Shown piece after piece: positions 1 to 64,000 of a stretch of DNA of 64,000 nucleotides. How positions within the stretch are numbered: position 1 is the first letter of the stretch; every line of letters begins with the position of its first letter. The notes beneath the pieces are model-generated. The model was given only the letters and a program-made list of their open reading frames with translations, was not told the origin of the DNA and ran no database searches. A program made the translations under genes and the position numbers. The stretch is from Epinephelus fuscoguttatus (lineage: Eukaryota; Chordata; Actinopteri; Perciformes; Serranidae): NCBI RefSeq assembly GCF_011397635.1, contig NC_064759.1, positions 13,598,428-13,662,427 on the forward strand, written 5' to 3'.

Positions 1-128
1 AATGGTATTTTATTTATTTTTTAAAATTTTATTATTTCTTTTTTCTCTTTTTTTTTTTTTTTTTTTAATCTCGCTTCTCTACTTTAAGTAACACAAGGCT
101 CACCACCTGGCAAATCCAATTCTCACTC

Positions 129-219
129 ATCTCCCCACTCCACCTAAACACCACCTCTTCTCAAACCCTATTGGCCAGCCAGTGTGAAAGCCCATCCTGG
201 TTCGATGGCACCGGCCAAT
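129..219 (+). promoter_or_regulatory. fdps: fdps upstream region: SRE-like site and two CCAAT boxes
   Basis: ATCTCCCCAC at 129-138 differs at one base from the classical sterol regulatory element ATCACCCCAC. An inverted CCAAT box (ATTGG, 170-174) and a direct one (CCAAT, 215-219) follow. FDPS is an established SREBP target whose promoter needs NF-Y, so the grouping fits. The start site was not seen directly. A non-coding first exon probably ends at 473, where a good donor (gtatgt) follows. Confidence 0.45.
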
Positions 220-824
220 CAAATCGCTCAATGTCAAATGGAGCCTTCCGAAGTCCACGCCCATATGCACCACCCGCGATGGCGCTTGGGAAATTCAGTT
301 CTACTGCTTTGTATTAAAACCGACGGCGTCGTGACAGCGAACTACAACCCGCACATCCTGGTTTGAGGAGACGTTCACAGACTTCAGTTTGACAGCAAGA
401 CGAATAAACAGAAGATTAACTATTTTGCTGTATCACACCGAACTGTTTGGGATAAGAGGACAGTGTTATTATGGTATGTAAAGGCGTGTGTATGAACAAA
501 AAGATAATTTTATTCGGTTTGATATGGCTAACTTTGTAAACAGGCAGGATGCTGGATGACAATGTAAGCTAACGTCAGCTAACGCTTCTTCTCACGATAA
601 GGAACTAGCTAATCATAGTTATCTTGACCTAATCCCTGCTCTTGTTTACTGCTCTCACTGGGCTAACAGACCATGGTGCTAACTGGCTTAGCAGTTTACC
701 TAAACCGCATAAATGTAACGTTATGTGGTTTATAAAAGTAACGTTAGCTAGGTAGTGTTACGGTCCGGCAAGTTTGAGTCCAGCTTGTTAACAGTAGCTG
801 AGGAGGGCATTTGGACGGTTGAGA

Positions 825-1945
825 ATGAGACGCCTGCTGAGCTTGGTCGTTGATGCCCGTAAAGTAATCCGGACCATGTGGTACGCTGTCTCCCCGCACA
901 AGCTAAAAACTACATATGTCCTGCTGTGCACCTCCTCTTTCCAGGGGGACAGCATTTGCAACGGGACGCAGAGCAGCAAAAAGGCGTTGCTGTCAGATCC
1001 TCGGCTGTTTGACGCCCAGTTTGACGAGCTGGTGATGGAGCTCTCAGAGCGGGACCTTACCGATCCAGCGTTGGCTGATGCTCTGAACAGGTTAAAAGAG
1101 GTGTGTGTGTGTATGTGTACTGTGTGTCTACTGAGTTACATCTGACAAGTGCTCAAGTGTTACTTCACGTGGTTCCTCCCATCTGCGTCCTTCTTAGGTG
1201 TTGGTGTACAATTCACCTGGAGGTAAGAGGAACCGAGGTCTGTCTGTGATTGGCTCACTGAGGGAGCTTCTGCCACCCACTCAGCTCACACAGGACACCG
1301 TGCGGCGGGCTCTGGTGGTTGGATGGTGCATTGAGTTGGTAAGGACGTGTGATATGTTAAAAGAAGAAACTGCATTGTTGCACATAAACTAATAAAACCA
1401 CACATCAGTTAGCCACACCTGTCCACTGGGTGACAAGTTTCGTTATTACAGAAGGCACCCTGATAATGTCAGTGCTGGAGGGAGGTTTCATGTCAATTAC
1501 TTAAAAAAAAAAGTACTAATATCACACTGTAAAAATACTCCATTACAAGTAAAAGTCCACCATTGGAAATGTTACTTGACTAGAAGCATGTTAGTGTAAT
1601 CAGGAGAATGTACTTAAAGTATTAAAAGGAAAAGTAATGTTCTCAGGAAAAATGTCCCCTTTGATTATTATACTTACAGATATTAAGTCTAGATTATTGT
1701 TGCTCTTGCAATAAACCTAAAAGCAGAATTTTACTTGAGTTGGTTGAGGTGGAGCCTGTTTTAAACTATAAAAAGATTATTTTCATTACAGGTTAATCTG
1801 CTGATTATTTTCTCCATTAGTCAATTAACGGGTTTCTTCTGTAAAAAATAGGGAGAACAGCCGTCAAGGTCAAAGTGACACCTTCACAATGTTTGTCTTG
1901 TCCAACCAGTCGTCCACACCTCAATATTATTACAGATGCATTAAA

Positions 1946-1977
<32 letters not shown>

Positions 1978-4900
1978 AAAGCATCAATGGAACCATGAAC
2001 TGAGGTGAACCTGATGACGCTGAACGTGAAACGCGTTGTTCCCTCAAATAAGACAGAGTAAAGTCTATGTCAGTGTGCAGAGGATTTGTTTGTCAACCTG
2101 ATTGCACACATTCCTGCTGCCTACCAGCACCTGACTACCTGTGGCTGTGCAAGAAGATTTCATTGATTCCAGGAACCATGAAAAGATCAGAATAGCTGCT
2201 TAATTTTCTGTCAATAAACTAATTGTCGCAGCTAATCTTATAAACTAGATAGTTTAATATATAACAAAACATTATATTTTCTAAACTCTCAAAGTGTTTT
2301 GTATGTAAAAAAAAAAAAAAAAAACAACTGTAAAGCAGATGGTAACTAAAGTTATCAAACATATAGGGAAGTAAAAAGTAGTGCACCAAAGCCATGAATA
2401 GTCCCCATCAAATGCCAATTTTTCCTGTATGAGTAATGCCTACCATACACAAGCAGACTTTGAAAATACATTTAAAAGACTCAAGTCAGACTTAAATCTC
2501 ACATCTAAAGGAAATGTGAGTTTTTTGTCTCAGTCTATGAGATTTTACAAATGCTGGCTCACTATTTGCAAGACAAAACCAGATTCCTTTTGAAATTATT
2601 TCCCACCCTGCTCCTGGTGGAGAAACTACCCCAAACTCCCTTTAAGAAATATGGCATATTAACAATTCCTTACCTGTCCACAAAAACACATAACTCCAGA
2701 AGCACAAGATAAATCGCGTCATATGTCGACAGTATTCTTGTCAATTTGGCATCAATATAATCCATAAAGATAAACTGTGTTTGTGCACCTCCTGTAGTAA
2801 GACGAGACCGTGGGAATGAGAATGGTACCATTTCAAAAATGAATATTTCTCACTTAAATAAATGCTGGTTGGTGGATAAGAATCACGCCCAAAAGAATTG
2901 AGACTTGTTCACGCCTCACTCCATGCTTACTGTCTATGAAGTTAAAATCATTGAACTTTAGTAATTGCACAAATCAAGACTAAAAACTTATGATAATATT
3001 AAGCATGTTTGATTTCGTCTGAAGGTTAAGGTGAGAAAAAGACTGACTTAAGACAGCTCAGACTGAGTTCTACAACCACCTCACACCAAACGATTGAGGT
3101 CAGGGAGCGTGCAGCAACTCAACGAAAACGCTCATGATTTCATTCCAATATTAGAAATTTGTATGCAACAGTAAAATTTTAAGTAGATAACGTTTGGATA
3201 TATGTTTGTGATCCTTTTTTATAATGCCAGTAAGAACAAATGATTTTGAGATCAAGTGCCAGGGACAGGGCTGAAATTTCACAAAGCACTGAAAAACAGA
3301 CTGATGCATTAGTTTTCAGGGGTTGTTGACAAGACAAGAAATAAAGAATAATGTCAACCATATGCTTTAAAACTGAGCCTATTGTGCTCTAATACCTGTG
3401 TGTGCTTTTGTGTAATAATTCATGGTCAGACCTTCATAATTGTAAAGATGTTTTTGCACGAAAGGTGATATGAACAGAGCGGGGACTCAGTAGTTTATTA
3501 TACCTCAATCCAATAAATTCACACCATTCTTAACCATATTATTTGTTTAAGATTTTCTTTAGGCCCGGCTACACAGCATTGAGGTCGGCCTTTAGAAAAG
3601 CTTTAGCTGTTACATGCTGCCCAGTGTGTCACTAAAACTCCAGCTAACAAGCACAGACTCAGACTGACTGTTGTAATGACACGTTGCAAGGGTGTTACGT
3701 TCTCTCATTAAGTGTCACGACTGCTTCCAGCTTCAGGCCTTTTTCCTCGTGGCAGATGATATCATGGATGCATCTGTGACTCGGAGAGGACAGCCCTGCT
3801 GGTACAAGAAGGTCAGACTTGATATAGTACAGAAAACATAGAGACTAAAATGCCTTTTTTTTTTAGTGTGATCATTTGGTTTCCACAATTAATGGTGTGC
3901 CCAGTTTCTGAGGTGAATCTTCTCTGTTTGTTTTTAAGGATGGGATAGGTCTCGATGCCATCAATGACTCATTTCTCCTAGAGGGCTCCATCTACAGGCT
4001 GCTTCGCAGACACTGCAGGGATCAACCGTACTACGTCCACCTACTGGAGCTATTTACTGAGGTACTATACGTCCTGATTGATTACACAAACACACACATT
4101 ACCACAGGTTTCTTACTGTATCTCTTGTTTGTTTCAGACAACTTTCCAGACTGAGCTGGGCCAAGCTCTGGACCTCATGACGGCTCCTCCCGGTCAGATT
4201 GACCTGAACAGATTCACCATGGAGAGGTAGCAAAGTGAAACCTGTGAAGAGAATTTGCACAGTAGTATGTTGTTCCCCAAATGTGTGTTAATTATTTCTC
4301 TGCTTGTCTTTCAGGTATAAAGCTATTGTAAAATACAAGACTGCCTTTTACTCTTTCTACCTCCCGGTGGCAGCTGCAATGTACATTGTGAGTGTGTCTT
4401 CATTCTACACAAGTGTCAGAAGGGAATAAACAAAGTAATGTCGTACTCATAACTACTGTGCTTTACTTTTGCAGGCAGGAATTGAGAGTGAAGAGGAACA
4501 CAATAATGCCAAACATATCTTACTTGAGATGGGAGAGTTCTTTCAAATACAGGTAATTACTTGTCTACGTCTTCTTGCTTTCACGTCACATATTGAACAA
4601 TGTGCTGCAGACTGCACAGTCAGTAACCACCCATTGTGCATCACTTGCAGGATGACTACTTAGACTGTTACGGAGACCCTGCTGTCACAGGAAAGATCGG
4701 TACAGACATCCAGGATAACAAATGCAGCTGGCTGGTGGTGAAGGCCCTGCAAAACATGACTGCTGAGCAGAGAACAGAACTGGAGGTGGGACTTTGGATA
4801 ACAGCCCTTTCCGTTTGAACACTCACAAATATGCACTGATATTTTGACTGTAAACGTTGTATGCAGGGACTTTGTCGCTTGTATACAGTCAGATTAAGAG

Positions 4901-7569
4901 AATAGCTCACCTGCAAAATGACCATTTCTTTATCAATAGCTCAGCAGGTGTTATGTGGAATTCGTGATGAAAATTTTGTTTTTCTCGCACGTCTTCATGG
5001 TGAACAGAGAATCCAGAAAAGGCGAACATTCTTCATGAATTGAAACAAACGGGGACCACATTTAACAACAGTTAAACCATAGCAAATATCTGCTCAAACA
5101 TCTGACACATCTTGTGCAGTACAATCCAAGTCTCATTTGTTAAGCTGTATTCTCAGTACTTCTCAAACACATGCATTTTCACTAAATCATTAGAATATAA
5201 AACTTGTCTGCCTACGAGCAGAGTCCCTTTGTAACAACTGGTGAACCAGTTGAGAGTGTACTCAAACAGTGGAGGCAAACAAATCCAATAGGGCAGAGGC
5301 AGACTCAACAGGCTTAATCCAAAAAAAAAACAAACAAGAAAAGGACACGAGTGCATGCCCAGACATGTTTGTACCAATGTGTTTTAAATCATTATATTTG
5401 AGTGAAAATGCATGTGTTCAGGAAGCACTAAGCATATGGCTGGTTATGAGACTTGGATTATACTGCACGAGTTGTGTGAAAATTTGGAAATGGATGCTTT
5501 GATATAGTTTTGCTCTTGTTAAACGTGATTCTCCTTTACTGCAATACACGAAGAATGTTAGCCTTTGTTTGATTCTCCATTCACTGTTGATTTTTCCTCA
5601 CGAATTCAAGGTAACAAAGGATGCGTAACTGATCTACAAAGGGTCATTTTTTGGACGAAGTATTCCTTTAAATTTAAAAAAAAAAAAGTGTGGAATAACA
5701 ATATAACATATTCCATTTATTTTATTTACTGTTTACGTCACAAATGCATTTGAGAGCATGCATAAATATTTAACACAATAACAGAGCATGCAGCAGGTTA
5801 AATACAATGCATACCACAGTTACATCTCAGTGCTGTACATTTACATTTGAGCAACGACTCACTGACGGATCATCTCATTTAAAGTAACTGACCTTTTTAA
5901 AATTGAATCAAGTGTAACCAAGGCAATGGATTACAAGGAATGTTTATACCACCATAAGAAACTGGTTATTGTACAACATGGTAAAGCAAAAGTGGGGTAT
6001 TTTTAAAGGAAAGAAATGCAGAAACATATGACAAGTGTCACTTTTTACAGATGGTTTATGCTTTTTCAAAAGTCTATATTAAGCTAAAACGTCATTCAAC
6101 AATAGATTTTTTTATTGTAATCATTTGTTTAAATAGTCATAGTATGTTTTTAGTGTCCTGGGGCCGTATTCACAAAGCTTCCTAGTGCCAAGAGTTGCTC
6201 CTAGTGATGAAATTATAAGAACATTTTTAGAATTATGATGTTCTCTCAGAATTTCCCCTTAAAGTTAGGACTAGTGCTGTGTATCAAATCGCGTACTTCT
6301 GTACTTACACTTAATATTTTGAGTACATAGTGCATTCACAGAGGACGTCGCTGCATTAAATACATTAAATACTGCATTAAATGTGTTTTTTGCACTAAGC
6401 ACCACTATACTGTTGTCGGATGTAAGCCAGCAGAATGTTTATTGGGTTAATTTAGCAGTCTGTAATGATTTGGTACCGCAAACGATAACGTGAATGCTAA
6501 TGCTAGCTAATTGTGGTCGTAATTTCCGGTGAGTGCACAAGTTTGGTTTGAGACAATGCTACCCTGTCGAAATTCGCGCGCTACGCCAATGACTACATAG
6601 GGCACACAGCATACTACATAGAAGTGTACTACCGGAAGTATGTGATTTGAGATAGGCATTATTCACAAAGCATCTTAGCCCTTAAAAGAGCTCCTAAGGT
6701 GAACAACTCTGAGGAGCAGGGAGGACGACTTTTAAGAGGCTTAAGAGTTTCTTAATCAGAGGAGAAAATGGTGGAAAGACAAAGAGGAAGGAGAAATATT
6801 CTCCAAATGCTGGATGACAGTGAGTAAATGAAATGCTACAGATTAGATTGTGCAGGGATAATATATGTGGTTGATGTCATTAGGGGTATGCACACATTTC
6901 CCATGCTACTACGCCAGAGACAAAATGAAAACAGCAAAACAGCAGTGATGACTTTGGTCTGTCTCAACCTTCCATCAGCAGAGTGATCACATTGGCAATG
7001 ACAATGCTTTCACAGTCAGCAGTTCATTTCATCTCCACTGGGTGTCCACACCTTTCAGACTCGCAATGTCTGTGAAAACCAATCACATCTGTTAAGGGAA
7101 GGTGTCACACCTAGCAACGGGGTCAACCACACCTCCTCACTAGGGGAAAAGTTTGTCCTTTCCTTGCTCAGAGTTGCTCGGAGATCTGTACTAAATCGTT
7201 CCTGAGCTAGGACTCCTTAGTAAAAATTTTAGTTCTCAGAATGACTGTGAATATGTCCCCTGATCCTTTAACTCCTACATGTATGTTTCAACCTCTGATC
7301 CCACTGTTTTTAGAAGTTGCATGCTAGAATGTTAGCAAAATTTAATTTCATCCTCATTTCCTCCTCAGGCATGTTATGGGCGCCATGATGATGCCTGTGT
7401 GGAAAAGGTCAAAGAGCTTTACAGCACCCTGCAAATGCCAACACTGTACCACAGGTATGAGGAAGAGAGCTACCAGCGGCTACAGAAACTCATCGCTTGT
7501 CACGCTCAGAACCTTCCTCACTCGGTCTTCCTCAACTTTGCTAAGAAAATCTACAAGAGGAACAAGTGA
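825..7569 (+). CDS. fdps: Farnesyl diphosphate synthase (9 coding exons, 398 aa)
   Basis: It makes farnesyl diphosphate from isopentenyl and dimethylallyl/geranyl diphosphates, feeding sterol, dolichol, ubiquinone and prenylation pathways. Coding exons: 825-1100, 1198-1338, 3731-3811, 3939-4061, 4138-4226, 4315-4387, 4475-4552, 4651-4785, 7369-7569. All are bounded by GT-AG and stay in frame (1,197 nt with stop). The first aspartate-rich motif DDIMD is at residues 148-152 and the second, DDYLD, at 288-292. [20 protein letters not shown] and the C-terminal KIYKRNK also match the animal enzyme. The N-terminus ([16 protein letters not shown]) is arginine-rich with few acidic residues and could be a mitochondrial presequence, as in the long mammalian isoform. 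ATG 825 was chosen because it opens the exon; a later ATG at 876 would remove most of that extension. A likely 5' UTR acceptor lies at 794. Identification is firm; the exact start is less so. Confidence 0.96.
1500..3700. repeat. fdps intron 2: degenerate dispersed repeats and poly(T/A) tract
   Basis: This 2.4-kb intron carries remnants resembling common teleost inverted-repeat elements: a 'tactccattacaagtaaaag' type segment near 1535-1730, and a 'ctgctgattattttct' segment from 1798 that recurs near 11528. It also has a T-run followed by an A-run at about 1946-1980. No coding sequence was seen in the rest. Confidence 0.5.
6161..7259. mobile_element. Harbinger-like non-autonomous element, interrupted by a nested MITE
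   Basis: The left terminus GGGCCGTATTCACA (from 6161) and the reverse complement of the right terminus, GGGACATATTCACA (ending 7259), form inverted repeats. Both are flanked by CTG (6158-6160 and 7260-7262), a 3-bp duplication typical in size for PIF/Harbinger. Inside, about 6278-6655 is a second element with its own inverted ends (TATCAAATCGCGTACTTC versus TATCTCAAATCACATACTTC). Host-element sequence (ATTCACAAAGC) resumes after it. No transposase frame was seen. It lies in the last intron of fdps. Confidence 0.6.
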
Positions 7570-8200
7570 GAGGAAACGGTGGTCATAAACAGCGTCAGGT
7601 GCATCAGACTGGATCCCGTTTGGCTTTCCTCATGATGCACAGCTCAGCTCCTCTCCCTGTAAGATGGGTTTGCCGAGTACAAGGCTCTGACTCCAAACAG
7701 GCATGACCTCAACAGCATTTGGAAATCCTGCTGGTAGTTTCTTAACATTGCAATGAGTTGTAGATATTTGGTTGTGAATGTCGTCAAGCACCTCTTTTCC
7801 TCCACACTACCTGTTTATTGAAACCAGTGCGTAGTGTAAATCATCTCCAGCGGTTTCTCCACTGAAGAATCCCGTGGATGTAAGAGACACTGAAATGAGT
7901 CGCACGTGGATCTGGTCTAGCTTTCATATTGGTTTGCCCTGAGGAGTGCACGGCAGCATAAAGACACAGATAGTTAATTTATAGGAATAGATGTATTAGT
8001 TGATGGGGATCGAACATGTATGACAGTAGATGTACAGAGGACAGAGGGTCCAGCTTAATTAACTTTGTAATTCAAATATTTTTATATTGCTGCTGTAAAG
8101 TCTGCACTGGTCTGAATGTAATTACTTTTAATAAATAATGTATGAATTTCATTTCTTTTCTCTTTACTCCTTATTTCTTAATAAATGTTAATAAAAACAG
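7570..8200 (+). other. fdps: fdps 3' UTR with polyadenylation signals
   Basis: Non-coding sequence follows the fdps stop. AATAAA hexamers lie at 8130-8135, 8180-8185 and 8190-8195, so the transcript probably ends around 8150-8220. Confidence 0.7.
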
Positions 8201-8910
8201 ACAACAATTCACTGGTTTAAATAGACCAAACAATCAACTATTTTGATCATTGTCATTTTTAAAACAAGAAATGACAACATTTCTACTTCCCTCCTTTCAG
8301 ATGTGAGGATTAGATGCTTCTGTTTGTTTTATATGATAGTGAATTGAGCCTTTAGGGCATTTTTGACTATTCTGGGACTTCCAGTTTCAGGATTACCACT
8401 TTGAACACGCAGCTTTGCAAGCTTCCAATTAATAAACGCTGGAAGAAGTTGAACTACAGCAAAGCTACCCTCACAAGAATTCAAAATTGTTCAACTAAAG
8501 CTACTTCAAAAGAGCTGTTAAATATATAAAATATCCCACTATTTATTGGGAAATACAAGGAATGTCAGTTTTGGTTTTGTATACAATGTTCTCCAGACAC
8601 CTGCCTTCAGACACTAGATTCCAGGTGGGGGTATTACACTAAGCTAATTACTTAGTTAGCAAGGTAGCTTCCTATGTAGCATACAACATCTCTTCTGAAC
8701 ATCAGTTAATAAATAATACAAGAAATAATAATCAATACTTGTGAAAGGGGGTTCAATTACAGTGCCACAAGAAATGCCAAATCAAAGTAGTGTAACTTCT
8801 TGAATCGCCATGCAAATATGAATATAGGTGAGCTCCCAGCAAGCTACTGCAAAATGTAGTTAAACTACTAGTTTAATTAAATGTAGTTAACTACTCCGCA
8901 ACACTGGTGA
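8200..8910. other. fdps-rusc1 spacer, no gene seen
   Basis: AT-rich sequence without a supportable reading frame. Fragments near 8500-8900 look like old repeat sequence, but no family was assigned. Confidence 0.4.
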
Positions 8911-8911
8911 T

Positions 8912-9998
8912 CATGGGTGGATTATGAGACAACAGGTCCCTGGGCACAGACATGTAAAAGGCCCCACCACCTCTCCAACACAGGACTGGAAACACACACA
9001 CAGACTTCGTGGTGACTTTGCTTTTTTTTTTTTTTTTGCCGATGTCATCTTGTGTCTCATCGTAGTCATTTTGAGTCCGTTTTTCATTGATGTGCCCGTT
9101 TTTGTTGTTCTATTGTCTCTCTGAGGTTGGTTTTTGGGCAGTTTTGTGTCCTTAAGGTAATTCTGTGTCTCTCTGTAGTCATTTTGTGTCTCACTGAGGT
9201 ATTTTTGTGGGTTTTTGAGGTTATTTTGTGTCTTTTTTCGTGTCCCTCTAGTCATTTGTGGTTGTTTGCCCCTTTTTTGTGATTGTTTTGTGTCTCTTTG
9301 AGGTCATTTTTGTAGTTTTTTTAGGTAATCTTGTGTCTTGTTTGGTCATTTTCTTTTTTTGTGATCAAATGTTTATTAGGATTTGAAGGACATCAGTACA
9401 TTCACCAGCACATAAATAAAATAAATATATAGACACATATGCATACACACATACATATACAAAGATATGCACACATATATACACATACATACACCCAATA
9501 ATAATAATAATAATAATGATAATAATAATAAAATAAAATAAAAATAAATAAATAAATAATAGAAATACAAGTAATAAGTAATTAAATAAGAAAAACTGCC
9601 ACAGAAACAAAGTGCCACTGATGTATAACCTAATTAGAACTATCAAAATGTTAGATGCCATCCACAATCTGCAAAGTACACAAAAAAAACAAACAAAAAA
9701 AAAAAAACAACAACAGGGAACATCAACCAAAGAAAACAGGACCAGAGGGGAAGGGGGGAGGCTCACACCAAAAGGCCTTTGAGAGCCTCCACTGTTCGAG
9801 CCCAGCACATTGTCACCTCCTCCCTTGCCCCCCTCTTTGCAGTTCCTTTGCACTCCTTTGTTGTCTTCTGTGTACCTTCTGGACTGGTACATGTGAATTT
9901 GAGTGACATTTTGCAGGTGAAGGCCAGGGGCTCCCAGACACCTGGGGCCCATGGGCCTGTACCTGATAGGCCTGTTCAGTAATCCATCCATGATGGCG
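8912..9998. mobile_element. CATGG-terminus repeat family, copy 1, with internal tandem units
   Basis: The left end CATGGGTGGATTATGAGAC and the reverse complement of the right end, CATGGATGGATTACTGAAC, are imperfect inverted repeats. Between them is a T/G-rich array built from units such as 'gtcattttgtgtctc' and 'ttgaggtcattttgt' (about 9040-9360). An ATA/ATAA low-complexity tract lies at about 9492-9560. The same two ends and array recur at 31923-33170, 51710-52292 and 63390-64000. Class was not determined and no transposase was seen. Confidence 0.6.
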
Positions 9999-10263
9999 AC
10001 ATTGCATACAATTGTAAAGAATTAAAAGATACATTAAGAATATAGTCGCCTGATTAATTCATAGCAATAATTAGTAGAAGCACGTGAGGTTTGTAGCTTA
10101 TTAAGTAATTCCCTTGGAGACAGACTAAATCCATGGATCAGCTGCAGATAGGATGGTTTAAGAGGAATTAGGGGAAATGAGTCTCTTCTCTCAAAACTAA
10201 TTCTCTGAAGGAGGTGAAGTTGAAAATGACTCAAGATGAGCTGGATGTGATGATAAGGCGAGT

Positions 10264-10443
10264 AAGGGGTGTGGTTTGGTCGGGTTGGGGGGGGGAGATG
10301 GGGCGAGGGTTTGTTGGATGCTCGCGAGAAGACAGATGCTGAGGCTGTTAACGTCGGGGAGAGAGATTCACATTCACACGGACTGGGATGTGAAAGAGCC
10401 CGACGAGATGGAGACCTTCATCCATCTTTACAGGAATCTGATC
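10264..10443 (+). promoter_or_regulatory. rusc1: Probable rusc1 promoter and non-coding first exon
   Basis: A G-rich block at 10270-10310 precedes a segment ending in a consensus donor (gtgagt from 10444). A matching acceptor (ttacag) at 12285 leads into 127 bases of 5' UTR before the ATG at 12413. The start site itself is inferred. Confidence 0.4.
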
Positions 10444-11488
10444 GTGAGTCGAGTCCTGATTTATTATCTTATTTTATATGTCTGTTTTTTATAAATCTGT
10501 TCTCAGTTGAAGCTGCAGGGTCCCGTCGGGTACGCAAAACCTCCTATTCCCGCACGGAGTCTGCGTAGATGAAGAAACATGCAATCACGCTTTTAACAGT
10601 GATGTTTATTAAACAGTCTGCAGGTTATATGTTTTATTTATAATCGGGTCAAACTAGGGTGTACATGTGTGTAATATGTGAGCTATAATAGGGGCGGATG
10701 GGCCTGTATATCAGGGCGATGCGGTTGGAGGTACCCCCTCCTCCCTCTCCTCCTCCTCCTCCATCCTCCCTGTCTCCATCAGCTCTGTGGGATCAATAAA
10801 TGCAGGGTAAAGACTGCACAGGATGGGTTAAATTACATCTGATGATATGCTGCTTTCTGTTGTCTTACTCCAAGGCTCTGTTGGCTTTATTGGTCATTCC
10901 GACGAAGGCCCAGTGTAAGCAAGCAGCTGGGTGATTTATATTCCTCAGTGATGTGAAGGACACTGTGCAGGAATATATGAGAAATAGCCTTCGGAAAATG
11001 GGCTTTAAAAAGGCAGACTCGGCGTTGCTCAGTGCTGCTGCCTGATTATTTCATGCTCCAGTTAGATGTTGAGTCGTTGCTCTAGGTACAGGTTTTTTTG
11101 TGTTTTTTGTAATGTAATGGCATTTCTTTTGATCTAAATCTTCCTGCCTGCTTGTGAGGATGGACTGGCACAGATGGACTGGCACTTGGCTACTGTAAAC
11201 TCATGAATATCAGTGCTCAGTGAAGCCGAACATGACTGATGATGACTGACAGTTATTAAGATATAAATTAGCTGACAATTATTACCATGGGGATCATTTT
11301 GTGTGATATGTGTGTGGGTGTGTGTTTGAATTTGAATAGAAAGCATCTAAAAAAAACAAGGAAATGATACAGGAGATGAGAGACACCTTGCAGAACACCT
11401 CCTGTTTTGTATGTCAGGTTATTGGTTCAACCAAAAAAAGGCAGCTCAGCGTTTCCCAAAGAAAAAATACTGTATTGTTCAACAAAAG

Positions 11489-12008
11489 ATGGGCTGCAAC
11501 TAGCTATTTTTATCATCATCAGCTGATCTGCTGATTATTTTCTAGATTAATCAATTGAGCATTTCTCTAAGATGTCAAACATAGGTGTAGATTTCGGGGG
11601 GGTAGCAGAGGACTTGTATTTTGACTAAATTAAAGACATTTCCATCATAAATTGATGCAGAAAAGGTGCAAATTGGTGCATAAAAATTCACCAGAATGCA
11701 GGAAATTAAGTGTTTGATGCTCAAAATCCCCCTCCAGTATGTGTCGTCGCCCCCCAGTGTTGACAGAAAACCTACACCCTTGATGTCAGAAAAAAAGTTA
11801 AACATGAGCGTCACAGTTTCTCAAGGTGTCATCTTCAAATGTCTGGCCAACAGTCAATCAAAAACCCAAAGATATTCAGTTTGCTATCGTTAAAGACAAT
11901 AAAAACAAGCAAATCTTCACATGTGAGAGGCTGGAGTCTGTTAATATATTTGACATTTTGCAATTATCAATAATGAGTCAATTTTATGAATTGACTAATT
12001 CAGCTTGA
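11489..12008. mobile_element. Nested inverted-repeat elements in rusc1 intron 1
   Basis: The outer element begins 'ggctgcaactagctattttt' and ends near 'caattttatgaattgacta', resembling a widespread teleost repeat. It is interrupted at about 11583-11780 by a second family whose ends are AGGTGTAGATTTC and, on the opposite strand, AGGGTGTAGGTTTTC. Two other copies of this inner family lie near 17004-17585 and 52430-52622 (reverse). No transposase was seen. Confidence 0.5.
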
Positions 12009-12412
12009 ATTATTCTCCTTCAGTGGTGATGCTTGATAATATGCTTTTTTTAACAGGACTGTGTGTGTTCATATCACTGCTGTGTTCTCCCAGAACTCGG
12101 GCTGTGATAATTATAAAGCAGAAACCCCAAAAGCAATTGAGTTTTAATGAATAGTCCAGATGATGGGTTTAACTTCAAAGACTTAGCCTAACAGGAAAAC
12201 ATGTGTAGAAGCGAGAAAACGGTCTTTGCGGAGCAGAATGTTGCTTGTAGTCCTTATTCACTGTGTGTCTCCTTTGATGTTACAGGATCTTGGGAGTCAA
12301 GCCAAGATGTGACCGTCACGGCGCGTCATAGTTTGGATCTGTCCTGCCTTTACAACACTTGTTTCTATAGCAACAGAAATATCAGAGCATCCTTAAAAGC
12401 CTCATTCCCACA

Positions 12413-15400
12413 ATGCAGTCCTCTAGCTGCTCCTCTCAGCCCCCAAAGCCGCGGCGCTTTGACGCCAGCAGGCGGGCCAATACAGTAGCTGGACCAAAGT
12501 CTCATGGCCCCGGTTTCCAGAGGGAGGATAAAAACATGAACACAATCACCACGTCCTCCCCACGCCGGGCTACTAAAGGCCCCGCTGCACCCACCAGGAC
12601 CAGGGTGGGCGTGCAACCCCGAGCGCCAGTAAGTCAGTCCAGGTTTGGCTCACAAAAACAGGGTCCCACCATCTCCAAATCTGCTAAGCCCAAACCCAAG
12701 AGTGCTCGTGCATCAGCTGCAACCAAAATCGCACCAGCAGCCGCTCCACCTCCGCTTCCCTCTGTTCTCCCTCTTGACCCAAACTGCAACGAGCCGAGCC
12801 TCCCGTGTCTGTGCTGCGATGGCCGCTCCCCGCAGGACAACAACAGTATGTTTAATCATAACCACAACAACAACAACACCATCTCTATCAGACAGCAACT
12901 GCAGCTACCGCCTCCTCCGGCCCCGTTGCCCCAGAGGCAGGATGGGAAAGGGGCCAAGGAGCAGCCTCAGCCTCCCTCCCAAGCAAAGGCCCAGCTGGAA
13001 GCCTCCGCCCGTCCTGCTGCCAGTCTGGAAAATGAAGGCAAGAATGCAGACAAAAGTGCTGATCTAGACAACAAGAAAAATGTAAAAGTAGAGGACGAAG
13101 ACGACGAGGAAGAGAGCAGTGGAGATATTGACATTGATGATGATGAAGAGGAGGCTGAAAATGATGATGACGACGACGATGATGATGACACCCTGGTCCC
13201 CTCATGCTGTGACTGTCCCCCCTCCCTCCTGGAGTTCTCGCTCTCCTCTTCTACCTCCTCATCCTCCACTTCCATCAGCTCCTGCTCTGATCTGGAGTCT
13301 GACTGTGCAGATCAATCCGCCTCCATCTGCTCTTCCCACGACCAAGACAATCTATCTGTCGCTCTGTCCCCCAAAGAATGCTCTCTCCCACAAGCCCCTG
13401 AATGCCAGCCTCCTGCGCGTTCGCCCCCATCCATCCCTCTTAGCCGCATTCCCTTCGTCTTAACATCGCATTCCCCGATTTCCCCTTGCTCCCCAGATGA
13501 GGGCTACCCCTCCGCCCTGGACTCCCCTTCTCCTGACTATTTGGGAGTCAAAGGTGATTCTGAGGTCACAAAACTTGGTTTGCTTGACTTCCTAGAATCG
13601 GTTGGGGAGTTTGGGAAAATGGAGCGCTTCAGCCAGGTGATCCAAGTGGCTCGTTGGGATCTGGAGGGGGAACAGCACTGGGATGTTCTGAGGGATTGGC
13701 TCGATCACCTGGATCGCTTGGAGAAGGTGAACAGGGAGGTCAAACTGGCCTACATAGCCAGACTCCATGAGAAGGGATTTGATCTTGGAGATCTGGAAGA
13801 GCAGGATCTCTCTGATGTCATGGACGAAATGGGCAACATCGACATTCCATGGAAGTTGTATAAAAGTGGCAGAGGAGCGATGGGAGACTCTCAGGAGTTC
13901 TCAGATCCAGGGGTCGACCTCACGGCTCCGTCAGACTGCGAGGATCCTCTGGCTCCAGATTCCCTCACCCCTTCTCCTGTTGAGCCGCCACCTAGACCCC
14001 CCAAACCTCCAGCGCGTCATGCCAGCGTCAGCTCTGACCTCCACACCTACATCAATATCAGCAGGGAGACCACCTCCATGGCCGTCTCCACCTCTCCTAC
14101 ACTGTCTACCTTCTCCCCAAACTCCACATCCCCAACATTCACCACTTTTAGATGTGAGAAACCCCTACCTCCATCTCCACCCTCTATTCCTCCTCTCCCC
14201 ACCTCTAAACCAGTCCCTTACCTCACCCTTTACACCACCCCTTCTCCACCCCCAGCTATCCCCACCCCAACTCCTCCCATCCCTCCTCCTCGGAAGCGCC
14301 ATCTTGCCAGGAAGGAGGCCCAGCGGCTCGCTGCTCTTCAAGCCGCCGAACAGGAAAAGACCCCCCTTTCCCTTCCTCCTCCCACCACACGTCCTCCACC
14401 TCTGCCTCCTCCGCCAGTTATTTCAATCTCCTCCTCAACTCCACCTGCCATACCACCTCCACCTGCCCTGCCTCCTCCCCCGTCCTTCCATGCTTTAGAT
14501 GTAGAGATTCGGAAGCTGTTGATGCTCGCTGGATTGACCCAAGCTGAGCTCCTCAAACTCAGCCCAGAGCTCGGTGTTTGTGTTGGAGGGTTGGAGGACG
14601 AGGGAGATGGAGATCATGTCACCTCGTCCAGGTCTGTGGAGCCACACGAGTTCAGACTAAAAGAGAGGGAGGAGAAGGAGTTTGACGGATGGAGCAGTAG
14701 AGGCAAGTTGGATGGAGATTGTAGAGCAGATATTGCTGAAGAGGGCAAAAAGAAAGAAGAGAGCACACAGAGAACCACCTCGTTCACTGAGATGGCGAGG
14801 AGAAGGAAGAGGAACAGCGGTCTGACCTCCGACCCTTACTACAGCACTGGTTTTAGCAATACACATGAAACTAAAGCAAAGAATATGAGCTTTGAGTCTT
14901 TCCAGTATCCCTCCGAGGTACCGGATTCCCCTCCCCCTCCTCCTCCCCCGCCTCGCCCCTTACCACCAATCCCCCCATCTGTGCCCCCCCACAAAGTCAG
15001 CACTCTCCAGGCTAACTCTGCACAGCCTGAGCGATTTGACTGGCTCATAGCATTCACACCTGACTGTGATAACCCACCGCAACCCCCACCGCAGCCTCCA
15101 CCGCTGGCAATGAGAAAATCTCACGTGGAAACTCAAAAGAAGTCCAGCTCGTCAGGGTCAACTCCGGGGTCAGCTCCAAAGGTCACGACTTTTAAAGAGC
15201 TGCGCTACCGCAACAAGAACGCCTCGCCCCAGACAAAGGTGATCACCGACCCAGACCCTGACCCCACAGTTATCACCCCAGATCCAGATATACTGTACAA
15301 CCTGAGGTGGAGAAGAGAGAAGCAAGGCGGCGACGGCAACCAATGGGAGTACACCTCTCAGGCTCAGGCCTTCTTCATGCAGCCACCCCCAGCCCTCACC

Positions 15401-18400
15401 TCAATGGCTGCTCTGAAGGAAATGCTCCAGAGAGCTGACGAGGAGGGGAGACAACCGGAGCTGTGCCCATCCCAGAAGATTGGCTGCTCGGTCAGTGACA
15501 GCAGCCTGTGGACCATGGGCAGAGAGTGGGAGGGTGAAGAAGTCAAGAGGGAGGAAAAGGAAGGGAAAGAGGAAGAGGAGGAAGAGGTGGAGGTGGAGGT
15601 GAGAGGACGAGCCGATGGAGAAAGGACTTTTGAAACAAGAACTTCAGGTGAGTATGATTTATTATGATGATGCTAATGATAATAAAGGAGGCAGCTAAGT
15701 TTAATGACATACTGTAGGGAAGGGGTCTGTGTGTGTGAGCACGTATTTAGTGTGTGGGAGAAAATAAACACTTCAAAGTAGCTCAGTGTAATTTGGACGA
15801 CACAACAAATCTGGGCTGGGCAGACTGTGGAGAGAAGGAAATGGAGACAAACAGTTCACCGTCTCAGTGATGCACAAATAACACCCTTCGACGATACAAT
15901 AGAGACAAACAGAAAACCAAGGGTTGACTCATTTATGGAAATGATATATATGGATAGCAAGCAAAGAGATGGAGGATGAGCATGAGTCACGGAGAGAGAC
16001 ATGATGCGTGATATGATGGATAAATGATGACGAGGGATAAGCAGAGGGTGATTGCAGACGAACAAGAAAGTGGAAGCTGCAGAAAGAACACGAGCAAGAG
16101 TGAGAGATGGAGGGATAAAGACAGTGAGGGGAGTGAAGGTAATATGAGGAGAAAGAGGAGGTTGGAAACTTTCCAGCGAGTCTTTCCTGCACTGGTTATC
16201 AAAGTGTGATGTCATCACTGCCTTATTCAATTATTCATCCACTCTTCAGGCCAACGGGAGGGGGATAATGGAGTGCCCACTGAGCTCACCATCTTAATCT
16301 ACCTTCTTTCTACCTTTAACTTCTCTTTTCTTTCTATCTGTTCATCCTAAAATCTTTTTCTGTTCCTCCTCTTCTGCCTCTTTACTGGTGTTAAATCCCA
16401 TCAACTTGGGATGTTTATATGCTTTCCTCCTGCTGTCTATGCTGTCTTTCCGCTCCCCCCACCCTCGCTCCCTAGAGTGGCACAGCTAGCTAAGATCAAG
16501 TTACTTATCTCATATAGTGCTGCAGCAGGCTACGTAGACAGTAAGGGTGAGATTGTCACAGGGTTTTATGTTGGATTTAACCCCCTGAAACCTGGAGCGA
16601 CATCACTTTTCTTGTGCTGCTTTCAGACACATTTCGCAAGTACTTAAACCTTTGAACCCTGAGCAAATTGGTGCTATTTAAAAAAAAAAAAAGAATGAAC
16701 TTTATTTTTTTTTAAAACAAATGTTCTTTTTTCTTTCTTTTTTTTCTTTTTTTTTTTACTCATTTCTCGCAAATTTTTCGGGTCATTTCTGCTTTTGTTG
16801 CTCGTTGCTTTCATTCCATGTTTTTGAAAGAAATCAAGCCAATTTGTGCAGCTTTCAAAGGGTTTAATCACTCGGATTTTCCGCCAGGCGGCCTCTAATT
16901 TCATTGGTAAAACTAGCTCTCTGATTGTATAATTACTTTGGCATTATTTAATGATTTAACCTTTAATTTTTTAGTATAAAAGTCAATGAATTACTGTGAG
17001 CATAGGCGTAGATTCCAATATTTAGAACGTGCATTTGTCCCTCCTCCCTCAATAAAAACGTGAAAGTAGTACACTATAAATTGATGCAGAAAAGGCTCAA
17101 ATTAGGGTATAGAAATATACCAGAATGCAGAAATTAAAGATATACTATGCAGGAGTTTTCTAAAAGTAGAAGTTATCCCTCTCAATCATCACTTAAGACC
17201 CACTGGAGTCTGTGGTGGTGCATTTTTCTGCAGAGACTCTGCCCTCTGCCTGTATTTTCTTATTTTCTTCTCATTTTCTGAGGTGATGACGTTTATGGGT
17301 GGGCGTGTACCCCCATAGGGCTCAGGTGAGGTTGGGGCTTTATAAAAAGGTAGCAACCAGACACCAGCATAAGGCATGTCAGAAACACAGCGCCAAAAAA
17401 GGCAAATATATGCAAGAGTGAATCTGGGGTTGGCTTTTACTTTCACATTTGCCACATTTGCTGGTGAGCATGCTCACAAACAGTAGCTGCATAGTATACC
17501 TTTAAAGGTCTGATGCTCAGACACTCCCGTTTCTTTTTCTTTGCCCCCCCCCCCAAACCACTGTTGAAACAAAACCTACGCCCTTACTAATGAGTTACAT
17601 GCTGCAGAAGTGCCCCCTTTCAAACCAATGCAACAATCCAGAAATAGGTGTGTACACCTTTAAGAGGCTAAGGGGCGGGTCTTAGCACATGGACCAATCA
17701 ATGTGAGCTTGTGCCAGAAAAATAGGAAGTATCATGTGTTGGTTACAGTTCAAAGACAGCTCAAGTCTTACCAAGGTATGGTGTTGCTTTCTAGCTCATT
17801 TTATAGCCTGTAGCGTAGCAGTCTGTCACAGGTAACTGAGTGTAATACTGGAAACTGTTGTTGCCACAGTCTGTGACTCTAAAACAGAGGCAGACACGGT
17901 GATTGAGCAGGAACGGACAGAACTCTGCTGTCTGTTGACTGACTCAGCATTACACTGTATGCTGTACCGCTGGAGAGGGGAGGGGGGGTGGGGACGGGAG
18001 CTGGAGAGGAGTAGAAAACTAAAGGCAGAGAGGAAAGAGAAGGTGATCCAGAGGTGATGATGGCACGCAATGCAGTAAAGTTCAAAAGCACACTGTGCTG
18101 TGTTGCACTCAGTGTTCATATCTCTCAATACAGGCATGAAATGAAAGTGAAACCAGATGCCGTGAAGAAAACCAACACTGAAATATGATGAATCTTTGCG
18201 ATTGATGGTGGCATTTTAATTATGGTGTCACTGGTGAATGAGTGCTTGATTGACAGGTTGAGTATTTGGACTGTGCAGCTGTGAGACTGCTCACCAGTTA
18301 TTCTTTTACGGCCGCAGTATAATTTCCTGTTGTGTCAAACCCTCCTAAATGACAGACTGTGGTTATTGCTCTTCATAACTCAACTCCATTGACTCCCATG

Positions 18401-21400
18401 CACTGTCAGTGTGGAACTGTCAATCAACTGTTTAAATACCGCATTACCGCATGATGTTACATGATGACGATTTCTGCTGGAATACACTCATGAATGTGCA
18501 TTTTTCTCTCTCAACAGACACTAACATTTTCTGCATCTCTCTCTCCTTCCCATCTCTCTGCCACATGTTTTTGCTTTAATCCTTGTTTTCTTCACCTCTC
18601 CATCCCATTCTGTTGTTTCCATTGTTTGTCCATGGCTCCGCTTCGCTCCCTCATATCGCTTTGCTTGTGCGCCTGCCCTCTCCGTCCTGACCCCTGCAAC
18701 TTTTGTGGCACCTCTCCAACAAGCAGTTTCCTCCCCCCCACTGTCCCTCGCCCAGCCCTCCCAACCCTACTTCCTCCACGCTGCCCTCCCTCCTCCCTAC
18801 CGCCCAGGCTACTGTAACTCCCAGCCCGTTGCAGATCCCAGACCCCACAGCCATGTAGGCAGGGAGTCCACAGACGGACGATGTAGCACACCTGCTGCCA
18901 GCTCAGCTTCTATCCACAGAGATGATTCCAGCACTGAGATAAGCTCCGGCTTTAACTATGAATCTCTGGCTGATTTTGGTGTAGACTCTCCTTGTGATTT
19001 TGGGAATAACACACACTTTGCATCTGACTCTATCTGTAATTTTGATTCCCTCTACTGCAGCGACTCAGAGACACACACCAAGTCACCTGTTAGTGGCCCC
19101 ACAGAGGCTCCAGGCTGCACCACCCCGTATAAGAACATAGATGTCATGATGACATGTTCAAACAGTGCGAAGGATTCATTGTACTCAGAGAAGCACTCGC
19201 ACGCAGACCACAACAGCAACAAGGCCAGGACATATAAAGAGCTTCCCCCTCTCCCCACATATTACCTGTACCACCCTAAAAACTGCCCGCTACACAGGGG
19301 TGCCCCTCCTCGCCTCTCCCCTATCGGAGCCCTCTCCCCTCCCCAGCGCTCTGGAGCGCCCCCTCCAGGCGCCTCAGGCTCCTCCCTCAGCTCCCCGCTT
19401 TTCCCCCGCTCTCACACCTTGCCTGCCCTTGCTGCTCCCCTCTACTATCCAAACCTCTACCCTCCTATACCGCCCAGGGCGCCCCCCCTACCCCCAAAAC
19501 TCTACCAGGCTCCTCCGCAGTCACGCGTGGCGAGTAAGATTTCTCTCTCTCTTCTCTCTCTACTCTCTCTCTTTGTCTGACATCTGGCTTGCATGTCTGT
19601 CTGTCGTACTGTCTCTTTCTGTCTTTGTGCTCTGCCCTGGATATGGTGGCCGTCACACTTCTGTCACTTTTTTATAACTCGTGGGATCTGCAGGTTTGAA
19701 AGAACGGGGTAACCATAGCTGTTTTATGTATCAGACAGCGGCTCTCTGTAGGTCATCTGATACGTCTTATCTACACTGTCCTTTCAAATCTGCAAAGGGC
19801 CTTCAGAGGGGTGACAGCTGTTCCTGTCAGAGGGTGGCCAGAGTCAGTCTCATCACTCTCTTTCTCTTCGTCTTCCTGTCTGTCTGTCTGTCTTTGTGTC
19901 GGCCTCGTCTGGTCTGTCTCCATGTTGTTTTTGCACGGTGTGTTGAAATGGACACATGCATTTCATGCCAGGCACAAGCCAAGTAGCTCGTCGATGATGT
20001 TTTGTGTAAATAATTTTTATTTAGCCCTTTTTATCTTGTGTGCACATGTAGGGCAGTTTCAGAGTAATTAAGGTCCACTGCATCCTGTTCATTAAATGAA
20101 TGTGTGTATTTATATAACCAGGTTATATAAATCCTTTTATGTGAACATCACACTGGACACAACACCTGCCCTTAGCACATGTGTGTAATTGTATCTGACC
20201 TGGCTGATGTGGTAGCTTTTACAACTGTTTCACCCCCCCCCCAGCTCTGCAGTTTCTCCTGTGTATGCTTAAGTTTGTATGAGTGTGTGTTTGAGTGTGA
20301 GTCTAGATTAATGCATGGGATCCTGTTTATCCCTGATGCATACAGAAAGTTGTCCTCCTCACAGATCCAGATGTTGAACGCTCACCACAGTAAACAGATA
20401 TTTACAGGATGCCCTCCTCACACACTGTTTGATGTCAGTAGTACCATCTGCTTCTATCTGCCTACTCCAGTGCTTCTCATTGCTTAATTGCTCCTACTAA
20501 TAACACTAATATTTTAGTTATGGTATTTCTGTCCGTGGTGATTCATTTTGCTTCTGGTGAATTTGTTTTTTTGGGTTTTTTTTAAGACCACTATTGTAAG
20601 TAATAGCTCTTTCCCTGTCGCTGTCAGCTGTTCGCAGTGTCTCATTCGCTGGCTCTGTACAGAGGACAGAGACGTCCTGGATGGGCGAAGATGTGAAGCA
20701 TCCAATGAGAGGTCTGGGCCTGTCCTCTCTGTGCCTGCAGGAAAAAAAAGGTGTGTGTCTCAGCTGTGTGTGTTCACTGGGGGTGTCGATCGGTAAATGA
20801 TCAATAATCCAGTATTATCAATGCAAAGTGAAAACATCAATACAGATTGTCATCTTAAAAGAAACAGTGTGTAGGATTTAGGGGTATTTAGGCACATAGT
20901 GGTGAGCATTGCAGATTTCAACCCGCTGAAACTTCTCCCAGTTAGAATCCTTTCAGTGTTCATTGTTCAGGTGGTATTTACCGGGAGCCAGATTATCTGC
21001 AGAGGTCTCTTCCTCTCCAAAAGAAACAGACCGGGTGATTAAAGCAGGTGAAAACAGTGAACAAATCAGCTTTACATTACAAATCAGTCTTTCTGTGATG
21101 CTGCTCATCTTGAAGGGTCCGACTGCAATGTCCTACGCAAAAAACATGGGTGGCCTTACCTAGAATCAGCGTTTGGTTTGTCTGTCCTGGGCTACTGTAG
21201 AAACATGGTGGTGCAAAATGGTGCTCCCTATGTAGATATAAATGGCTCATTCTAAGGCACCGAAAACCTGATCGTTATTTTCAGGTGATTATACGCTAAA
21301 GAAAATATATTTATTATAATATATTCCATTTCCGCCAGTATATCCCCCTTAATCCTGCACATTGAAGACACGCCTTTATTGTTAAATTGCCATGGCATGT

Positions 21401-24400
21401 CTGTGTCACCATTTCAATCCAGCACACTTCCTTCCTAAACATCCAAACAATGCTAGCAAGCTGTTTTTTTCTACGATTGTTGTGGCTTAAAATGCCTGAT
21501 TTCACTGCAGGGTTTCTAAAAAAATATGATGCATATTACAGTTTTTTTAGGCCTTTTTCTGCAGTGAAATCGCAGGATTGAAGTGAAAATTGCAGAAAAT
21601 TGCCAAAAGAGTTTTGAGCTTTTTTTTTTATAATTCAATAAAAATCAAAGGCAACTTGTTTTGGGTGTAGAAAAACCCCACTGTTCTTAGTTTGTGATTT
21701 ACACTACACCAACATTACCATTGATCATGCATATTGAATCTAACTCTGAATGTAACAGCATCTGTCATGGTAATTTGTCTTGCCTGTTGTCAACACGTTC
21801 AGCATTCTTCTTGTGTGTTTTCGTTTGTCTGTCAGTGTCATTTTTGCTCCACCACAGTGATGTACACAGTGCAAAACAGTTTATCCCCGCTTTCATGCTG
21901 AACATCAGGAAACTGCCTTGCACTGTCTTTAGCAGTAATACTTGCTGGTAAATGTCCGTCTTCACAACTAGAAACAAGGAAGTGCGTTTGGTGATGTTAT
22001 GCAGGGGGACTGCTATGATAGGTGAAACTCACAGGATGATTATTACTCATATTTGTAGTAAAACTTGCAGCCATTTGACAAAATTTCAAGGTCAAGCAGA
22101 ATTCACAGGGATTGGTGGGGATTCATTTGCAAGAATTGCTGCTATCACAAATTATGAAAATATCCCAGAGGGGCTGGCTGGTGGCCTAGCACTAAGCAGA
22201 CAATGGTTTACAGCCAATAAAAAGACAAAAATGATGTCTCAAATTGACTGCAGGCCCCTGAATTGAATCAAAATCATATTGTGGCAGACTTTGTGATATC
22301 TGCAAATATCTTATCTCTGTCCAAAGACTCGACAAAATATCTTATCGTGATGAAGCGTGTGATAAACACCCCTAGTGTTCAGCTGTCTGGCTGTGTATTT
22401 CTGACCCTGATGTCTGTAGCTCTCACAGTTGAACTGAACACTGTTGTTCTTCCCTGCAGCTCTTGTCAGTGCGGTCAGTGTGGCAGTGGAAGCCATCTTG
22501 GCCCAGTTCAGCTCTTCCAGGACTGTAGTTCAGAAGGTTAGTCGTGGCTGAATTTACCAGTGGGATTTTGAATTTTGTCTTCTTCCTTTTACTATCCAGA
22601 AAAATCCTGAAAAAAATCTCATGTTGTTTTAAATGTATTGTTCATCTCTGAAAATGCTTTCCCTCCCTTCCTCTGTGTTCTGACTCTACATATTTTGTTG
22701 TGTCTCTCCTCAGTCTCTCTCAGTTAACAAGGTACTAGAATATACTAGAACAGATAACCCAATCTTGTAGTCGTAAGAATTTCTTTGTAAACTAACTCCA
22801 ACCCCCCAAAATCATCTCTCATCACATCACACCGACCCTCGTCGCCCCTGTTTCTCTCCGACCTCCATTTATGTGCCCCATTTTCCCTTCCTCCCTCCCT
22901 CTTGAGTCATCCTTTCTGTTCTATTCCCCTGTCCCTCCCTATCACTGCACATCGTCCTCCTCTCCCTTCCTCTCCTCTCCCCGTCCTCAGGCCTTATCAG
23001 GAGACAGCACCATAAATCCATCTCTGGGCCGTCTGGTGCTGCAGTGCCTCTGCCCTGCCCTGCACAGCTTGCTGACCGACGGCTTGAAACCCCACCAGAG
23101 TGACCTGATTGCAGGCAGGAGGCCAAATTCCGCCTGGGGTCTGGTCCAAGCCTCAACTAGGCCAGGTAGCACACCGAGGATTGTCTGAAAATTAGCATTT
23201 ATAGACTTGGATATTCATTTTTTTTCCCCCCCTGATTGATAATAATAAGCCTGGGACTTTGTCTGTCTCGTGTTTTCCCACACATCAGTCAATATGTGTT
23301 GATTTTAGTGTCTAAAGTGCTGAATTAAAGGAACAACAGGATGCAAGTATTGATTGGTATATGAGTGCCAAGTTTTACTGCAATTTTTTGCTCACCCTGT
23401 ATGTTCCTCTGTTGATCCCTTCCTCTCCTCCTCTTTATATATATATTTTTTCTGCTCTTCCTCTTAATCCATTTTTCAAGGTCCTAAAACTCAAGCATTG
23501 TTCAACCTACAAGATCGTGTTGGAGAGCTGCCGCAGCTCAGACAGAGCAAACACAGGTTCAACGCTTTCCTCCTTGGCTTACTGAAGTGAGTACTGGCTC
23601 CTAATCCTCTCTGGTCTCCTCAAGCTCAAATCACTTGTTAAAAAAATATTTTTTTACTCTCACTTTATTAGAACACTTGCACTTATCCTCAGTTTTCCTC
23701 TCCTCTCTATTTTTTCTTCTAGCACCAAGTTCCTTGATTTCTGGCTGTCTCACCTTCAGTCTTGCAGTGGTAAGTTTCAATCACTTCCATCTCCTTCTTG
23801 TGGGCACGCATGCACGTACTCTAACTGTACTCTCTCTTCCTCTCAGATGTGCTGGAGACATATTACCGTCCCACCTCCTTTATGCGTCTGTCCCTGACCA
23901 CCTGCCAGCCTCTGTTCGAGGAGCTGCTCCTCGTGCTGCAGCCTCTCAGCCTGCTGACCTTCAACCTCGACCTGCTCTTCCAGCACCACCACTTAGAGCC
24001 CGACAGTCACAGTCCAGAGATCCCCAGTCCACCCTGTCAGGATGCTGCATTCCCACATTCAACAGAGGGGGCCCAAGCCAAACTTACAGGCTGCAGATAC
24101 ATCGAAAGCCTGTCAGAGGTGGACTTTGGAAGCCGAGAACATCGGGCAGCCAAAGAGAAAACATCACCACTGGGTAATCCAAAGAACGTAGGATCAGGGG
24201 AGTCGACACACAGCAGCGCTGCACCCGTAAAGGCTTCGGTCACACTCGGGCAGACAAGTCCTCAGCTGCTGTGGGTGCAGGAGAAGGAAATCGGAGACTT
24301 GCCTCCTCCTGATGTTGAGGAGGACAGCCTCGCTCAGCAGGCGGGACAGGTGCTCACATCTGTGTGGTTGTTCAGTGTTTCTAGTCAAATTTGTTTTGTG

Positions 24401-27400
24401 TGATCCTGTAGGGCTGACTTTTTTTTTTTAAATTCACAGGTGATCCAGCAGGGATGGGGGGCTATGATGCGCTGGGGAGGCAGACTCAGTCAGAACCTGG
24501 CTGAGCTGAGCCTGAAGAAGGAGGAGATAAGGACAGATCTGCCGGGCCTCCAGGCCCAAGCAGGGAGTGATTTCGCTCCAGTCAGCGGTGGTGCTCAGGT
24601 TCCCTGGGGTCTGGGGCGGCTCTTCGGAGCCTCGAAAAGCCCCAACAGCCCACCAGGTCACACACCACCAACAAGGTTAGCCAATGAAGTGCTGATCCAG
24701 TATGAATCAAGATTCTGTTACTGCATTGCCAATTTCTCGCCTCAAATGTTTTCAGAAATATATTTCAGCTTAGTGTTTAACTATAATACGAGATTGTTTG
24801 TTACTAGCCGGCGGCCATTTGCGTTATGTCGCTGTGCAGCATAGTGCATCTACTGTACCTCTTAACCAAAAGTGAATATCACAGCCCGTTTCCACCAATT
24901 TCAAAAGTATTTGTGTCTTTCTACTGCATAGACAGCCTGATTTGAAAAAAAGACCATCTTTCCTGTGGTGAAATACGTCTTTAAGAAACCCTAAAGCCAT
25001 TGTTGGACTTGACATCGTTCCCTGCATGGTTAAACTGCATGAACGGTAACATTCTGTGATCCCTCTCTGCCCACCTGTCCCACTCCCTTTCTCTGTTTAT
25101 CCATTCCCCTCGTCCTCTTTGTGTCCGTCTCTGCAGGCGTCCCTCTCAGTGGCTGGCTCCTGGTGTCACCGCACTGACCCGAATGGTGAGCAGCAACTCC
25201 ACCCCGGTAATAAGGAGGGCCCCGGAGCCCAAGGGAGAGAGTGAGCCAAAGTCAGAGAAAGACACCGATACACTGGAGATGAAGGACAAACCCAGACCAC
25301 TCAGGTACAACAGACATGACGTGATAGGGATGGTTATGAATTTATGCATTTTGTCGGCCGAGGCACGATGAAATTGGGTGGGGAGGGATACATAAATCTT
25401 TTCCCTTCACTAATGCCAGATTTTACTTTTACTGACTTTAAAAATAACTCGTCCCTTAATATGACCACAGCTTAGGGGTTTGGCTCACTAATTCATTCAC
25501 ACATTTGCAAGATCACACCCTAATGTCTGTATTGACACATCTAATCTTCACTGTAATTTAAATACAGTTAGAGTACATTTTCAGGCTCAATAACACGTGG
25601 AGCACCTGTTAGGTGTTAATCCTCACTGGACAAAAGGCTCCTTCTGTTCGGGGATCAACATGTGGAAGTCCTTATCTGCAGGACTCAAACTGAAACAGCT
25701 TTTAGAAATAAGAAGCATGAAAATAAGAATTATTTAAAAATACAAAAAACATTGCATTACTCGACACTGTATACAAACGAGAAAGGAAAGTTTTAGAAAT
25801 ATAAAGATATGAGTATTATACTACAACGAACAACACTATATATATTGAAACAGAAAAATAACTAAGAAATATGTACATATGCATCATATGTTTAATGTAC
25901 ATGCAATGGTAGTGTAAGAACAATGAAAAGAATATTACACCAATTATTGTACAGTTAAGTCAGTATTGCACAGTTGAAAAATAATAAATCAATATGGGAA
26001 TTAGAACTGCAGATGGGTTAATTAGGCCCTAGGGCCAGTTGTGTTTTGTCTTGTTGAGTTTTTTTTCCTTTATATACAGAATTATTGTTGAGTTTGTGTT
26101 TTGTTCTGTCGCTTGTGTATTTTTTATTGAGTTTAAAGGCCTGTCTAGGGACGAGCATTGCAAATTAACTTAGGCTATAAATGCTGTAGTGTGTGGCATT
26201 GTTTTATGGTACTGTAGGCCACACACTTGTCCTTATACAAATAAACACTAAATAAATACATGTTAGGCATTTTGAAATAGAAATTGATTGGCATGATGGG
26301 AAAACAATGTTTTAGTTTGCAAATTTCAAACAATAGAAACTATAATTTTAAGAAAAACGGAAAAAGCATATCTTCATCCATGGCCTGGGTGTGGCATTAA
26401 AAGAAAATCAATTTGGGGTAGAAATAAAAGCATATAAAGGAACAGTGTGTAGGATTTAGTGGCATCTAATGGTGAGGATTGCAGATTACAACCAGCTGAA
26501 ACTTCTCCCATGTGCCAAGCGAGAACTCCCGGTTAGAATTCCTTCAGTGTTTATTGTTCAGGAGGTTTTTACTGGGAGACGAATTATCCGCATTGGTCTC
26601 TTCCTGTTGATTAAAACCTGTAAAAACACTGAATAAATCAGTTTTATATCAACACATTTTCCAATGCTGCTCATTGCTGAGGGGCTGCTGACTGTGGTTG
26701 CCAATGTGAAAACACCAATGGCCTTCCTAGAGCCAGTGATTGGGTTGGCTGTTCAGGGCTTCTGTAGAAACGTGGCGGTGCAACATGGTGGACTCATTGG
26801 TCATGGACCTGCTGCCTATGTAGATATAACGGCTCATTCTAAGGTAATAAAAACACAATTGTTCTTATTTTCAGGTGATTATACGCTAAAGAAAATATAC
26901 TTATCATAGTATATATTATTCCTGCCTGTATATATCCCTAAATCCTACACACTGGACCTTTAAATATGAGCTAATGCAACCAGCTTTCCCTCCCCAGGAT
27001 GTCTAGTTGTGTGTTTTTTCCTTTTAAAAACGACTTGTCTTCAGCAGTGGGCGTAGGAGACACCAGAGACGCTTCTGTTATCTTTTTTTGCCTTTGAAAG
27101 GCTATAATTGGTGACTCACAAGCGATGCCTGCATTGTGACTCACCCAGGATTCGGCTACATCGCATGTTGGCGATGACGTTATTGTTTGTGGTTGGTGTA
27201 TGTGTAGACCATTTAGGGCTGAGGAGATCTCTGCTGTCTGTCCTCAGGTCAGTACGAACGCTGTGTGACCACTCTGGAACGGGCTTGGAGCTCAGCTTCT
27301 GCAAAGGGGAGGAACTGGTGGTGTTGGGGGGAGTCGATCAGGACTGGATTCGCTGTCGTCAGGGAGACAAAGAGGGGCTGGTACCTATTGGCTACACCTC

Positions 27401-27413
27401 CCTCATCATGTGA
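12413..27413 (+). CDS. rusc1: RUN and SH3 domain-containing protein 1 (10 coding exons, 1,839 aa)
   Basis: RUSC proteins are cytoplasmic adaptors linking vesicle and signalling machinery through RUN and SH3 domains. Coding exons: 12413-15647, 18727-19533, 22460-22536, 22991-23165, 23481-23586, 23723-23769, 23847-24349, 24440-24675, 25137-25304, 27248-27413. Their phases match throughout (5,520 nt). Residues 1-1078 are one exon: disordered, with an acidic Asp/Glu run at about 225-262, a predicted helical block at about 386-492 (LLDFLESVGEFGKMERFSQV onward), and several polyproline stretches that could bind SH3 or EVH1 domains. The RUN domain spans about 1348-1560 (VSAVSVAVEAIL, LCPALHSLLTDGLKP, LETYYRPTSFMR). 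SH3 occupies about 1787-1839, with ALYDY-like LCDHSG, DQDWIRCR and GLVPIGY. It is roughly twice the length I recall for human RUSC1 and closer to RUSC2; the name rests on synteny with fdps and ash1l. The start ATG lies about 127 bases after an acceptor. Confidence 0.9.
17004..17585. mobile_element. piggyBac-like TTAA MITE inside an older AGGYGTAGATT-family element
   Basis: The inner element at 17138-17501 is flanked by TTAA on both sides (17134-17137, 17502-17505). Its ends are AGATATACTATGCAG and, reversed, AGGTATACTATGCAG. TTAA duplication is the piggyBac hallmark. The outer element starts near 'ataggcgtagattcc' (17004) and resumes after the insertion, ending 'aaacctacgccctta' near 17585. 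No transposase frame is present. The pair lies in rusc1 coding intron 1. Confidence 0.65.
20858..21366. mobile_element. GTGTGTAGGATTTA-type MITE, copy 1
   Basis: It begins 'aaaagaaacagtgtgtagga' and ends with the related reverse terminus 'taatcctgcacattgaa'. A second, cleaner copy lies at 26435-26962. Shared internal blocks include 'gctgaaacttctccca' and 'aggtgattatacgctaaaga'. It lies in a rusc1 intron. Confidence 0.6.
25372..26434. other. rusc1 last intron, AT-rich part
   Basis: AT-rich intron sequence; no gene seen. 'gaacaacactatatatattg' and similar low-complexity stretches occur without a clear repeat boundary. Confidence 0.4.
26435..26962. mobile_element. GTGTGTAGGATTTA-type MITE, copy 2
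   Basis: The termini AAAGGAACAGTGTGTAGGAT and, reversed, AAAGGTCCAGTGTGTAGGAT are near-identical inverted repeats. The sequence parallels copy 1 at 20858-21366 in the same orientation, so both rusc1 introns carry the same family. Confidence 0.65.
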
Positions 27414-30400
27414 CTTCGGCACCATAACTGCTGCACTCAATCAATAATAATAATTTAAAAAAATCAAAACAAATATATATATTTTAGGCGAGTGTTGAGA
27501 GGTTATGGTGAGGCTCCACTACTCTAAGAAGGGATATTTCACGCTCGCTCTGTTCAAGTTTGAGTTGACTGCATAACACCATCTGTTCTGCTTTACGTGC
27601 ATCAGGAGCAGTCTGCAGCCCTCTCCCTTCATGAACATATGGGAGTTTTTCTCCCCATCACAATCCATCCAGTTTGGTAGCATTAAACTAATGGATGTTA
27701 GCAGCAGGAATGCAGCAGATGGTGTGAAATAATGAAGTCAAATTTGGACCGTTTCATACTGGAAGACCTTTGATCTCAGAGTGAAGTATCCCTTTTAAAC
27801 ATCCTTTTTCCCAATTTCTGCCTCCCTTGTCAGCTGCTGATCTGAAAATGATCACAGGGGAATTTCCGTGCGGTCGACCACTTGCGGATTCTGGTGCTTT
27901 TCAGATCAGCGGCTGCCTGTCGTGAGGAGGCGACAGCCTGGTAGCAGCCAAGCTGACATCTCTAGCTGTCAGCCGTGGAGAGTCGCGGCTCGCAGGTTGT
28001 CGAGGGGAGAAAGCGTGTGAGAGTAGTGGGGCTGTAGCTCCTGTTGCATACCGCGTAGTAATGTAGTGAACTGTAGCTGTGTAGATCTGTGTTCTATTGA
28101 CCTTTCACCCCTATTGACCTCTCACGTTATCGCCTGGTTCATGTGTGTTTGACATGTTTCTGCTACTATATTTGACTGTATAAATATACATAAAAAAATC
28201 TATATATAGGTATATAAATTGAGATTGATATTACCAAGATAGATAGAAAGATAGATGAACAAGAGAAAGCAGATAGTAAAACACAAGCAGCAGCTTCATA
28301 CTGTGGTCACATTGAGGATGATTAAAACTCTTTACATCTGCAACTTTACTCACACATTAAGTGGTTGTCATACATCCAAAAAAAAAGTGTTTGTTTTAAG
28401 TATGGAAACCGATATCTTTCCTCCTGTGTGCTTCATGTATTGCCATTGTCTTGACATCATATTCATAACATTATTAGATTTAGCCTCATACCTTAAACAC
28501 TGTATGTTATGTGCCATGAATGCTTTGAATGAATGCCGGAAAATATCTATCTATACATCCCACGCAGTCGTAGAACATAATATCAGACAACAGCAATCTG
28601 TAGCTAATCTCTCCACTCGTCCAAAACCTCGCAGGGCCAACATGTGTCGGAGTAAACACCTCACAAAACTATGCTCAGCTCTTGTTCAAACACTATCTGA
28701 CCTTCGATTTAATGCAGTGAGAAAATCCCAGTTGTATGTAATTCATAAACGCTACTGTAAAGTCTATAGGTCTGGTGGCCGGTCTTCACCTCGTACCTCA
28801 GCTTTTGTATTTATCTACCATGTTTGCTCATCATAATCATTGATATTAATGATAGTGGTAGTATTGGTGGAAGTGATATGTTGATTCTAATGTTGCTTTG
28901 TGTCATATATTCATTAGTTATTCTCTAGATTCTGTATTGATGACTATGCATATGGTTAAATGTACAACTGAAAGCCTTTTTTTAGTTTGTTTTAAAGTCA
29001 CAGTTTTGCTTTGATGTTGACACCTGAAGCATAAACTAATTGCCTAACTGGTGAATATAAAAGTAGGGATGGGAATCGAGAACTGGTTTCAGATTGGAAT
29101 CGTATTCCTCCTAGCTCGTTGCTTTTATTGATACCGGCATGTTTTTTTTGCACATTGCAAAACAGTGATGTCAAACTTGTGCATCCACGCTGCTGGAAAC
29201 TTGCAACAGCGAGGTCCAAAGTGTGGCTTCATTTAAAAAAGAGATGACAACAGTGCTGTTTGTAACGTCAGTAAAATGATCATTTCAAGTTCTAGCGATA
29301 TGCTGGAACATCCTCGCACACAAGATGGTCTTAGATTTCAGGAATGCCATGCATTTGATGCTACATGAGTGCCACTGCTTCCAAACCGAGCTGCATGTCC
29401 ATTACAGAGGGTAAATATCCTCTGTTATAATAACATTAGCGCCACGCAGGGAGGCTTGGCAAATTTCCTCTTTGAAAAAGAAAGCACTTAAACAGCGGAG
29501 CGTTGTCCTTAATATTTTCCTGCCCAGGGTCTGCAGATGATAATTAGCGATGTGGCTAATTCTGGCTCAATAGTTGTGTTGCGCATGGCCCCTGTTAAAT
29601 AAAAACTAAAAACTAAAACCAAGCAGCCACCCTAACTATAAGATAAAATAAAATAAAAATCATTTCCATTTTATAAAAAAGTAAAATACAACACTTATTA
29701 CGCTACTGTCATGTGTGAAGTCTGGACTGATCACAAGAGGCCATTTTGGTCTGCAAAGATACATGACAGAGCTCATTGGCCTTCCAAAATTTGGATTGAT
29801 GTTTTACTTCATGGACTGTCCTCGGTGAAAACTAAACATAGAAAGCTGGGGACACTTTCTTTCTGTTAGCAGCAGGCAGCATCCTCCAGGGCTGAAATAC
29901 GAAGCGAAAACAGAAGTGCCAAAAAACTGCAGTTCCTCAAATGGCCACTTGAGGCTGGCTCTAAACTAAGTCAATCCCCATAGACCCCCGTGTTAAAACA
30001 CCCAACTTTACAGCAGAAATAAACATGTTTGCAGCCTGGTATTAAAAACAGTTTTGGTCTCTAAAGATAATTTCAACATTCATGACAATTGTAAATTTTT
30101 CTTTAGCTCAACTGTTTATACTTTATCAAGGCTTAAAGTTACGCATGATCAAGGGCGTGGCTGCTTTGAGTGACAGGCTGTCTGCTGATAGTGTCCTTGG
30201 CTTCTCAGTCTGATCCACCCCTCGTTCCTCCACAGCTCCACCCTCTGGCTTCACAAAAACAAGATGGCGACGGCCAAACTGCCAGACTTAAGGCAGTCCA
30301 CACACCAATGAGTGATGTCACCACATTTACCTCCATTATTTTAAACAGTCCTTGACTAAAACTAGCTTGAGTCAAGTGCATGCCTTTATTTCTACTCTGT

Positions 30401-31350
30401 TTCGACACCTTGTTCAGACTCAGATAATATAACACTTGCGTTGATGCTAAAAACCTGTGAAGGCCTCCTTTTTTCACACAGAAATCAATAAGGGAATCGA
30501 TAAAGAATTGCACTGATAAGCAGAATTATTGATGGCATTGCTATCAGTAGAATCTTACCAGTTCCCATCCCTATACAAAAGAGCCGGATGTTAACTAGTC
30601 CTGAAAGGCTGACACCGAAGGACCTCTGTTTAATTCAGCAGGAACGTCTTGTTGCTTTTGATCTATCAGGGAAAGCTCTTCAAAGTTTCCTCGTATTATT
30701 GTGTCAATGCCATGTAGCATGACATTACCGTCACTATGGCAACAGTCCAGTAGCATTAAGTCAAACCAGTGCTCATAACTTGTAACTTATGATCACGATA
30801 AAACGCCATCAAACGGATGAAACCAATGTGCTTACAGGAAGTGATGAAGATAAAATATCAGTTGACACATTTTGTTTTTGTTTATTTGTGAGGTTATCGT
30901 ATAAATGCATTTGTTTTCAAGCTGTTAATTTATTGGATGTACTATTTATTGATCTTGAGGTTTCTGAAAGGAATAGCTCTATCTGACCCATCTAGTGTCT
31001 CTCTATCTATCTGGGTTCTTTATGTGTGTGTGCGTGCGTGTGTGCGTGTGTGTGTTTGTGAGAGAGACTGTGCACATGGCAGCGTATGTGGCAGTGAAAG
31101 CAGAGATGAGTGTGAGCACATCAGCGTGTCTGCACATCCTGCACTTTCACTTATGTGTGTGTGTGTGTAAGTGTAACAATGAGATCTGTTCCTCCTCCTC
31201 CTCTTCCTCCTCCTCCTCCTCTTTCTCTCTCTGGTGTCATGTAGCCTGTAGACATCCCTATGTCCTACTATTGCATATAGTTCAGTGCCCCTCTAGTGTC
31301 AGTCACTGTCCACCTCCTGCATGTGCTTGTTTGTAAATACACCAAATAAA
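27414..31350 (+). other. rusc1: rusc1 downstream region, possibly a long 3' UTR
   Basis: No convincing gene follows the rusc1 stop. An AATAAA hexamer at 31345-31350, after TG and TCC microsatellites (about 31021-31215), looks like a true 3' end and is on the rusc1 strand. A long 3' UTR reaching it, with a hAT element inside, is possible. An earlier end near 27.45-28.2 kb is equally possible, since A-rich stretches occur there. Confidence 0.35.
29064..30573. mobile_element. hAT-like element with 8-bp target duplication
   Basis: The left end TAGGGATGGGAATCGAGAAC and the right end, reversed TAGGGATGGGAACTGG, are inverted repeats. Flanks are TATAAAAG (29056-29063) and TACAAAAG (30574-30581), matching at 7 of 8 bases, the duplication size of hAT elements. 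The interior has no transposase frame. It includes other repeat fragments, for example near 30130-30340. Confidence 0.7.
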
Positions 31351-31922
31351 ATGATCAGTATAAACCAAACCTGTGCCGCTCTTTGAGTCGTATTTTTGCT
31401 CTTAAAGTCATATTAGTCAGAGTTTATATGTTGAGCCATCGTGGGGGAAAAAGTAGGGGATACCCCACTGAGAAAATAGTCGCATAAATCACGTCCTGTT
31501 ATTTGTTGCGATCTGAAATGTGACAGGAAACTACCTGCATGTGTCAGATTGCAAAGGAAGTAAAGACTCGGTAAAACACTCTAAATACCAAACTACTGAT
31601 ACACACTCCGTCCCTTTTATGTTCATGGAGGAGATTTCTATCACCTCTTTGTTCAGATCAAAAGATCCCAGGATGCCCTGGGATGTTGTGAAGGGCGTAA
31701 AGAGGAGAATAAATCTCCGGAGTGAGCTGCAGCCCTCCCCCATCTTGTAACCGTGTTCCTTTGATAGCGTCCTCCATTGTGGGTCATTATGGAGGACAAC
31801 ACAGTGTGAGATATACAATCTAACACCACTAGATAGCACTGTTAGCTCGAGCTGATTAAAATCGCTGCAGTAACCTCCCAAAACACACACACACACACAC
31901 ACAGCAAGAAGAAGGCCTTACA

Positions 31923-33170
31923 GCCATGGGCAGATTATGAGACAATGACCCCCTGGGCACAGATACGTAAAAGGCCTCACCACATCGTCTACATAGAAGT
32001 ACTGGGCTTCTTTTTTGTTGTAGCAATTTAAGTCTTTTTTTGTGGCCATTTTGTGTTTATTTTAGGTTGTTTTGTCCTTTTTTGTAGTTATTTTGCTTCT
32101 CTGAGGTTATTTTGTGTCTCAATGAGATCATTTAGTGTTTTTTAGGTCATTTTGTGATGTTTTTTGGGTTGTTTTGCCTTTTTTTGTAGTTTTATTTGTG
32201 TCTCTTTGAGGTTATTTTGTGTCTTTTTGGTTGTTTTGCTCCTTTTTGTATTTATTTTGTGTCTCTTGAGGCCATTTTGTGTCCTCTTTGGTCATTGTGT
32301 GTCTCTTTGAGATCATTGAGATTTTTTTGTTAGGTATCTTTGTGTCTTTTTGGTCTTTTTTGTGTCTCTTTGAGGTCATTTCATGATGTTTTTAGGTAAT
32401 TTTATGTGTAGTTGGTTGTTTTGTGTCCCCCGGTAGTCATTTTGTGTTTCTTTTTGGTTGCTTTGCTCCTTTTTGTAGTCATTTTGTGTCTCTTATTGGT
32501 TGTTTTGCCCCTTCTTTTAGTCTTTTTTTGTTTCTTTTGGGGATTGTTTTGCCCCTTTTTGTCATTTTGTGTCTCTTAGGGTCATTGTGTGTCTCCCTGT
32601 AGTCACTTTGTGTCTCTTTATGGTTGATTTGTCCCTTTTTGTAGTTGTTCTATGTCTATTTGAGGTCGTTTTGTGTCTTCTTTGGTGGTTTTGTGTTGTG
32701 ATTTTGTACCTTTTTGGTTGTTTTTCCCCTTTTTGGAGTTATATTGTGTCTTCTTTAGTCGTTTTGTGTCATTTTATGGTTGATTTTTTCCTTTTTGTAC
32801 ATCTTTCATGTCTCTTTGAGGTCATTTTATGTCTTCATTGGTCGTTTTGTCTCTTTGAGGTCTTCTTTTAGGTAATTCTGTGTCTTTTGGTTGGTTTGCC
32901 TCTATTTGTAGTCCTTTTGTGTCTATTTGAGGTCATTTTGCGTCATCTTTGGTCGTTTTGCCCCTTTTGTTAGTTATTTTGTGTCTCTTTGCAGTTCCTT
33001 TGCATCTCTTTTGTTTTTGTGTCTCTTCCTGGTCAGTTCGTGTTGAGTGACATTCAGCAGGTGAAGGCACAGACACAGGCCCAGGTGGCCAAAGTGTCAG
33101 GGGCACCCCTGACACTTTGGCCACCTGGGCCTGTGCCACCTGGGCCTGTGCCCATTCAGTAACCCATCCA
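31923..33170. mobile_element. CATGG-terminus repeat family, copy 2, with long internal array
   Basis: It starts CCATGGGCAGATTATGAGAC and ends near 'cattcagtaacccatccat'. Almost all of 32030-33050 is the 'gtcattttgtgtctctttga' type array. Near the right end is a perfect 30-bp inverted repeat with a 2-base loop (33074-33103 and 33106-33135). It lies between the converging rusc1 and ash1l 3' ends. Confidence 0.65.
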
Positions 33171-33204
33171 TACTTACAACTGATACACCAAGAGTCTGCA
33201 GGGT

Positions 33205-35265
33205 TTAGTACTAGTAGACATAAAATGCTTTTATTATCATGGTTACAGAGGCAAAAAGTCTGAGCGGACATTCTATGGCATTGAGTTATAACTGCTTTTG
33301 ATGTTTTGTTTTTCAGATGCACATTATCGGAGGCAACAGGCAAAGGTTACATGTCATGCAAACTAGATAAATAACTCTTTATGTGTACCTTTGCTATAAA
33401 GTTAATCATCCACTGGCAATAATGTAGTGCTCTTAGTTAAAAAAGGAAAGAGGAAAAATATACATACAGTATGTAAACAGTCAAAGAAATTGCACTTTCT
33501 TGGCTTGTTATTAGAAGCCACACTACTGAAAGAGAGCAGAAATTTAACACTGGAAAAACTAATTCACTGTCACTGATTGTCTGACCAATAAAAAAAACAT
33601 ACACTCAGCTAAAAAAAAAAAAAAAGACAAATCATGTCATTCTACAAAAAACTAATATACAATCATAGTCAATTTTAAGGACAAATGACTGATATATTGG
33701 TCAGCTGTATAACCTGTTAAAAACATGTTAGTAAAATGAAAGGTTTGATTATTATGTTGTATGTATAATCCCAATAGTATTGTCATGTATAATACTAATT
33801 TTACACGCTACTGCTGATAGAAGGAAAACAGGTCTTTCTCTCTCTCTCTCTATGTACATTCACATGAAACTAAAACTTATGGTTACTTCCACTAGGTGGA
33901 TTAGCCCGATGCTCCTAGGATGAGAACAACCTACTATGCAACTGTACAGAAAAATGACCTCCGATCCTCAAATATTCACAACTAGAAAAAAAAAACATGA
34001 CAAAGGAAGTCCTTATATAGTCCTTATCATAGGAGATATTGCTTTTAAAGACTGCATGAGTTCGCTTAGGTACGTACACAAGACAACATGGCACTTCTAC
34101 AGAGCATTTGGGGCAAATCTCTCCTCTCTTCCCCCCTTGGACATTCTGATTGTCAATGCTCTGGAGCAAAAAAACATTCTCAAAGGCAGTCTGAAGTAAA
34201 CAAAACACTTTTTTTACCCCTCTCCCTCCCTTCCCCAGGAAGCAATACTGAAAAATAGTCAACAATAAACATTCCTATCATGAATATATTTTGCCCATCT
34301 CTCTAGCAGACAGTGCTCAAGCTGTCCTTTTTTTTTTTTTTTTTCAAAAATAACTTCTTTCTTAAAACCTCATTAGAAATTCTCTTGCAGCGATGCCAAA
34401 ATTCCTATCACTAAGCCCACCCCCTCCCCTGCCTATTCACTGGTACATAGCAGACACTGTCTTGGTAAAGCGAAGAAAAACCCTACCACTGTCTCCACAG
34501 CTTTCAACTGGTTCACTTCTCCTTGTGTCATTTCCCAAAGGTGCAATGTGACTTTGAAAGCTTAACGAGTAAATGAGGGTTCAATTTTGACCTACTTAGG
34601 GCCCAGGCTACATTTTTGTTCCCCCGGGCACCTCCTGAGCTCTTTGTCTCTTGGAAACTTCAGAGCCAAAATGCTGAGTACCATATATGTCCACTTTCAG
34701 TCTCCGACCAACGTCCGTCTTTCCCAGTTAAGGTGCCGAAGTAAGAGCAATCAAAGTGTATGCGTGTGTGTTTATAGTGTGTCCACTCATACATACAGTC
34801 TTTAGTGTGCTTGATCATCCAGCACTAGTGCAAATTCATTTCAGCTGGTCTGTTTCTTTCCTTTCTTTCTTTCATCCGGGACAGTCTGTCTCTGTTTCTC
34901 TCATCCCTTGCCGCTTGGACAAAAGATTTGTTGCCATGGTTTCATCCTTGGTGTGATGCCCTTCAGAGCGCTAGGTTCACCACACTCATCTGTCAGTGTG
35001 TGAGATGTCTTTCTTGCATTTTTTCAGCCGCTATGATTCTCCATTTCTCTCCTCCTTTTTCTCGCGTGTTCTCTGTGGCACTGCTACTGTTAATAGCAGT
35101 GTTGTGACATCAGTTCCTGTCCATCTGTCCAACGGTGGGCCTGGTCCCTCTCTCAGAGTGGTCCCACCTACGTAAAGGGAAGATACTATCAACAAGACAA
35201 TGCATATACTGTCCATGTCCCTCCTGCTTCTCTATCTGATGCCTTACTCACCTCTCTCTGTTAGC
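33205..35265 (-). other. ash1l: Probable ash1l 3' UTR
   Basis: On the minus strand an AATAAA hexamer lies at 33235-33230. Upstream of it is about 2 kb of unique-looking sequence with no convincing long frame and little recognisable transposon sequence, the appearance of a long 3' UTR. Assignment to ash1l is by position and strand. Confidence 0.45.
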
Positions 35266-35598
35266 TTATGAATGCTGCAGGGTCGAAAGTAAATCATTCA
35301 GCCGTTTCCTCCTCTGTTCTCTGCTGCAGACTTCTTCCTCCCCTCGTTTTTCTTCCTCTCCCTCCTCCTCGTGTCTGTTCTGGGTTTTGGTGGGCTGTGG
35401 TGAACAAGTATGCACAACTAATTGCAAAAGCAGATTTTTATCCTTGTGGGCATTTGAATTCTTAAAAGATTTTTTCTTGTACGTGGGCGGAGCTTCACTC
35501 ACACAGGGGCTGGCAGTGAGCGAGCTGGAGGTGTCCTGACTCTGATGGTGGGGGTCACTGCTGATAACCGTCACCTCCACCCCCACTTGCTGATCTGA
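35266..35598 (-). pseudogene. ash1l: Possible remnant of ash1l C-terminal coding exon(s)
   Basis: Minus-strand frames here encode VTVISSDPHHQSQDTSS and, further on, EEVCSREQRRKRLNDLLSTL. The latter resembles the human ASH1L tail around RRHNQRERLNQILLNLL. An acceptor (accctcag) precedes 35598. The frame ends at TAA (35268-35266) before the conserved tail is complete. A downstream piece reading GTDVTTLL (about 35110-35130, minus) resembles IDVTYLL of the tail but is out of frame with the first part. I read this as decayed tail sequence, though similarity is limited and it could be UTR. Confidence 0.4.
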
Positions 35599-36099
35599 GG
35601 GTCAGAGGTCAAACAGTATTCTGTATGTTAGTGAAGGCGCAGGAGGAGGTTAAGACAACAGCATTCATTTTACAGATATATCTGTAATTACGCCCTTGTT
35701 CCCCCTTGATTCCTATCTGCAATCAGTCAGGGAGTCTTTGATGGAAACTGTGTGGTTTCACTGCTAATGGGGAAAGTTGATGTCTGCTGGGTTCTTGGAC
35801 ACCAGCGGTGGATGACAGAAACGGGGAAACATTTCTGCAGGCTGAAATTCTGTGGTTGGAAAACCACTTTGCTTGCGCTGCTGAGTATGATATGGAGAGA
35901 CAAGCCAAATATGAGGACGGCAGGCTGTAAGCAGAGCACACACACGCACACATACATGCACACAGAAAGTAAAAGACACAACACGGGACACCAGAAGAAA
36001 TCTATACAGATGCCGAAATAAAAATGTATAGAGTTCGACCACATACACGTATGCATACACGAACACCTACAGAAACAAAAACTAACACACACACTTGCT

Positions 36100-39000
36100 T
36101 CATGGACCTGACTTGATGTGGCTGTCGTCCCCATTGGCTCCATCACAGGACAGGCGTCGTGAGTCCCTCTCCTCTGCCTCTGCGTCTCTCTCTCGCTCCC
36201 TCTCTATCCTCAGTCGGATCTGTCTGTCTCGCACAAGCTCCCAGTTCCTCACGAGGAAAACGTGGTGTTTCACCACAAAGCTCCTGGCCCGGCACACAGG
36301 GAGAAACATTAGCTCGCTGACATTAGTTCAGTAACAGAGCTTCAAGTACTTTATCTTGACACGCTGAGTTGTTTCCGTACCTCTCACTGCCGGTCAAAGG
36401 CTCCATGTCGAGGTGAGGAAACAGGCTGGTGATGTCACTAGCACTCTCCTCCTTTGAAGTGAAATGTAATGCGTGTAAGTTTTTACACTTATTAAAGCTG
36501 CATTCTTCGCTGGAATGAAACAACGTGAAGCCACATGAACTCACCGCTGATTGATGAGAGGATACAGTCCTTTCCTTCAGCCGGCCTGAGTGACACAGAG
36601 AGACAGACACAGAGTTAGACGCTGACGGAGAGCATTGATCTGATCCATCAATTAAACCTGGAGATAAGATGTCCAACAATGGCGACTCACAGTAACGTCG
36701 CTTCCTCTTCAGGGGGACAGCAGGCTGCTTTTGAAGCTGCGACAACACAACATGAGAATTACATGTACATTAAGACTCTCTACAAACCTCTTTGTAATAC
36801 TCTTTTATCTAGAGATGTTCCAATACCATTTTTTCCTTCACAATACCGATTCCAATACTTGAACTTCCGTATTCGCCGATGCCAAGTGCTGATTCCATAC
36901 TGTTCCTTGTATGTGAAAATATAACTCTTGTTGTATGGCATGGCTCAGGTTAAACCCCAAACTAGTGGGACTTTCCAGTTCCAAATAGCTGACATATTGC
37001 TAACAGCAAACGTTACACTATTTATCAGAAATCAATTCTTCTTCGGTGCTCTAAAACAGTAGTAGCCATTGGCTACACAGTGCAGCTCTTTGCGTAGGCC
37101 ACTGTATTAGAACAAAAAATTGATTTCCAGGTAAACTGCTGTGTGAAACTACTTTATATTTAATTGACAAATTTTATGGTTTCGAATCGATGCACAGACT
37201 TGCATACTCGCAGATACGAAATCCAGCATTTTAGGCAGTACAGAGGCATTTCCAGTACTGGTATCAGTGTAGGAACAACTCTACATCCAAAGATGCTTCA
37301 ACTTGAATGTTTTGCTTCTTGATTCTGTGTTAGGGGAAATGACTGTATATAAAGATGGAAGGTATGACTACTCCCCAAAAGTGAAGCCAAAATATCTCAA
37401 TTACCCCCTAGTGGCTGGCTGCAGTATAGGTCATAAACCCCGCCCCCTCCATGTTAGAGGAGTCAAATACATTTTTCCCAAAGATAGTTTCTGTCATTAT
37501 AGGTAAATCTTTTAATGCGGATATACTTTCAGGCCAGATGAGATATGTAATCCCTCCAGCGTGTCTTTGTTCTAACTCCTACCAGTGGGACGTGTCTGGA
37601 ACACCTCTAACGGGAGGCGCCCAGGAGGCATCCTGATCAGATGCCCGAACCACCTCAACTGACCCCTTTTGAAGCAAAGGACCAGCGGCTCTACTCTGAG
37701 CTCCCTCTGGATGTCAGAGCTCCTCCCCCATCTCTAAGGCTGAGCCCAGCCACCCACGAAGGAAACTCATGTCAGCTGCTTGTATCCATGAGCCGTGATC
37801 TCATTCTTTCGGTCACCACCCAGAGCTCATGACCGTAGGTGAGGACTGAGGGTATGGGGACACCGGTATGGGGTTTTTCTCAATAGTCTGAGTTGAGTTC
37901 ATTATTTGATGCCGTGGCTCCACCTCCTGATTGCTTCTGTGCAGACTGTCTCAAATCATGTCACCAGTGCAAGATGGCGGCACATGTATCCAGGATACTT
38001 TGGCTTCATTTTTGTACAGTGAGAGGAAGTGGAGACCATAAATGTACAATAAGAATTAGATACCAGACCCAAAGATAGCACCTATTGAGTCAAGTGGAAC
38101 TACTTGCATTGCGCATACGTCATAAAAAGTTTCTAGCTTCCAGGTTTATGTCCACAGTATTTGGCACACTGAATATGCGCAGTGGTGTTTCTCCTGCTGG
38201 CCCCGCCCGCGAGTTACTTCTTGGCTCATAGACTTTACATTGAGGAAAGTTTCACAAATGTAAAACCTCAATAGATCAAAAATTCATAATAGAAAAAGCC
38301 ATAATTGACCTTGTTTGCAGTACGAGGTGTCCTGTCAACAGTTTTACAGACGACTCTTTTGTAATAGTAGTCTATGGAAAAAATGCCTTCTGAGCTGCAG
38401 GTGATTTTCTTGCCGCAATACTGCAAGAGGCCACTGAGAAAAATTGGAGGCAAAGCTGAGCTGCTTTCCTGGGGGCTTAGTGGAGATGCATTGACCATCT
38501 TTATATACAGTCTATGGTTATGGGGCTCTACTGTACCTGATTGTTCTGCCACAGCCACATAACATCATAGGGTAACTGGAAATGAATCCGCTTCAGCCTA
38601 AGATACTTCCCTGGAGGACACAAAGGGAGTTTGGATGAGCTATCACAGCTACAACAAACTACAGCAGTGTTTGAATGTTCTGAAATACTCACCAACGTGT
38701 ATGGGAGCAGGTAAAAGGCTGTATTCATGCTCCCCTGGTGTGTATTCCATACTCTCTCTGCACAGCTGCTGGACTTGGGAGGGCGGGCTAAGAAAGACAC
38801 ACATTTTAAACATAAAAACCTGCTAACAAAAAAATCCCAAAAGTTACAGTTGTTTGTTAATGACTTCAGTCGACTCACTCTGTAGTTTTGTAATCATCAG
38901 AGTAAAGACCCGCCCTCAGAAACTTCTTCCTGGGAGGACCGTCTGCTCTCTCCTCTCTTTGGATGGTCACTGGTTGGGATGGAGCCTGCTCGACATCTGG

Positions 39001-42000
39001 TTGGCTAAAACACTCAGGGGGCGTGTCACACTCGGGTTTGTCCTCAGCAACACTAAAAGGAAAGCATGAAGAGAGAGAGATAGAATGATAGAGAGGAAAA
39101 AGAGAAAGAGAGAAAAGGCACTGGTTTAGCACACAGTGCTGAAAACAGTGGGTTAATATAGCAGTAGTGAGTGGTTGTATTGAATTTTCAAGTCAACCAG
39201 CTCATAATACAGTTGTGAGTGTTTACCTCTGATGACAAGGAGAGTCACCATGTTTTCTCTTCCGTCCTCTCTTCCTCTTGGCCTGCAGCTCCAGCTCTGT
39301 CACCTGCTGCACCGAGTCGCCTCCTTTATCTCTCTCTGGCCCTCTTTCGTCTTTCCTCCCTCCCAGTTCTCTCCCATCTCTGCTGTGTCCTGGCAAGAGG
39401 TCGGGTGATGACATGGAGGGAGCTGCAGATGAGTGCGTGGGGGAGGATGCAGTGGAGGGCAGTGGGTGCTTTCTGGGCCGCCCTGGCCTTCTTTTGTTTT
39501 TCCCCGCCACACCGTCTGGCGTTGGCACACTTTTCTGCTGCCCCCGGCTTCTTGAGTCACCTTGTAAACCTGCAGTCGTTGAAATGGAAAGAGGGAGGGA
39601 GGGGTTGAGGCAGAGGAGGGGTGTAAGTGGCAGAGAGGAAATGAGACAGATGTGGATCAGTGATTGAGCCAGCAGGAGGTGTGAGGTGAGGCCAGTCTAG
39701 GCTGAGTCATGCGGATGGGACACCGATTAGGTGAGTCACAACATTTCCTCTGACCAGTTCACTTCTGGGAAATGCATTAACAAGTAATTTATGTACACAC
39801 ATATGCAGCCACAAAAAAACACAAGAACTGACGCTGTGCAGAATGTGAAATATGAACATGCACACGTATGCACAAAAAACTGTTTTTGCACATTCAGCTA
39901 ATGTGGAACACAAGCTCAAAAGGCTGAGTAGATACAGAAAGGGAGAAAATATGTGCATGAGTGTGCCCGTGCTAGCGTGCTGCACTGCAAAACACATGTG
40001 TGTTTAGTTAGATGATGAACTGATGTCAAATGTATTCCACTTCTCTCAAAAACAACATTTTCCCTTCACAGGCTCTCTTTGCCCCCATTCTGACCTCCAT
40101 GCTGTTCCTTCATCAATCGCTCCTGAGGTCATCTATCTTTTTGTTCCATTTTCCACAGTCCCTGACAAGACTGACCACTCTTTCCTTATTGGATTTTTCC
40201 AAGTCAAATAGGCCCTGTTGGCCAGCAGTGAGGGATAGGCCAGGCTTTAAATAGCCAATCTGGTGGTTAACTAATGACTGTGTTCACTGGGTAGCCCCGG
40301 GCTGCAACAGCGTGTGGTTCGCTGCAGGCCGGGGAAGATTTCAAAGATTTTCTGGAAGATTCCCATCAAGATGCTGCCCTCCTGCTATAACACTTTTTAA
40401 AAATTCCGACAGAGAGTGGTTGCTGAGTGGTTGTGTTTATGTGTGTGTTAGGCACGTCCCCTGCACAGCAGAGAGGGAGTCTGAAATTGGCTATAAAAAG
40501 AACGGAGTCTGATTTCCTCTCAAACACCCTCCAGGCTTTGATGTGTGGCTCAACAACACCTGAGAAAAAGCAATGCTGTCACTATACTGGGCAAACTATT
40601 GGTGCCGCAATCTCATCTCCACATTGGGCAAATATAAAAATCTGTCATACTGTGCAAGTGAAAAGAGCCTCTTGGCATAAAACCTATTCACTCAGCTGGC
40701 TGTCATGTTTTAGGTGCTGTTGTTGTATTTCAATGATAAGCACAGTTGATGTTAGATTTTCCATATAACCTAAATTACTGTCAGGGTTCTAGTTATGCAT
40801 ATTTTCTGCCAGTAAGAGAATTCAACTGTGCATTCACACAACTCAAGAAGCAATGGAGCTTTTAGCAGCATTCATCAGCACAGTTTCCAGCCAGAGAAAT
40901 ACTACCATTGCAGTATCTGTACCAGCTTTAGCACTAATGCTAACATGACCTCATACTGAGACATCAGACAGAAGCACAGCGCTCTATTCATTCACACATT
41001 CACTGATCAAACCATTCATGCGTCCTCACCTGCTTCTCTCCTCTCAGTCCACGCTGGCTCATCTCTCCTCCATGACCTGTCTCCACTTCCTGGATTCCTA
41101 CCAGCCAATCCACTCCTCAGACCCCTCCCCCCTGTTGCCATGGCAGCGGATGTGAACAGGTTGGTGTGCGTCGGAGACGGGGACGTTCTGTACAGGTGCG
41201 AGTCGTCCTCGCCGTCTTCGTCCTCTCCGTCTGATGCAATCTGCCTGCCTGTGTGCTGCTCCCCGGTGAAGCCTCTCCAGCTGGGAGTTGAATTTCCAAA
41301 TCCTGTGCCTCCCAGGCCCCCGAATTTTGACCAGCTCTGGCCCAGGCCGCCCCAGCTTCCTCCAAACGAAGACAGGTGAGAGGAGCCCAGCCCCAGGGAG
41401 GTGAGAGATGAGTGTTTGTACCTCTCTGCTGAAGATGACGATGATGTGGCAGCAGCAGCAGCAGAGGAGAAGGAATCACTTCCATTCTCACATAACCAAG
41501 ATGATTCTTTAGACAGCATACTCCCCATTCCTCTTGGCCCTTTCCTTCCTCCTTCTCCTTGCCCCAAAATGAACCCTGACCTTGGCTTTGAACTGGCCAA
41601 CCCCTCCCTCTCCATTCCATCTTCCTCCTCATCCTCGTGTAACTCCTCCTCGTCATCCAAGTCCCGCTCGCAGTGCCTGTGACGGTGTTTATGCTTGTGT
41701 TTGTGTTCGCTCCTCCCACAGCCACAGGAGAGGCCAGACGTGAACCCTGAGCTGAGGTGTGGGCCTCCTCCACTGCCTCCTCCTATATCTCCATCGACCT
41801 CTCCCCCTAAAGCTCCCTCCCTCAGCAACCTGCTCCTCCGCCTGTGGAATCGGGCGGGGTTGAGGAGGAAGTGGGCATGATGGGGCTGATGGGGTGCATA
41901 CTGGTGTGGAGAGGGAAGCGGGTAGGAGCTAGGGAGGTGGTGGTAAAGTGTCGTGGCCGGGGGATAGCTGCTGTAAAAGCCCATGTTTTCGATGGTCTCC

Positions 42001-45000
42001 TGGAACTTTGATGGGCAACCACATTGCCTGCGGTCTGGCTTCCTGTTGCAATGCACAGGCTGGCAGGGGTAGAAAGGTTGGGGGGAGAAGGAGGGATTAG
42101 CAGAGTAAGATGAAGGGTGAGGAGAGTAGAAGCCATTCAGATTGATCCTGAAGATGTTGGAGCGGAGAGAATGGGAGGAGGAGTGATGACGCCTTCCTCC
42201 AGCAGCATTCCCACTCCCATCAAAGCCCTGTCCAAGCCCCGTCCTGGCCCAGCTTCGCCGTCCGATATGGACCTCACTAAACTGACCAATCAGATCCTCT
42301 AGCTCAGCCAGAAACTCTGGATCCTGCATGTGCAGCTGCTGGTGCTTCTTCTTATGCTTATTTTTCTGTCTCTTCAGTGCATTGTGTCCAAGGCAAGAGT
42401 AATAGTCCGAATGAGTGCACTTGTTGTGTCCTGGGCAGGGGCATGGGCACATGCAAGTGCAGGAGGAGGAACAGTCATAATCCCTTCGCCTGTGCCTGTG
42501 TCTTTCTCTGTGCCGCTCCGCAGAAGTAGAGTTGCCGATGGGGTTTGTGTGTCTGGGCATGAGAGAGAGGGGTGAAGAAACAGGGGAGGGACGGTCCACA
42601 AGAGAGGAGGGGTGCCTTTGACTCCCCAGAGTCACTCCTGACCCCTGACCCAACCTGAGCATGCCTCGAACTCCCCTCATCTCCGCTCGTTCGGAAACGC
42701 TGTTGTTATCCGTTCCAATCCCACTATCGCTAGGCAGCGTCTCCTCGCTGTGTGACTCACTCCTGGGGGAGGGAGTGGCCTCTTTCAGATGGCCAGGAGA
42801 GCCGGGTGTGTGATGCAGCGGTGGGGTGGGACAGGAGAGCTTACATGAAGACTGGTGAAAGGGGAAGTGATGCCTTCCCTGGCATGGACAACTCTTCTTC
42901 ACAAAGGGAGAGAGGGATGAGGAGGAGGGAGGACGAGGGGAGGTACAGGAGGATGATGGGGAAGGGAGGGAGAAGGTATGAGGAAAAAGTAGGGAGGATG
43001 TTGGCTCTGTGAGGCTGCCTTCACTATAGGGGCTCTGGGCCCCACTGGAGTGGGTGAGAGATGGGGAGGGAAATGGGTGGGAGGGAGGAGGCTGGGGTTG
43101 GTTAGATGAGAAGAGAGATGTTTCAGAGGGATTGGTAAACAGCGACGACTGAGTGGCGCTCTGGGAGTTGGAATTAGCTGTTTGGGCTTTAGGCTTGCGT
43201 CCTCGCCTCTTGCCCATATAGATGGTCCCTCTCTTGCTCACATTGATCTGAGGGCCCAGTTTACTCCCAAAGGGGGAGGACAGAGCTGAGAGTGTGGGTA
43301 CTGTTGTAGCCTCTATCAATTTACACATTCTTAGAGAGGTCTCACCATCTGGTGCCTGGCCTTCCCTTCCCTCCTTTCCCACATACCCTGACAGCATTAC
43401 CTTGTGAAGTCTCCTCTTCTTTCTTTTCTTCATCTCGTTAATCAGCCTCCTGATCTTTAGCTGCCGGTTCCCCTTCTCAGGAGGATGAAAATCTTTACCC
43501 CTGTCAGTGCGATTCAGTGCATCTCCACTCTGGTCCTCGGGGAGGGGTCGTTTGGGAGGACGGCCACGCTTCTTGGGGCTGGATTTAGACTGAGCAGCAC
43601 ACTGCAGTTTGGGACTTGGCTCCAGCACAGGGGCTTTTTGAACTCCGTCACACCCCAGAAGAGGCACCTCAGTTGGGACAGCGCTTGGAGAAAGTCTAGG
43701 GGGAGGTTCATCTAAGCTAGAGCTGTGGGATTTAGGGCGGCCCCTTTTTCGGGCAGGGGTTAGGGGGCATCTGGAAGCAGGGGGGCTAGGGTCTGATGTG
43801 GGGTGACTCTGCTTTGGGGATGGAGGTTTAGTTGCAGCAGAGAGAGGGGAGGAGCTGCTGGTTAAGGAGCTAGACGGAGCTGGGTGTGACTCATCAGTCT
43901 GCTGGATAGTGGCCTTGGCAGGGAGGGATGTCTTGGGGTTCTGGGGGAAACTTAGTAAAGGATTATGTTGGGAATCTGACGGGGCTTCCTGATTTTCCGC
44001 CCTCTGAGCCCGGTGCACCAGCTTGGTCCAGCTGGGCCGTCTGGCTTTACGTTTCTTGAGCGGGCGGCTGTCCTGCTCTTGGGGGGAAGAAGGGGGAGAG
44101 ACGGGGGCACGGGCAGAGGGAGTGGGCAGGAAGGGAGGAGCAGAAGAAGAGGGGTGGCTTGGAGGCACAGTTGAATGTCTTGAGACGTCTTGTTCTTTTG
44201 ATTTACTGGTGTCACCTGTTGCTGGCTCAGCTTGTTTAACTGGCTTGCAACTGTCATCCGTCTTTTCTATCTCATCTGCTCTGCCTGGATTCACTACTTT
44301 ACAGGTTTTATCCAGTTTACCACCATCAGCTGTCTCACCACATTTATTATCCTCTGTTTTTTGTCTGTCCGGGCTAAGCTTGTCCCTCTTTGTCTCAGCC
44401 TTTCCTCTTTCAATCTTTAGTTCATCCCTCCATGTATCATCAGTCCTATGTCTCTCATCCTTTTCTTTTCCATGCCTTGATTTCCCATCCTTCCCTTTCT
44501 CCTTTTTCTTCTTCTTACCTTCCTCCTTTCTGCCCTCACTCTTTGCTCTTTCGGCCTCCAATCTGTCTCGCTTTGATTTTTTGTCTTTCCGTTTCTCCTT
44601 TTTTGCTTTCCTCTCTCTGTCTTTCTTTTTCTCTAAAGAGGGATCCTGATCTTGGGATTGGGCAGAGGAGACATCCACAGTGGGGGAGGACTGTGGTTTA
44701 GAGTTGACTGAAGGAGAGGAAGGAGAATCTGGCTTACTCTTACTGGACTGTTCTTTATGAGAGCTGGTGGAGGCTGGAGGTCTTGTAGAGGAGTCCATGG
44801 AGGAAGCAGAGGAGGAAGTGCTGTGTTTTCCAGCTTTGCTTTTCGACGCGGTGGAAGTGCCAAGGATGTCGCCGGAGCCTTTCCCATTGGACAGTCCCTT
44901 CTGTTTTGTTGTTTGCACCAAACCATTATGTTTCTTGGAGGTCTTGCCTTCGTTCCTGGTATCCGATGCAGACGGGGCTTGGATGCACGCAGCAGAAGGA

Positions 45001-46680
45001 GTAGTTGAAGCTGTCTGGTCTGTTGTGGGCGAGCAGGGTTTGTGTCCTGCAGAGACAGGCTGGCCATTGACACTAGGAGGCTTCTCTTTCTTCACTCTCT
45101 CTGATGAGCCATTTGAATTCACCTCTGTCTTATCGGCCAGTTTGATAGGAACCTGGGGAGTGCAAACAGGGAATCTCTGTCATAGACAACAATGGCTGTG
45201 ACATCCATTAGTTTGCTGTTGACAATGACGAAGGACAATGGGGAAGAGACAACAACTCAAATGCTTTTGTTTTTGTCCGCCCATTAAAAGAGAGAGTGAG
45301 GACAAAATGACTCAATCAGGCAGAGAAAAGAGGGCATACTGAAGAGAAGGAGAGAGTGAGGTGATGGAAACAGGAATGGGGTTGACACAGAAAGGAGAAA
45401 TACAAAGGCAGAGAAACAGAGAGGAAGGGAGTGGGACAGGGACAGAGGGGGAGTGAAAGATAAATGAGAGCAGGTAGAGGAAAGAGGGGATGTAAAAATA
45501 GAAGAGAGGGACAGATATAGAGAGCCAAGCAGAGACAGAAAGAGAGAGAGAAAGCTGCGCTATTGGTAGCTATAAATTGCCACTAATACAGATGAGAAGG
45601 CTTGACATTTCGTACTTGTCCTGTAATTTTGGTATGCTGCAGCTTGAGTGGCGTTTGTGCAGCTAAAGCAATAAGCTTTCCCTTGGGTGATTGTCATAGG
45701 GACTGATGGACCAATGTCTGTAATAGCTCCAAGTGGTTGCCGTGCTGTTGTCCTATTTATAGGTCTGTTTATTTAAATGGGCTGCTTAGGTTTCAGTATT
45801 GAGACAATGGCTTATTTGACCTTATTACAACTGAGCACAAAGCTGAGGGATTTTGCACCATATAAGTATGTCTGGCTGTTAACTGCAAGATGAGTAACAA
45901 AGCAGAGCTACAGCACATGTGTGCACACCTTCAGTCACTGTAACACTTAGTTTTTCCATTATAGGCTTGCAGATTTAATACTGGCAGCTGACATGAGTTA
46001 ATCTGTGTGTGTGCACTCTAACTTACCTGTTTGGCTGACTTGGTCCCTTGGCTGGTAATGGCAGGGACTGAGGCTGTCGTGGAAGCTGTGGTAAATGTTG
46101 ATGATGACGACACTGGCTGCGAAGATGATGATGATGATGATGATGACGATGCAAGTGGTGGTGAAGCAGCAGATGCAGTTAGTTTGGATGTGGTCTGGAC
46201 AGCATCCAAGCCTGAGCGTTGATCTCTGGTTGCCTCGACTGGAGCAGAGCTGGTTTTGTTCTGCGGTCCTCCGTCTCCATCCCCCTTTACCAGCCCCCCC
46301 CTGCCTTGTCTCTGATAGGTCCTGATGGTGGGCTTGCAGACGTAGCTCTCCAAGATCTTGGGCGGTTTCTTGGTGCGCTTGGCCTGGAGTCCAATTCGGA
46401 GTCGCACATTCCCCTCGGGGCAGCTGGTCTCCCTGCCAGAGATCTGAAGCTGCTGCTCCCCTGCGCTTCCACAGCGCCCCTCGATGAGCAGCTCCAGCAC
46501 TGCCCCCTTATCTCCCTCTCTCTTCTTCCCTGCTCCTCTTTTCTCCTCCTCCTTTTCCCCTACATCTCCATTCTCCCCCTCACCCCTCCTCTTTTTCTCT
46601 GCCACTTCAGAGTCTTCGGATGCAGAGGTGGGGTCCAGAGTTGTGGTTGGAGGGGTTCCCCCCTTCACTCTCTGGTCCAT
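36100..46680 (-). CDS. ash1l: ASH1-like protein lacking SET, bromodomain, PHD and BAH (10 coding exons, about 1,924 aa)
   Basis: ASH1L is a nuclear H3K36 methyltransferase. Coding exons on the minus strand: 46680-46027, 45152-41030, 39569-39227, 39052-38879, 38757-38693, 38610-38537, 36736-36691, 36585-36545, 36451-36381, 36283-36100. Phases are consistent (5,775 nt with stop). Conserved landmarks: [14 protein letters not shown] in exon 1; [20 protein letters not shown] and [18 protein letters not shown] in the 4.1-kb exon 2; AT-hook cores [15 protein letters not shown] and RRPGRPRK; then [33 protein letters not shown] and [13 protein letters not shown]. The last two exons give the post-SET motif [12 protein letters not shown]. 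The AWS-SET-post-SET block that should sit between 38537 and 36736 is missing. So are the bromodomain, PHD and BAH parts. Translation stops at TGA 36102-36100, unless a weak donor at 36107 is used. Gene identity is firm; whether the truncated form is biological is open. Confidence 0.85.
36809..37283. mobile_element. hAT-like MITE in the ash1l SET gap
   Basis: The left end TAGAGATGTTCCAATACC and the right end (reversed TAGAGTTGTTCCTACACTG) are imperfect inverted repeats of the style seen in teleost hAT elements. No frame and no clear duplication was found. It fills part of the interval where ash1l should carry its SET exons. Confidence 0.5.
37340..38515. mobile_element. Composite element with ACTGTATATAAAGATGG ends in the ash1l SET gap
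   Basis: ACTGTATATAAAGATGG near 37342 and its reverse complement CCATCTTTATATACAGT near 38497-38513 bound about 1.15 kb. Inside, 37585-37850 is a fragment typical of dispersed teleost retroposons ('ggcgcccaggaggcatcctg', 'accagcggctctactctgag'), probably non-LTR derived. Together with the hAT-like element it accounts for nearly the whole 1.8-kb interval between ash1l exons. Confidence 0.55.
39620..41029. other. ash1l intron 2, no further gene seen
   Basis: This spacer lies between the 4.1-kb exon and the AT-hook exon. It holds ordinary intron sequence with no supportable frame on either strand. Confidence 0.4.
45290..45555. repeat. Purine-rich GA tract in ash1l intron 1
   Basis: About 265 bases of almost pure A/G on the plus strand with many 'gagag' repeats, giving a pyrimidine-rich run on the gene strand. 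It sits just upstream of the exon 2 acceptor region (45152). Confidence 0.6.
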
Positions 46681-48380
46681 CAGAGAAGTCAGGGGGGAGA
46701 GGCGGGATGCTGTGGGGTTTCCAGTATAACACTGTTAAATAGGGGTGTTGAGGTCAAGGGCAAAAAGCAGAAAGCAGGTGTAGGTCAGGAGATCTCCAAA
46801 AGAATATCCTGTAATAGTCCAATCACAGCTGGGCTCCTTCATCCAGCGAAGGAAGGTCTCTCTTGTCCTTTTGGGCTTGAACTGAGATGGAGTCAGTTTG
46901 AGGCAGAGAGAGAGAAGGGAAGAAAAGACAGACAGAAAGATAGAGAGGCCAGTGATTAGTCATTTCAGTGAGCTCAGATGCTGAGTAGCAGCAGTACAGG
47001 AATTGAGGGGAAAGTCCCCGTCTTCTAGGCAGCTGTGGAGAGGTGCTAAAGTCTGTGTCCACAGAGATGATCTCATCATACAGAAAACCCAGGGGGCCAA
47101 TCAGCGCCACCGATTCCCAGAATGTCGGCACTAACTGGAAGAAAGACCTACTCACATTCTTCAAAAAAACAGCCTCAGCTGGTTTTCGCTAACAATCTGT
47201 AAATAACGGCAGCTGTGAAAGACGGCTCCCTAAACCTCTACACTTTTACTTTTGCTCTAATCCTCACTCTGCCTCCTCTCCCCGGATCAATATATCAATC
47301 AATCAGCTCCTGACTAATTCAAACACTTGATCCAGTCTCCTCCCCTTCTCTCCCCACTGTCTTTGCGCCTTCTGTTCTCAGCTACTCCCACAAGCACTTC
47401 TCCTCCCACCCTTCCCTCTGCTGTACTTTCTTTTCTCTCCGAAACTCCCCTTTTCATGTTTGGCAGAAAGCTTTTGCATGCATTCTCTATTAGTCCCATC
47501 CACTCCCTCTCTCCCTCTCTCTGTAGACCACACAGTAAAATGGTCAACTCATACACTGTATCCATGTTAATCAGAACCATATTTCCTCCTCCACTTCGTT
47601 CTTTTCCTCCTCTCCAACCTAAATCCCTCCATTCACAGTCCGACCATTCCCCTCCTCCCCTTTCAGTAGTGGTAACAAAAATCCGTAGGAAAGGGTAAAA
47701 CTTATTTTTGGAAAGGAGTGCAAATTCCTCCTCCCATTGCTTCCTCTAAGTCAAGTAAGCTTTTCATTGACCCCATTGTAAATTGACTTTTAATGTGACA
47801 TTACAGCAAGTAACACACCCTAAAATAACATTCTCCTCGGCAGAAAAAAAAAACTTTCACTCTCGCTCACTCGCACTGCTCTCAGCCCAGTTTTTAACAT
47901 ATCGAGGGGAAGCAGCATCTTCTGTCACGCTTCCTTCATTATACTCTCTCTCTCATTAAGAGAGACGCTCATCCATTTTCTAATAAAACACACCCTGCCA
48001 AGCATTCTTGCAGCTCCTCTCCTGAGAGCCTCTTATGAAATAGCTCATCTGTCTCTCAACGCACTGAACTGCCCCCTTAGACTCACAAGAGCATCTCAGA
48101 TAATGTTTTTATTTAAGAGCTCAGTGGGCTATCTCTCCTGCCTCTCGGTCCCTCCACACCCAAACTCTTTTCCTTGAATCATACGGAGCTCAAATCAACA
48201 TCTGTTCCAGTAACTGCTGTTATGTAACAGTTTTGGAAAGCAAGGCCAAACCTCCTTATAATCAAATAAAATGAGCATAGGGATGGACAGTGGTCCTCTC
48301 AGACAACTGCAGCCGCTTTTATCATGACCTCTGCTCCAAAGGCCTGACCTGTGTGAAGAAGAGGGGAAGGTCGAGTCTCA

Positions 48381-49482
48381 GGCAGAGGTGGGACCAGTTC
48401 ATTGTTTTGCAAGTCACAACTGAGTCTCAGGCTTTTGCACTGAAGTCCCAAGTCAAGACCGACAAATTCAAGGTCAAGTCCCAAGTCCCAAGTCCTAAAC
48501 TTTTGGTTTCGAGTCCTAAACAAGTCATAATGCGCTCCTCACTAAATGTAATGTAATTTTAACAGCAGGGTAATAACATATTCATTTGCCAAAATTATGA
48601 ATGCTTTGTATTTATTTATTAAAACAAGTTTGTTGGAAGTTTGTTGCCATTTGTTTTATTGTTAGCCATCAAGCAAACAAGATTACCTTTGGTATCATTT
48701 TTCTCAACTGGCGCTTATGATGCTGCGTTCCATTTGTACTAGGAAGTTGGAATCTCCCAGTAACCAGTCAGAAATTTCAACTGGAATGTCCCCTGAAGTC
48801 GGATTCCCAGCTCAGGAGGTCGGAAGAACCTCACCAACCCCAACCTCAAAATCCAATATGGCTGCTCTGTGCATCAACAGTAGTGAAAGCTGTAGTAACA
48901 TACTGTTTACTAGCACTGCTGTCATGTTTGTGTCTCATTAAAACAGCCCTACACCCAGTAACGTCCAACTTCTATCTGTTGCTACGGTGTTGTATGCGCA
49001 AAGCACAGCGTTATGCCTTCTCATTAATTGGTATTGCTTTAACATCTTGGTTTTCCAACTTGTTGTGCTGGAGTACGATCAGCTTGGGTGTGACGTCATT
49101 TCTAGCTTTGACCTCCATCTTCTAAGGGAAATGGAACGCAGCATAATGCTAGTTTTTAATGGGTGCAACTCAACTGGATGCTATCGGATTGGCTCAAACA
49201 AAATGGATCCTAAGTGTCGAAATGCTGGGAATCAATAGCTTTAGTTTATTAAGGAAATTAAGGGAAATTGATTGATCCATGGCACGTTTTTGAAATATCA
49301 TATTTTGTAGTCTTTGGACTTGGGGGAAGGTTTCAAGTCGAAAGGCTCAAGTCCAGGTGAAGTCATGAGTCATTGGTGTTGACGTCCAAGTCTAGTTGCA
49401 AGTGTTTTTTGATTTTGGCTAGCTTCTAAAGTCATCTAATTTGTGACTGGAGTCCAAGTCATGTGACTCGAGCCCAAGCCTC
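48381..49482. mobile_element. CAGAGG-terminus element with a nested CTGCGTTCCATTT MITE
   Basis: The outer element has CAGAGG at both ends and many 'aagtcccaagt'/'gtccaagtc' motifs (48381 to about 49482). Nested at 48721-49143 is a second element with perfect 15-bp inverted ends, TGCTGCGTTCCATTT. Neither shows a transposase. They lie in the 5' intron of ash1l. Confidence 0.6.
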
Positions 49483-50649
49483 TGATGATATGACTTACAA
49501 TCCTGTTGTGCAGAGTTACTATAAGAAGAGAATAAGAGTGGCAGGTTTTCAAACTTAAAAGGGCAAGCCCATTCAGCATCAGTCAAAGTGCATACTAATA
49601 GCTTTTTATACTCTCCAGAGCTATACCTCTCACACATAACTCAAAATTATTCCAACATTAGACCAGAAGCTATTTCCAGTGACAGGATGATGGGTGGACT
49701 TGACACTGCAGTCAGTGTGGGTTCCTCGGCAGCGCTGAGGCGACGATTAAATCATGATAATGGCCCACCATATTTCCAGCCATCATCACCATCCCATGAC
49801 GGTGTTATTATCAATAACTACAACACCATTATCATCTGCCTGACAACAGCACAGAAGCCCCTGCTGGAAATTAGGGCTGCTGTGATGGCATCTTAAAAAA
49901 CACTGAGCCGTGAAGCCTCCACTCCACATATACAAGGGAAGTTTCTCACGTGAGTCTCCCTCCTCCTCACACACACACTTTCTCCTAGTTAGTGTATTAC
50001 AAGTGTGTTGGTCGTACATTGTGTACCCAGGTCGCAGCTGCGTAGGTTGACTGATGTTGCTACTGTAGATACAGTATGGGCAGTGGGGGTGTTACCGCAC
50101 TGGAGCAACCTATCACTGGTTTACTGAAGACGTCAACAGGGGCTTCCTTCTCCATAATGACTTTGCGCACCTCTGAAAATCACTATCCGCCTGATGCTGT
50201 CGCACTTACAAATGATACACACATGCACGTGTTGTTGTTGTCGTCACTCCTATCTCCGTAATGAAATATAAAGCGCATTTGAGCGCCCTGAAAAAAACAC
50301 GCACGAATAGAAACTCAACATGGAAGTGGGCTTGCTACGTAGCATCAAAAATGTGCTTGCTAGTGGTGTTTGTGATGTGGCTTAGTCCCCGAGCCACCTT
50401 TTTTCTCTGCTATCTGTCCTCTGCCAGCCCTTCTGCTGGTGTCAGCAACATTGAAATAAGAAATATCACCGTGCACGGAGAACACGGGGGGAAACATACT
50501 CAGCAACAAGGGATAAAATTAGCGCAAATCGGATGCACAAAATCCCCAGTAACCTCCAGTGCTGTGTGAGCTCGCTGATGATGACAGGCCTGCACACATT
50601 AATACAGACTGCCATGAAAATCTGTAATAAGGCTACGTAGGCTACTTAC

Positions 50650-51040
50650 CCGAGAGCGCGTCCCGGAGCCAACTGCGTTTAGGCAGGAGGTTAAGGTGTT
50701 GCTGTCCTGCTCGCCCCTTCGCACCAACAGCAATCCGGAGCTTTTTGGTGCATTAGATGTTGCTTTGATTACATAACTAAGGCCAGCGGAGGTTAAAACA
50801 CCTCCTAAAACCGAGTTTCAGTCTCATCGGAGCGCAGAGCCTACTGTGCAACAACATTGGCGCGGGTGTTTTCATAATCACACTAGTCGACAGATCTTCG
50901 TCGGCGCGTCTCCGCAGCTAGGTGGCGGACTGGTTACACTGGATCTTATTTTTGCTTTCCACTTCTCTCGGGGAAAGTTACATCTGCCGCCCGCCAGTAA
51001 TAATGGCTCAGATTGTGCTCACACGAGCTGTTAACGTGTC
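50650..51040 (-). promoter_or_regulatory. ash1l: ash1l promoter and 5' UTR exon (5' bound uncertain)
   Basis: On the minus strand, a CG-bearing segment ends CGCTCTCGG before a consensus donor (gtaagt, 50649-50644). The next acceptor (ccccacag) is at about 46710, 29 bases before the start ATG at 46680. The sequence up to about 51.1 kb is richer in CG dinucleotides than its surroundings. A TG-rich tract lies at 51071-51118. The start site is inferred. Confidence 0.5.
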
Positions 51041-51299
51041 AGGACGACGGGGCTGAAGGGCTGCAGCAGCGTGTGTGCGTATGTGTGTGTGCGTGTGTCT
51101 GTGTGTGTGGATGTGTGCGGGGTTACAGGCTGTGACAGTGCAGAGGGGTTGGTGGATGTGCGGGAATGCAATTGCGTGGCCATTTTCATGTGGCCAGAGG
51201 AGGAGATAAAACGGCGAACACAGCACAGGATCTCATTGCGGTTCATAATAGGCGATTGGGGAGGGCTATTTAGACGCTTAATAAAATGGCGACGACTTG

Positions 51300-54200
51300 T
51301 CTAAAGTAGGCTGCTGGTAGGAATTTGGGGGAGCAGCTCAAAAGTTGCGTCGCCGTAATGTAATAGGGGATTCAGTTTACACTAGTGGGAGAGGAGAGAA
51401 GGGCATGCTGGGGCTGAGCACTTATTAAAAAGTTAATATGTGAGAGCTGTTTATTATGAATCAGTTAAACAGGAAATATTGATCCAGAATACAAGCAGTG
51501 TTTTTCCACAGTCATGCAGCAGGAATACACAAAATCTGTACACAACCAAACATATTTCTAATATATACACAGTTTATATACATGTTTAGTAAAACAATAA
51601 AGTAATAATGGTAACAAAATAATAAATAATATTAAGAAACAACATTATTATCAGACTATTATTGTTCATTATTATTATTTGTTATATACTGTGTTATGTA
51701 GTAGTAGTAGCCATGGATGGATTACTGAAGGGGCCTACCGGGCACAGGCCCAGGGGCCCAAAGTGTCAAGGCCCCCCCTGGCCTTCACCTGCAAAATGCC
51801 ACTCAAATGAACTCGTACTGACCAGGAAGAGGCACAAAAAGAAAACAAAGGCATGCAAAGGATCTGCAAAGAGACACAAGATAACTAAGAAAAGGGGCAA
51901 AACAAACAGACAGACATAAAACAACCAAAGATGACACAAAATGACCTCAAGAGGGACCCCTGGCCTTCACTTGCAAAATGTCAAATGTCAGAGAAGCGTC
52001 TACTGATGAGGAGACTCATAATGACCACAAAGAGATGCAAAGGAACTGCAAAGAGGTACACAATAACTACAAAACAAGCAAAACAACTACAACATGACTA
52101 GGAAGTGACACAATACAACCAAAAAAACACACAAAATTACCTTAAAGAAAAACAAAACCACACAAATATATATAATGCCTACAAACAGACACAAAACCAC
52201 CACAAAATCTGTGTCTTGTTCCTGTGTAGGAAAGGTGGTGGGGCTCTTTGCATATCTGTGCCCAGGGCCCCATTGTCTCATAATCTGCCAGTTGAAGAAG
52301 TGAGAAACACTATTACTGTTGTTTTATTGTTTATAGGTCTATAGAGGGTCGCAAGGATGTATACAGGTTTCATTTCAACATTTCTGGGGACACATGAAAC
52401 AGGTGGTCTGCAGGGTCCTTGGCCGGAAAATCTTGAGCATTAAACACTATTTCCTGCATTCTGGTGATTGTTTATACATCAACTTGTGCTTTTTTGCATC
52501 AATTTATGGTGTGGATTAAATTAAAAGTCCTCTGCTACTTTTGTGTTTTTACTGGAGCGGGGGCACGTCTTACAAATTGAGAGGGATGTATCCCCTGTAT
52601 GCCCCTCGAAATCTACACCTGTGGAGGGCCAGATGAGCCCACTGTAACAAATATTAGCTTTTGGCCCTTATTGCCCCGTGTTCCTCCTGTTTATATCACT
52701 ATATTTATATTTTTTGTGTTTATATTTTAGCCCTATATTTTACCTTGCACTATTTCATGGCTTGGGTTCAGATTTGGTTTTTACCTATGTGATTTTCTTT
52801 TTAATCAATATGAAAATGTTTGTATGATATTAATATATTTACAGATATTGAAGAGAGCCTGAGAGGCCTACTATTCCCATAGTCAACAACTGCTTCTCTG
52901 TTACTATTGAGTACATGACAACAATAAAGAACTTGAACTTGAACTCTGTAACCTCAAAATACCCATTTAGTGCACGTAACAAACTCATGACTTTCACCTG
53001 TACCCAGCAAACAGCCAGTACTGCTTTCTGAGGGTCTGCTGTATGTACAATAGTTATTAGTTAGTTGGGTGATTAATATCAAAAACACAAAGGACAATTT
53101 AACTGAGAATAAAGTTTTTTAAAACTAGATTTAGAGTCTCTCTACAAGACAGAGCCACAGGATGACGTAATAATTGGGACTTGTCATAAGGATGCTGCAG
53201 TGGTGCATACTGCAAAAATTGGAGGGCAGATTAGTAATTATTTAAATTACTACAGGGCCCTGGGCCACTGGGGCTGTTGCCCATTTTGCCTGATCGGTAA
53301 TCCATCCTTGCCAACACATGGCCAGATCTCTTTAAGAGGCTCCAGATGACATGATTTTGGTCTCTATGGCTAACCCCAAACCATCACCTCCTGCCGCATG
53401 TGCTTTGTGTATAAGCCCTATCAGCTATGTTCCCATCAAGTACAGTGTGCATGTAGACCCTCTTTTTCCAGCATAGGCGGTGGTAGATTTACTGGAGACA
53501 GTTTTTTTAAATGATGTATTTTGTTTGAACACGACTTTAGTCAGAAATATGCACCAGGGGACTGTACATTTTTTGAGAGGATTATCACTTTCATGACAAT
53601 GCCAAAAAAATCAAAAAAGCCTCTGCATTCACGGCTGTGATGAAATGATCAAAGTTTAAAGACTGAAGCATGCACAGCCTCTCGTTCTCATGCACAGTAC
53701 AAACTAAACAAATTAAGGCCACATTAGGCCACCTTAGTTGATAATATACTTCAGTGGAGCATTTTTCTAAACCAATTTGCAGTTATTCAACATACATACA
53801 AACAATTGACATCCAGTGAACCGTGCTCTTTATAGAGGCCCTAGAGGTCAGAGGCTCCCTGCATGGGGCAACCTCCCCCTCTGCTTGCTTGTTAATCCAA
53901 CCTTTGACATAGCCTACATCTCATATAAGCTATAGGCCACAGTATTTAAAAGCTATTTCCTGTTTTAGAGGATTTGGTAGTTTAAAATACAAAGAATTCA
54001 TTTTCAACTAAGAATATTATGGAGCAATTTGAGGCTTGAGAAGCTAGTTGAAAGGTAGATGTGGAACATGTGTTTCTCATCATGAATACAGGAGGCTGCA
54101 ACTTGTGTTTCATCTCCCTGGAAATCTTATAGAATTATAAAATTGAAAATACTGGTTTTAAAAAAGGCAAAATCTCTCATGCATCCTGTCAAGTGAGTCC

Positions 54201-54370
54201 TGTTTAATGTTTTAAAATAACAATCTCCTTCTCCGTAAACTCATTAATGTATGTAGCACCTCCACGGTGTATTTATATCTGCCATGAGCCGCACTGCATT
54301 AATTATTATTACAGGTGAAATGTGTCAAAGTCTGACAAACTCCATTTTCTTCAGTTGTTGTCGCCTGCCT
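51300..54370. other. ash1l-dap3 divergent spacer, repeat-rich, no gene seen
   Basis: Head-to-head spacer. It holds the reverse copy of the CATGG family (51710-52292), a reverse copy of the AGGTGTAGATTTC family (about 52430-52622) and retroposon-like sequence ending in repeated TTGAAC (about 52640-52945). A short relic of the CATGG right end lies at 53267-53310. The remaining sequence to 54.3 kb is AT-rich without a convincing frame. Confidence 0.5.
51710..52292. mobile_element. CATGG-terminus repeat family, copy 3 (reverse)
   Basis: It begins CCATGGATGGATTACTGAAG and ends 'ttgtctcataatctgcc', the two family ends in opposite order to copies 1 and 2. The internal array reads 'agacacaaaatgacc' type units, shorter than in copy 2. 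Confidence 0.6.
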
Positions 54371-54381
54371 CGCGCCACCTC

Positions 54382-54469
54382 ATTGGCTGCGGAGAACTGT
54401 GACGGAGTTACGTCACTTCCTGCTGTGAGCTGCATCATGGCGGTGTCCGTGACAGATCTGGCACATTGA
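54382..54469 (+). promoter_or_regulatory. dap3: dap3 core promoter with a 10-codon upstream ORF
   Basis: The region packs an inverted CCAAT box (ATTGG, 54382-54386), a CRE-like TTACGTCA (54408-54415), an ETS-like ACTTCCTG (54415-54422) and a YY1-type CATCATGGCGG from 54433, a set typical of TATA-less housekeeping promoters. The ATG in the YY1 site opens MAVSVTDLAH then stop (54437-54469). If transcription starts upstream, this would be an upstream ORF. The first exon ends at 54583, before gtaaac. Confidence 0.5.
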
Positions 54470-54790
54470 CTTCGCCTGGAGGAGTGCAATTTACCCTCGT
54501 CTTAAACCGCTCCGGGGACATTTTTCTGTAAATGACCTGAACGGAAATTTTCATCACTGAATATTTAATAAACTAAATAGCAGGTAAACATATTTCTGAG
54601 TTTAAATAGCTCCGTGTTGCTAATGTTGCTTCTATATTAGGCTGCTGGGGAGCACAGCTAGCTAACAGTTAGCTAACTGTTTACGCAAGGTTACAGGACA
54701 CCGGTGTGGCTTTGTACACATTACATACTTCACTAGCTTTTACCATCCCTAGGATAAGTTAAATTAATGTCGGCCTTCTTGTTTCAGATC

Positions 54791-57700
54791 ATGGCGCTCC
54801 ACAGACTGTCCTTCAGACTGCGGCAAACGGTAAGATCACTGTTAGCAACAGGTTTATCGAAGAAGCTGCAGATATATAACCTACACAGTATAGTTTAATG
54901 AACAAATAATACATGTCTAGATGTTTCTGACCTAGGCCAGCAGCTCTGGTTACAAAGTAAGGAAGCAAACGTCCATTGATGGTTGTTACGTTAAACCATA
55001 AACTGTACCAGGGTGTCTACAGGTCCTTAAACAGTCTTAAATGTCTTAAATTCAGTGTTACAACAATAAGGTGTTAAAGTTATTGAATAGTCTTAAATTT
55101 GAATATGTGAGGTCTTAACTACTACAAACGTTTTATCTAATTTCCTTGTGAAAATGAGTGAAGCCTTTCTATCTAAAAGTCCACATTTCTAATGTTACAA
55201 ATCCTCAATAAACTATAATATTGTCATTTTACTTCATACTTAACTCACACTAATAACCACAAAACACTTAACTCTGCACAAGACCACATTTATACTACTT
55301 GCTTGCAATGCTTACCGGTGATGCTCAAGTAAGGAAAACATTGATTTGTCCAAAAAATTGTCCTAAATTTGGTTAAAAAGTGTTTTGAATGGGTCTTAAA
55401 AAGCATTAAATTTAACTGTCTGATACCTGAAGACACCCTGTGTACAGTTTATGTGTCAAACTGCCGCAAAACACAGATTTGTATTATATTTATAGGGTGT
55501 GCATTACATGTACATCAATGTACTAAATGTGTTTATTGGTAGTAGGTTAATGTACAATTCTAGCAATAGACTTACCAAAAATCAAACCAAAAGATTGATA
55601 CACTTGAGTATTGTGATGTTATGTTTTGTGATTCTGTACCGATTCTGGAAAAACATTGTATTGATTTTCTAATTGTTGCAATTTTACTGTCTTAATTTGT
55701 TTACTTTGAGAATTATTCAAACACCTTTACGCTATTATTTGTTTTTAGATGATATAGGGAAATGTTTTTTCCTTTGCTGAGGTTGCTGAGAAACTAGGGC
55801 TATGATGTTGGATGTTACAGGGACAAGTGCAGATCCCACTGTTGTGATTGCATGAAAAAGTTTACATGTCATAGTGTATAATATGACAGTTTTCCTAAAA
55901 TTAGAGCTTAAAAAATGGCATCATATTACTTTGCTTACAGTATCGCAACATATTGCAATATATTCATGAATCGGGATAGGTGTCATATGCCCAGACCATT
56001 TACTGAAGTTGCTCAAATAACTGCATGGGTAAGGTAGCTTACATAGGTTTACAGTATATATTTATCAAAATAATCTAATCTCTTCTGTTATTTATTTGAA
56101 AACTAAAAATGTTAAAAAGTAATATCCATCAAACCAATTTTGAGTTGTTATTAAGCACATATACAATCTAGATTAATACTGTTCATCACAGTGACAGAGC
56201 ACAAAGTTGTCTGTGCATCCAGTTAAGATTCAGCATCCTTCCTTTGGTTGAAGACACTGGATGCTTCCATTCAGTCCCAGAAGAGGACAGAAAGGATCAC
56301 CTGTGTGATAAGATAAGATAAGATAAGATAAGATAAAATAATCCTTTAATAGTTGCACAGGGGGTAAATTTGTATTGTTGCAGCAGCAAAGAGAATAGTG
56401 CAAAACAAAAAGCATCAGTAAAAAAACGCATATAAGTAAACTGAAGAACAAATCAGAATATGATAAATAAACAGGCTGAATGGCTGAATGCACATTATCG
56501 CATGAAGGAAGTATAGTTACTGCACAGTTTAAAATGAACTTTACTGATACCACTCCTGAGTGATGATTGATGATTGTAAGTTTTGGTATATGTGGACGAC
56601 ATGGAGTAGTGTTTGTTGTAAAGTCTGACAGCAGCAGGAAGGAAGGACCTGCATTATCTCTCCCGATCTGAGGTTGAAATACATTTTAGATTCTCTTTGA
56701 TTTATTGCATTCTTCGAGTTAAGCTTTTTCCTTTTAATTGACCACGAGAAGTCTGATCAACATGACACATGAGTAAAGACTACAGTACATGTTTACATAC
56801 TTGACTCAGGTTTTGTTTAATAAGTGTATAAAATGTTGTATAATTCTTTTGTTAGGTTTATATCTGACATATATATATATATATATACATGCTTTGACAC
56901 GAATCAATACAGCATGATGTGGGTTTTTTTTTTTTTTATTATTATTTTTCTGTTTTTTCTTATTGTAGATTCTGTCTTGTAAACCCCTGTGAGCCAGGCA
57001 CCTTTTGGATGTATATGACACTTAAATTAAAGTATTTGTTCTGCTAAACTGCAGGTAACACATGTAAGGTCCCTTCATACCAGTGGATGTGGGCAGCAGC
57101 AGGAAGCTGTGGCTGTAGAGTCAGAACATGAGCCCTTCTCAGTTTTCAGAACGCGGGAGAATGATCCGGTAAGCGAATCTGACTTAAGCAGTGCAAATGT
57201 AGGGGGGTAACACAGCACAGCTTCCTAGTAGCAGCCGATTTGTGTTTGTAGCAGCAGTTGTCTTTACATTTGTATGATTTCACCTGGCTCACTCTTTGTC
57301 TCTTTTCAGGCGTGCCAATCAGAGAATCATATCGGACAGTATTACACGCTGCCCTCCGCACACGTCCGCACTCTGTTCCCTCAAACCCTCCCTCGGCGCT
57401 ATCAACAACAGGTACGTGTTATGCCTATAACTCCATGCACATTATTTTGACTCTTAGATAATATTTTGTGACTTATTTTAATGCCTACCATGAACAAGAA
57501 TTGTCATGTCTGTATTTAGGTGAAGACGTTTAATGAAGCCTGTATGATGGTGAGGCAGCCAGCTCTAGAGGTCATCTCTTACCTGAAGAAAGCCGACTAC
57601 AGCAAACCTCCTCTGCGGTATTTATTCTGTATCCTTTACAACACAGTCTCACACACACAGAGATGAGCACACTCTTCTTCTCTTGATGCCTCTGAATAAA

Positions 57701-60700
57701 CGTGCTATTAACCTTATCGAGTTGTTCAGATGGGTTGAAGGGCAGTGGGAAGACAATGTCTCTCTGTCACACAGTCCACTTCTGCTACACACAAGGATGG
57801 CTGGTGCTGCATGTTCCTGATGGTGAGATAAACACAATCACACAAGTGTCTGACTGCTTTGACCATACAGAGAGTGTCAACAGTGACCCTCCTTCATCCT
57901 CTGTGTTTTTTCTAATACAGCTCACCTCTGGGTGAAGAACTGTAAGGAGCTGCTGCCCTCGTCCTATAACACAGCTCGCTTTGATCAGCCGTTACAAGCC
58001 GCTGAATGGTTACGCACTTTCAGAACCACCAATCAGCACTTCCTTTCAAAGGTAATGATTTTATGCAGTGTGTTATGAACATCAGATGATATTTATTTGC
58101 TCCAATATTACAATATAACCCCTGAGTATACACAATCGAAATCAATGCACGTGGAGTGTTGCAAAATTTGTCACATTATTAACAAGCATTAGTCATTATT
58201 AGACCTTAAATGAGCCTTGACTGCATTTTCACAGCGGTTTAGGCCTGATATACATTAAGTAATGAAACCGCTTTCAGGTGCCACCTGAATTTACCCACAC
58301 GCACAGCTGTGGAAGGCAGAGTGTGAAGCACAGTGTCTTTGCATGGCACAGAAGCAATATAGCAGCATGATGTGGTTTTAGGGTTGCTATTTGAGGGAAT
58401 CACATTTACATTCTAATGTAGCCAATTGAGGATGGAGCATCTTAAAGGGACAGTACACCCCCAAATCAAATGTACATATTTTTCCTCTTGCCTGTAGAGC
58501 TAGATTTTTTTTTGTTGCTTTCCAAATATCACCAGTCAAGATAATCCACAGACCTTGTTGTGAGCAGCTTCATGTAGGAACTATTTTCTTTCCTCCGAAA
58601 TACACCCTCCAACCATATCAGTGAGCAGAAGGAAGTGTGCATCTGCTCATGGACAAGAGACTTGTGCTAAAGGCGTAAGGTTAGCTCGTTCAGTGATGCT
58701 AGTGAGCCAGCAGTAGATGCACATTTCCTTCTGTGCTGTGATACTGTTATCAGGTGTAGTTCGGTAGAAAGAAAATAGTTCCTACATGAATGTGCTCAAA
58801 ACAAGGTCTGTGGATTATCTTGAGTGACCGAGTCATGATTTCTGGGAAGAGACATTGCTGTTGAGGTTTTCAGATGTATTTTTTTCGGTGGCTTGAGCAC
58901 CACAAGCTGAGTGCCATCTAGTTCCATTACATTGGAGAGAAGGCAGACATCTCTACAGCTGGTACCTCCAACACTCGGCAGCTCGCACCAAAACAATCTA
59001 GTTTGATAACACTACAGGTGAGAGGAAGCATATGTATTTCTTATTTATGGCTGAACTGTCCCTATAAATACTCAGCCGGGCTTTGCCCATTAGCATCCAA
59101 AAAGGAATATGAATGGAAAAGTTCTGTTATGCAGCATCTTCATCAAAATACGGTCATATAGAATGTAGTGGGATTGAAATATGAATGTATGTAATTTGCA
59201 TCATGGAACAAAGTGAAAGGTTTTTAGCTTTAAGTGAATGGTGCATGGTAACATAAATCAATCAATAAAACAGTCTTTGATGCTGTACCCTCAGTGAAAC
59301 TGTGCCATTTCTCTCCCAGATAAAGACAAAGCAGCGCTATGTGTGGACAAAGAGGGAGTTCACTGAGGAGGGATGTCTACTTGGAGAGCTGGTGGATCAG
59401 GTGAGCTTTCTCACTGACTTCTCTGGCTCTGAGTATTTATTTACGTTTATTGGAGATGTGGTTTATCCCGCCCTCTCAGACATTTTCATCAGTTTGTTGT
59501 ATTTTCTATCTGTTACCTATTCTTTCCACCTTCTGCCCTGCTGATTTCCCCACAGGGGGTCATTAAAGTTTCATCTTTCACCTTGCCTGTGCTTTGTGGT
59601 GATCAATAGCCAATGAACTGAGCACGGGTATGGATCAGCACAATATTTTTGTACCACACTCACTGACAGAGGTGGTAAAAAGAGCGGTAGATTTATGCTC
59701 AGCCTGTGAATTTTTCCACCTCTTCTAATCAGTCATCTTGCTCCGTATCATTTGTTCTAGAGACAATAGTGCTACCCTGTTTTGTCTAACTTGTCGTACA
59801 AACAAATTTCTGGTCACTGCTGGTGTTACTGTGAGCCCGTCGTAGGCTGTAATTAGATCTGATATTAATAGCCAGCCTTCTGACAGCACATTATTAGACA
59901 AAAGAAATCAAATCAGTGTCAAGCCTCCTGCTGAGACATCTGTATTGAACTGATGGATTTTTTCAGGCTTAAAACTAAAGAAATGGTGCGTGAAATTACT
60001 GTTTGCTCCGACACTTGAACATAACTCAGCTGCTCAGATTTTGACCTACAAAGTTATGTGTTGTTACGATTTATTAAGTCGTCCACTGATTTAGCACTGC
60101 AGTCCTTTGACATTGCCGCAGTCATGATGAGCAGTTTTAAAAAATAAAGAGATCATAATTGATGCAACAGAAGCAAATTTGTCATCTTTTTGGTGCCTAC
60201 ATTACCCACAATGCAACTCACTTTAGTCAGACATTCAGGTGTGTTATGCTGGCAACAGCCTCTATATATTATACTACTTTTTCCACATATGCTGTGGTCT
60301 CACATAACCAGACTTATCTCCACAGTGCTGTGTCAGTGCTAGAGAAAGCTCTGGAGGGACATATTATCATCATCATCAGATGTTGGCGATTGAGCAGAGA
60401 AGAAATTGTAATAAAGTTGTCAAATGGTAGTAAAGGTGCATTGGTGAATGCAATAGGCCAGTAACAGTTAAGATGAGTAATCCAGAGCTTCACTGACTAT
60501 CCCTATAACAATTTGGCCACAATTTAGCACACCGACCAAACACAGTGCAGCCATATGCACGGTCTCCACCTACAGTAGTTTTGTTTCCCCATAAATGGCA
60601 AACACGTCACAGTTTTACTAAATATACAAAAAATACTGAAAACCAGCCAATGGTTTAAAATGTCTGCTAAGATTTGAGGAGGCGAGCACCGTCTTTAAAA

Positions 60701-63037
60701 TGGCTAATTCTCCACTAAAAAACACCACAAAAACCAGGAACACATGGTTTTCGACTGTGATTCAACTTTGGAACACTGGTGAGGTTAGCATCACTGAAGT
60801 ATGCCGCTGCCAGGGTAATAAGATGTGGCAAATCAACTCCAACTGGCTGTGCGAGAGTCCTGTGAGACGGACTCTGGGCTTTCTTAAGGTGCACTTACAA
60901 GTTGTTTTATTTGTTGCGCATCTTTACAACAATTAACCGATCGTCAAAGCAGGCATGCCTCATTGCACGGTCCACATCTTTTGTCAAAACTTGCCGTCTT
61001 CAGTGTGTAGGCTGCTAGTTTCCCGTAATGAAGTGGATTTTGAAGTCGGTAACATACAGATTGCGGAAGAGGGGTAAAATACTGGCCTAAAATGCGAGCC
61101 AGTGGCAGGCTCATAGCCATAGTCTGTTTCCACTGAATCAGTTCATGTGCAGTAGTACGCTCCAGGACCTGTAAACAGACTTGGATGTGTAAAATCGATA
61201 GAGTTGCCCTTAAATTGCTTCTAATTTCCCTTCAAAAGACATCGTCATCAGGAGTCTGATGTTGTTTCTTCTGCCGCAGGGTATAGCTCGTGTGAAGAGC
61301 AGCAGTGATGTGGTGGGGGCGGTGATGAAGGAGCTGAGGCTGCAGAGCGGGCAGCCAGAGTCAGTCTTCCGCTTGGCCGTGGCTGTGGATGGCGTCAACG
61401 CCCTGTGGGGAAGATCCACCATCAAGAAGGAGGATAAGAGCCCCGTGAGGAAACACATCTTACAATCCTGTCACGCCTCATGCTTGTCTTCATGCTTCTC
61501 TCTCAGTTTCCACTGACAGGAAGTCTTCCGTGTCTCTCTTTCTTACCGTCATCAGGTGGATCCAGAGGAGCTCACTTTGATTTATAACCTGAGGAAGCTG
61601 ATGGCGAACGACTGGGTGAGAAGAACGCACTCAAGGCGATGACCAGAGTTGCATGAGAATATTATTTCTTTTTCCATTAACATTCACTCTCTTGGTCTCA
61701 GACTGGCGCCATCATCACCACTCTGTCTCAGACGGGGTCTCTCTTCACTTCAAAATCTGCCTACTTGCCTCAAGAGCTGCTGGGAGAGGTCAGAGATCAT
61801 TTTATTGTACTTTGTAATCTGTAGCACTTGTCCTCAAGCTCTGACAGCAGATTAGTCTTTCCTTCTCTTTTCTAACTTGGGTTGTTAGTTGGGAAATGCA
61901 AACCTGGCCTCGAGACTCCAATCCTCAAGACTCATGCAGAAGTTGTTTTTCAAATTTAAGTGAAATGATACACACAAGACATAATGGATATGTTTTGTTG
62001 TTGCTTTGTGACGAACGTCGCTACTTTTTGTTGGAAGTGGTCCTGAACAGAAACAAATTATTGTCAAATCCTGGACCTGTTTCCAGAGTAAACCATGTGG
62101 TTGTGTTGTTGCAGTGGTTCACAATATTATTTATATATCGGTCGTATTTATCCAATGTCTGCATGTCATAAGATCAATTTCCTAATGGAGCAATAAATCC
62201 ATCATTGTCACCAGCCTCCTATGTTTATACTGCACCAACGATCGAACTGTAAAAGTCAAAGCAGGGTCATAAACATTCTTGTCTCGCCAAATTAAAAAAA
62301 TGTTGATTTTATAATTGTGTAATATTAATCATTTAGACTTCTGTTTTGATCACTCACCAGTTGGACTTAAGTTTAACTTGTCTTGTTTTTAACAGGTTGA
62401 TTAATTTTTAAAAATATGCAGTATATTAATATATTTGTGTATAATGCAAAAAAGATGCATTGCATTTAAATCATAACAGTATTAATGTCTCTATTTGTGT
62501 GAATATTGTAACAGGGCGTGTGGTGCATTATATATGATGATATGTAGTCTGCATTGTGTTAAGAGTTAGTAATTTATTTCATCTAAATTATGCATATCTT
62601 GTTTTTGATATTTTCTTCTCTGATAATGCTAAACAGAATGACTCTGCATTTAATACACCTCACAAAGACATTTGTTGTGCAGTATGTTGACTTCCTGTCT
62701 TTGTTTTGCTCATCAGAAGGGGTTCGACAGCATGGACCCGTTCATCCCGGTGTCGGTGCCCAACTACAGCGAGAAGGAGTTTGAGAGCTGTTACCTCTAC
62801 TATTTGGACCGCCACTGGCTGCAGCACCCGCAGAGTGAGTGATGATACTGTGGATGCTTTTTTTTTGTTTTGTTTTGTTTTTGTTTTTTGAAAGAAAGAC
62901 ATTTAAGTGATGCAGACAGAGTAACTTTAAACTCTTGCTTTCCCTCATCAGGTCGGACAGAGGAAGGGAAGAAAGAAATCATCTTTTTGAGCAACAGAAA
63001 TCCAAAGATGTTGGACAGAATATGTGCCTCCTTGTGA
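54791..63037 (+). CDS. dap3: Mitochondrial ribosomal protein S29 / death-associated protein 3 (12 coding exons, 394 aa)
   Basis: DAP3 (mS29) is a GTP-binding protein of the mitochondrial ribosome small subunit. Coding exons: 54791-54829, 57055-57168, 57310-57411, 57520-57628, 57730-57822, 57921-58051, 59320-59400, 61280-61444, 61556-61615, 61702-61788, 62717-62834, 62952-63037, all GT-AG and in phase (1,185 nt). The N-terminus [13 protein letters not shown] followed by [10 protein letters not shown] is basic and lacks acidic residues, as expected for a mitochondrial targeting peptide. The P-loop GLKGSGKT is at residues 123-130 and the Walker B strand VAVDG at 257-261, followed by [26 protein letters not shown] and [10 protein letters not shown] match the animal family. 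Length is close to the human protein (398). The ATG lies 3 bases after an acceptor (gtttcag). An AATAAA follows at 63218-63223. The neighbour order after ash1l matches mammals. Confidence 0.96.
55009..55440. mobile_element. CAGGGTGTC-terminus inverted-repeat element
   Basis: It starts CAGGGTGTCTACAGGTCCTT and ends 'gaagacaccctg'. 'cttaaat' motifs recur through the interior. Ends with CAGGG fit hAT-type MITEs. It lies in dap3 intron 2 (between the first two coding exons). Confidence 0.55.
56307..56640. repeat. GATAA microsatellite and adjoining retroposon-like sequence
   Basis: About six GATAA units (56307-56339) lead into 'atcctttaatagttgcacag', a motif commonly found beside such tails in teleost non-LTR retroposons, here in reverse orientation. 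No frame is seen. Confidence 0.45.
58443..59067. mobile_element. AAAGGGACAGT-terminus MITE with long internal inverted arms
   Basis: The ends TTAAAGGGACAGTACACCCC and 'gaactgtccctataa' are inverted. Internally, about 58535-58596 and 58768-58830 are inverted copies of about 60 bases (for example 'taatccacagaccttgtt' versus 'caaggtctgtggatta'), enough to fold into a hairpin. It lies in dap3 intron 7. Confidence 0.6.
59600..61200. other. Long dap3 intron, no gene seen
   Basis: Intronic sequence between the TKQRYVWTK exon and the GIARVK exon. Mixed composition; no supportable frame, and no repeat with visible ends. Confidence 0.4.
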
Positions 63038-63056
63038 AGTTACATAAAGACTTAAA

Positions 63057-63065
<9 letters not shown>

Positions 63066-63102
<37 letters not shown>
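63066..63102. repeat. CA microsatellite in dap3 3' UTR
   Basis: About 18 CA units lie between the dap3 stop (63037) and its AATAAA (63218-63223). Confidence 0.9.
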
Positions 63103-63105
<3 letters not shown>

Positions 63106-63284
63106 CACTCACTCATACAAATATCAGTGTCCTACAACTACATAAACATACAAATATCAGTGTCTATAATATCTGTAAATTATGATGCATGTGTGTAACT
63201 TTGATAACAAAATGTCAAATAAAGTTAAAAAAATGGCTTTTTGTTTGAGGTAATTATTGCACATCAAGTCAAATCCACAATAAA

Positions 63285-63380
63285 GGGGGCATCAGGGGCT
63301 TAGTGGTTAGAGCAGGCGCCCTATGCACAAAGGCCCTGTCCTTGCTGCAGCGGCCTGGGCTCGACCCTGGCCTGTGGCCC
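63285..63380 (+). repeat. tRNA-derived SINE head
   Basis: 'ggcttagtggttagagc' (63297-63313) resembles an A box and 'gggctcgaccc' (63357-63367) a B box, about 55 bases apart, as in tRNA-derived SINEs. It does not fold as an intact tRNA. It abuts a CATGG-family copy. Confidence 0.5.
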
Positions 63381-63389
63381 TCCAGCAAG

Positions 63390-64000
63390 AAGAGGAAATG
63401 ACCACAAAAAGAGATGCAAAGGAGCAGCAAAGACCTACAAACTAACTACAGAAAAGGGGCAAAAGAGACACAGAATTACATCAAAGAGATACAAAATGAT
63501 TATAAACACACAAACCCACAAAAAGATGCCTAACAATGACAGAGATGCAAAACAACAAAAAGATGCAACACTACTATAAAGTCTGGGTGTCTCGCTCCTA
63601 CAAAGGGAAGGTGGTTGGGCCTTATACAGTATGTGCCCAGCATGGATGGATAACTGAACGGGTCTACCAGGCACAGGCCCAGGGGTCAAATTATCAGGGC
63701 CCTCCCTTGGCATTTACCTAAATGTCACCCAAATGAACACATACATAGAAGGAAGACACAAAAAGCCAAGAAGGAGATGCAAAAGAAATGCAAGGAAGTG
63801 ACAAAATAACTATAAAAGAGGTGCAACAAACAAAAAGAGACACAAAATGTCCAAAAGGTCACAAAATTTCTCACACTGTAAAACCACCACAGAAACACAA
63901 AAAAAACTACAAAAAGGACAAACCAACCAAAGAGAGACACAAAATGACTTCAAATAAACACAAAATGACCAAAAGAGACAAAATTGCCTTAAAAAGACCT
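63390..64000. mobile_element. CATGG-terminus repeat family, copy 4 and partial copy 5
   Basis: 63390-63640 carries the 'agagatgcaaaggag' array and the 'tgtgcccag' end. A further copy starts with CATGGATGGATAACTGAACG at about 63643 and runs off the window. Both are in the same orientation as copy 3. Confidence 0.5.

Follow-up and report, generated by a model that had tools for sequence, protein, structure and literature searches.

Gene structure of the ash1l copy on C8

The window analysed here is a 64-kb stretch of contig C8 (C8:13598428-13662427), and positions given without a contig name refer to it. On its minus strand, from 46680 to 35266, lies an ash1l gene (the C8 copy), which is modelled as 12 coding exons encoding a protein of 2005 amino acids. 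All 11 introns of this model are GT-AG, all junctions are in phase, and there are no internal stops. Upstream of the gene, a stretch of raised CpG content (50251..51500; observed/expected ratio 0.74-0.89 in 500-base windows, compared with a mean of 0.39, and a G+C content of 0.48-0.52) is a possible promoter, and it is taken as weak support for one because three other places in the window, near 1-750, 6251 and 10251, reach similar values. The plus strand carries a rusc-like gene (12413-27400) whose tail faces that of ash1l; it has a large proline-rich exon, a RUN match at 23825-24400 (E 0.0023, below the Pfam cut-off) and an SH3-like end recognized by eye at ~27300-27430. Apart from the RUN match, this label was assigned by eye; RUSC1 and ASH1L are likewise arranged tail to tail in human.

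Coding exon 1 (46027..46680) starts with MDQRVKGG and includes a 27-residue block common to the paralog on contig C17 and to the presumed human ASH1L sequence. Coding exon 2 (41030..45152; 4123 nt) holds AT-hook cores and two conserved blocks of 23 and 19 residues. The original prediction described this 4.1-kb exon as fully open, and indeed it has no in-frame stop from 45152 to 41030, compared with a mean of 45.9 and a minimum of 29 in 300 first-order Markov simulations. AT-hooks had also been expected in the SET-less product, and a motif scan gave seven pattern matches, from which those at residues 48 and 422 were dropped as not AT-hook-like. The five AT-hook or AT-hook-like cores retained are RKRGRP (residue 686; 43734..43751), KKRGRP (residue 745; 43557..43574) and the AT-hook-like KRRGRK (residue 866; 43194..43211), all with coordinates derived from the residue number, plus one AT-hook and one AT-hook-like core in coding exon 3 (39227..39569). 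The C8 protein looks, in our judgement, largely disordered. No relatives of it were found in viral_contigs, and a single match in genome_contigs, to a bacterial MAG (query residues 118-189), falls in a serine/proline-rich part and was taken as chance.

The C17 paralog is collinear with the C8 copy, in which both the ASH1L-family N-terminal blocks and the gene structure are present. Exons 4 (38879..39052) and 5 (38693..38787) were placed using the splice model and comparison with C17; the former has 174 nt in C8, while the C17 boundary gives 173, one base before a GT donor, and is hence read as 174. Exons 5, 6 (38537..38610) and 7 (36691..36736) measure 95, 74 and 46 nt, respectively, in C8 and C17 alike. 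The splicing path proposed originally, from exon 6 to exon 7 and on to exons 8, 9 and 10, proved to be GT-AG and in phase throughout. Exon 7 had been regarded as a replacement exon; it is instead the counterpart of the LYKKPDVPLYKK exon, and the final one ahead of the missing AWS-SET block. Intron 6 (38536-36737) contains an element of 1172 bp (37341..38512) with perfect 18-nt terminal inverted repeats (arms 37341-37358 and 38495-38512), which is probably a non-autonomous DNA transposon.

The two copies part after exon 7. In C17, the AWS-SET-post-SET exons come next, the final one being of 150 nt, whereas in C8 this place is occupied by an intron 7 of only 105 nt (36586..36690). Behind this intron and a new acceptor, the C8 copy retains about a quarter of the C17 post-SET exon as exon 8 (36545..36585; 41 nt, encoding RLKERT), the counterpart of its 3' end. 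Exon 9 (36381..36451), placed like exons 4 and 5, and exon 10 (36108..36283), which encodes a linker ending in HIKS, measure 71 and 176 nt compared with 68 and 167 in C17, and the frame is kept because these differences are of 3 and 9 nt. The block in exon 10 had been labelled post-SET. However, in the human query, where AWS covers residues 39-77, SET 92-197 and the bromodomain 397-471, it lies at ~297-308, past AWS and SET and before the bromodomain. In C17, exon 10 leads into the bromodomain, PHD and BAH exons; in C8, it is followed by intron 10 (35595..36107; 513 nt), which occupies their place, and then by a short tail. Sequence loss at two places would have taken out the AWS-SET-post-SET block and the bromodomain-PHD-BAH block with the reading frame retained.

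The C-terminal end also differs from that of the original prediction, which let the protein stop at the TGA at 36102-36100. This codon, inside intron 10, is probably not the end: at the corresponding position, a splice donor is present in C17 (AAGTCAG|GTGAG, compared with AAGTCAG|GTCCAT at 36108 in C8, which is where the C8 donor was placed), the TGA sits a few bases beyond the exon 10 donor, and two more in-phase exons downstream carry the frame to 35266. Since GTCCAT, judged by eye, makes a weak donor in C8, read-through to the TGA is possible as an isoform, whose domain content would be identical to that of the full model. The predicted length of 1,924 residues was recounted as 1934 up to this TGA and 2005 for the full model. 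Exon 11 (35503..35594) is predicted from splice sites and phase only and has no clear homology. Exon 12, which includes the stop (35266..35394), contains REQRRKRLNDLLSTLQH, which resembles REAQRERLNKILLDLLH of the C17 tail. When the last 20 residues of C8 were compared with a 31-residue piece of the C17 tail picked by eye, none of 5000 shuffles was as good; the similarity of the entire C8 tail to the entire C17 tail is weak (62 of 2000 shuffles as good), and so is that to the presumed human tail (65 of 2000). No counterpart of the last human ASH1L exon was detected in C8, and past 35266 nothing resembling a remnant of the lost last exon could be distinguished from background.

Missing domains and the complete copy on C17

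The query used for the missing region was the C-terminal part of human ASH1L. Its identity was checked in two ways: ASH1L entries of the PDB matched it, and a Pfam scan recovered its AWS, SET, bromodomain, PHD and BAH domains. In a tblastn search of the 64-kb window, exon 10 alone matches this query (E 1.7e-6), and the remaining matches have E values of at least 2. No SET sequence was found by tblastn in intron 6 beyond one chance-level match (E 3), and Pfam returned no domain for the three stretches that compose the C8 protein model. The AWS-SET-post-SET block, the bromodomain, the PHD finger and the BAH domain are all absent from the C8 gene and from the window.

The search was extended to the assembly (1.047 Gb in 26 contigs), where 57 of 79 candidates were scored, giving 36 matches. 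Fifteen of them, with 60-90% identity, lie at C17:19.643-19.659 Mb and cover everything from AWS through the BAH region; the remaining 21 do not exceed 58% identity and resemble members of other SET, bromodomain or BAH families. Among the candidates scored, no ASH1L-type domain exon was found outside C17, and neither this search nor the window tblastn revealed relocated SET exons near the window on C8. The loss of the SET, bromodomain, PHD and BAH regions announced in the original prediction is thus upheld by three kinds of search. Likewise, the second complete ash1l locus that it had suggested looking for exists: C17 carries the one complete ash1l of the assembly, with the window gene as a second copy that lacks the catalytic and reader domains. 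With the corrections given above, the SET-less, reader-less gene is real, and the prediction is in this respect partly confirmed.

Age, origin and a third locus on C6

In 511 codons picked for conservation, the C8 and C17 copies differ with pS 0.74 and pN 0.23; pS is 0.75-0.83 (saturated) in exons 1-3 and 6, and 0.34-0.70 in the short exons 4, 5 and 7-10. Without picking of sites, 467 of the 1164 aligned residues of exon 2 are identical, and when polarized with the presumed human sequence, the changes in this exon are 212 C8-specific versus 58 C17-specific. C8 evolves faster than C17, which indicates that its constraint is relaxed. Exon 7, which adjoins the lost SET block, has 15 residues, of which 7 in C8 and one in C17 differ from the presumed human sequence, and this divergence points to an old loss. 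Judged by these comparisons, the C8 copy is a faster-evolving and probably old duplicate.

The C8/C17 pair is likely a product of the teleost genome duplication. The original prediction had mentioned that the gene might be one of two fish duplicates; the complete second copy is there on C17, and the genome-duplication origin can be called likely only. Two SET genes that we take to be KMT2B-like, L002 (C17:20482431) and L003 (C8:24391260), are 90% alike over 99 residues and nearer to each other than to L004; this pair, the only one of its kind, fits duplicate chromosomes or a whole-genome duplication. In 80 kb of C17, no flanking gene shared by the two ash1l copies was seen, and a candidate 5' neighbour common to both (window 58988-58614) is full of stops and was taken as a repeat. 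Similarly, Rusc1 was not seen beside ash1l in the stretches of C17 and C6 examined; a RUN-domain search gave no match on C17, and the same search also missed the split RUN domain of the window itself.

A third locus was found when a 240-residue piece of exon 2 was compared with the assembly: besides C8 itself and C17, the four matches included two on C6. This locus (C6:21593598-21620580) has an ASH1L-like N-terminal block, AT-hook cores, a 39-residue sequence and the HVQKILRAKRLQRQAKTGNN exon; the last of its exons to be identified closes with a stop codon, ahead of FxLP (the motif described below) and SET. In the next 59 kb of C6, there was no credible match to FxLP, SET, bromodomain, PHD or BAH, the three matches to the SET-BAH query having E values of 2.7-7.8. 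C6 and C8 have in common the N-terminal ASH1L blocks, the AT-hook cores and the lack of any SET to BAH region found, while C6 is more diverged and ends before FxLP.

A tree of four sequences (the presumed human one, C17, C8 and C6) did not separate the grouping of C8 with C17 (AU 0.58) from that of C8 with C6 (AU 0.47); the third grouping had an AU value of 0.02. The two-against-two site patterns number 24 for C8+C6, 13 for C8+C17 and 10 for C8+human. Both results are unsafe because of long branches. The excess of C8+C6 patterns would not fit a simple C8-C17 pair, and long branches may be its cause; if C8 and C6 were indeed sisters, a single ancestral loss of SET would be possible.

The MRG15 motif and the possible roles of the C8 protein

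ASH1L has been studied mainly as an H3K36 methyltransferase. As far as we know, little is understood of its long N-terminal half, and the C8 gene, which keeps this half and the putative MRG15 site without the enzyme, would represent a natural separation of scaffold from catalysis. Neither the motif described below, nor the probable C-terminal exons 11 and 12, nor the third locus on C6 formed part of the original prediction.

Alignment to human ASH1L revealed within exon 6, ahead of the missing AWS block, the sequence FQLP (38570..38581, minus strand), which is an FxLP motif. According to PMC5963871 and PMC8106495, FxLP is the MRG15-binding site of human and fly ASH1, is located ~40 residues before AWS, and its binding by MRG15 activates SET. 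The C8 stretch matches the human ASH1L chains 6INE (E 3e-17, with 33 of 48 residues identical by count) and 6AGO (E 1e-11); in the search with the FxLP exon, two of the five sequences listed are ASH1L chains and the other three are Utp12 (E 0.7-1). The FQLP residues are unchanged in C8, and the prolines P2064 and P2067, named in PMC8106495, appear to be kept as P-A-V-P. The F-x-L-P pattern occurs once more, at residue 945 within Ser/Pro-rich sequence, where it was taken as chance. A genome-wide search for exons 4-7 gave five matches, on C17 and C8 only.

The conservation of this region was assessed at sites where C17 equals the presumed human sequence. C8 has changed at 13 of 49 such sites in exons 5 and 6, whereas for exons 1-4 and 7 taken together the figure is 275 of 615, a difference with a Fisher p of 0.016; the grouping was made post hoc, and the human sequence is for the most part a presumed one. 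Of the 49 such sites in exons 9-10, 22 have changed. By this measure, exons 5-6, around FxLP, are the best-kept part of C8.

The C8 copy is probably a maintained, non-catalytic paralog of ash1l rather than a dead gene. The original view that its state is not one of simple decay gains support from a frame that stays open and correctly spliced over 6 kb: the model contains no disabling stop, frameshift or broken splice site, its weak point being the GTCCAT donor after 36108. On balance, we lean towards the gene being an intact paralog, presumably expressed, that stems from the teleost genome duplication and acts as a chromatin scaffold and/or a competitor of the C17 copy for MRG15. In this view, the AT-hooks and N-terminal motifs would attach the product to chromatin and FxLP would attach it to MRG15, and it would be unable to methylate H3K36; as a competitor, it would draw MRG15 away from the catalytic C17 copy. 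Such a putative role, an AT-hook scaffold or competitor in the original prediction, fits the retained AT-hook cores and FxLP motif. Taken as a whole, the main idea of the original prediction is supported.

It is also conceivable, if rather unlikely, that the protein is functional through its AT-hooks and N-terminal motifs and that FxLP is a remnant, in which case the N-terminal half would bind chromatin and there would be no competition for MRG15. Six of the eight blocks conserved in the presumed human sequence, C17 and C8 precede exon 4, and the C6 copy, which has kept these N-terminal blocks too but stops short of FxLP and SET, may share this role; its existence indicates that members of the family can persist without FxLP. 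The site patterns (24 for C8+C6 versus 13 for C8+C17) point in the same direction. However, FxLP as a remnant is at odds with its location in the best-kept exons of C8 and with the unchanged FQLP residues. A pseudogene that lost its domains too recently to have acquired any disabling mutation is improbable. The relaxed, fast evolution of C8, the domain loss and the shortened tail would agree with it, but the 6-kb frame is intact with its 11 GT-AG introns, and under neutral drift a divergence of 0.4-0.7% would already bring the probability of one or more disabling changes to 95% (assuming indel-to-substitution ratios of 0.05 and 0.12), yet exon 7 has changed at almost half of its residues. Finally, an assembly artefact, in which domain exons were dropped from C8 or C8 was joined with other sequence as a chimera, is very hard to reconcile with a window that has no N bases, with two losses that both leave in-phase splice sites, with flanking exons that have diverged from C17, so that C8 is not a collapsed C17 copy, and with the lack of any orphan ASH1L-type SET, bromodomain, PHD or BAH exon elsewhere among the 57 of 79 candidates scored.

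Compared with ASH1L and fly ASH1 of the AMC complex (ASH1-MRG15-Caf1), the C8 protein is alike in the N-terminal motifs, the AT-hook cores, the FxLP site, the lengths of exons 5-7 (as in C17) and the end of the tail, and it differs in having no AWS-SET-post-SET, bromodomain, PHD or BAH. The ASH1 subunit of this complex binds both MRG15 and RBBP4/7 (Caf1), whereas in C8 the MRG15 motif alone could be recognized from the sequence. Non-catalytic paralogs of chromatin enzymes are of a known kind, and C8 is a case in which the N-terminal and putative MRG15-binding functions of ASH1L stand apart from its catalysis. NSD3-short, a SET-less adaptor that comes from a related H3K36 methyltransferase gene (PMC10815784), resembles C8 in being a SET-less product of this family; nevertheless, it is an isoform of one gene, while C8 is a separate gene that lost exons and, with them, the reader domains too.

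The fly ASH1 transgenes without SET described in PMC8426247 are, like C8, ASH1 proteins lacking this domain, although they are engineered and have SET alone removed. As reported there, ASH1 without SET binds chromatin like the wild type and flies can reach adulthood, although an ectopic bristle is seen in more than 90% of those rescued in this way; removal of BAH alone lowers mitotic binding to 41.5%. Neither of the two lost blocks is therefore dispensable in the fly, since BAH loss cuts binding and SET loss gives the ectopic bristle.

Surveys based on the SET domain or the bromodomain have reported a single ash1l each for zebrafish and tilapia (PMC2200798, PMC9454494), and such surveys would miss SET-less copies by design. 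Among the papers found in a search for ash1l duplicates in fish, no title or opening of an abstract describes a SET-less copy, which is no proof of its absence from print. The significance of the C8 gene would rise if other fish have a SET-less ash1l.

A broader proposal, which we put forward tentatively, is that the family in this fish lost its enzyme on at least one occasion, and perhaps on two, leaving C8 as an MRG15- and DNA-binding antagonist of the catalytic copy and C6 as a DNA-binding half, with the N-terminal half as a separately maintained module. If this were true, ASH1L would have an N-terminal function that is hidden behind the methyltransferase.

Downstream of the 3' end of ash1l, the window contains a degenerate array of ~21-, 42- and 83-nt units of the ACACAAAATGAC type (32039-33011). 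Similar sequence is present at ~51720-52293, and there are matches near C17:19667500-19668200.
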